Below, in pieces: positions 1-36,286 of a DNA stretch of 36,286 nucleotides; positions within the stretch are counted from its first letter, which is position 1; every line of letters begins with the position of its first letter. The stretch comes from an uncultured Clostridia bacterium (lineage in GTDB: Bacteria; Bacillota; Clostridia; Christensenellales; DTU072): assembly GCA_934296355.1 (NCBI GenBank), contig CAKRAY010000006.1, positions 1 through 36,286 on the forward strand, in the 5' to 3' direction. The position numbers and the translations under genes were made by a program. The notes below the pieces were generated by a model. That model was not told the DNA's origin. It was given only the letters and a program-made list of their open reading frames with translations, and ran no database searches.

Positions 1-2
1 TA

Positions 3-29
3 GGTAAATTGTTAGGCCCTAAGGGCTAA
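3..29 (+). other. rplA: In-frame rplA codons ending in a premature TAA
   Basis: Codons 3-26 encode GKLLGPKG, continuous in frame with the downstream L1 segment. The next codon is TAA (27-29) where L1 proteins have Leu, a TTA-to-TAA single-base difference. No single insertion or deletion would restore both flanking segments, so a substitution is the simplest reading. Confidence 0.75.
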
Positions 30-308
30 ATGCCTACTCCTAAGAGCGGAACGGTTACTATGGATATTACCAAAGCCGTACACGACGTAAAAGCAGGTAA
101 AGTCGAATACAGAGTAGACAAAACCGCTATTATCCACTGCCCTCTCGGAAAAGCAAGTTTCGGCGCGGAAAAAATCACGGAAAACTTTAACGCGCTTATG
201 GAAGCGATTGTTAAAGCGAAACCGGCTGCTGCAAAAGGCGTTTATTTAAGAAGCGTTACCGTTGCCGCAACGATGGGTCCCGGCGTAAAAGTTAATTACA
301 AAATGTAA
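30..308 (+). CDS. rplA: 50S ribosomal protein L1, C-terminal part (interrupted gene)
   Basis: L1 binds 23S rRNA at the mobile L1 stalk of the 50S subunit and, in many bacteria, represses its own mRNA. The [10 protein letters not shown] segment followed by the end of the family ([10 protein letters not shown]) identifies it. Bases 3-26, in the same frame, read GKLLGPKG, which is the conserved stretch just before MP in L1 (family: GPKGLMPNPK). The conserved Leu codon is TAA at 27-29, so the gene is split by an in-frame stop, and the ATG at 30 is only the internal Met that follows it. I see no convincing ribosome binding site of its own. The rest of the gene lies before the window. A terminator follows directly, so the usual downstream rplJ-rplL are not adjacent. 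The identity is secure; whether the stop is real, a read error or a decayed copy cannot be told here. Confidence 0.85.
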
Positions 309-330
309 TTACTGATTCGTTAATAACAGA

Positions 331-360
331 AAAAAGAGGTCGAACCGACCTCTTTTTTTT
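331..360. terminator. Bidirectional intrinsic terminator after rplA
   Basis: The stem GAGGTCG (336-342) pairs with CGACCTC (346-352) around a 3-base loop. It is flanked by an A run (330-335) and a T run (353-360), so it can end transcription from both directions: rplA on plus and the long sigH-ppx array on minus. The stem resembles the hairpin inside the repeats at 27120 and 36043. Confidence 0.85.
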
Positions 361-371
361 GTGCGGCAACT

Positions 372-542
372 GAAGCGTCACACGTTGCATCGCAACTTCG
401 CGAATAGACAATATTCTTACTTAATCATATAGCCGCGTATAACCGTGCCAACGACAACTACGAATACACCTATATGCGGCTATGGCCTTAAAAAAGTTGT
501 GAAGCCCATTCGCGTAACTTGGGTGAAGCGTCACACGCTTCC
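372..542. repeat. Inverted-arm palindromic repeat, compact copy
   Basis: The left arm has a hairpin (372-388), then TTCGCGAATAGACAATATTC (397-416), then CATATAGCCGCGTATAA (426-442). The right arm carries the inverse order: TATATGCGGCTAT (471-483), ATTCGCG (508-514) and the hairpin GAAGCG-TCACA-CGCTTC (525-541). The same arms flank a larger core at 16151-16546, so this looks like a non-autonomous MITE-like element, here with a core of about 30 bases. The right hairpin supplies the stop codon of the ppx gene. No transposase gene is in the window. Confidence 0.7.
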
Positions 543-1379
543 GCTTTCGATATTTTTTAGATATCCCTCAAGATTATCCGCTTCGCTTAGTCGGAGCGTT
601 TTTTCGCCGATGTAATCCATAATTGCCAAGCAAACCACGCCGCCGGCGGGCGCGACGAAGATTTTATTGGGGTGCATACCCTTCATTTTTCTTCTATCCT
701 CCGAATCTAAGGCGTTAATTCGGTCCACGCAAGCGGATATTTCGTCGTAAGTGAAACTCGCGCCGTGGACCTTGTTCTTATCGTAAGGTTCTATTCCGTA
801 ATAAACCGCGAAAAGCGTGGAAACGCTACCGCCGATAGAAATAAGTTCGTCGTGCTTAGGAATTTTGCCGTAGCCTTGCACGATTTTTTTCGCAAACTCT
901 TCTTGCTCGCTTCTAAGTAAGGAATAATCTTTCGTCCTAACGGAGCCTATGGGCAAAGAACGCGAATACAAAATCTCTCGTTCGTTGCCGACGGTAATTT
1001 CGCTACTCGCGCCGCCGATATCCATAACGAGCGGCGTTCCGCTAACGTACGCGCCCCTAAAACCGAGTATACCCTCTTCTTCAGGCGGTAAAAGTTCTAT
1101 CTTTATACCCGCGGAGCGTACCGCGTTCAAAAACTCACCGCCGTTGCTTGCCGAGCGAACCGCTTCGGTCGCAAACGCGAAAACGTCGTCCGCGCCGCTC
1201 GCTTTCGCTTCGTCCGCAAAAGTTTTTATCGCGTTAAACGTGCGTTTCATCGCCTCGTCCGACAGTTTGCCGGTGTGCAATAGGTTTTCGGCAAGTTGCG
1301 TATTGTTTATTCTTTTCTCGCCGCGGAACAAAATCCTTACCGAGTTGCTTCCCACGTCGATTATCGCGTAATCGCTCAT
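531..1379 (-). CDS. Ppx/GppA family phosphatase
   Basis: Members hydrolyse inorganic polyphosphate or the 5'-phosphate of pppGpp; they are cytosolic ASKHA-fold (actin/Hsp70-like) enzymes. The N-terminal phosphate loop DVGSNSVRILF (residues 8-18) and the second loop DIGGASSEI (near 120) are intact, and a conserved Gly-rich ISIGGSVSTL follows near 200. At 282 aa it is the short, single-module form, lacking the C-terminal HD domain of E. coli Ppx/GppA. The start overlaps the sigH-like stop (ATGA), so translation is probably coupled. The last codons (GSV-stop) are made by the repeat hairpin at 525-541, so the C-terminus may have been altered by that insertion. Substrate choice between polyphosphate and pppGpp cannot be read from the sequence. 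Confidence 0.87.
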   Translation of the reverse strand: MSDYAIIDVGSNSVRILFRGEKRINNTQLAENLLHTGKLSDEAMKRTFNAIKTFADEAKASGADDVFAFATEAVRSASNGGEFLNAVRSAGIKIELLPPEEEGILGFRGAYVSGTPLVMDIGGASSEITVGNEREILYSRSLPIGSVRTKDYSLLRSEQEEFAKKIVQGYGKIPKHDELISIGGSVSTLFAVYYGIEPYDKNKVHGASFTYDEISACVDRINALDSEDRRKMKGMHPNKIFVAPAGGVVCLAIMDYIGEKTLRLSEADNLEGYLKNIESGSV

Positions 1380-1963
1380 TGCGCAAACAACTCCTTGTTT
1401 TGCTTGATTTTTTTCTTGATTGCCAAAAGCACGTTGTCCACTTTCTTAGAAGACAAACCCGTCATACTCGCTATCTCGGCGTAGGTGTAGCCTTCCAAAT
1501 ACAGTTTAAGAACTTTAATCTGTTCTTCCGTGCATATTTGTTCGATAATTTCGTAAAAACTCTCGGTACCGTCGCGAACTATGTAATCGGAAATCGGGTC
1601 GTTGCCGTAATCTTTAACGCACGAATCGCCGAGTTCGGACAAACTTACCGCCTCGTTAAGCGTCTTGTTCTTTTGGCGCGTTTGCGTTCTTAAAGTGTCG
1701 GTAATTCTCGAAACGATACACATCGACGCGAAGCTCATAAAACTGTCGTTTTTCGTTTCGTCGTAGTCCTTAATCGCCTTCCACAAGCCTAAAAGACCCT
1801 CTTGCATAAGGTCGTCTTGCGTGCCGCCTTCCAGAAAGTAATTTCTCGCCTTGCTTCTCGCCAGCCACATATATTTGACTATAAGCGCTTCTTGCGCTTC
1901 GAGGTCGCCGCTTTGCGCTCTCTTTACGAGCGCCGCGTCCTCGCTTTTGTTCTCCTTAAACAT
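1376..1963 (-). CDS. sigH: RNA polymerase sigma factor, SigH-like
   Basis: A 195-aa sigma-70 family factor. Region 2 is seen at about residues 15-95: KYMWLARSKARNYFLEGG, then the DDLMQEGLLGLWKAI core-binding motif and an SFASMCIVSRI stretch. A region 4 helix-turn-helix lies at about 145-190 (YLEGYTYAEIASMTGLSSKKVDN). The sequence resembles B. subtilis SigH, which drives early stationary-phase and sporulation genes, and the rlmB-mrnC neighbours match the Bacillus sigH locus. It starts 3 bases after the rlmB stop with a good AAGGGG site. The gene is at the end of the glycogen array, with ppx overlapping its stop. A vegetative alternative sigma of another class is possible, but gene order favours SigH. 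Sporulation itself cannot be inferred from this window. Confidence 0.82.
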   Translation of the reverse strand: MFKENKSEDAALVKRAQSGDLEAQEALIVKYMWLARSKARNYFLEGGTQDDLMQEGLLGLWKAIKDYDETKNDSFMSFASMCIVSRITDTLRTQTRQKNKTLNEAVSLSELGDSCVKDYGNDPISDYIVRDGTESFYEIIEQICTEEQIKVLKLYLEGYTYAEIASMTGLSSKKVDNVLLAIKKKIKQNKELFAQ

Positions 1964-1966
1964 AGT

Positions 1967-2683
1967 TTACCCCTTTTGTCTTACGCATTCGTAAACGACG
2001 ATTCCCGTTGCTACCGACGCGTTAAGCGAGTTTACTTTGCCGTTTTGCGGTAAAGATACCACTCCGTCGCAAAGTTTTCTCGTCAAAGCATGCACGCCGC
2101 TGCCCTCGCCGCCGATAACGAACGCCACGTCCCCTCTCAAATCGGTTTTGTAAATGCTCTCGCCGTCCATGTCTGCGGCAAAAACCGTAACTCCGCGCTC
2201 TTTGAGTTCTCTTACGGCGTCGTTTATGTTGGCGACTTTGGCAATCTTTACGTAACTGCTCGCGCCGCTGCTTACCTTAACCGCCGTGTCGGTAACGCCG
2301 CAATTTCTTCTTCTCGGTATAATTATTCCGTCCGCGCCCGCGCATTCCGCAACCCTTATTATCGCGCCGAGATTATGCGGGTCTTCGATACCGTCGAGTA
2401 AGATTATAAGCAAGCCTTTCTCGCTTTTGTTTTCCAGCAGTTCGTCGAACTCGCTGTAAGTAAACTCGGTGCTTATCGCCAAAACGCCTTGATGCCTGCC
2501 GCTCGGACTTAATCTGTCGAGCGCGCTCTTTTCTACGGTATGCACGGTAATTTTTCTCTCGCGACATTCTTTGACGATTTGAAAAATTCCCTTGTTCTGA
2601 ACGTCCTTTTGTACCATTACCTTTTCGATGGTCACGTTTCCTTTAAGCGCCTCGCTTACTGCGTTTTTTCCTTCGATAATCAT
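1967..2683 (-). CDS. rlmB: 23S rRNA (guanosine-2251) 2'-O-methyltransferase RlmB (TrmH/SpoU family)
   Basis: It methylates the ribose of a P-loop guanosine in 23S rRNA using S-adenosylmethionine through a knotted SPOUT fold. An N-terminal substrate-binding domain (EGKNAVSEAL) precedes the SPOUT motifs: LDGIEDPHNLGAIIRVAEC, then VIGGEGSGV, and SLPQNGKVNSLNASVATGI at the knot. The frame stays open upstream to a TTG at 2695, but GGAGAGA (2687-2693) is spaced correctly for the ATG at 2683, so I use that; the product is 238 aa, normal for RlmB. It lies between mrnC (20-base gap) and sigH (3-base gap), as in Bacillus. The exact target base is inferred from family and context. Confidence 0.9.
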   Translation of the reverse strand: MIIEGKNAVSEALKGNVTIEKVMVQKDVQNKGIFQIVKECRERKITVHTVEKSALDRLSPSGRHQGVLAISTEFTYSEFDELLENKSEKGLLIILLDGIEDPHNLGAIIRVAECAGADGIIIPRRRNCGVTDTAVKVSSGASSYVKIAKVANINDAVRELKERGVTVFAADMDGESIYKTDLRGDVAFVIGGEGSGVHALTRKLCDGVVSLPQNGKVNSLNASVATGIVVYECVRQKG

Positions 2684-2703
2684 TTTTCTCTCCAATATTA
2701 CTT

Positions 2704-3105
2704 TTATTCTTTTTCGTATAAATACGCGAATATCTCGCTAAGTCTTTCGTCTTGTCCGGACAAGTACAAATACCCCAAAACCGTTTCGAACGCCGTCGCT
2801 TGCTTGTAAGTAAAAAGGTCGGAGTGCTTCGGCACGGAATTTACGTGCGCGTTCTTACCTTTCTTAAAAACGAACAGTTCCTCATCGGTAAGGATTTTCT
2901 CTATTTTCGACGATAAAACCGCTTGTTTTTTTGCGCAAACTTCTTTCGAGCATAGGTCGTGAAGTTCGTTGTTGCGCCTATACGCTTCGCCGAACTTTTT
3001 TTGTCTGATATAAAGCGAATGAACCGCGTCGCCTACGAACGCAAGCGACAAAACGGGCGCGTCGAGCAGTTCTCGCTCGGAGATTATCTCCCTTTTCCCG
3101 TTCAT
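2704..3105 (-). CDS. mrnC: Mini-ribonuclease III
   Basis: Mini-III is a dimeric RNase III-like enzyme without a dsRNA-binding domain that matures 23S rRNA in Gram-positive bacteria. At 133 aa it has the right length and the motifs LAFVGDAVHSLYIR (catalytic Asp), KKGKNAHVNSVPKHSDLFTYKQATAFE, and LGYLYLSG near the end. Its ATG overlaps the radC stop (ATGA), with AAGGAG eight bases upstream inside radC. It precedes rlmB, so two 23S rRNA maturation or modification functions are adjacent. In Bacillus the gene before mrnC is usually cysS; here it is radC. Confidence 0.92.
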   Translation of the reverse strand: MNGKREIISERELLDAPVLSLAFVGDAVHSLYIRQKKFGEAYRRNNELHDLCSKEVCAKKQAVLSSKIEKILTDEELFVFKKGKNAHVNSVPKHSDLFTYKQATAFETVLGYLYLSGQDERLSEIFAYLYEKE

Positions 3106-3815
3106 ATACGCTTCTCCTTCTTGTATACGCCGATTTCGTAATTTCTGTCGGTAAACATACTTCTCGCTATCTCCGCGCCGATGATAAAGTGGTCCACGAC
3201 GTCTATGTCCACCAGCGTCATCATTTTTCTCGCTCTATAAGTCGCTTGTAAGTCCGCTTGCGACTCTTCGCTCGTTCCCGACGGATGATTGTGTACGAAA
3301 ACCACCTTTTTGGCTCCGTTTTTAAGCGCCAAACCCGTTATCTCTTGCGCCGAAGCGACAACTCTGCTTCTACTGCCCGTCTTTATCTTGTCTACCGATA
3401 AAACTTTGTTATGTTCGTTTAACGATAAAAGATAAAGCGTTTCTTCTTCCATTTCCATAACTTGCGTTATGTAAACGAGCATTTCGGTAATAGTGCCGAG
3501 CGAATAAATTTCGTCTCGCTCTCTTATATAAGTTTTTATTACGTCTTTAAGTCCGACAAGCAACATAGCCGCGTTGGCGGTCATGTTCTTAATCGCCATT
3601 AAAGAGTCGAAGTCTTCGAGCAACACCTCGTACAAACTCCCGAATTTTTGCAAGAGTTCCGCCGCAACCGCTTGCGTGTCCTTATACGGGATACCGTAGA
3701 AAAGCAAGAACTCTAAAATTTGAAGGTCGGAAAGGTCGTTCAGCCCGTGTAGCTTCACGTAGTTTTTCATTCGTTCACGATGACCTAAGCCTATCTTGTT
3801 TATATCTCCGCTCAT
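3102..3815 (-). CDS. radC: RadC family JAB/MPN+ domain protein
   Basis: The N-terminal part (about 1-90) carries helix-hairpin-helix-like segments (HRERMKNY, LLQKFGSL). The C-terminal MPN domain has the zinc-binding JAMM signature HNHPSGTSEESQAD preceded by FV and followed by VDHFIIG. The biochemical role is unsettled: RadC was named for DNA repair but the E. coli phenotype was traced to another gene, and the JAMM fold suggests a metallo-isopeptidase or nuclease-associated role. An upstream ATG at 3833 is open, but the ATG at 3815 overlaps the amylase stop (ATGA) and has GGAAG just before it, so 237 aa is preferred. It is translationally coupled on both sides. Confidence 0.9.
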   Translation of the reverse strand: MSGDINKIGLGHRERMKNYVKLHGLNDLSDLQILEFLLFYGIPYKDTQAVAAELLQKFGSLYEVLLEDFDSLMAIKNMTANAAMLLVGLKDVIKTYIRERDEIYSLGTITEMLVYITQVMEMEEETLYLLSLNEHNKVLSVDKIKTGSRSRVVASAQEITGLALKNGAKKVVFVHNHPSGTSEESQADLQATYRARKMMTLVDIDVVDHFIIGAEIARSMFTDRNYEIGVYKKEKRI

Positions 3816-5575
3816 CTTTCTTCCATTTTCCATTCGCCGTTAGAATGTACGGTTAAGGTTACCTTATTCCTATTTATGGATACCGCGTCTTCGCTATACG
3901 ATATTTGCGGCCTCTTTATGAATTCGCTTTTGTATTTCTTTCTCGTCTTACCGAGCATTGCGTAATGCGCGTGTATTTCTTCGTCTACGGCGTCCCAAGT
4001 AAACGGCCTTCTGTTAATCGGGTCGTCGAAACCTTGCATACCTATCTCGTCGCCGTAATACACGCAAGGTACGCCGGGTAAGAAGTATTGAAGACACGCT
4101 GCGGCGAGGAGTTTTCTTTTGCCGCGTTCGTAATCTTCGTAGGCGAGTTTATAATCGCGGCGTTCGGTCTTGGTAAGCCCGTCGCACTTCACTCCCGACA
4201 ACGCGTTAATCGCTCTCACCGTATCGTGACTGCCTATTAAAGTAAAGCAATCGTTAAGCGAGTCTTCGGGGTAGTTCTCCATTATGGCAAGAACGGTATC
4301 GGCGAATTTTTTCGCGCTTCCGCCGTCGAGAAATTCTAAAATCGCTTCCTTATAGACGTAATTCATTACGCCGTCAAGTTGGTCGCCGTAAAAGTACTGC
4401 CTTTCCTCGCCGTAACTGAATTTATTGCTTGCGTCCTCCCAAACCTCTCCGAGTACCAGACCGTCGGGGGCGGCGGTTTTCACGCTACGGCGGATACGTT
4501 CTATAAAGTTACTGCCGAGTTCGTCCACGACGTCGAGTCGCCAGCCTTTTACGCCGAAGTCCGTCCACTTTTTTATAATTCCGCTCGTTCTCGAAGCGAT
4601 CATGTCTTGATACCCTACCGCGTCGTGCGCTATGGTCGGCACTACGGTTATTCCCCACCAACACCTATAGTCGTCGGGAAAATCGTAAAACGTGTACCAA
4701 GAGTAATACGGACTTTCCTTACTTTGATACGCGCCCACGCCGGGATAATGACCGAACTTATTAAAGTACACGCTATCCGCGCCGGTATGATTGAAAACTC
4801 CGTCGAGAATTATGGCGATATTTTTTTCTTCCGCGGTTTTTATAAGCGAACGAAAGTCCTCTTCCGTGCCCAGCATCGGTTCGAGTTTTGAATAATCGGC
4901 GGTGTCGTATCTATGATTACTGCTGCTTTCGAATACGGGCGACAAGTATAGCGCGGTCACGCCTAAATCTTGCAGATAGTCGAGTTTTTCTTCTATGCCC
5001 TTGAAGTTGCCGCCGTAAAAATCGTTCGCTCTGTACACGCCGTCGGGGTCGACCACGGTGACGTCTTCATACCACTTTTTGGAAACTCCGTACCTTGGCG
5101 CGACGTACTCGCCGCTATGAAAGAAGCGGTCGCAAAAGATTTGATAAACCACTCCGCCCTTTATGAAATCGGCGGTGCCGTAATTCGCCGTGTAGACCGA
5201 CAGTTGCCATTCCGGTAACCAATCGCCGATAATCGCCTTACCGCTACCGTCGTTACCGCAAAACAAAACGCCTTGTTCCGTATACAGTTCGAAACGGTAA
5301 TAATACGTTCCCTCTCTGTCCACGCCGAATTCCAGCGAGAACTCGTCGTAACCGTCGTTACTTCCTCTTTTTGTCAACGGCAAAATCGTGTTGTGGTCGT
5401 TACGCCTTAAAACCATCGAGACGCCCTTTACGTTAAGGGAAGCCAGTACGGGAAACAAAAGGAAAACCTTTCGGCGCGTGGAAATCGCGCCGAAAGGCGT
5501 TTTATACGTTTCGTTTCTCGAATCGAAGAGAACTTGCGGCTTATACGCGTTCGAGGTTCCAGATTCTGTGAGCAT
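3812..5575 (-). CDS. GH13 alpha-amylase family enzyme (neopullulanase/cyclomaltodextrinase-like)
   Basis: A probable cytosolic alpha-glucan hydrolase acting on maltodextrins. An N-terminal beta domain opens with FDSRNETYKTPFGAI, typical of the neopullulanase/cyclomaltodextrinase subgroup, and the TIM barrel begins at VVYQIFCDRFF. GH13 regions seen: DGVFNHTG (region I), GWRLDVVDEL with the nucleophile Asp (II), GEVW with the acid Glu (III), IGSHDT (IV). No signal peptide. The start at 5575 has GGAGG close upstream and makes a 35-base overlap with glgP; the frame is open further upstream inside glgP, but those residues are not family-like. With phosphorylase next door it likely trims or debranches glycogen and limit dextrins. 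Exact bond specificity is not readable from sequence. Confidence 0.87.
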   Translation of the reverse strand: MLTESGTSNAYKPQVLFDSRNETYKTPFGAISTRRKVFLLFPVLASLNVKGVSMVLRRNDHNTILPLTKRGSNDGYDEFSLEFGVDREGTYYYRFELYTEQGVLFCGNDGSGKAIIGDWLPEWQLSVYTANYGTADFIKGGVVYQIFCDRFFHSGEYVAPRYGVSKKWYEDVTVVDPDGVYRANDFYGGNFKGIEEKLDYLQDLGVTALYLSPVFESSSNHRYDTADYSKLEPMLGTEEDFRSLIKTAEEKNIAIILDGVFNHTGADSVYFNKFGHYPGVGAYQSKESPYYSWYTFYDFPDDYRCWWGITVVPTIAHDAVGYQDMIASRTSGIIKKWTDFGVKGWRLDVVDELGSNFIERIRRSVKTAAPDGLVLGEVWEDASNKFSYGEERQYFYGDQLDGVMNYVYKEAILEFLDGGSAKKFADTVLAIMENYPEDSLNDCFTLIGSHDTVRAINALSGVKCDGLTKTERRDYKLAYEDYERGKRKLLAAACLQYFLPGVPCVYYGDEIGMQGFDDPINRRPFTWDAVDEEIHAHYAMLGKTRKKYKSEFIKRPQISYSEDAVSINRNKVTLTVHSNGEWKMEER

Positions 5576-7961
5576 ATTCCTCCACGGATCTATCGGAAGC
5601 AAAGAATCCCGCCTTCGCAATGTTGACCATACTCATTCTGCCCCAGCGATATTTGTCGAGGTAAGCGTCGTTGAGTTTTTTTTGCGCGTCGCAGTACGAA
5701 GCGAAGTCGGCTAGGCACATATACGGGTCGGCTTGACCGCCTCTGCCGATAGTGAGCGCGTCGGCTATTTCGGTAAAGTTTACGTCGCCGATGCCGCTCC
5801 TCATCATGTCGATTATCGCCTTGATTCTCTTATCCGTAGCATAGTAGGTCGTCGGATTGTAGCCTTCCTTGTAAAGTCTTGCCACTTCGTCCGCAAGCAT
5901 ACCGAATATGAATATGTTTTCGTCGCCTACTCTCTCGTGGATTTCTACGTTCGCGCCGTCCATCGTACCGATGGTCACCGCGCCGTTTATCATAAACTTC
6001 ATATTGCCGGTGCCGCTGGCTTCCTTACCCGCAATGGATATTTGCTCGCTGACGTCGCTCGCCGGCATTATTATTTCCGCCAAGGATACGCGGTAGTTTT
6101 CTAAGAACACTACTTTGATTTTTCCCTTTATGGTCGGGTCGTTATTTATCACTTCGCTCATTACCCAGATAAGACGGATAATTTGCTTAGCCATATAGTA
6201 ACTGCTCGCCGCCTTCGCGCCGAAAATGAACGTTCTCGGTACGATATCGAGGTCGGGATTGGCTTTTAACCTATTGTAAAGGTCGAGTATGTGCAACGCG
6301 TTAAGTAATTGACGCTTGTACTCGTGCAATCTCTTTACTTGAACGTCGAATATACTGTCGGGGTCGACGGTAATTCCGTTCGCCTTCTTTATGTATTCGG
6401 CAAGGTTAATCTTGTTCGCTCTCTTTATTTCGAACAGTTTGTCTATTGCCTTGTGATTGTTTTGAAGCGCGAGTAACTTTTCGAGTTCGTCCGCGTTCTT
6501 TAACCAGCCGTCGCCTATAGTATCTTTCAAGAACGCCGCAAGAAGCGGATTTGCTTCGCCTACCCAACGACGATGCGTGATACCGTTGGTTACGTTGGTA
6601 AACTTATCGGGCGCAACCTTATAGTAGTCCGCGAACACGCTGTCTATAAGTATATTGCTGTGCAATTGCGAAACGCCGTTTATCGTATGCGACGCCGCCA
6701 GACAAAGATTTGCCATACGAATAATACCGTCGCTCATAATAGCGTTTTGGGATATTTTATCCCATTGATTGGGATACGTTTTCCAAAGTTCCGCGCAAAA
6801 ACGTTGATTGATTTCGCAAACGATTTGATAGATACGGGGTAGCAACGACTTAAAGAGGTCTTGCGGCCAGGTTTCTAACGCCTCTTGCATAACGGTATGG
6901 TTCGTGTAAGAAACGGTGCGGGTAATAATGCTCCACGCGTCGTCCCACGAATAGCCGTAATCGTCGAGAAGAATACGCATGAGTTCGGGTATGCAAAGAG
7001 TCGGGTGCGTATCGTTAATATGAATAGCGACTCTGTCGGGTAAATTGTCCAGACCCGGGTTGTATTTAAGATGCTTCTTAAGAATACTTTGTATGCTCGC
7101 GCTGACGAAGAAGTACTGTTGTTTCAGTCTGAGCGACTTACCCTCGTAGTGGTTGTCCGCAGGATAAAGAACTTTACTTATCGCTTCCGCCATCGCCTTC
7201 GCTTCTATCGCCTTGACGTATTCGCCGCGAGAGAACAACGCCATATCGAATCCCATCGGCGCTCTCGCGCTCCATAATCTTAAAGTGTTTACCGCGTCGC
7301 TGTCGTAACCGGTTACGTTCATGTCGTAAGGCACGGCGAGAACGGTAGTCGCGCCGACGTGTTTTACTTTCAGCTTGCCGGTAGACCAATCTTCTTCGAT
7401 TCTGCCGCCGATTTTTACTTCGAACGTGTCTTCCTCTCTCGGATTAAGCCACACGTCGCCGTTCGTCAACCACTCGTCGGGCATTTCCATTTGCCAGCCG
7501 TCTACTATTCTTTGCTTAAAGATACCGTAGTCGTAACGGATACTGAAACCGCCCGCCGCATAGCCGCAACTCGTCAAACTATCCATATACGCTGCGGCAA
7601 GACGACCTAAGCCGCCGTTACCCAAGCCCGCGTCGGGCTCGATAGCCATAAGGTTCTCTATCTTGAAGCCCATTTCGTTAAGCGCGTTCGTCGCGGTCTT
7701 TAACATACCTATATTATATAGATGATTGCGAAGCGACCGTCCCAACAAGAACTCCATCGACATATAGTAGACTTGTTTCTTGCCCTCTGCTCGTACTTTC
7801 GTCTTGAATTCTACTCTCTTTTGCGTGATAAGGTCCTTTACCACAAAGCACAACGCTCTGTACATGATTTGCTCGCTCGCTTCGGTGTATTTTACGCCGA
7901 ACATCTTTGCCAATTTAAGCTCGATTAACGAGCGAAATTCTTTTTCGCTTACTTTTATCAA
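5541..7961 (-). CDS. glgP: Glycogen/starch/alpha-glucan phosphorylase (GT35)
   Basis: It releases glucose-1-phosphate from alpha-1,4-glucan ends with pyridoxal phosphate as cofactor. The length of 806 aa is normal. Key landmarks are YYMSMEFLLGRSL and GNGGLGRLAAAYMDSL in the N-terminal half, VFLENYRVSLAEIIMPASD, and EASGTGNMKFMINGA, with the PLP-binding Lys at about residue 655. The start is a TTG at 7961 with AGAGGAG eight bases upstream; no nearby in-frame ATG fits the family N-terminus. It lies 14 bases after glgA and overlaps the amylase, so synthesis and breakdown of glycogen share one transcript. Confidence 0.95.
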   Translation of the reverse strand: MIKVSEKEFRSLIELKLAKMFGVKYTEASEQIMYRALCFVVKDLITQKRVEFKTKVRAEGKKQVYYMSMEFLLGRSLRNHLYNIGMLKTATNALNEMGFKIENLMAIEPDAGLGNGGLGRLAAAYMDSLTSCGYAAGGFSIRYDYGIFKQRIVDGWQMEMPDEWLTNGDVWLNPREEDTFEVKIGGRIEEDWSTGKLKVKHVGATTVLAVPYDMNVTGYDSDAVNTLRLWSARAPMGFDMALFSRGEYVKAIEAKAMAEAISKVLYPADNHYEGKSLRLKQQYFFVSASIQSILKKHLKYNPGLDNLPDRVAIHINDTHPTLCIPELMRILLDDYGYSWDDAWSIITRTVSYTNHTVMQEALETWPQDLFKSLLPRIYQIVCEINQRFCAELWKTYPNQWDKISQNAIMSDGIIRMANLCLAASHTINGVSQLHSNILIDSVFADYYKVAPDKFTNVTNGITHRRWVGEANPLLAAFLKDTIGDGWLKNADELEKLLALQNNHKAIDKLFEIKRANKINLAEYIKKANGITVDPDSIFDVQVKRLHEYKRQLLNALHILDLYNRLKANPDLDIVPRTFIFGAKAASSYYMAKQIIRLIWVMSEVINNDPTIKGKIKVVFLENYRVSLAEIIMPASDVSEQISIAGKEASGTGNMKFMINGAVTIGTMDGANVEIHERVGDENIFIFGMLADEVARLYKEGYNPTTYYATDKRIKAIIDMMRSGIGDVNFTEIADALTIGRGGQADPYMCLADFASYCDAQKKLNDAYLDKYRWGRMSMVNIAKAGFFASDRSVEEYAHRIWNLERV

Positions 7962-7975
7962 TGTTAAAACTCCTC

Positions 7976-9406
7976 TTAGTTATTGGTTAATCCTTTGTAA
8001 AGATTCAGGTACTCGGTTGCCGACGTCTTCCAACTATAATTGCCGCTCATCGCGTTTTGCATTACCGCGTTCCATTCCTCTTTATTGTAATAAGTTCCTA
8101 CCGCTCTATGAATAGCGTCAAGCATATCGTATGCGTTATAGGTTTTGAACGTGAATCCTCTACCCGTTTTTTCTACGGGGTTGAAGGGTATAACCGTATC
8201 TTTCAACCCGCCTGTTTCTCTGACGATAGGCACGCTTCCGTAGCGCATCGCTATGAGTTGACTCAAACCGCACGGCTCGAACTTGCTCGGCATAAGGAAC
8301 ATATCGCTGCCCGCGTAAATCTTGCTCGCAATATCGCCCGAAAAGTTGATGACCACGGCGAGTTTGTTCGAGTATCTTCTCGCCATTTCGCAAAGCGCGG
8401 TTTCGTACTTCCAGTCGCCCGTGCCGAGTACGACCATTTGTAAGTCCATACTCAAAATCTCTTCCAAAACTTCCATAACGAGGTCCAAACCCTTTTGATT
8501 GGTAAGTCTGGTTACCATACCGATTAACGGCTTGTCGGGCGCAACGGGTAAATTAACGAGTTGTTGAAGTCCTATTTTGTTCTCCCTCTTGCCGGCGACC
8601 GCTTTCGCCTTGGTGTAGTTCTTGAAAAGCGCGGGGTCGGTAGCGGGGTCGAAAAGTTTCGTGTCTATACCGTTCACGATACCCGAAATCTTATACTGAC
8701 GCTGATTAAGAATATGCTCTAAGCCGTAAGCGTAGTAAGGATTGAGAATCTCTTGCGCGTAGTTATTGCTGACCGTGGTAACTTTGTTGGCGCATTCGAT
8801 ACCCGCTTTAAGCATGTTGGCGCAGTTGTTGTACTCAACCTTGCTCGCTTGACTTTCGGGAATTCCGAAAACTTCGCTTATACAGCACTTGTCCATATTG
8901 CCTTGGAACTCGATGTTGTGTATGGTAAGAACCGTCTTAATACAAGCGTATCCCTCTTGCCCTCTGTAAAAAGAGTCGAGCATAACGGGAATAAGCGCGG
9001 TTTGCCAATCGTTACAATGAATAACGGCGGGGTAGAAGTCGATTAAAGGCAAAACTTCCAAGACCGCTTTCGAGAAAAACGCAAATCTTTCTCCGTCGTC
9101 GTAATGTCCGTAGATATTACGGCGTTTGAAATAATACTCGTTATCGATGAAGTAGTAGGTCACGCCGTTATACTGACATTCGAAAACGCCGGCGTATTGT
9201 TGACGCCAGCCGAGCGATACCGATTTAGAACCGATAAATCTCATCGTCTGACGAAAACTCTCGTTTATTCCTTCGTAAAGAGGCATTATTACTCTTACGT
9301 CTTGTTTCATCTTTGTCAAAGCAAGGGGCAACGCGTAACTTACGTCGCCGAGTCCGCCCGTTCTCATAAAAGGACCCGCTTCGCTGGTTGCAAATAATAT
9401 TTTCAT
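7976..9406 (-). CDS. glgA: Glycogen synthase (GT5, ADP-glucose type)
   Basis: It extends alpha-1,4-glucan chains using ADP-glucose made by the GlgC product. The N-terminal half opens with MKILFATSEAGPFMRTGGL; the C-terminal GT-B half has MVTRLTNQKGLDL and SKFEPCGLSQLIAMRYG with the conserved Glu. In E. coli GlgA, Lys15 of the KTGGL motif contacts ADP-glucose; here residue 15 is Arg (RTGGLGDV). At 476 aa it is full length. The ribosome binding site AGGAG sits eight bases before the ATG. It is separated from glgD by a 284-base gap that is mostly repeat (9454-9670). I could not find a convincing separate promoter, so read-through from glgD or a weak promoter in the repeat are both possible. Confidence 0.95.
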   Translation of the reverse strand: MKILFATSEAGPFMRTGGLGDVSYALPLALTKMKQDVRVIMPLYEGINESFRQTMRFIGSKSVSLGWRQQYAGVFECQYNGVTYYFIDNEYYFKRRNIYGHYDDGERFAFFSKAVLEVLPLIDFYPAVIHCNDWQTALIPVMLDSFYRGQEGYACIKTVLTIHNIEFQGNMDKCCISEVFGIPESQASKVEYNNCANMLKAGIECANKVTTVSNNYAQEILNPYYAYGLEHILNQRQYKISGIVNGIDTKLFDPATDPALFKNYTKAKAVAGKRENKIGLQQLVNLPVAPDKPLIGMVTRLTNQKGLDLVMEVLEEILSMDLQMVVLGTGDWKYETALCEMARRYSNKLAVVINFSGDIASKIYAGSDMFLMPSKFEPCGLSQLIAMRYGSVPIVRETGGLKDTVIPFNPVEKTGRGFTFKTYNAYDMLDAIHRAVGTYYNKEEWNAVMQNAMSGNYSWKTSATEYLNLYKGLTNN

Positions 9407-9453
9407 AGTACCTTCTCCTCTTGTTAGTTTTTTTTGTTTTTTTATGAATAGCG

Positions 9454-9670
9454 CAAGCGCGTTGATTTCTTGCGAAAACCGGGTGGCAACGTGCGTGCGT
9501 TGCGTCCAATTAGACGTAACGACATTCTCCTACGTTTAATTTAATATAGGTAACATACTTTCGCTTCTCGTATGTAATGCCGTACGGTAGTCGAGATTTT
9601 TGCAAGAACCACAAAACATTGCGATGCAACGCGCGGGCGTTGCTTTTTGCGGTGTAAAGCGACGCGCTTG
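9454..9670. repeat. Palindromic MITE-like repeat, copy A (long form)
   Basis: The ends are perfect 9-base inverted repeats, CAAGCGCGT (9454-9462) and ACGCGCTTG (9662-9670). Inside are GATTTCTTGCGAAAACC (9464-9480) and its imperfect inverse GATTTTTGCAAGAACC (9595-9610), plus two GCAACG...CGTTGC hairpins (about 9486-9502 and 9626-9643). Related copies lie at 25051-25120 and 29011-29185. It fills the glgD-glgA gap, which otherwise holds only the glgA ribosome binding site and an A/T-rich leader. Confidence 0.7.
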
Positions 9671-9690
9671 TAACGCTCCGTTTTTGCGTT

Positions 9691-10803
9691 TTATACCGTC
9701 TTACCCTTGACTATCACGATAGGATAGGTGATAAAACCGGAAATATCTCTGTCTTCGCTGATGGTTACGTCCTTGTCCGTAATCGCATACTTCAAGGAAG
9801 AATTTTTACCGATGACGCCGTTTTCCATTACTATGGAATTCTTTACGACCGCGCCTTCTTCTACCTTAACGTTACGGAAAAGTATGGAATTCTCTACCGT
9901 GCCTTTGATTACGCAGCCGTCGGCGACGAGCGAGTTGGTCACTTGCGCGCCCTTCTTGTAAACGGTGGGAACGCTGTCTTTTACTTTGGTGTAAATCGTG
10001 CTGTGTCCGCCGAAAAGTTCTTCTCTTACGTCTTGTTTAAGCAAATTCATGCTCTCGCCGTAATAAGTTTTTACGTCGTCCACTATCGCCGCGTAAGATT
10101 CGATTTTGTAGGCGTTTACGCTCCTTTCTTCCACGAGTTTGAACAAAATGTCTTTTTCAAAGTCGACTTGTCCTCTCGCGTACGCTTTCTTGACGAGTTC
10201 GAGAAGCAAGTTCTTCTCGATAACGTAGGAATTGAGCGATATTTCTTTTTCTTCGTTGCCCGCGATTTCCGTTTCGTAAATGTCGGTAACCACGTTTTCT
10301 TCGTTTCTTTCGATAACGATACGACGGGAAGTGGTGGTGTAACCGTTATGGCAAAGCATGGTTATCTTCGCGCCGCTCTTCACGTGCTTTTCGAAAACGT
10401 CATCGTAGTCTATGTTCGCCGCAACGTTGCAGTTGGCGATGACTACGTAGTCTTCTTTCGCTCTCTCGAAATAACTCATTATCGAATAAATCGCTTCGAT
10501 TTTTCCCTTATATACTTCCGCGGAATTGTTGTACGCGAACGGCGGGAAGATGCTTATACCCGAGTTCTTTCTGTTCAAGTCCCAATCTCTGCCTTGACGA
10601 ATATGGTCCATAAGAGATTGATACTTACTGCTCGTAACAATTCCTATCTTAGTGATTCCGCTGTTGACAAGGTTACTTAAAGTAAAGTCGATAAGACGGT
10701 ATCTGCCGCCGAACGGCAAGGACGCCGTCGTTCTGTGTAAGGTAAGTTCGTTAAGTTTGCTTTCGTTTCCCGACGCAAACAAAATGCTCATCATATCGTT
10801 CAT
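9691..10803 (-). CDS. glgD: Glucose-1-phosphate adenylyltransferase regulatory subunit GlgD
   Basis: A GlgC paralogue that in Bacillota pairs with GlgC to form a more active ADP-glucose pyrophosphorylase. It keeps the Rossmann-like start of the family ([21 protein letters not shown]) and a C-terminal left-handed beta-helix with hexapeptide repeats ([19 protein letters not shown]). The catalytic GGxGTRL loop is replaced by [12 protein letters not shown], so it is unlikely to be catalytic alone. The start overlaps the glgC stop (ATGA), with a strong AAAGGAGG upstream inside glgC. At 370 aa it has the usual GlgD length. Confidence 0.93.
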
Positions 10804-12008
10804 TGTTTGTTACCTCCTTTCGTCATTTCGCCTTCTTTGATTACCGTGTTCTTCGCTAAAACGAGTTCCGGTCCGACGACCGCTATCTTCCATTCTCCGT
10901 CTTCCGGTCCGTCTTGCGGCGCGCCTATAACGCAGTTATTGCCCACGACGGTATCCCAGCCCACAATGGCGTGACTGATGCGCACGTTTTCTCCGATAAT
11001 GGCGTTGGGCATAATTATCGAGTCTCTTACTTCCGCGCCCTTGGAGATTTTCGCGCCGTAGTATATTACCGAGTTAGTGACTCTTCCGTCCACGTAGCAA
11101 CCCTCGCTGACGATACTGTCCGCAATTTCCGCTTCGTTGCCGATATATTGCGGCGGATTGGCGTTGTTTCTCGCGTAAATACGCCAGTTCTTGTCGTTGA
11201 TTACCAAACCGCTTTGCGGATTGAGCAAGTCCATGTTCGCTTCCCATAAAGAACTGATGGTTCCTACGTCTTTCCAGTATCCCTTGAACTGATAAGCGAA
11301 AAGTCTTTGCTTGTCGGCGAGCATCAAGGGGATAATGTTCTTTCCGAAGTCGTTACTGCTGTTCTTGTCCTCTTCGTCGCGGATAAGGTAACTTCTCAGT
11401 TTACTCCAAGTGAAGATATAGATGCCCATACTCGCTTTGGTGCTTTTCGGTCTCTTGGGTTTTTCTTCGAACTCGTAAACGCTGCCGTCCTCTCTGGTGT
11501 TCATGATGCCGAATCTGCTCGCTTCTTCTATGCTTACGTCAAGTACGGCAATCGTGCAGTCCGCATTGTTCTTTTTATGCTCTTCGAGCATTTCGGAGTA
11601 GTCCATTTTGTAGATATGGTCGCCGGAAAGAATAAGAACGTAATCGGGGTCGTATCTGTCGATGAAGTTTATGTTTTGATAAATGGCGTTAGCCGTACCC
11701 TTATACCATTCGCCCGACTTGCCTCTTTGATACGGAGGAAGAACGAACGCGCCGCCGTTCAACCTGTCTAAGTCCCACGGCTGACCGTTGCCGATATACT
11801 GATTCAGTTCGAACGGTTGATACTGGGTGAGAACGCCTATCGTGTCTATTCCCGAATTGATGGTGTTGGAAATAGGAAAATCGATGATACGATACTTCCC
11901 TCCGAACGGCACTGCCGGCTTCGCTACGTTTTGCGTAAGAACGCCGAGTCGCGTTCCTTGTCCGCCCGCCAGCAACATTGCAACACATTCTTTTTTCGTA
12001 CTTTGCAT
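10800..12008 (-). CDS. glgC: Glucose-1-phosphate adenylyltransferase catalytic subunit
   Basis: It makes ADP-glucose from glucose-1-phosphate and ATP, the committed step of bacterial glycogen synthesis. The nucleotide loop [20 protein letters not shown] is intact, followed by [15 protein letters not shown], the metal-site region [19 protein letters not shown], and SMGIYIF. The C-terminal beta-helix has SDGCYVDGR-like hexapeptides. Length 402 aa is normal. The ATG has AAGGAG seven bases upstream and follows glgB by 31 bases. It is translationally coupled to glgD. Confidence 0.96.
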
Positions 12009-12039
12009 AATATTCTCCTTTTATTGAATTTCTACTTTT

Positions 12040-13980
12040 TTATTCTACGTTGTCGTTTTCTTCGTCTACGATCTCCTCTTCGTCATCGTCCACGAACTCT
12101 TCTTTTAACTTAACGAACAGCGAACCGTTTGCCGGTAAATCGAGTACGAGTGATTGCTTCTTGCCGTGGTTCGGTTCGTTCACCGTAATCAAATCGCCTC
12201 TCTCCAAATGCGTTCCGCCGTATTTTTCCCACTCGGAACACAACGCTTCGTAATACACGCCCTTTTTGTCCACGCCTATTTCGTACCCATCGCGCTCCAC
12301 GTTCGAGAAGTTAAGCGCGACGATGACGAACTCGCCCTCTCTGTCGTAACGCGTAAACACGAGTACGTTTTGCTCGTTGTCGTCCACGACTATCCACTTA
12401 AATCCGTCGTAAGAACAGTCTAACTCGTATAAACTCTTGTTGGCGAGGTAGAACTTGTTCAAATCGCGTATGTATTCTCTGAACTTAAAGTGCTTTTCGT
12501 AATCGAGCAACATCCAATCGAGTTGTTTTTTATAATCCCATTCGATAAACTGCGCGAACTCCGAACCCATAAAATTGAGTTTCTTGCCGGGGTGCGCCAT
12601 CTGATAAGAAAGCAAGGTTTTCACGCCCGAAAACTTTTCGCCGTATTCTCCGGAAATCTTGCCCATCAAACTGCCTTTTCCGTGTACGACCTCGTCGTGT
12701 GAAAGCGGCAAAATATAGTTCTCGCTGAACGCGTAGGTTATCGAGAACGTGAGTTTGTTATGACAACCTTTACGGAAAATTCCGTCGGTTTTTATATAAG
12801 AAAGGGTGTCGTTCATCCAACCCATATTCCACTTATAGTTAAAGCCGAGTCCTCCGAACGACGGCGGCATGGTAACCATCGGGAACGCCGTGCTTTCTTC
12901 GGCGATCATTATTACGCCCGGATGACGGGAAAGTATGGTCTTATTGAGCGTTTGTAAGAAGTAAACCGCCTCTAAGTTATACTCGCCGCCGAACTCGTTG
13001 GGTCTCCATTCGCCCTCGCGCCTGTCGTAGTTAAGATAAAGCATACTCGCTACCGCGTCGAGACGCATTCCGTCGATATGGTAGTTCGTTATCCAAAAGT
13101 TTACCGCGCTGATTAAGAAACATCTCACTTGCGGCTTGTTGAAATCGTAAACCCTCGTACCCCAGCCTTTATGCTCTTGCTTATACGCGTCGTCGTACTC
13201 GTAAAGGCAAGTTCCGTCGAATTCGTACAAGCCAAACTCGTCTTTCGGGAAGTGGCTAAGCACGAAGTCCATAATAACGCCTATCCCCGCTTGGTGGCAA
13301 GCGTCCACGAACGCCATAAAGTCGTGCGGCGTGCCGTATCTCGAACTCGGCGCGAAAAGCCCCGTGGTCTGATATCCCCAACTCCCTTCGTACGGGAACT
13401 CGGTAATCGGCAAAAGTTCTATATGCGTGTAACCCATTTCCTTGACGTAAGGCACGAGTTCTCTGGCAAAATCGAGATACGAGTATCTGTTGCCGTCCGC
13501 GTGAAGCCGCCAACTTCCGAAGTGTACTTCGTAAATGTTCATCGGACTTTCGTAAGTATTCTTTCTTCTCGACGTGTTAAGGTACTCACCGTCGTGCCAG
13601 TTATACCCGGCGATGTCGTAAATCTTGGAACCGTTCGCCGGCATGGTTTCGGTATGCGTGGCGTAAGGGTCGGACTTCATTACCTTACTGCCGTCGGCGC
13701 GTTCTATACAAAACTTATAAGTCGAAAATCTTCTCAATCCGCGAACGTAGCATTCCCAAACTCCGGTCGAACCCATACGTTGCATCGGGGTGGCGGAATC
13801 GTTCCAACCGTTAAAATCGCCAACCAAACTAACGCTCTTGGCGTTAGGCGCCCAAACTCTCAGTCGCCATAACTTTTTTCCGTCCTTTTGCACGTAGCAA
13901 GGGCAAAAAAACTTGTACGATTCGAAGTTCGTTCCTTCGTTAAACAAATAAATGGGGTAGTCGTAAACGTTTTTTGGCAT
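12040..13980 (-). CDS. glgB: 1,4-alpha-glucan branching enzyme (GH13)
   Basis: It cuts alpha-1,4 chains and rejoins them as alpha-1,6 branches of glycogen. An N-terminal carbohydrate-binding domain (CBM48; WAPNAKSVSLVGDFNGWN) precedes the GH13 barrel: GVIMDFVLSHFPKDEFGL (I), GMRLDAVASMLYL with the nucleophile (II), MIAEESTAFP with the acid Glu (III), LPLSHDEVVHGKGSL (IV). A beta domain follows, and the tail is a short acidic run (DDDEEEIVDEEND). Length 646 aa is normal. The ATG lies 11 bases after the ispE stop with GAGGAGAG between, so it is probably cotranscribed from the ispE promoter. Confidence 0.96.
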   Translation of the reverse strand: MPKNVYDYPIYLFNEGTNFESYKFFCPCYVQKDGKKLWRLRVWAPNAKSVSLVGDFNGWNDSATPMQRMGSTGVWECYVRGLRRFSTYKFCIERADGSKVMKSDPYATHTETMPANGSKIYDIAGYNWHDGEYLNTSRRKNTYESPMNIYEVHFGSWRLHADGNRYSYLDFARELVPYVKEMGYTHIELLPITEFPYEGSWGYQTTGLFAPSSRYGTPHDFMAFVDACHQAGIGVIMDFVLSHFPKDEFGLYEFDGTCLYEYDDAYKQEHKGWGTRVYDFNKPQVRCFLISAVNFWITNYHIDGMRLDAVASMLYLNYDRREGEWRPNEFGGEYNLEAVYFLQTLNKTILSRHPGVIMIAEESTAFPMVTMPPSFGGLGFNYKWNMGWMNDTLSYIKTDGIFRKGCHNKLTFSITYAFSENYILPLSHDEVVHGKGSLMGKISGEYGEKFSGVKTLLSYQMAHPGKKLNFMGSEFAQFIEWDYKKQLDWMLLDYEKHFKFREYIRDLNKFYLANKSLYELDCSYDGFKWIVVDDNEQNVLVFTRYDREGEFVIVALNFSNVERDGYEIGVDKKGVYYEALCSEWEKYGGTHLERGDLITVNEPNHGKKQSLVLDLPANGSLFVKLKEEFVDDDEEEIVDEENDNVE

Positions 13981-13991
13981 TTCTCTCCTCT

Positions 13992-14777
13992 TTACATTAC
14001 GTACGCCTTAAATTTTTTATCGGCGCGTTTTATCGTTAATTCCGCTTTGCGGATAAACTCGTTTTCGTCGGTTTCTATCCCGAATACCGCGCTTCCGCTG
14101 CCCGTCATCGAGGCGACGAAGCCGCAAGAACGCAGCGTTTCCAAACCCTCTTCCACGCTCGGTTCGAGCAAACACGCCGCTCTCGTAAGCGCGTTGCCTA
14201 TTTTGGTGAAATCGCCGCTTTCTACGCTCTCCACGTCGGGTTCTTCCCCGCCCGTTTCGTCGTATAGGTCGAAACACGCTTTGGTGGAGACTCCCTTTTC
14301 CGGCACGAGCAAACACACCCTATATTCAGGCAAAACTATTTTTTTAAGACTGTCGCCGAGTCCTTGCACTCTCGCCGCGCAATCGAAGTACGCGAACGGC
14401 ACGTCGCTACCCGTTTCGAGCAATATTTTCCCGTCGATTTCGGGCAAAGAAAACTTCTCTTTAACGAGCCTTGCCACCGCTCCCGCGTCCGCGCTCGAAC
14501 CGCCTAAACCTTTTCCCTCGGGAATACGCTTCGTTATTAAAATTCCGAACGGCGGCAAGCCGTAACGCTTTGTCAGTTTCTCCGCAATGCGCAATGCGTT
14601 ATCTCTCTCGTAAGTTCTGCCGTCGGCATACTCTACGTAAAGAAAATCGGAATCTACTATTTCTACGTCGTCGCTTAGGTCTATCGGCGCGAAAACCCCG
14701 TCGAGAATATGCATCGAACCCGCTTTGCCGCGAACGGCAAGACAAAGGTTGATTTTCGCTCTGGCTTCGGTCTTCAT
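13992..14777 (-). CDS. ispE: 4-diphosphocytidyl-2-C-methyl-D-erythritol kinase
   Basis: The ATP-dependent kinase of the non-mevalonate (MEP) isoprenoid pathway. It is a GHMP-kinase: the N-terminal ARAKINLCL, the Gly-rich loop PEGKGLGGSSADAGA near residue 90, and GSDVPFAYF near 140 are all present, with a late SMTGSGSAVFG. Length 261 aa is slightly short but complete. MKTEARAKINL is exactly where the family begins, yet the start codon is only nine bases after a consensus -10 box and has no Shine-Dalgarno, so the mRNA is predicted to be leaderless. It heads the glycogen array, an unusual partner for an isoprenoid gene. Confidence 0.92.
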   Translation of the reverse strand: MKTEARAKINLCLAVRGKAGSMHILDGVFAPIDLSDDVEIVDSDFLYVEYADGRTYERDNALRIAEKLTKRYGLPPFGILITKRIPEGKGLGGSSADAGAVARLVKEKFSLPEIDGKILLETGSDVPFAYFDCAARVQGLGDSLKKIVLPEYRVCLLVPEKGVSTKACFDLYDETGGEEPDVESVESGDFTKIGNALTRAACLLEPSVEEGLETLRSCGFVASMTGSGSAVFGIETDENEFIRKAELTIKRADKKFKAYVM

Positions 14778-14786
14778 AGTATATAT

Positions 14787-14815
14787 ATTATAATAAAATA
14801 CTTACTTTCTGTCAA
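14787..14815 (-). promoter_or_regulatory. Consensus promoter for ispE and the glg array (leaderless)
   Basis: On the minus strand TTGACA (14815-14810), a 17-base spacer and TATAAT (14792-14787) match the vegetative sigma consensus exactly. The ispE ATG begins at 14777, nine bases after the -10 box, leaving a 5' leader of about 0-4 bases. Confidence 0.85.
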
Positions 14816-14911
14816 CACTTAATCGCCCGTCTATACCTAAACGAAGTTTTCGTTTTCCGCGCATATTTTACGCCGAAAAAGATTTTTTTGTCGAAAAAAA
14901 GTTTTTCCCTC

Positions 14912-14939
14912 TTGAAAAACCGTTTTTTGCGTGTATACT
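14912..14939 (+). promoter_or_regulatory. Promoter for the DUF2974 gene
   Basis: TTGAAA (14912-14917), a 16-base spacer and TATACT (14934-14939). It lies inside the 5' extension of the longer open frame, which supports translation from the later ATG at 14975. Confidence 0.65.
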
Positions 14940-14974
14940 TTAATAAAATACAAAAAACCGAGGTAAAAAGCGTT

Positions 14975-16150
14975 ATGAACCCGCGAGAAATAAAGAAAGC
15001 CGACAAGTTAGATAAAAAACTCCGTCGTAAAGCCTATAAAAACGGCAATTACGTCACGGTAACCGACTTCGCCGCGTTTTCCGCGCCGCTAAGCGAACTT
15101 CCCTTTTGCGAAGCGGACGTCGCGACTTTATGTCAACTCTCCTATTGTCACTTCGATAATTATATCGGTTGGCAATTAATGGAAATCGCGTCGTCGGATT
15201 TCGACGAAACCGCGGTTGCGCCGTATATAACCGACTTAAACGCCGCGGTGGTACGCAACCTCGCTTCTTCCGCAAGGCTCGGAACGGCGCGCGTACTCGA
15301 AGTGGTGGACGCGTTCGACGAAACCGTATCTTGCCAATGCGGCGTGACGCTTTTCGATTTTGCCGATAGGTATATCTTCGTATGCAGAGGCACGGACGAA
15401 AAAATGATAGGTTGGTATGAGGACTTTGACCTCGTTATCAAAGGAACATTGCCCTCGCATAGGATAACCGTCGACGCGCTTAACGAGTTTATGGCAAAAT
15501 ATACCGACAAACCGTTCGTCGTAGCGGGTCACTCCAAGGGTGGCAATATGGCGTTATACGCTTCGGCAAACTGCGCCGAAACGAACCAAGACAGAATAGA
15601 AACGGTTTACAACCTCGACGGACCCGGACTACTCGACGGCGTTGCGGATGCCGACGGAATGAAGCGTATTATGCCGAAAGTAGTTAAAATCTGCCCCGAA
15701 CTGAGCTTCTTCGGAATGATTTTACAAAAAGACGAACCGCGCTTGGAAGTAGTATATTCCCACGCCAAAGATATAACGCAACACGATTTACTCAAATGGC
15801 AAATCGACAAGAAAACGGGCAAATTCGTCCGCGCGTATAGGCTCAGTCACGCTTCGCACACGGTTCGCCGCACGATAGAGCGTATGCTACCTAAACTCTC
15901 CGAACAAGACTTGCTTTATATGCGCGACTTCATCGTTTCGGTTATGGGTCACGCCGGAATATTCGTATTCAACGACATTACCGCAAAAAGATTGCTCGCT
16001 TTACCGCTGAAATGCTTTAAGCAACCCGGCAAACAACGCCGCTTTATGTGGCGAATACTCTTCCGCGTGATAGGCAACGCCATCGCCGTACAAAAACTTT
16101 CCACGAAAGACTATAAAACTTACCTTCCTCACGGCAACGGAAGCGTGTGA
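14975..16150 (+). CDS. DUF2974 (Mbeg1-like) alpha/beta-hydrolase
   Basis: A probable serine hydrolase of the Mbeg1-like family (PF11187), common in gut Bacillota; natural substrates are unknown. The nucleophile elbow GHSKGGNMALYASA (GxSxG) is clear in the middle of the 391-aa protein, preceded by FVCRGTDEKMIGWYEDFDL and followed by NLDGPGL. No signal peptide or membrane span is evident. The frame is open back to 14888, but the promoter at 14912-14939 falls within it and GAGG lies upstream of the ATG at 14975, so the later start is chosen. The final codons (GGAAGCGTGTGA) match the hairpin motif of the adjoining repeat, which seems to form the stop. It is convergent with the DUF4037 gene. Confidence 0.8.
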   Translation: MNPREIKKADKLDKKLRRKAYKNGNYVTVTDFAAFSAPLSELPFCEADVATLCQLSYCHFDNYIGWQLMEIASSDFDETAVAPYITDLNAAVVRNLASSARLGTARVLEVVDAFDETVSCQCGVTLFDFADRYIFVCRGTDEKMIGWYEDFDLVIKGTLPSHRITVDALNEFMAKYTDKPFVVAGHSKGGNMALYASANCAETNQDRIETVYNLDGPGLLDGVADADGMKRIMPKVVKICPELSFFGMILQKDEPRLEVVYSHAKDITQHDLLKWQIDKKTGKFVRAYRLSHASHTVRRTIERMLPKLSEQDLLYMRDFIVSVMGHAGIFVFNDITAKRLLALPLKCFKQPGKQRRFMWRILFRVIGNAIAVQKLSTKDYKTYLPHGNGSV

Positions 16151-16546
16151 GCAACGTACGCACGTTGCATCGCAGTTACGCGGAAGCGTGTGACGCTTCA
16201 CCCAATCTTCGCGAACCGACAATATTCTTCTATAAGCATATAGCCGCACATAAACATTTATCTAAAAAAAGTAAAAAGATTTACGGTGTAAAATACGAAA
16301 ATACGAAAACGACGCTTTTTGTATTTTCCCCTTAGGGAAATCGAGCAAGAGGGAAAGTCTTGCGAACTTGGATAATAAGCCGTAAGGTACGTAACGGCTT
16401 CCTTGTAAGTCGGCGCTTCGTCGGTTAACAGCGCGCATTAGCACAAAGGAAAGCCGAGGCTACGCGTGTTATGCCCATACGTGGATATATGCTTAAACAA
16501 GAATAATTGCCTATTCGCGAAAATTGGATGCAACGTCACACGTTGC
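16151..16546. repeat. Inverted-arm repeat, large copy, filling a convergent intergenic region
   Basis: The left arm has hairpins 16151-16167 and 16182-16199, then TTCGCGAACCGACAATATTC (16209-16228) and AAGCATATAGCCGC (16235-16248). The right arm is inverse: ATATATGCTTAAACAAGAAT (16485-16504), TATTCGCGAA (16512-16521) and the hairpin GCAACGTCACACGTTGC (16530-16546). The core (about 16270-16455) is a reverse copy of the repeat modules seen at 27008-27347. Both flanking genes end within or at an arm hairpin. There is no open frame with a ribosome binding site inside. Confidence 0.75.
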
Positions 16547-17447
16547 CGCCGAACGTTTGGCGCCGAAGATGCATTGCATGCGTATCCAAATGATTGCAAG
16601 TAGCGCGGGTCATATCGCGATTTTTCAGTTCCGCGATGATAACGGAAGCGATATCTTCTATTATTTCCGATTTATACTTGGCGTTTTCTTCATCGTCGGG
16701 GTTTTGCAACAAAAACACAAGCGGTTCTTCGAGTTCGGAGAACTTTTTCAATTTTCTCATACCGCGAAACGCCCATTTGTAGTAGGTGTAATACTCGTCG
16801 TTAAGAAGGTAAATCGCGCGAAGAACGTTAACGACGAACTCGTTTACGGCAAGCGCCGCCGCGCCGACCTCGTTCCGAGCGACGCACCTTAAATAGTTAT
16901 ACTGCCCCGCTTGCCCCGCGTTGTATAAACAGTCGGAAAGTTTTTCCGTTTTTACCGATTCGGGATATCCCGCCATGATAATTTCCCGCGCTTTAAGCAA
17001 TTTACTTTCGCCGCCGTGGAAGATTTTTCCGTTAGATATCGTTGCTAAATAAATAGGCGGCACGCGTAACCACTCTTCGTCCGTAATCGGCGCGCGGTCG
17101 AACCCGAAACGGTCGGTTAAATACTCCTCGCTTACGATAACGCCTCGCCTTTCTCCGCCGCCCGGCGCGAGCGTTTGCTTTTTGTACCCCGCATACTCTT
17201 TCGGCAGTTTCCCGTACGCGCGCTCTAATTTGAAACCTATTTTTCTCTCGATTTCTCTGTCAATAAAAATACAAAAACCCGGTTCGAAGTCGTGGTCTGC
17301 CGATAGTTCGTCGTCGAACCCGAAACACTCCGAGCCTTCTCCGAGCAAGCCTATCGTCATGCGGTCGTAATACTCGCCGAACTCTTTTTTAAGCACGCTT
17401 TCGCCGAACTCGTAAAAATACCTCTCGCTAAGTTCAATCCCTTTCAT
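16536..17447 (-). CDS. DUF4037 domain protein (nucleotidyltransferase-like)
   Basis: Matches the DUF4037 family by an N-terminal GEGSECFGFDDELSADHDFE block (about residues 36-55), an acidic region reminiscent of nucleotidyltransferase active sites; the substrate is unknown. The centre has VPPIYLATISNGKIFHGG, and the C-terminal half is helical (YYKWAFRGMRKL, EEPLVFLLQ). A strong AAGGAG lies six bases before the ATG. It overlaps the end of the TPR gene by 14 bases, so the two are probably translated together. The last ten residues (LRRQTFGGNV) are encoded by repeat DNA: positions 16541-16560 are the inverse of 27008-27027, and the stop is in the arm hairpin. The native C-terminus has therefore probably been replaced. 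Confidence 0.75.
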   Translation of the reverse strand: MKGIELSERYFYEFGESVLKKEFGEYYDRMTIGLLGEGSECFGFDDELSADHDFEPGFCIFIDREIERKIGFKLERAYGKLPKEYAGYKKQTLAPGGGERRGVIVSEEYLTDRFGFDRAPITDEEWLRVPPIYLATISNGKIFHGGESKLLKAREIIMAGYPESVKTEKLSDCLYNAGQAGQYNYLRCVARNEVGAAALAVNEFVVNVLRAIYLLNDEYYTYYKWAFRGMRKLKKFSELEEPLVFLLQNPDDEENAKYKSEIIEDIASVIIAELKNRDMTRATCNHLDTHAMHLRRQTFGGNV

Positions 17448-18261
17448 AAATCTCCTTCGCTCGCGCGGAAAGTTCTTCGCTCGCCAAAAAATACCCGAAA
17501 TACTCGAAACTCGGCGCGCACTTGGAACAAACGTAGGCGTGATAGCCGTTACGAACGGTCTTCTCTCCGTTAAGATACTCGAGAGCCTTTTCCATACACT
17601 CGTAAACGCGCTCGTCTTCGTTTAACTTTTCGTATAAATGCGCCATGTTCACATAAGTCACGGCAACGTCGTTTTCTTCGCCACTATTCGCTTTCAAAAT
17701 AGCGAGCGCGCTTAAATAATCTCGCTCCGCTTCCGCGAACCTACCTAAATCGGTAAGGCACAACGCGCGGTTGTTGTAAAGTCCCGCTTTCCTTACGTCA
17801 ACGGGAGAAAGCGCGCTTTCATACACTTTTTCCACTCTCTCGTACACGGCGATTCCCTTTTCGGGATAGCCGAACGCTTTATACGTGGTAGCCGCGTTTA
17901 AGGCTATCGTTGCGCCCGATACGGTATCCCAAAGCGACAGTTCGTCGATTAGCCTAAGTCCGTCTTCGACGCTCGAAACGCCCTCTTCTTTCTTGCCGAG
18001 TTTTCTATACAAACCCATTTGTTCGCTAAGCACGGAGAGTTCGCCGCGCTTGTCTTTTAACGCTCTCGCTTCGCTTAACCAAAAGTCGAGCAAGCGTTCC
18101 GCGCCTATCATATCGTTGCGATTAAGGAATGAGTCGAGTTTCTCCGTCATCTGGCGTACGGGAATCGTTCCCGACGGTTTTTCGGGGTCGGGATAGTAAA
18201 AATCTTCGCCGCCGCAAACCGGGCAAGCGGGTTCTTTATAGTCGAACGGGTCTATCGCCAT
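17434..18261 (-). CDS. TPR-containing protein with N-terminal CPxCGG motif
   Basis: Function unknown; a helical repeat protein likely to mediate protein contacts. It begins MAIDPFDYKEPACPVCGG, then IPVRQMTEKLDSFL, and from about residue 55 contains several TPR-like helix pairs (AATTYKAFGYPEKGIAVYERV, ALCLTDLGRFAEAERDYLSA, VAVTYVNMAHLYEKLNEDE). A CSKC pair occurs near the C-terminus. The ATG at 18261 follows the manA stop by one base. A GTG at 18309 would add 16 residues with an extra CxxC, but that stretch is the manA C-terminus in another frame. There is no clear Shine-Dalgarno, so coupling to manA is likely. From memory, proteins with this N-terminus often accompany DUF4037 genes in Clostridia, which suggests a functional pair. 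Confidence 0.7.
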   Translation of the reverse strand: MAIDPFDYKEPACPVCGGEDFYYPDPEKPSGTIPVRQMTEKLDSFLNRNDMIGAERLLDFWLSEARALKDKRGELSVLSEQMGLYRKLGKKEEGVSSVEDGLRLIDELSLWDTVSGATIALNAATTYKAFGYPEKGIAVYERVEKVYESALSPVDVRKAGLYNNRALCLTDLGRFAEAERDYLSALAILKANSGEENDVAVTYVNMAHLYEKLNEDERVYECMEKALEYLNGEKTVRNGYHAYVCSKCAPSFEYFGYFLASEELSARAKEIYERD

Positions 18262-18262
18262 A

Positions 18263-19300
18263 CTAATCTTGTTTGCTCGGCAAGCACTGCAAAAGCGTAA
18301 GGTTTTCACCTTCTATAACCGCGCCTTTGGCTGCGTAAGGAAGGAAGAAGTAATCGCCTTTTTTCACTTCGTCACCGCCCGCGAACTTGCCTTTTCCGTC
18401 GATAACGATATAGACCGCGGGAGCGGCGTCGAGCGCAAGGCTCGCGCCTAAAGAAAGCGTATATCTGTTAAGCGCGAAACACGGCGTGTCGGCGTAAGTA
18501 ATGAGCGTTTCTTTTTTCACGCCGTTTTTTTCGTATTTGACGGCAGGCGTTTTTTTCGCCTTGGCAAGCGCCTTATCGCCGGTAAGGTCGTAATCGAAAC
18601 AGTCGAGCGCAACGTCTTTATCGAGTCCGATATATTCTTCTTCGTAACTTATATGCGTTTCGCCGCACCACCTTTCGGGCTGAATGGTAAAGTCGGTCGG
18701 CTCTTGAATCTCGACTATGGTACAACCCGCGCCGATAGCGTGAATAAGTCCCGCCGTGATTAAGTACACGTCGCCTACTTTCGGCGTAACTTCGCTAAGC
18801 ACGCTTTGCATAACGTCCTTTTCTTCTTCGCTCCTTTCTTCCAAATCGGAAAGAGTTTTCTTATCTATTTTTTTATTGAAACCGAAATACAGTTTGGCGT
18901 TCTCCCTTGTCGCGATTACCAGCCAGGCTTCCGTCTTGCCGTACTCGCTATGAAAATACTTGCGTGAAAACTCCTTGGTGGGATGAACTTGCACGGGAAG
19001 TCTTATCGCGCTGTCGAGGAACTTTACCAAGCAGTCGTATTTGTATCCGCCCAGCATCTCGTCCGCTCTTTCCTTAATTAGGTCGTCCAAAAACACGTCC
19101 GTACCTCTCACGACGGATACGCCGTCGCGTTTGCCGAAGTACTTCGGGTTAATCGCTTTTACCTTGCTCGCAACCCACTCTTCGGGGAAAATCCCGTCTT
19201 CCGCGTTCGGCAAAAAGCCTTCGAATCCCTTGCCGCCCAAATATACTCTGTATACTCTGTTGTTCTCGAAAAACAACGGTTTCGTAAGGTCTAATTTCAT
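18263..19300 (-). CDS. manA: Mannose-6-phosphate isomerase, class I type
   Basis: It interconverts mannose-6-phosphate and fructose-6-phosphate, linking mannose to glycolysis. The cupin-type zinc site is visible: LPVQVHPTKEFS (His), KTEAWLVI (Glu), and GLIHAIGAGCTIVEIQE (second His). At 345 aa it is close to the Bacillus-type length. GGGAGG stands ten bases before the ATG, and a consensus promoter lies just upstream. It is divergent from pfkB and the GH38 mannosidase, which fits release of mannose, phosphorylation and isomerisation. TPR and DUF4037 genes follow in the same transcript. Confidence 0.88.
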   Translation of the reverse strand: MKLDLTKPLFFENNRVYRVYLGGKGFEGFLPNAEDGIFPEEWVASKVKAINPKYFGKRDGVSVVRGTDVFLDDLIKERADEMLGGYKYDCLVKFLDSAIRLPVQVHPTKEFSRKYFHSEYGKTEAWLVIATRENAKLYFGFNKKIDKKTLSDLEERSEEEKDVMQSVLSEVTPKVGDVYLITAGLIHAIGAGCTIVEIQEPTDFTIQPERWCGETHISYEEEYIGLDKDVALDCFDYDLTGDKALAKAKKTPAVKYEKNGVKKETLITYADTPCFALNRYTLSLGASLALDAAPAVYIVIDGKGKFAGGDEVKKGDYFFLPYAAKGAVIEGENLTLLQCLPSKQD

Positions 19301-19330
19301 ATAAACAAATCCTCCCGACTTTTTTTATTT

Positions 19331-19360
19331 ATTATACATTTATTCCCCCGAAAATGTCAA
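19331..19360 (-). promoter_or_regulatory. Promoter of manA
   Basis: On the minus strand TTGACA (19360-19355), an 18-base spacer and TATAAT (19336-19331). The predicted start of RNA leaves a leader of about 25 bases with a good ribosome binding site. Confidence 0.8.
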
Positions 19361-19452
19361 CGACAACGCCTCGGCTTGTTCCATACGAGTAGCCGCTCGG
19401 TTTTGTTAAAAAATCGGGCGCGCCTAAGCGGGTTCCCCGCCTTAATTGAGCG

Positions 19453-19481
19453 TTGACACAAAACCGATATAGTATTATAAT
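19453..19481 (+). promoter_or_regulatory. Consensus promoter of pfkB (leaderless)
   Basis: TTGACA (19453-19458), a 17-base spacer and TATAAT (19476-19481). The pfkB ATG is at 19490, so transcription should begin at or within a couple of bases of the start codon. Confidence 0.85.
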
Positions 19482-19489
19482 TTTTTATT

Positions 19490-20365
19490 ATGGTACTATC
19501 TATCGGAGAAATTTTAGCAGACGTAATTTTTAACGGACAAACGGGCGAAATGACCGCATACCTTGGCGGCGCGCCTTTTAACGTGGCGGTAGCGAGCAAA
19601 AAATCGGGCGCGAAAACCGCTTTCTTAGGCAAGGTCGGCAACGACGCGCCGGGTAAATTCCTTTTGAAAAAAGCCAAAGAGTTCGGCTTAGGCGACTCGG
19701 TGCAAGTCGATAAAAAGCGCAACACTACGCTGGCTTTCGTTTCTATCGACGAAAACGGCGAACGCGACTTCGCCTTTTTTAGAGGGCATACCGCAGATTA
19801 CGCGATCGACTTCGACTTAGCGCAAATCGAAAAGAACGGCAAGCCGTCGCTCGTACATCTCGGTTCGCTTATGCTCAACGAACCAAAAGGGCGCGATTTT
19901 GCCGAAAAAGTTTGTTCCTACTGCGAAACCGGCGGCGTGGCGATGAGTTTCGACGTCAACTTCCGCGCCGACCTTTTCGACAACGAAAAACAAGCGTTCG
20001 ATTTCTACGCGCCTTACATAAAAAGAGCGGATATAGTCAAATTCAGCGAGGAAGAACTGACCGCCTATACCGGTAAATCGGTAACCGACGGCTTACGTAC
20101 TTTGAACAACAAAATCGCAGTGGTAACGCTCGGCAAAGACGGGTGCTTAGTAAAATCGCGCGGCGAAATCTTTCACGCGGAAAGCGAGCCGGTCAAACCC
20201 GTAGACACCACGGGCGCGGGCGACGCGTTCTTCGGTACGTTTGTCGGGTTAATAGACCAATGCGGAATCGATAACGTCGACATAGAAAAACTTCGCCTTA
20301 TCGCCTTGCAAGCGAACAAAGCAGGCGCGCAAGCGACTTTACATAAAGGAGCGGTTACGCTGTGA
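19490..20365 (+). CDS. PfkB family sugar kinase (fructokinase-like)
   Basis: A ribokinase-fold kinase that phosphorylates a sugar with ATP. The N-terminal signature MVLSIGEILAD and GGAPFNVAVASKKSG (near residue 27) and the C-terminal PVDTTGAGDAFFGTF, with catalytic Asp about residue 245, are intact; 291 aa is normal. Similarity is closest to bacterial fructokinases. Next to an alpha-mannosidase and a mannose-6-phosphate isomerase it may act on mannose and/or fructose; this is inference. The family N-terminus begins exactly at this ATG, eight bases after the -10 box, with no Shine-Dalgarno, so a leaderless mRNA is predicted. Its TGA overlaps the GTG start of the mannosidase. Confidence 0.87.
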   Translation: MVLSIGEILADVIFNGQTGEMTAYLGGAPFNVAVASKKSGAKTAFLGKVGNDAPGKFLLKKAKEFGLGDSVQVDKKRNTTLAFVSIDENGERDFAFFRGHTADYAIDFDLAQIEKNGKPSLVHLGSLMLNEPKGRDFAEKVCSYCETGGVAMSFDVNFRADLFDNEKQAFDFYAPYIKRADIVKFSEEELTAYTGKSVTDGLRTLNNKIAVVTLGKDGCLVKSRGEIFHAESEPVKPVDTTGAGDAFFGTFVGLIDQCGIDNVDIEKLRLIALQANKAGAQATLHKGAVTL

Positions 20366-23262
20366 TAGAAAAACTCTTTTCCCATCCCGTACACTCGGCG
20401 CGCTTGTTAAAAATGAAAGAAAAAATTTACGAAGAAGTCGCGCCCTTACAAGTCGACTACTTCCCCTCTTCCGAGCCGATAAAAAAGTCGGAACTTAACC
20501 TAAGCGACTTCAAGCCGTTCAAGAAAGGCGAAGTCTGGACGAAAGAAAAATTCGGCTGTTGCTGGTTCCGCTTCCGCGGCGCGGTTCCCGAATCGGCAAA
20601 AGGTAAAAAAATCGTCGCCGTGATAAAACTTCTCGGCGAAGGCGAAATCTACGATGGCGGCGAGCCTAAGCAAGGTTTATCCCCGATACTCTCCACCATC
20701 GACGCGGGCGCGTCGAGAATGGGAAAACAAATTTATCCGGTTTCTCTTTGCGCGGAAGGCAACGAAACCGTGGACTTCCTCGTAGACTGCGGACACAACG
20801 GCTACTGCGGCGCGTTTTTCTATAACCCCAGACTTATGACGTGCGCCCTCGCCGCCGTTAACCAAGATTTATACGACTATTACTACGATTATTTATGTCT
20901 CGTCCTCGCGTTATGCACCGAGGGCAAGAACGCCTACCTTACCGAAGAAAGGGTTTCCGAAATAGATAAAACGTTAACCCAAAGTTACTCTTTCGCGAAA
21001 GGCGGCAACTACCGCGAAGCAAGGAGGATTTTAAGTAAGATTCTCTCGGAGAAACAAGAAACGGGCGTTAATTACACCCTGATCGGACACGGACATCTCG
21101 ACCTTGCGTGGCGTTGGCCGATAAGAGAGGGACGGAGAAAAGCGATAAGAACGTTCTCCAACGTTTTAGCATATTTAGACCGTTACGACAAGTTCGTTTT
21201 CGGCGCGAGCCAAGCGCAAATGTTCGCTTGGGTAAAGGAAGACGAACCCGCGCTTTACGAAAAAATAAAGCAAGCGGTCAAGGCGGGACGGATAGAAGTT
21301 CAAGGCGCGATGTGGACGGAAAACGACTGTAACCTCGCCGGCGGAGAAAGTCTGATACGCCAGTTCTTGTACGGCGAAAGATTTTTCCGGGAAGAAATGG
21401 GCGTAAGCAGCGACGTTACTTGGCTTCCCGACGTTTTCGGGTTCCCTTGCACTTATCCGCAAATCGTCAAAGGCGTAGGCAAAAAGTACTTCGCCACGAT
21501 AAAACTTTACCGAAACGAATACAACGAATTTCCCTATCAAACGTTTAACTGGATAGGTCCGGACGGCTCGTCGGTTATCGCGCATTTTCCGCCCGAAAGG
21601 TCGTACTGCGCTTCGGCAAGCCCGATATCTATCGTGAAAGCGGACGTTAACAACAAGCAAAAAGAAGTAGGAAACGCGCTCGTTATCTACGGAGTAAGCG
21701 ACGGAGGCGGCGGACCCGGCGAAGGACACCTCGAAATGCTTGCCCGTTCGGGTTTTGCCGGCACGCCCAAAACCACGGTCGCCTCGGCGGAAAGTTTTTT
21801 CCGTACCTTGGACGGCGTGAAACTCCCCGATTATCAAGGCGAATTGTACTTGGAAAAACACCAAGGCACATACACCGCGCAAGCCAAAAACAAGTACTAC
21901 AACCGTTTGGCGGAAAGAAAACTGCATACGCTCGAATGGCTCGAATGCGCGACGAACTATCGCGTGGAAAACCGCGACGAATTGTGGAAAACCGTACTTA
22001 CGCAACAATTCCACGACATATTGCCGGGGTCGAGTATCGGCAGAGTTCATAAAGAAAGCGTGGAAGCCTACGTAAAAGTTTGCACCGTTATAGACAAAGA
22101 AATCGCTAAACGCGTAGATATGCTTAGCGCGGGCGAAGGACTTTCTTACGTCAATCCCGCGCCTTTTCCCGCAATCAAAACGCTCGAACTTCGCGGCAAG
22201 TTCTATAAAGCGAACTGCCCCGCTTACTCGGCGGTCGAATTAGTTCCCGTAGACGCGCCGGATTATCTGCGCGCGGGCGTCGATTTTATAGAAAACGACC
22301 TTTTAAGAGTGGAATTTAACGTTAAAAACGGACAAATATCGAAAGTTATAGATAAAAAGAGCGAAAAAGTTCTCTCGCGTGGCGCGTTCCATAAATTAGT
22401 GGTTCATCGCGACAAGAAAACCCGTTACGACGCGTGGGATATCTCCAAAGATTATCTCCTCTCGGCGGTTCCGTTAAGAAAAGTCAACGTAAAAACGGGC
22501 ATAGAGGGCTTAAAAGCGTTCGCGCGGTTCGAATATACAGGCGAAAGCGACGATATTATGGTGATAAGCGAAGTTTACGTCGGCGAAGAAAAGACGATTT
22601 ACTTCGCCACGCAAGTTAATTGGACGCCCTCGCATAAAATGCTCCGCGCCGAGTTCAGACCGACAAACTTTACCGACGAGGCGAACTGCGACGTACAATT
22701 CGGCAGTATAAACCGTTCTACCCGCAACGATACGGAAGTGGAAAAGGCGCAATACGAGGTTTGCGCGCACAAATACTGCGCCGTCGGCGACGAAGAAAAC
22801 GGCTTTACCGCCGTTCTCAGCGATTGTAAGTTCGGTTACCGCGTAAAAGACGGCGTTATCAGCCTTAACCTCTTGCGCTCGCCCGATTTTCCCGACCCCG
22901 ATTGCGACCGCGGCGAACATTTATTCACTTACGCCGTTACTTTTAGCGACTCGTTGTCCGAAGTGGTAAAAAGCGGCTATTTATACGACCTAACCGGGTT
23001 CGTCGTAGAGAAAAAAGTCGTCGTGCCGAAACTCTTCTCCGTAAACGACGAAAACGTCGTCGTGGAAACGATTAAACCCGCGGAAAACGGCTCGGGCGCC
23101 GCGATAAGAGTTTACGAACGGTTCGGCAAAAATGTGGAAACCGATTATTCCTCTTTCGCGCCGTTACGCTACGAAACCGACCTCTTAGAACGCCCTCTTA
23201 CCTCCGACGGTCTCGACAAAATACGCCTTAAACCGCACGAAATAAAAACTTACCTTATTTGA
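20362..23262 (+). CDS. Alpha-mannosidase (GH38)
   Basis: A retaining zinc-dependent exo-alpha-mannosidase of 966 aa. The GH38 metal site GHGHLDLAW (His245, Asp247), GAMWTENDCNLAGGESLIRQ, and WLPDVFGFP with the nucleophile (Asp357) are intact; DGGGGPGEGHLE follows near 450 and C-terminal beta-sandwich domains fill the rest. No signal peptide, so it probably works on imported mannosides in the cytosol. It starts with GTG overlapping the pfkB stop, with AAGGAG eleven bases upstream. No transporter is next to it. No clear terminator follows; 23263-23333 holds only a short tandem ATCGCGAA motif. Confidence 0.93.
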   Translation: MIEKLFSHPVHSARLLKMKEKIYEEVAPLQVDYFPSSEPIKKSELNLSDFKPFKKGEVWTKEKFGCCWFRFRGAVPESAKGKKIVAVIKLLGEGEIYDGGEPKQGLSPILSTIDAGASRMGKQIYPVSLCAEGNETVDFLVDCGHNGYCGAFFYNPRLMTCALAAVNQDLYDYYYDYLCLVLALCTEGKNAYLTEERVSEIDKTLTQSYSFAKGGNYREARRILSKILSEKQETGVNYTLIGHGHLDLAWRWPIREGRRKAIRTFSNVLAYLDRYDKFVFGASQAQMFAWVKEDEPALYEKIKQAVKAGRIEVQGAMWTENDCNLAGGESLIRQFLYGERFFREEMGVSSDVTWLPDVFGFPCTYPQIVKGVGKKYFATIKLYRNEYNEFPYQTFNWIGPDGSSVIAHFPPERSYCASASPISIVKADVNNKQKEVGNALVIYGVSDGGGGPGEGHLEMLARSGFAGTPKTTVASAESFFRTLDGVKLPDYQGELYLEKHQGTYTAQAKNKYYNRLAERKLHTLEWLECATNYRVENRDELWKTVLTQQFHDILPGSSIGRVHKESVEAYVKVCTVIDKEIAKRVDMLSAGEGLSYVNPAPFPAIKTLELRGKFYKANCPAYSAVELVPVDAPDYLRAGVDFIENDLLRVEFNVKNGQISKVIDKKSEKVLSRGAFHKLVVHRDKKTRYDAWDISKDYLLSAVPLRKVNVKTGIEGLKAFARFEYTGESDDIMVISEVYVGEEKTIYFATQVNWTPSHKMLRAEFRPTNFTDEANCDVQFGSINRSTRNDTEVEKAQYEVCAHKYCAVGDEENGFTAVLSDCKFGYRVKDGVISLNLLRSPDFPDPDCDRGEHLFTYAVTFSDSLSEVVKSGYLYDLTGFVVEKKVVVPKLFSVNDENVVVETIKPAENGSGAAIRVYERFGKNVETDYSSFAPLRYETDLLERPLTSDGLDKIRLKPHEIKTYLI

Positions 23263-23333
23263 TCGCGAATCATCGCGAATAAGCCGTGTATTTTAGCAAA
23301 GCGCATGAGACACTCCAGGTTTATTAAAACAAA

Positions 23334-23363
23334 TTGACGAAAAGCGTTACGGTATGTTATTAT
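23334..23363 (+). promoter_or_regulatory. Promoter of the XRE-ClpP unit
   Basis: TTGACG (23334-23339), an 18-base spacer and TATTAT (23358-23363). It leaves a leader of about 35-40 bases ending in AAGGGG, five bases before the ATG. Confidence 0.6.
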
Positions 23364-23408
23364 TGTTTTTGCGGTAAAAACAAACCGATAATTTATTAAG
23401 GGGATAAT

Positions 23409-23813
23409 ATGAAACTGATAGAAAGAGTAAGCATAGATTGGAATAAAACGGGTAGACTGCTACGCTTGTTACGTTGCGCTAACGAAAATTTACGCCGCAA
23501 CGTTTGTAAGACGCGTAAAGTAATGCATTCCGCGTGTAAAAACGCCGACCCGCTTTGCGGTAAGAACTGTCAAAGTAATTGCAGTCGCGACTGCGACTTA
23601 GACTGTAATCTCGACTGCGAAAACTGCGGCGTGGAGATGGACAACGCCATCAGTCAAGCGGAACTTGCCGAAGTTTTATGCGTTTCGGCAACGCAAGTCG
23701 CTAACTGGGAACTTGGCAGAACGCCCCCGCCTATAGAAGATTTGCTTATGTACGGCAAGCTTTGCGGACTCAACATTTTCGATATTCTCATTTTCGATAA
23801 TAAAGCCAACTAA
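23409..23813 (+). CDS. XRE-type HTH regulator with cysteine-rich insert
   Basis: A 134-aa DNA-binding protein. The C-terminal part is a normal XRE/Cro helix-turn-helix (SQAELAEVLCVSATQVANWE, then PIEDLLMYGKLCGLNIFDIL). Helix 1 (TGRLLRLLRC) is split from it by an insert of about 50 residues containing Cys33, 43, 50, 54, 58, 62, 66, 70 and 73; six successive CxxxC steps are followed by CxxC. Twelve Cys occur in total (also 23, 91, 119). I infer metal, Fe-S or thiol sensing; no known regulator family with this insert is recognised. It sits 10 bases before the ClpP-like pair, each gene with an AAGGAGG-class site, so it likely controls that operon. The insert's codons contain near-repeats of GACTGCGA, suggesting growth by duplication. 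Confidence 0.8.
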   Translation: MKLIERVSIDWNKTGRLLRLLRCANENLRRNVCKTRKVMHSACKNADPLCGKNCQSNCSRDCDLDCNLDCENCGVEMDNAISQAELAEVLCVSATQVANWELGRTPPPIEDLLMYGKLCGLNIFDILIFDNKAN

Positions 23814-23823
23814 GGAGGACCTT

Positions 23824-24366
23824 ATGCAAACACAAAGAGAACTCGCGCTAAAACTACGCGACAGTCGCATAATCATTGTCGGCGGCACGATAGCGTCTTC
23901 GAACGCGTCCGGATTAATCTTCGACTTGCTCACGCTCGACGCGGACGACGATACCAAGCCCATTCAACTTTATATATTTTCGAGTTACGGCGCATACCTC
24001 GACGTAATGGCGGTGTACGACACCATAAAACGTATTCACGCCCCCGTAAGAGGCATTTGTATCGGAAGTTTAACCAATTATTCCGCGCTTCTACTCGCTT
24101 CTTGCAACAAGGGCGAACGTTTCGCGCTCAAACACAGCACGATAAGTTTATCTCAACCCTACACCGGCTTGCAAGCGGGCGGAAATCAACAAACCGAGAT
24201 CCTCATCGCCGCTAAAGAAGCGAGGCTCGAACGCGAAGTTTTTGAAAAAGCGCTCGCCGCGGAAACGGGAACGAGTTTGGAAAAAATTCACGCCGACTGC
24301 GAAAACGGCATCGAACTTAACGCGAAACAAGCGATTAATTACGGCATCGTAGACAAAGTTTTATAA
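23824..24366 (+). CDS. ClpP-like pseudoprotease (catalytic triad lost)
   Basis: A 180-aa ClpP-fold protein (S14 family). It aligns along its whole length with the next gene, sharing DTKPIQLYI, AVYDTIKRI, and the end INYGIVDKVL. All three catalytic positions are changed: Ser to Asn85 (ICIGSLTNYSA against VCFGMAASFGA), His to Ser110 (TISLSQP against ILIHQP), and Asp to Gly162 (CENG against CERD). The SPGGS substrate/oxyanion loop is SSYGA. It should not cleave peptides, but ring-contact regions look kept. By analogy with ClpR of cyanobacteria and plastids it may form mixed rings with the active ClpP encoded 14 bases downstream. Strong AAGGAGG lies seven bases upstream. No Clp ATPase is nearby. 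Confidence 0.82.
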   Translation: MQTQRELALKLRDSRIIIVGGTIASSNASGLIFDLLTLDADDDTKPIQLYIFSSYGAYLDVMAVYDTIKRIHAPVRGICIGSLTNYSALLLASCNKGERFALKHSTISLSQPYTGLQAGGNQQTEILIAAKEARLEREVFEKALAAETGTSLEKIHADCENGIELNAKQAINYGIVDKVL

Positions 24367-24380
24367 GGAGGTAAGAGATT

Positions 24381-24896
24381 ATGCAAGACCCGAGAATCAT
24401 AATTTTAGACACGCAAGTGGACGCAAACAGCGCGATGGACGTCATAATCCGCTTACTCGACTTCGACGCCGAAGACAACACTAAAGAGATACAATTATAC
24501 ATCAACTCCCCCGGCGGCAGCATTAACGACGGTTTGGCGATTTACGACACGATAAAACTTATCTCCGCGCCCGTAAGCACGGTTTGTTTCGGTATGGCGG
24601 CTTCGTTCGGCGCGTTCTTACTCACTTGCGGAGAGAAAGGCAAACGCTACGCGCTCCCGCATAGCAGAATACTCATTCATCAACCGCTTATTCAATCGAG
24701 CGGCAGAAGCGGCATGACGCAATCGGAAATGCAAAAAGTCGCGGACAGTATTACCGAGAGCCGTGACGAACTCGAACGCATAATGGCGGAAAACATCGGT
24801 AAATCTATCGAAGAAATTCACGCCGCTTGCGAACGCGATAACTGGATGAGCGCGGAAGAAGCGTTGGCTTTCGGAATTATAGATAAAATACTTTAA
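24381..24896 (+). CDS. clpP: ATP-dependent Clp protease proteolytic subunit, short form
   Basis: A 171-aa serine peptidase (S14). The triad is intact: Ser75 in GMAASFGAFLL, His100 in RILIHQPL, Asp153 in CERDNWMSAEEA; the SPGGS loop is present at 43-47. The protein starts MQDPRIIIL, about 20-30 residues later than usual ClpP, so the propeptide and much of the axial-loop region that gates the pore are missing. AAGGAGG nine bases upstream confirms this start; no earlier start fits. Coupled to the pseudo-ClpP upstream, it is the likely catalytic half of a mixed protease. It may be a second ClpP beside a housekeeping copy elsewhere, which cannot be seen here. Confidence 0.87.
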   Translation: MQDPRIIILDTQVDANSAMDVIIRLLDFDAEDNTKEIQLYINSPGGSINDGLAIYDTIKLISAPVSTVCFGMAASFGAFLLTCGEKGKRYALPHSRILIHQPLIQSSGRSGMTQSEMQKVADSITESRDELERIMAENIGKSIEEIHAACERDNWMSAEEALAFGIIDKIL

Positions 24897-24973
24897 TAAC
24901 GTTGCTTTACGCTTAAAAGTCTTCGAAAAAAGCGTTTTTTCGGTTCGTTCGTAACGAAAAATATCAAAAAAAT

Positions 24974-25010
24974 AAGGATACAAGTATTTTTACTTATATC
25001 CTTTTTCTTT
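24974..25010. terminator. Terminator between clpP and the transketolase genes
   Basis: The stem AAGGATA/TATCCTT plus AAGTA/TACTT with one mismatch closes a TTTT loop. A T-rich tail follows on plus (25003-25010), and an A run before it gives a T tail on minus, so it can serve both convergent operons. Confidence 0.8.
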
Positions 25011-25050
25011 ATATAACAGTTTTTTTGCTTCTTCACCGGAAGCGACCAAG

Positions 25051-25120
25051 GCGCGTTGATTTCTTGTGAAAACCGAGCGGCAATATGTTAGCGGTGCTTT
25101 TACGGTGTAAAGCGACGCGC
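25051..25120. repeat. Palindromic MITE-like repeat, copy B (short form)
   Basis: Starts GCGCGTTGATTTCTTG, then GAAAACCGAGCGGC, and ends GGTGTAAAGCGACGCGC, matching both ends of copy A (9454-9670) with most of the interior missing. It ends nine bases before the stop of the transketolase C-terminal gene. Confidence 0.65.
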
Positions 25121-25128
25121 ACGGGACG

Positions 25129-26073
25129 CTACTTTTTCATGGAGATGACTTTTTTAATCGCATTTACCGCGTCGGCGGTTTCCATATTGAAAACTTTCCT
25201 TAAATACGGCATTTTGCCCACTTCGCCGAACTTTTCTTTTACGCCGACCGATTGCACGGGTACGGGATAGTTCTCGCAAATCGTTTCGCACACCGCGCTT
25301 CTCAGCGCGCCGCAAACGTTGTGGTTTTCTAAGGTAACCGCCGCGCCCGTTTTCTTCACGGAAGCGATTATCGTTTCTTCGTCTATAGGTTTTACCGTAT
25401 GGCAAACCACGACTTCCGCGTCGATACCCTCTTTAAGCAGTTCTTCTCTCGCTTCGAGAGCCGTGCTTACCATTATACCGCTCGCGATTACCGTTACGTC
25501 CTTACCCTCTCTTATTACGTCCGCTTTTCTTAACGCAAGTCTGTCCGTATCGGCTTCGGAATAGCAAATAGGGGGATTTTTTCTATTAAGTCTGACGTAG
25601 GTCACACCCTCGAATTTCATTATTTCGGGAAGAACTTTTTTCAGTTCCACGATATCGGTGGGTTCGTAAATGGTTACGTTCGGGATAGAGCGGAGCATAC
25701 CTATATCTTCGAAAGGCATGTGCGTACCGCCGTTAAGTTCCGCGCAAATACCGGGGTCGGTGCCGACGATAACGACGTTTTGCTTGGCGTAAGCAAGACT
25801 TATCATAATTTGGTCGGCGATTCTTCTGGTCGCGAACGGCGCGAACGTGGTTATAATCGGCTTGAAGCCGTAAGCGGAAAGTCCCGCCGCGATACCCGCC
25901 ATATTCGCTTCCGCGATACCTACGTCGAAAGTTCTGTCGGGGAAGTCCGCCCATAACTTGTTATCGCCTATGCACTTGGCAAGGTCCGCGTCGAGAAGTA
26001 CGACTTTCTCGTCCGCCGTCATGAGCTCTTTAACGTAATCGGTAAAAACTTCTTTCATTAACTTATCTGCCAT
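25129..26073 (-). CDS. Transketolase, C-terminal subunit
   Basis: The pyrimidine-binding and C-terminal domains of a split transketolase (pentose phosphate pathway; thiamine diphosphate dependent). Landmarks are FDVGIAEANMAGIAAGLSAYG with the conserved Glu, TFAPFATRRIADQI, GGTHMPFEDIGMLRSIPN, and a late VTLENHNVCGALRSAV. Length 314 aa is usual for this half. It starts two bases after the N-terminal subunit's stop, giving equal expression of both halves. The related split 1-deoxyxylulose-5-phosphate synthase-like proteins are less likely given the partner's sequence. Confidence 0.92.
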   Translation of the reverse strand: MADKLMKEVFTDYVKELMTADEKVVLLDADLAKCIGDNKLWADFPDRTFDVGIAEANMAGIAAGLSAYGFKPIITTFAPFATRRIADQIMISLAYAKQNVVIVGTDPGICAELNGGTHMPFEDIGMLRSIPNVTIYEPTDIVELKKVLPEIMKFEGVTYVRLNRKNPPICYSEADTDRLALRKADVIREGKDVTVIASGIMVSTALEAREELLKEGIDAEVVVCHTVKPIDEETIIASVKKTGAAVTLENHNVCGALRSAVCETICENYPVPVQSVGVKEKFGEVGKMPYLRKVFNMETADAVNAIKKVISMKK

Positions 26074-26075
26074 AA

Positions 26076-26888
26076 TTACCTCCCAAGTTCTTCTAACGCC
26101 GCTTTGTAGAAGTCGTCGCCCACCGACATCGAGTGAGAACCGGTTTTTGCGTCCTCTACCGCTTTGATGCCCTTACCCTTAACGGTGTTAAGAATAATCA
26201 TTACGGGCTTGCCCTTAACCGTTTTCGCTTCGGCAATCGCCTTGTCGATTTGGTCCACGTCGTTGCCGTCGGCTACGTCGATAACGTGCCACTTGAACGC
26301 TTTCCATTTATCGACGAGCGGGTAAATATCGTTAATTTCGCTTACGTAATCGTCGAGTTGCAGTTTATTGTAATCGGTAAACGCTATAAGGTTATCAAGT
26401 CCTTGATTGCCGGCGTACATTGCCGCTTCCCAGATTTGTCCTTCTTGAGATTCGCCGTCACCGATAATCGTATATATGGTCGCGCCGTCTTTTTTCAGTT
26501 TAGAACCGATAGCCATACCTACCGCCGCGCTGAAACCTTGACCCAAACTTCCTGCGGTCATGTCCACGCCGGGCGTTTTGTTCATATCGCAATGGCTCGG
26601 TAAAAGCGTGCCGCCCTTATTGAGCGTAAGAAGTAACGCTTTGTCGAAAAAGCCCATTTCGGCAAGAACCGAATAAACGGCGGGTCCCGCGTGTCCTTTA
26701 CTGCAAACCAGTCTGTCTCTACCCTCTTTATGCGGGTTTGTCGGGTCCACGTTCATATACTTTCCGTAAAGCACGGCAAGCAAGTCGGCAATAGACATAC
26801 AACCGCCGATGTGTCCCAAACCGATACTGTGCAAACTTTCCACGATATCGATTCTTACGTTTTTCGCAAGCAACCTAATCTTGTCCAT
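26076..26888 (-). CDS. Transketolase, N-terminal subunit
   Basis: The thiamine-diphosphate binding half of a split transketolase, 270 aa. It shows GLGHIGGCMSIADLLAVLYG, SKGHAGPAVYSVLAEMG, DMTAGSLGQGFSAAVGMA, and the ThDP/Mg motif GDGESQEGQIWEAAMYA ending at TDYN. A GGAGG site precedes the ATG by eight bases. A consensus promoter lies about 85 bases upstream, giving a leader near 77 bases with no riboswitch that I recognise. Two-gene transketolases are common in Clostridia. Confidence 0.94.
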   Translation of the reverse strand: MDKIRLLAKNVRIDIVESLHSIGLGHIGGCMSIADLLAVLYGKYMNVDPTNPHKEGRDRLVCSKGHAGPAVYSVLAEMGFFDKALLLTLNKGGTLLPSHCDMNKTPGVDMTAGSLGQGFSAAVGMAIGSKLKKDGATIYTIIGDGESQEGQIWEAAMYAGNQGLDNLIAFTDYNKLQLDDYVSEINDIYPLVDKWKAFKWHVIDVADGNDVDQIDKAIAEAKTVKGKPVMIILNTVKGKGIKAVEDAKTGSHSMSVGDDFYKAALEELGR

Positions 26889-26972
26889 TTATCGCTCCTC
26901 CGATTTCGTTTTATATCGCTTTCGCTATACATATAAAAATAAGTATAACCGTAAATAAATACTATTTATAAT

Positions 26973-27001
26973 ATTATATATATATTGTTCGATAATGTCA
27001 A
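26973..27001 (-). promoter_or_regulatory. Promoter of the split transketolase operon
   Basis: On the minus strand TTGACA (27001-26996), a 17-base spacer and TATAAT (26978-26973). It lies directly beside the repeat block beginning at 27008. Confidence 0.8.
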
Positions 27002-27007
27002 ACACAA

Positions 27008-27347
27008 CGGCGCCAAACGTTCGGCGGGTACTTATAGCAGTCGGAAAGGTTTTTCCTTTGTGCTAATGCGTACTGTTAACCGCCGAAGCACCGACTTATA
27101 AGGAAGCCGTTAAGATAACGGTACCAGTCGCAAGGGGGCATTACATTACAGTCAAAAGAGGTCGTTATTGCGACCTCTTTCTTTGTGTAATTCCATTTGT
27201 TTCCCCCTTGGTACCGACTAATAAGGAAGCCGTTACGTACCTTACGGCTTACATTCAAGTTCGCAAGCCTTTCCCTCTTGCTCGATTTCCCTAAGGGGAA
27301 AATACAAAAAGCGTCGTTTTCGTATTTTCGTATTATACCGTAAACCT
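27008..27347. repeat. Composite repeat block (modules Z, P and Q)
   Basis: Module Z (27008-27083) begins CGGCGCCAAACGTTCGGCGG and includes GCGTACTGTTAACCGC; module Q (27216-27347) includes the hairpins AAGCCGT/ACGGCTT and TTTCCCTAAGGGGAAA; module P (27120-27215) is inserted between. The same modules recur in reverse at 16270-16455 and 16541-16560, and in a different order (P, part of Q, Z) at 36043-36286. Minus-strand open frames across P and Q at 27 kb and 36 kb look alike only because the DNA is repeated. Confidence 0.75.
27120..27215. repeat. Module P, 96-bp palindromic insert bounded by GGTACC
   Basis: Both ends are GGTACC, followed inward by CAAGGGGG (27131-27138) and CCCCCTTG (27203-27210), and at the centre AAAGAGGTCG/CGACCTCTTT. 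The whole unit can fold as one long hairpin and could end transcription. The near-duplicate flanks GACTTATAAGGAAGCCGTTA (27093-27112) and GACTAATAAGGAAGCCGTTA (27216-27235) suggest insertion with duplication. A second copy is at 36043-36137. Confidence 0.7.
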
Positions 27348-27468
27348 TTTTTTGTTTTTTTAGATAATAGTTTATACGCGACTATTCACTTATCATAGAA
27401 TACTGCTTTGTCGCAAGTAGAATTTTGACCGTTTGAAAAAAGGTTTTATCCGCAAAAAGGGGGAAATT

Positions 27469-27504
27469 ATGAGAAAAGAGAGAATTGTTAAGGAGAGGGA
27501 TTGA
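27469..27504 (+). CDS. Possible 11-codon leader peptide
   Basis: ATG at 27469 encodes MRKERIVKERD and stops at 27504. AAGGGGG lies five bases before the start, a ribosome binding site as strong as those of real genes here. Its last codons overlap the hairpin 27490-27520. I find no good promoter and no coding gene close behind on the plus strand, so this may be chance. Confidence 0.3.
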   Translation: MRKERIVKERD

Positions 27505-27536
27505 GATATTCCCTCTCCTTGACTTCTAATTTTTTT
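27490..27536 (+). terminator. Hairpin with delayed T run
   Basis: An 11-base perfect stem, AAGGAGAGGGA (27490-27500) with TCCCTCTCCTT (27510-27520), with a 7-base T run at about 27530-27536. The T run is nine bases after the stem, so termination may be weak. Confidence 0.5.
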
Positions 27537-27592
27537 ATATCCGCTTTCTTTTTCGTTAGAAAAAACGTGCCGGGTGCAAGCCCGCTTCGTAA

Positions 27593-27642
27593 GCAACGCG
27601 CGGCCGTTGCATCCCGGTATCGCGATTTAGCGTATTGCTTGT
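27593..27642. repeat. Degenerate repeat-arm hairpin
   Basis: GCAACGCGCGGCCGTTGC (27593-27610) followed by ATCCCGGTATCGCGATTTAG resembles the hairpin and adjoining arm sequence at 372-416 and 16151-16228, but is diverged and lacks a clear inverse partner. Confidence 0.45.
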
Positions 27643-27685
27643 ACAACTTTATCGCCGCGATAAAACTTTATTGCTTCAAATGCGT

Positions 27686-27706
27686 GCAGAGGCACTCTGC
27701 TTTTTT
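27686..27706 (+). terminator. Orphan intrinsic terminator
   Basis: GCAGAG-GCA-CTCTGC (27686-27700) is followed directly by six T. On the plus strand no recognised gene lies upstream for over 4 kb that is not already terminated, so it may end a small RNA or an unrecognised short transcript from 27360-27700. Confidence 0.7.
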
Positions 27707-27771
27707 GGTCACTTTTTTTGGCTTAAAAAATTGACGTTCTTTTTATGTTTCGTTTATTGAAAAAAATATGT

Positions 27772-28812
27772 TTAAGCAAGTTTTATCCACAAAGCGGGAA
27801 GAACGCCGTAACAATTATAGTCGACGTAACTAGTGCTGATTTTATCGCCATCGGAAAAAACGAGCCGTCCATAAATACTATCGGTATTGCCGGGCGAACG
27901 AATCCACCACCAACACGCTCTGCCGTAACTACTGCTTGCTTGTATGCCTTGACTCTTAGCGTAATCGCTACTCTTCATTTGTCTTTCGCTATTGCTCGTT
28001 AAGTAAGTGGTTACATCCATGTAACTAAGTAAGAATACATTGTCGTTTGTATTTTCACAAGCAAATTGGTTACTGCTATATCCCGCGCTGCTTGCGCTGT
28101 TATCTACGTTCGTAATCTCTATTAAATCCTTTTGTAACGAAGTAAAGGCGGTGTTGTAGAAAGTGTCGTTAAGCCACTTTCTAATATCGCTTTCCGCATA
28201 GTTATTGGGATATACGGTATTACCTTCAACCGTACGGTTTGACGTACTATGATAATACTGTTGACTGTCTATCGCTAAGTCCGCTATAACTAACGCTTTT
28301 CCGTCGCTTTCTTTTAGTATTCTCCACTTGATAGGTTCGTACTTAAACCAATATACCGTGGAAATGTAGTATCCGTTGTCGTTTTGATAAGTGTAATCAG
28401 TAGAATTACTTTTGGCGCAGTACCAAGGTCTATAACTCGTAAAGTACACGCCTCTGTATTTTACGCCGTTGTATTCTTTGTCAATATACCACATATAGTT
28501 TTTAACGCTTTTCTCCATATAATAGCCGTAGGAAGTCCACGCTTGATTGTTGTCTTCGGTAGGCAAAGTCCCCGCTAAATTAGTAAGAGCGGAAGTAAGA
28601 GTTTCGTCCGTTACTTTGCTTTGCGGATAAGAGCCGAATAAGATATAATTGCCGTTACCGTCCTCGCTGCTATCTTCGTTCACGCGAGTATAAATCGTTT
28701 TGCTCGCGTCATCGGGTTCGTCCGAACCGTCTTTCGAACAAGCAACTAACATTGCGTTACATGTAATTATTACAATAAGCAATACTAAAAAAGCCAAAAA
28801 TCTCTTCCTCAT
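27772..28812 (-). CDS. DUF6273 domain lipoprotein
   Basis: An exported lipoprotein of 346 aa; function unknown. The signal peptide has a basic start (MRKR), a hydrophobic core and a lipobox ending LVAC at Cys25, followed by a charged linker (SKDGSDEPDD). The remainder carries the DUF6273 pattern: ILFGSYPQSKV, PIKWRIL, SDIRKWLNDTFYNTAFT, ACWWWIRSPG, and the end GVLPALWIKL. It is rich in Tyr, Ser, Asn and Thr, and its DNA is more A/T-rich than its neighbours. GGAGG precedes the ATG by ten bases. It is bounded by repeat-rich DNA on both sides, consistent with a variable, possibly acquired surface gene. Confidence 0.82.
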   Translation of the reverse strand: MRKRFLAFLVLLIVIITCNAMLVACSKDGSDEPDDASKTIYTRVNEDSSEDGNGNYILFGSYPQSKVTDETLTSALTNLAGTLPTEDNNQAWTSYGYYMEKSVKNYMWYIDKEYNGVKYRGVYFTSYRPWYCAKSNSTDYTYQNDNGYYISTVYWFKYEPIKWRILKESDGKALVIADLAIDSQQYYHSTSNRTVEGNTVYPNNYAESDIRKWLNDTFYNTAFTSLQKDLIEITNVDNSASSAGYSSNQFACENTNDNVFLLSYMDVTTYLTSNSERQMKSSDYAKSQGIQASSSYGRACWWWIRSPGNTDSIYGRLVFSDGDKISTSYVDYNCYGVLPALWIKLA

Positions 28813-29010
28813 GATTAAATAGCCTCCAATTTAATAATTATTTCGATTCGCGCATCTTTATAATGTAACAAATATAGATTTTTGATGGATTTTGAGATGA
28901 TTTTTTGTGTTCTTTTGAACTCGCAAGAGTGTACCCGACGTATAAAGAGTTACGCGAGGGACAAAAAACACGAAAAAGCGCTCAAAAGTCGCAATAACGG
29001 GGCGGCATAG

Positions 29011-29185
29011 GTGCGTTGATTTCTTACGAAAACCGAGCGTAGGCGTACCGTCGTACGCTAGTCGAGGTTTTCGCAAGAGCCACAAAAAACTTAGATATAT
29101 TTTATCCGCTTTTTGGTTTTATTGACAAAAATAGGTTTTCAACAATATAAATAGTTTTGTTTTTTGTGGCGTAAAGCGACGTGCA
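29011..29185. repeat. Palindromic MITE-like repeat, copy C
   Basis: GTGCGTTGATTTCTTACGAA (29011-29030), AAACCGAGCGTAGG, then AGGTTTTCGCAAGAGCCACA (29065-29084) as the inner inverse, and GTGGCGTAAAGCGACGTGCA at the right end (29166-29185). It is intermediate in length between copies A and B. The surrounding 28860-29010 holds further short inverted runs (ACAAAAAACAC against TTTTTTGTG) and no supported gene. Confidence 0.65.
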
Positions 29186-29204
29186 TGGGACGCCCCGCAA
29201 AAAA

Positions 29205-29558
29205 TCATATTAGGATGATGAAATAATAGATAACTAATCCTATTTCTATCGCCGCAGTCACTCCCACGAAAGTACAAGCCGTGCAATGGAACGCGTAGTT
29301 CGTGGAGTTTATGGCGAACGCGTTAAAAATTATCGATAATTGTAAGAACATCCAATACGCCACGTTGACAACGAGGGTCGCTACCGAAGCGGTGATTGTT
29401 CCGCCGGAAGTCATAAGCCACACGCCCGTGGCGACGAGAGCCAAGGATATGACAAACGATATCGTACCTAAAATAAAACTGATAAGCCTTTGCGAGCGGA
29501 TAGGATGCCTTTGTATTTTTTCTTCGTATTTCTTTTGATATTCTTCTTTTTTAGACAT
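29205..29558 (-). CDS. Small integral membrane protein, unknown function
   Basis: 117 aa, not recognised. After a charged cytoplasmic start (MSKKEEYQKKYEEKIQRHP) it has about three hydrophobic spans at residues 25-50, 57-80 and 92-117. AGAGGG precedes the ATG by eight bases. It ends 20 bases from repeat copy C and lies 41 bases after the HAD phosphatase, so it may share that transcript. The strong ribosome binding site and membrane pattern support a real gene. Confidence 0.65.
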   Translation of the reverse strand: MSKKEEYQKKYEEKIQRHPIRSQRLISFILGTISFVISLALVATGVWLMTSGGTITASVATLVVNVAYWMFLQLSIIFNAFAINSTNYAFHCTACTFVGVTAAIEIGLVIYYFIILI

Positions 29559-29599
29559 AATAGAAACCCTCTAAGAATATTTTCCGTTCTCGCCGCTTA

Positions 29600-30388
29600 T
29601 CAAACGAAACGCCTTAACTCGTTAACCGTGTCGAAAACGTACGGCACGTCGAGTCCGCTTTCTTCGAGCATTTTGCGGTCGGTTTCGCCGCTTAAAACAA
29701 GTACGCCCGTCATATCGTTGTTCAACGCGAACTTGATATCGGTGTAAAGTCTGTCGCCCACGAACGCGACTTTATCGGGAGTAACGTTACAAAAATCGAA
29801 AACGTATTCCGCCATAGGCGCGTAAGGCTTGCCTACTATTATTTCGGGAACGCGCCCGGTAGTTTTTTCTACCAACGCGATAAGCGCGCCCGCGTCGGGC
29901 ATATTGCCTTTATCGTGCGGACAAACGAAATCGGGATGGGTCGCTATGTAAGTTTTGCCTTGCCCTATGAGGTTAGTGGCGTGCCAAAGTTTAGCGTAAG
30001 TAAGTTCGGTGTCGAACGCCAAAACCACTATGTCGGCGTCTTGTCCGACGTCAACCGTCTTAATTCCGTATTCTTCGAACTCGGCGCGGAGCGTATCGGT
30101 GCCTAAGCAGAAAATACTCTTGCCGCGATAATGCTTATTAAGATAGGCCGCCGTCGCCATGCCCGAAGTCACGATTTGCTTTATATCGGCGTCGTAACCC
30201 ATACGACGAACCTTCTTTAAGTATTCGTACTTCGACTTACTGCTGTTGTTGGTTACGAAACAAACGGTTTTTCCCGCCGCGGTAAGAATATCCAGCGTTT
30301 CCATCGCGCCGGGAAGCGGCTCTTCGCCCATATTCAGCGTTCCGTCCATATCGAATAAGTATACTTCAATTTCCTTTAAGTCTTTCAT
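29600..30388 (-). CDS. HAD-IIA family phosphatase (NagD/AraL-like)
   Basis: A cytosolic phosphatase of 262 aa. HAD motifs are complete: DMDGTL (nucleophile Asp, near residue 13), VTNNSS (motif II), the Lys in GKPYAPM (motif III), and GDRLYTDI (motif IV), with a IIA-type cap between motifs II and III. Members hydrolyse small sugar or glycerol phosphates; substrate unknown. It overlaps the end of the dehydroquinate-synthase-like gene by 23 bases, which supplies its ribosome binding site (GGAAGGA). In B. subtilis a HAD-IIA phosphatase (AraL) is likewise next to a glycerol-1-phosphate dehydrogenase of that fold (AraM). Confidence 0.87.
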   Translation of the reverse strand: MKDLKEIEVYLFDMDGTLNMGEEPLPGAMETLDILTAAGKTVCFVTNNSSKSKYEYLKKVRRMGYDADIKQIVTSGMATAAYLNKHYRGKSIFCLGTDTLRAEFEEYGIKTVDVGQDADIVVLAFDTELTYAKLWHATNLIGQGKTYIATHPDFVCPHDKGNMPDAGALIALVEKTTGRVPEIIVGKPYAPMAEYVFDFCNVTPDKVAFVGDRLYTDIKFALNNDMTGVLVLSGETDRKMLEESGLDVPYVFDTVNELRRFV

Positions 30389-31355
30389 AATACAGTCCTT
30401 CCATTATACCTTGGTTTTTTATCCCCGCAAAAAGCGGATTGGATTCGTCTACGCTCTCGTAAAGAATTTTCGTAAGTAATCTCCTATCCGCGGTCGGCAA
30501 TTCTTTCAAACTGCGTGCCGTGCGCGCGTAGCGGGTCAATTCTTCGCTCGTAAAGAACAAATCTCCGTCAAACGCCTCGTTAAGAAAAGTCGATTCTAAA
30601 GACGAAGTCGGTTCTTCCGACGGTAATAGGATATCACGGAAGCGCCGTTTTGTAAAGTTTACGATAAACAAATCGGCAAAATACGCGCTTAGAAACCTTT
30701 CGCACGGCGCGAACGAGTACTTTTTAGCCATTTTTTGCGTAATGAGCGCGGTTTTGCTCGCGTAAAAAGCGTTGCATAACGCGGTGATAAGCCGTAAACT
30801 TTCGGGAACGAACGTCGATTTATCCGTTTCTCCGCCTAAGACCTTTTTCGCGCTGTCGCATAAACCTTTCATTCCCTTGTCGCGATACGGCATCGCGCTG
30901 GTATAAAGAACTTTATATAAGCCCTCCGAGCAAAGACAAAAAAGAGCCGAGTATAGCCTTAAAACGAACTCCCGACTGTCTACGTTATCTACGTTTTCGT
31001 CCAAATACACGAATTCCGGCAGTAGTTCGTTTCCCTCTCCGCCATATAAAAACGAATAATCGAACGCCGTGGAATAAAACGCGAATTTACGGTTTTCGGC
31101 TAATTTTTTAACTTCCGAAACCACCGTATAATTGCCGAAACCTATCAAAAATCGAACGTCTTCCGGTAAAAGCTCGGTTTCCCCGATTCCGAATACGTAG
31201 GTCGTATAGTTCTCGCCGAGCGCTTTGCCTAAATCCTTGCCCGCGCTCTTGTCGGTACAAATAATCGCCGCTTTTCCGCCCGGAAAGAACCCCCTCAAAG
31301 TCCTCGAAAAGCCTTCTTTACCGTCGCCCGCTACGACCCCCGTGGATAAACGCAT
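30366..31355 (-). CDS. Unknown protein, possibly a divergent dehydroquinate-synthase/glycerol-1-phosphate dehydrogenase-like fold
   Basis: 329 aa, not firmly recognised. The first 110 residues look like the nucleotide-binding part of that superfamily: KAAIICTDKSAGKDLGKALG, then LIGFGNYTVVSEVKKLAENR where GGGSxxDxxK is usual, then AFYSTAFDYS where pTTxxS is usual. The remaining two thirds is mostly helical. The metal-binding Asp/His set of iron alcohol dehydrogenases is not evident, so catalysis is doubtful. AGGAGG lies five bases before the ATG. A possible promoter (TTGATA at 31415-31410, TAAAAT at 31394-31389) has a short 15-base spacer. The fold assignment is a guess from pattern only. Confidence 0.45.
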   Translation of the reverse strand: MRLSTGVVAGDGKEGFSRTLRGFFPGGKAAIICTDKSAGKDLGKALGENYTTYVFGIGETELLPEDVRFLIGFGNYTVVSEVKKLAENRKFAFYSTAFDYSFLYGGEGNELLPEFVYLDENVDNVDSREFVLRLYSALFCLCSEGLYKVLYTSAMPYRDKGMKGLCDSAKKVLGGETDKSTFVPESLRLITALCNAFYASKTALITQKMAKKYSFAPCERFLSAYFADLFIVNFTKRRFRDILLPSEEPTSSLESTFLNEAFDGDLFFTSEELTRYARTARSLKELPTADRRLLTKILYESVDESNPLFAGIKNQGIMEGLYYERLKGN

Positions 31356-31502
31356 AAAATCCTCCTATAAGAAACTCTATTATCAAAGATTTTATCCCTT
31401 TTTTAACGTTATCAAATCGGTTTTTTTGTCGAAATCGAGAAAACTTTGTCGAAAAAACACTTCCTAAGGCATAAATAACTATTATCAGCCATACTATAAA
31501 TC

Positions 31503-32597
31503 GTGAAAAGACAAGGCGACTTCGTACTTAAAATCGTACTTTGCGCGTTCGCGCTCTTCGCGGTGCTTAATTACGGCGTCGTAAACGGGTACTTGCATAA
31601 GTTTTTCGACGTGCTGCAACCCGTCGTTCTCGGCGTGGTGCTGGCTTTGGCTCTCGCCGTGCCTTTACACTTCTTCGAAAACAAAGTTTTCCGTAAAATA
31701 AAAAAAGAAAAGCTAAAACGCTTCCTTTCTCTCGCCCTTACCGTGCTGTTATTCGCGGGCGTAGTCGCGCTTATGCTCGCGCTCGTCGTGCCGCAAGCGG
31801 TAAAAGGCATGACCGAACTCATCGAGTCCGTAAACTCGGGAAAGGCGTGGGAAGTCTTTAATCAGTGGGAATTCATGAGTTCTATCGGAGATAACATAAA
31901 GAAATTATATGAAAGGTTTCTTACCGGAATTTCCGATTACGTACCGAAAATCGTCGATTTATGCAAAGACGTTTTTTCGACGATTTATAACGTTTTATTC
32001 GGCGGCGTTATCGCCGTAATGCTTCTCGCAAGTCGGGATAACGTGCTTTCCACGTTAAAAAAAGCGATATTTCTTATATTCAAAAATCGTAACTTGAAAG
32101 TACACGACTTTCTTAGAAAAGCGGTGGAAAAATTTTCTAAATACTTAGGCGGACAACTGATAGAAGCGTTTATTCTCGGCTTTGCGTGCTACGTCACGAT
32201 GGCTTTACTGAAAGTTCCTTACGCCGCTTTGGTATCCCTTATTATCGGTTTTATGAACCTAATACCCATATTGGGCGCGTATATCGGCGGAGCGGTAAGC
32301 ACGCTTATAGTCTTCGCGGCGAACCCGGCGAAAGCGTTGGTTTTTCTTATAGCCGTGTTCGTTCTTCAACAGATAGAGGGCTTTACCACTTATCCTATAA
32401 TCGTAGGAAAATACGTCGGACTTAACGGTTTTTGGACTACCGTGTCCATTATCGTTTGGGGCGGAATACTCGGTTTTTGGGGAATGTTCCTCGGCGTGCC
32501 GCTTAGCGCGTTTTTGTTCGATTTGTTTGAAAACTTTTATAATAAGAAATCGTCGGAAAATAAAGTTATCGGCAGTAACGATAGTTTGCCTACTTAG
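31503..32597 (+). CDS. AI-2E family transporter (PerM/YtvI-like membrane protein)
   Basis: A multispanning inner-membrane protein of 364 aa. Spans are seen near the N-terminus (two), at about 75-100, at 160-175 and four or more from 215 on. The family signature GFMNLIPILGAYIGG and the end GGILGFWGMFLGVPLSAFLFDL are clear. Transported substrates vary in this family (autoinducer-2 export, Na+/H+ exchange), so none is assigned. The only start before the first span is a GTG at 31503 just after an in-frame stop. It has no Shine-Dalgarno, and an A/T-rich TACTATAAAT precedes it directly. Its TAG abuts the next gene's stop with no base between. Confidence 0.87.
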   Translation: MKRQGDFVLKIVLCAFALFAVLNYGVVNGYLHKFFDVLQPVVLGVVLALALAVPLHFFENKVFRKIKKEKLKRFLSLALTVLLFAGVVALMLALVVPQAVKGMTELIESVNSGKAWEVFNQWEFMSSIGDNIKKLYERFLTGISDYVPKIVDLCKDVFSTIYNVLFGGVIAVMLLASRDNVLSTLKKAIFLIFKNRNLKVHDFLRKAVEKFSKYLGGQLIEAFILGFACYVTMALLKVPYAALVSLIIGFMNLIPILGAYIGGAVSTLIVFAANPAKALVFLIAVFVLQQIEGFTTYPIIVGKYVGLNGFWTTVSIIVWGGILGFWGMFLGVPLSAFLFDLFENFYNKKSSENKVIGSNDSLPT

Positions 32598-33476
32598 TTA
32601 AAAAAGCGTTATCGTCAGCAAATAGCACACGCCTATCGCCACGGCTTGCCAGCCGAGATACACGGCGAGAGAATGTCGTCCGGCAACGGAGAACAAGTTA
32701 TGCCATACTCCGTCCAAACAAGGGAGTAAACTCTTCTTTTTAGAGTAAAGCAACCTGCCTATACCCGCGCCGAAAAAGAAGAACGAGATAAACGGGAACA
32801 GCGGGAAGTAGTCGCCGTACCACCAATTATTTTTATAAAAGAACAAACCCGTTAACGGTCCGTAGTCTTCTTCTATCGTGGCGTACACGCTCGACACGTC
32901 CTTTTGTTTTACGTTATATTTGATATTTATTGCCAAAAACGCGCCCGCAAGAGCCAAAGAAACTATACATAAAACAAGATTTTCTACCTTTATAGAACTC
33001 TCTTTTTTAGCAAGTTTATAGCCGAGCCTAGTTACGTTTCGGATAATAAACTCGATCGTCGCGTAGATTAAGGTCACGAAACCCAGACAATGTAGGACGC
33101 CAAAGAGTATGAACGTACTTTCGCCGGTAATTTCTTCCGCTATAAACGTGACGATAGACAGTAGAAACGCGGCGGTAGTTACTTTTAAGCCGCGCAAAAA
33201 ATTGCTACGAGAAAGGGAAGAACATATACCCGACACGCAAAAGAAAACAAACACGAAAGCGGGACGCCAATCGAGCCTTACCGCGCTGGAAACGTAAGCG
33301 TCGCCGAGCGAGTATAGTTTATACAAAAAATCGACTTCGCCGCTACCCCACTCGCTGAACAAGTAGCGAAAATCGTAAAAAGCGTGGTCGAAACACACCA
33401 TAATTATGGCAAAACCGCGTAGAAAGTCCAATTCCCAAATGCGATTTTTTTTGCTTCGTAACACGCTTTTTTCCAT
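32598..33476 (-). CDS. DUF1624 / HGSNAT-like membrane protein
   Basis: 292 aa, with about seven or eight membrane spans. The opening RIWELDFLRGFAIIMVCFDH matches the heparan-alpha-glucosaminide N-acetyltransferase catalytic-like family (DUF1624), as does the ending VAGRHSLAVYLGWQA. Related acyltransferases move acyl groups across the membrane onto sugars; the bacterial substrate is unknown. It lies two bases after the upstream hypothetical gene, whose end supplies GGAG. It converges with the AI-2E gene without any intergenic base. Confidence 0.83.
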   Translation of the reverse strand: MEKSVLRSKKNRIWELDFLRGFAIIMVCFDHAFYDFRYLFSEWGSGEVDFLYKLYSLGDAYVSSAVRLDWRPAFVFVFFCVSGICSSLSRSNFLRGLKVTTAAFLLSIVTFIAEEITGESTFILFGVLHCLGFVTLIYATIEFIIRNVTRLGYKLAKKESSIKVENLVLCIVSLALAGAFLAINIKYNVKQKDVSSVYATIEEDYGPLTGLFFYKNNWWYGDYFPLFPFISFFFFGAGIGRLLYSKKKSLLPCLDGVWHNLFSVAGRHSLAVYLGWQAVAIGVCYLLTITLF

Positions 33477-33478
33477 TT

Positions 33479-34189
33479 TTACTTATACTCCACCCCGATA
33501 GATACCGTGCGATTGCCGACAACCTTAAACAGTTCGAACCTATCCTTATACTCGTGTACGAGAATATTCGGTTGCAAGGAAGAAAAGTACATTTCGGGAA
33601 TCTCTTTTTTCGGCGCTTCCTCGACTTTCGGCGGTTCTTCGACTACGCGTTTTACCGGCAAAACGTCGAAAAGCATACGCTCCGCTTCTTCTCTTTTGGC
33701 GGCATAATCGCTGTCTGTGACAAGATATTCGGGCGTTTTTTCCGGCGGTTTTTTCTTCTTTTTGGGCGGTTCTTCAAAGACGGGCGCGACTACGAGAGTT
33801 TCTTCCTCGTCCTTTTTACGCCGTTTTTCTCTGAGTTCCGATAGCCGCTCGGTTTCTTCGTGTTCTTCGTTACGCGCCGTGTGTTTACGGTCCATCGCGC
33901 TTCTTACCGGCTTGACTATGATGTTCCTTACCGAGATTATAATCGTGCAAACGAGGCACGCCACGCCGCCGGACAAGTAAAGCACGCCGTACACGTCGAA
34001 GTCGAACGGGTTGAAAGAAGCCGCATAATACAAAATAACACCTATCAGCGCATACGAAGCGGGTAACCAAAGTCCGAAGGCTACCGTGAGTTTGACTATT
34101 AAACGAAGTATTCCTCTGATAAGCGAAACAAATCCGTTTAATATCGAACCGAGAATATCCGATAAGGTGTTATTTTTCTTTTTTTTCAT
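33479..34189 (-). CDS. Membrane-anchored hypothetical protein with charged cytoplasmic tail
   Basis: 236 aa, no family recognised. A Lys-rich start is followed by an amphipathic stretch and two membrane spans at about residues 37-57 and 68-88. From residue 95 the protein is highly charged, with Lys/Glu/Pro-rich runs (EEPPKKKKKPPEKTP, EEPPKVEEAPKKEIP) that are probably disordered. It ends with a short possible beta segment (NRTVSIGVEYK). It lies 12 bases after serS with no clear ribosome binding site, and 2 bases before the DUF1624 gene, so it belongs to a serS-led operon. Confidence 0.65.
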   Translation of the reverse strand: MKKKKNNTLSDILGSILNGFVSLIRGILRLIVKLTVAFGLWLPASYALIGVILYYAASFNPFDFDVYGVLYLSGGVACLVCTIIISVRNIIVKPVRSAMDRKHTARNEEHEETERLSELREKRRKKDEEETLVVAPVFEEPPKKKKKPPEKTPEYLVTDSDYAAKREEAERMLFDVLPVKRVVEEPPKVEEAPKKEIPEMYFSSLQPNILVHEYKDRFELFKVVGNRTVSIGVEYK

Positions 34190-34201
34190 TATAGGCGCGG
34201 A

Positions 34202-35461
34202 TTAAATCTTGTCTACTCCCATATACTTAACCAAAACTTCTGGTATCGTTACGCTACCGTCGGCATTTTGATAATTTTCGAGAATTGCCGCTACCGTTCT
34301 GCCTACCGCGAGTCCGCTACCGTTAAGGGTGTGTACGAGTTTCGCCTTGCCGTCCACGTCGCGGAATTTAATGTTCGCTCTACGCGCTTGGAAGTCAACG
34401 TAGTTACTGCAAGAAGAAATCTCGACGAATCTTCCGTAAGACGGCATCCATACTTCGATATCGTAGGTCTTGCAAGAACCGAATCCCACGTCGCCCGTGC
34501 ATAAGCAAACCACTCTGTACGGAATTTTCAAGCCGATAAGAATTTTTTCCGCTTCGTGCGTCAAATCTTCGAGTTCGTCGAAACTCTTGTCGGGATGAGC
34601 GAACTTAACGAGTTCCACTTTGTTGAATTGGTGTTGACGGATAAGTCCTCTCGTATCTCTTCCCGCACTACCCGCTTCGCCTCTGAAACAAGCGGTGTAC
34701 GCGCAGTACTTAATCGGCAAGTCGTTTACGTTAAGTATATCGCCTCTGTGCAAGTTCGTTACCGGAACTTCCGCCGTAGGAACGAGGTAGTAATCGGAGT
34801 TCTTTATAGCGTACATATCATCTTCGAACTTCGGCAACTGACCCGTGCCGAGCATAGAATCTTTGTTTACCATAAACGGAGGTAAAACTTCTTCGTAACC
34901 GTTAGCGGTGTGGGTATCGAGCATATAGTTAATAACCGCTCTTTCCAGTCTTGCGCCCATTCCGTGATAAACGGTAAATCTCGTTCCGGTGATTTTCGCC
35001 GCTTGTTGCGGGTCGAGTATCTTCTTCTTTTCGCCTATATCCCAATGCGCGAGCGGTTCGAAATCGAACTTCGTCGGCTCCATAAATCTTCTGACTTCCA
35101 CGTTATCTCTGTCGTCGAGTCCGACGGGAATACTGTCGTCGACAAGGTTAGGAATAACGTACATAATCTCGGTAAGTCTCGCTTCGACTTCCGCAAGTTC
35201 GGAGTCGTACGCCTTAATTTCCTCGCTCTTAACTTTCATAGCCGCAATGATATCGTCGCAAGGCTGTTTGTTGCGCTTTTTCTCGGCAACGAGCGCGCTG
35301 ACCTTGTTCTTTTCCGCTTTCAACGCTTCGGTCGCTTTGATAATTTCGCGGCGGCGAGCGGCGAGCGTAACCAATTCGCTTAAATCGAGTTTGGAATGAC
35401 GCTTTTCGAGTTTGTCCTTAACAAGTTCGATATTATCGCATACAAATCGTAAATCTAACAT
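34202..35461 (-). CDS. serS: Seryl-tRNA synthetase
   Basis: A class II synthetase charging tRNA-Ser. It begins with the coiled-coil tRNA-binding arm (about residues 25-100), then the catalytic core: motif 2 around [36 protein letters not shown], the motif 3 segment [20 protein letters not shown], and [11 protein letters not shown] at the end. A GTG at 35467 is open, but GAGGTGA is placed for the ATG at 35461, giving 419 aa. The leader is only about 35 bases, so no T-box riboswitch, frequent on Bacillota serS genes, fits here. Confidence 0.96.
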
Positions 35462-35502
35462 ATTCACCTCGAGGTAAAATTATTTTTATATAAATTATAA
35501 AT

Positions 35503-35531
35503 ATTTTACAATTATAACGCTTAAATGTCAA
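35503..35531 (-). promoter_or_regulatory. Promoter of serS
   Basis: On the minus strand TTGACA (35531-35526), a 17-base spacer and TAAAAT (35508-35503). Confidence 0.8.
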
Positions 35532-35640
35532 CGTAAAATAATCATTTAACAACCTTTTCTATCGCCGCAATCGTCGCATTAAAAAATAATTATCACCAAA
35601 AAAAGCCTTTGCGCATACCTTGTAAGCGGAGATAAAGAAT

Positions 35641-36039
35641 ATGAACGACCTCGAAAACTACGCAAAAGAGTATAGACAATCCATAGCCGCCGCGGCTACG
35701 AACGGAACCGTTTACGAACAAGTCACCGTTTTGCTCGAAAATCAATTCGACTTGCTCTCCGCTTGTCTTGCCGGCAACAGACTTTCTTTGAAGAAAATTA
35801 ACTTCCTAAAAAACGCCGTGTATCGCTCGCTGATTATCGTAGACGGACTTATGCAAGGCAAGGGATACGCGCCCTCTTTCCGCAACGCGCAACCGCAATG
35901 CTCAAATATAAAAAATCAACTTTTGGGTATCCAAATTGACATATTCGTTTTGCTAAACGGCTTAGACGCGCCTTTCTCTACGCTCGCGGAACTCTACGAC
36001 AACGAAAATAGAAAAGCGATTTTTATACAGTCGCTATAG
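35641..36039 (+). CDS. Small helical protein, unknown function
   Basis: 132 aa, not recognised. It looks all-helical, with a conserved-looking YRQSIAAAATNGTVYEQVTVLLE start, a hydrophobic VYRSLIIVDGLMQG and LGIQIDIFVLLNGL. The arrangement recalls four-helix chaperones such as FliS, but no signature is met and no flagellar gene is nearby. GGAGA lies eight bases before the ATG. It is divergent from serS and stops four bases before a repeat block. Confidence 0.6.
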   Translation: MNDLENYAKEYRQSIAAAATNGTVYEQVTVLLENQFDLLSACLAGNRLSLKKINFLKNAVYRSLIIVDGLMQGKGYAPSFRNAQPQCSNIKNQLLGIQIDIFVLLNGLDAPFSTLAELYDNENRKAIFIQSL

Positions 36040-36042
36040 CAC

Positions 36043-36286
36043 GGTACCAGTCGCAAGGGGGCATTGCATTACAGTCAAAAGAGGTCGCCAAACAACCTCT
36101 TTCTTTGTGTAATTCCATTTGTTTCCCCCTTGGTACCGACTAATAAGGAAGCCGTTACGTACCTTACGGCTTACATCTAAGTTCGCAAGACTTTCCCTCT
36201 TGCTGATAATCGGTGCCAAACGTTCGGCGGGTACTTATAGCAGTCGGAAAGGCTTTTCCTTTGTGCTAATGCGTACTGTTAACCGC
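36043..36286. repeat. Composite repeat block, order P-Q'-Z (cut by window end)
   Basis: Module P (36043-36137, GGTACC ends, CAAGGGGG/CCCCCTTG arms), a truncated Q (36138-36204, ending CCCTCTTGCT), then module Z (36211-36286) ending GCGTACTGTTAACCGC at the window edge. P and Z are near-identical to the copies at 27008-27215, but their order is swapped. The central hairpin of P here has changed bases on one side of its loop. Confidence 0.75.

Follow-up and report, generated by a model that had tools for sequence, protein, structure and literature searches.

A conserved gene pair for a catalytically dead and a short active ClpP homologue in Clostridia

Why would a Clostridia bacterium encode, side by side, a ClpP homologue that has lost its catalytic residues and a short one that has kept them, behind a gene for a cysteine-rich DNA-binding protein? 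The stretch of DNA analysed here (the window; 36,286 nt from an uncultured Clostridia bacterium) had been read in an earlier note as carrying a new three-gene unit, in which one promoter drives a mixed Clp protease together with its own regulator. The locus has the following features.

23334..23363, + strand: promoter-like sequence TTGACG-18 nt-TATTAT with TG ahead of the second hexamer (motif scan)
23363..23383, + strand: 8-nt inverted repeat without mismatch, TTGTTTTT-5-AAAAACAA, where the -10 region ends
23409..23813, + strand: gene for an XRE-type HTH protein, 134 aa (ORF, Pfam)
23824..24366, + strand: gene for a catalytically dead ClpP homologue, 180 aa (ORF, Pfam, triad alignment)
24366..24371, + strand: AGGAGG ribosome binding site for the active subunit; it overlaps the stop of the dead gene
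24381..24896, + strand: gene for a short active ClpP, 171 aa, with Ser-His-Asp intact (ORF, Pfam, alignment)
24974..25003, no strand assigned: 13-pair hairpin in the gap before the convergent downstream genes

The earlier identification of all three proteins was confirmed. The dead protein matches Pfam CLP_protease at 9.3e-38 (130.3 bits; cut-off 20.2) and, when aligned to B. subtilis ClpP (3tt6), carries N, S and G in place of Ser97, His122 and Asp171; the active protein matches the same family at 4.1e-60 (203.2 bits; same cut-off), with S, H and D at these positions. Both score below the 308.6-bit cut-off of TIGR00493, the equivalog model for canonical ClpP (127.2 and 194.2 bits for the dead and active protein, respectively). 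With 108 bits, the dead protein is also below the 263-bit cut-off of NF009204, which we take to be the model for the ClpR-like group; as a ClpP homologue without a catalytic triad, it fits the definition of a ClpR. Its predicted structure (pLDDT 90, pTM 0.84) is best matched by S. aureus ClpP 5vz2 (TM 0.92, 36% identity) and is least certain in the handle loop (pLDDT 56 for block 111-120 and 67 for block 121-130). The N-terminus of the dead protein retains 14 residues, with one helix in the model (H4-13), and the active protein has four residues ahead of the arginine that opens the first strand. A longer N-terminus is excluded by an in-frame stop at 24372-24374, and the active subunit therefore lacks both the axial loop and helix A. 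S-H-D is present in all 16 distinct rows with a 24-residue handle span and an N-terminus of 4-6 residues.

The active protein also matches phrog_94 at 7e-38. An assignment as a phage head maturation protease was considered and rejected; no link to phage structural genes was seen, and the neighbours look metabolic by translation (an alpha-mannosidase-like gene upstream and two convergent transketolase-like halves downstream). Models of defence systems and Rfam models at gathering scores gave no match.

The dead/active ClpP pair is a real, conserved unit. A single-sequence search with the dead protein returned 14 proteins, the dead relatives among them being P0001-P0009, and one non-exhaustive, pattern-based scan of a collection of 84,980 species returned seven loci, namely one ordinary Alteromonas ClpP and six loci in Clostridia metagenome-assembled genomes (MAGs; three from roe deer cecum, one from goat rumen, one from sheep rectum and one without a host given). 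In all six MAG loci, the dead gene directly precedes the short active clpP. Searches of relatives added one complete locus (L054, in G162) and one partial locus (L057, in G160), in which a contig end cuts the dead gene and leaves its C-terminal part and the active gene. The dead-then-active order thus holds in all eight complete loci (the window, the six MAG loci and L054), with gaps of 14, 14, 12, 12, 8, 3, 11 and 1 nt, and three more metagenome pairs (P0003/P0010, P0005/P0097 and P0021/P0081) are suggested solely by contigs of equal length. Two members, P0016 and P0018, are annotated as ATP-dependent Clp protease subunits and lack the residues for proteolysis.

The regulator behaves differently. 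A dedicated unit of three genes, one of them for a Cys-rich metal or redox regulator of its own, would be consistent with the tight spacing and shared promoter-like site in the window (10 nt between the XRE and dead genes, 14 nt between the dead and active genes), with the palindrome at this promoter and with the conservation of C33, C70 and C73, which fits metal binding, in all eight aligned XRE relatives; at least one more Cys lies between them, as judged by eye. However, no XRE gene was found next to any of the seven other complete pairs within the DNA available (835 nt upstream in the case of L054). XRE homologues with a shorter insert do occur in G005 and G160, but on contigs other than that of the pair, and also in five further genomes among the 121 around G005, none of which gave a dead-gene match in the search with this centre and size. 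G002 has a weak XRE match (E 0.002) about 6 kb from the pair. We therefore consider the dedicated unit very improbable; its version as a conserved three-gene unit is largely refuted by what lies next to the pair at each locus found and by the XRE searches. When the three genes were looked for together in other genomes, as had been suggested, the regulator was found away from the pair but the two clpP genes remained neighbours, so that the pair stands and its regulator does not. The XRE protein is not a fixed part of the dead/active unit.

As the earlier note had stated, the XRE protein is an HTH protein with a Cys-rich insert (Pfam HTH_3 at 2e-07, 31.4 bits, cut-off 23; HTH_31 also matched). 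The insert sits between HTH helices 1 and 2, and nine of the 12 Cys of the protein fall within residues 33-73. The aligned relatives share a small insert that resembles a metal site, and CxxxC repeats enlarge it in the window. A single-sequence protein search returned one relative (P0015, 96%). Among the loci seen, the Cys-rich XRE proteins form a small family of their own that is joined to the pair in the window only, and other loci with such a Cys insert have varied neighbours (L093, L094, L095, L096, L097, L061 and L062). We read the XRE protein as a local addition, one that may control the operon copy of the window. PopR and ClgR of Streptomyces are presumably also of the XRE type, and we know of no Cys insert in either of them. 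The Streptomyces clpP3clpP4-PopR and ClgR systems resemble the window in that a clpP pair is described there as controlled by a dedicated transcription factor that is in turn a substrate of Clp (PMC9765437, PMC12607617). They differ in that PopR and ClgR are activators.

How is the pair expressed? The raw promoter scan of positions 23200-25130 found two sites against a shuffle mean of 2.6, which is not above chance; when the 220 nt upstream were shuffled 300 times under a first-order Markov model, the score of the site at 23334-23363 was reached once. A promoter-like site thus stands where a promoter had been proposed, and promoter-like sites of equal score lie ahead of six of the seven other complete pairs (L001, L003-L006 and L054), the scores of the seven sites each being reached in 0-9 of 300 Markov shuffles. 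Before the dead gene, five of these pairs (L001, L003, L005, L006 and L054) have a TTGAC-type first hexamer that is separated by 18 nt from a TG-extended second one, and L004 has TTGAGT with a 17-nt spacer; in L002, no site of equal score was found before the dead gene. Sites of this kind are of the housekeeping sigma type, and their TTGAC and TG-extended elements before the pairs would favour ordinary sigma-dependent expression over a stress regulon. CtsR-like sites were at chance level (four matches with three mismatches each, against 3.6 expected) and none was near the pair. The stress or metal control that had been proposed is therefore unsupported. The tight spacing that had been noted holds, and strong ribosome binding sites, which had been ascribed to all three genes, are found as AGGAGG-type sites before the dead and the active gene. 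The XRE protein may have its operator in the inverted repeat at 23363-23383, a weak candidate because a repeat of equal length arises in 290 of 5000 Markov shuffles. For the hairpin at 24974-25003, a terminator-like call was obtained on the - strand only, and a T-rich tail is visible by eye on the + strand.

To characterize the dead family, a profile of 14 dead members was run against a protein collection, in which at least 7995 candidates were scored and 6141 reached E 1e-30; the best 120 of these 6141 were listed. Taking these and the earlier matches together, 67 of 124 ClpP-like proteins are dead, a class that we defined by at least two triad changes, and the remaining 57 comprise 44 with S-H-D and 13 changed at Asp alone (Asn-type). 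Among the matches listed, His is lost in all 67 dead proteins and all three triad residues are lost in 51 of them. Conservation was evaluated on 73 dead (65 listed proteins and eight loci), 16 active and 61 ordinary rows, which include some near-copies; left out were 22 of the 124 proteins (P0001, the fragment P0079, P0011-P0014, P0066, P0074, P0090 and the 13 Asn-type proteins). The loss of the triad could suggest a decaying ClpP duplicate without function, but the reading frame is open and Q131, T133, R146, E150 and H165 are identical in 73 of 73 dead rows. This conservation refutes decay, to which we assign next to no probability.

Three of the five invariant residues, R146, E150 and H165, are also present in all 16 active rows. 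Ordinary ClpPs have R146 in 24, E150 in five and H165 in five of 61 rows, and all three together in only four, so that R146 alone is not exclusive to the pair. The handle span is 23 residues in 16 of 16 dead rows, 24 in 10 of 10 active rows and 20-22 in 10 canonical rows; a span of 23 is not exclusive to the pair either, being found among the matches listed in seven of the 13 Asn-type ClpPs. Mean column entropies (in bits) for the catalytic region, the handle loop and overall are 1.95, 1.09 and 1.59 in dead rows, 0.21, 1.58 and 0.74 in active rows, and 0.58, 0.80 and 0.97 in ordinary rows, respectively. The handle loop is thus better conserved than average in ordinary ClpPs also, and worse than average in active rows. 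At the docking-cleft positions, a list that we take to stem from work on E. coli ClpP, dead and active rows alike have lost the aromatic residue at position 49; that at position 82 is lost in dead rows, with a Tyr remaining in three of 10 active rows. An aromatic residue persists at position 62, as Tyr or Phe in all 16 dead rows and as Tyr in all 10 active rows, and L114 is retained in all dead and active rows. This pattern would be consistent with rings that are preserved and chaperone docking that is altered.

The two subunits also group in phylogenetic trees. In a tree of 59 rows, the 16 dead (support 100/100) and 10 active proteins (98/92) each form a clade, and the two together are separated from 33 canonical or other ClpPs with 100/96. 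In a tree of 83 rows, support for the dead (23 rows) and active (14 rows) clades is 100/100 and 100/96, respectively, and that for the split of both from the other 46 rows is weaker (91/76), reaching 96/99 with P0090 placed beside the pair. The trees are not rooted by the data, and the sister relationship of dead and active clades assumes a root among ordinary ClpPs. The dead clade sits on a long branch, and each of its 23 rows has at least two triad residues changed. Eleven of the 13 Asn-type ClpPs are in the tree and fall among ordinary ClpPs, outside the dead and active clades. P0090 itself, a short ClpP from a metagenome (181 aa), has an intact triad, the NQQT handle motif and R146/E150/H165, and it is perhaps a single-gene relic of the ancestor of the pair before its duplication. 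Distances of dead and active proteins across eight pairs correlate with r 0.78, reached in four of 5000 permutations. This correlation is unspecific because canonical ClpP correlates as well in six genomes (0.87 with dead, 0.93 with active), as expected from shared descent.

The pair stands beside a housekeeping Clp system. Each of six pair-bearing genomes (G001-G006) has three ClpP matches, namely a full-length canonical, a short active and a dead one. Trigger-factor-like and ClpX-like genes flank the full-length clpP in L009, L010 and L012, where they were read directly, and a ClpX-sized ClpB_D2-small match lies within about 1.5 kb of this gene in five of the six genomes. All eight pair-bearing genomes carry ATPase matches and, judged by length, most of them probably have ClpX and one or two of ClpC/ClpB. 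No ATPase gene was found beside the pair at the loci examined; in G004, the full-length clpP and a ClpX-sized gene are on the contig of the pair, 4-6 kb away.

A canonical ClpP in all six genomes would also suit a dead subunit that acts as a pseudoenzyme inhibitor or modulator by inserting into housekeeping ClpP, with the short active protein as a separate peptidase; a precedent is Streptomyces ClpP_ADEP, for which ClpP homologues are described as combining into mixed, unproductive dimers and trimers (PMC12607617). Yet the adjacency in all eight complete loci and the shared R146/E150/H165 indicate the short active subunit as the partner of the dead one, and we regard insertion into the housekeeping enzyme as unlikely. 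The subunits might instead form separate homo-oligomers, with a new, non-proteolytic role for the dead one. The dead family is varied at the catalytic face, and Plasmodium ClpP and ClpR are described as homoheptamers that form no stable joint 14-mer in vitro (PMC7966870). This is countered by the strict pairing with gaps of 1-14 nt in all eight complete loci, and separate particles seem to us quite unlikely.

The reading that we favour, and hold to be reasonably probable, is that the gene pair at 23824-24896 encodes an accessory hetero-oligomeric Clp core of two unlike subunits. The best reading of the dead subunit is a structural or allosteric one, in what would be a ClpR-like arrangement of separate origin in non-photosynthetic Clostridia. 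An accessory ClpP would have duplicated in tandem, as the trees support with an assumed root; one copy would have lost its catalytic residues once and then remained dead, and the other would have retained the residues for catalysis and lost the N-terminal axial loop and helix A. Both subunits may then form one hetero-oligomeric 14-mer, either with one all-dead ring on top of one all-active ring, as in Listeria ClpP1/ClpP2, or with rings that mix both subunits, as in cyanobacterial ClpP3/R. The dead subunit would have a structural part, make contacts between the rings and perhaps present the face to which an AAA+ partner binds, and the active subunit would cut. With no canonical axial loop in either subunit and with aromatic residues missing from the docking cleft, the core probably differs from the ClpXP of the same cell in how it is gated or fed, for example in being fed by ClpC or in acting as an open peptidase. 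A linked two-subunit model of dead and active protein, made from a shallow alignment, reached pLDDT 40 and pTM 0.30.

Several known systems resemble this arrangement. Cyanobacterial ClpP3/ClpR, plastid ClpPR and apicoplast ClpP/ClpR likewise combine active and triad-less ClpP paralogues (PMC4673316, PMC7966870); rings of four ClpR and three ClpP3 are described for Synechococcus, and mixed rings of the cyanobacterial type were called unique so far to photosynthetic organisms in 2015 (PMC4673316). ClpR is described from cyanobacteria, plastids and apicoplasts (PMC7966870). In contrast, the pair studied here occurs in Clostridia MAGs alongside a canonical ClpP, both of its subunits lack the axial loop, and the active one also lacks helix A. 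Listeria ClpP1/ClpP2 is alike in that it comes from Bacillota and has two ClpPs, one of them impaired. Listeria ClpP1 is described as having Asn172, as lacking the N-terminal chaperone-binding motif and as forming mostly inactive heptamers that become active only with ClpP2 (PMC5361862). Its only triad change is that of Asp172 to Asn, and it is active in the complex, whereas none of the 67 dead proteins among the matches listed keeps His, so that they are not of this type. Mycobacterial and Streptomyces ClpP1P2 also have two unlike ClpP subunits, with chaperones described as using one face only (PMC4416901, PMC9765437); the docking face is that of ClpP2, and the docking elements are an N-terminal loop and a hydrophobic patch (PMC4416901). 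The clpP genes are described as paired in Streptomyces (PMC9765437) and as a single operon in mycobacteria (PMC3280978). Both Streptomyces subunits have canonical triads (PMC9765437), whereas one subunit of the window pair is dead.

The pair most likely works like ClpP/ClpR or Listeria ClpP1/P2, and it is at most a candidate member of either. We found no report of a triad-less ClpP in Clostridia among the matches listed from titles and abstract openings of the open literature, a sample mostly without subscription journals and no proof of absence. We offer only tentatively, as a possibility that we would not yet bet on, that the pair is a second independent mixed peptidase of the ClpP/ClpR type outside photosynthetic lineages, accessory beside ClpXP; with neither axial gate left, its chamber would be open or fed in another way, and the dead subunit would set the output. 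As a small bacterial two-gene model, the pair bears on why Clp machines keep catalytically dead subunits. If mixed particles form, this question could be tested with two proteins, compared with the nine-subunit plant plastid core, and ClpR-like subunits would have arisen more than once.

The pair is patchily distributed. With a match above 200 bits to the dead profiles as the threshold, the dead gene is present in one of 61 genomes around G002, three of 121 around G003, three of 121 around G005 (the same three around G004), one of 391 class-wide genomes and three of 317 genomes drawn from an order; these sets overlap, and G160 is left out because its dead gene is cut. At this cut-off, it is absent from all 60 relatives of G002 and all 390 other class genomes. 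The corresponding search for the short active subunit returned 278 of the 391 genomes because ordinary ClpPs pass the cut-off; the copy of G003 itself is the only one well above the rest (331 bits; next 230). The weaker hits retained as loci (L027-L105) contain 75 ClpP reading frames; the dead ones among these come only from pair loci already named, and the ClpPs of L100-L105 are ordinary. One match was viral, an ordinary ClpP with a long N-terminus. Because distances within the pair track those of canonical ClpP in six genomes, differential loss fits the patchiness at least as well as horizontal spread does.

Some pair loci have further features in their surroundings. In L002 (G002), the pair is flanked by direct repeats of about 280 nt that are 93% alike (about 7767-8045 and 11196-11475) and are parts of paralogous genes for Cys-rich lipoprotein-like proteins; because it lies between direct repeats, this pair may have moved or could be recombined away. 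A divergent gene of 301-302 aa lies upstream of the pair in L001 (1911-2819), L003 (8822-9730) and L006 (2896-3801), on the - strand, and no Pfam match was found for the copies of L001 and L003. Judged by eye, the pair in these loci is followed by a small ORF for a hydrophobic product.

Elsewhere in the window, translations point to a glycogen/starch gene cluster at 3812-13980 (amylase-like, phosphorylase, synthase, two ADP-glucose pyrophosphorylase-like and branching enzyme genes). Two 23-nt direct repeats (27090-27112 and 27213-27235; 96% alike, 123 nt apart) sit where long ORFs are absent, and positions 27772-28812 on the - strand encode a lipoprotein-like protein with a DUF6273 domain (1.4e-24).
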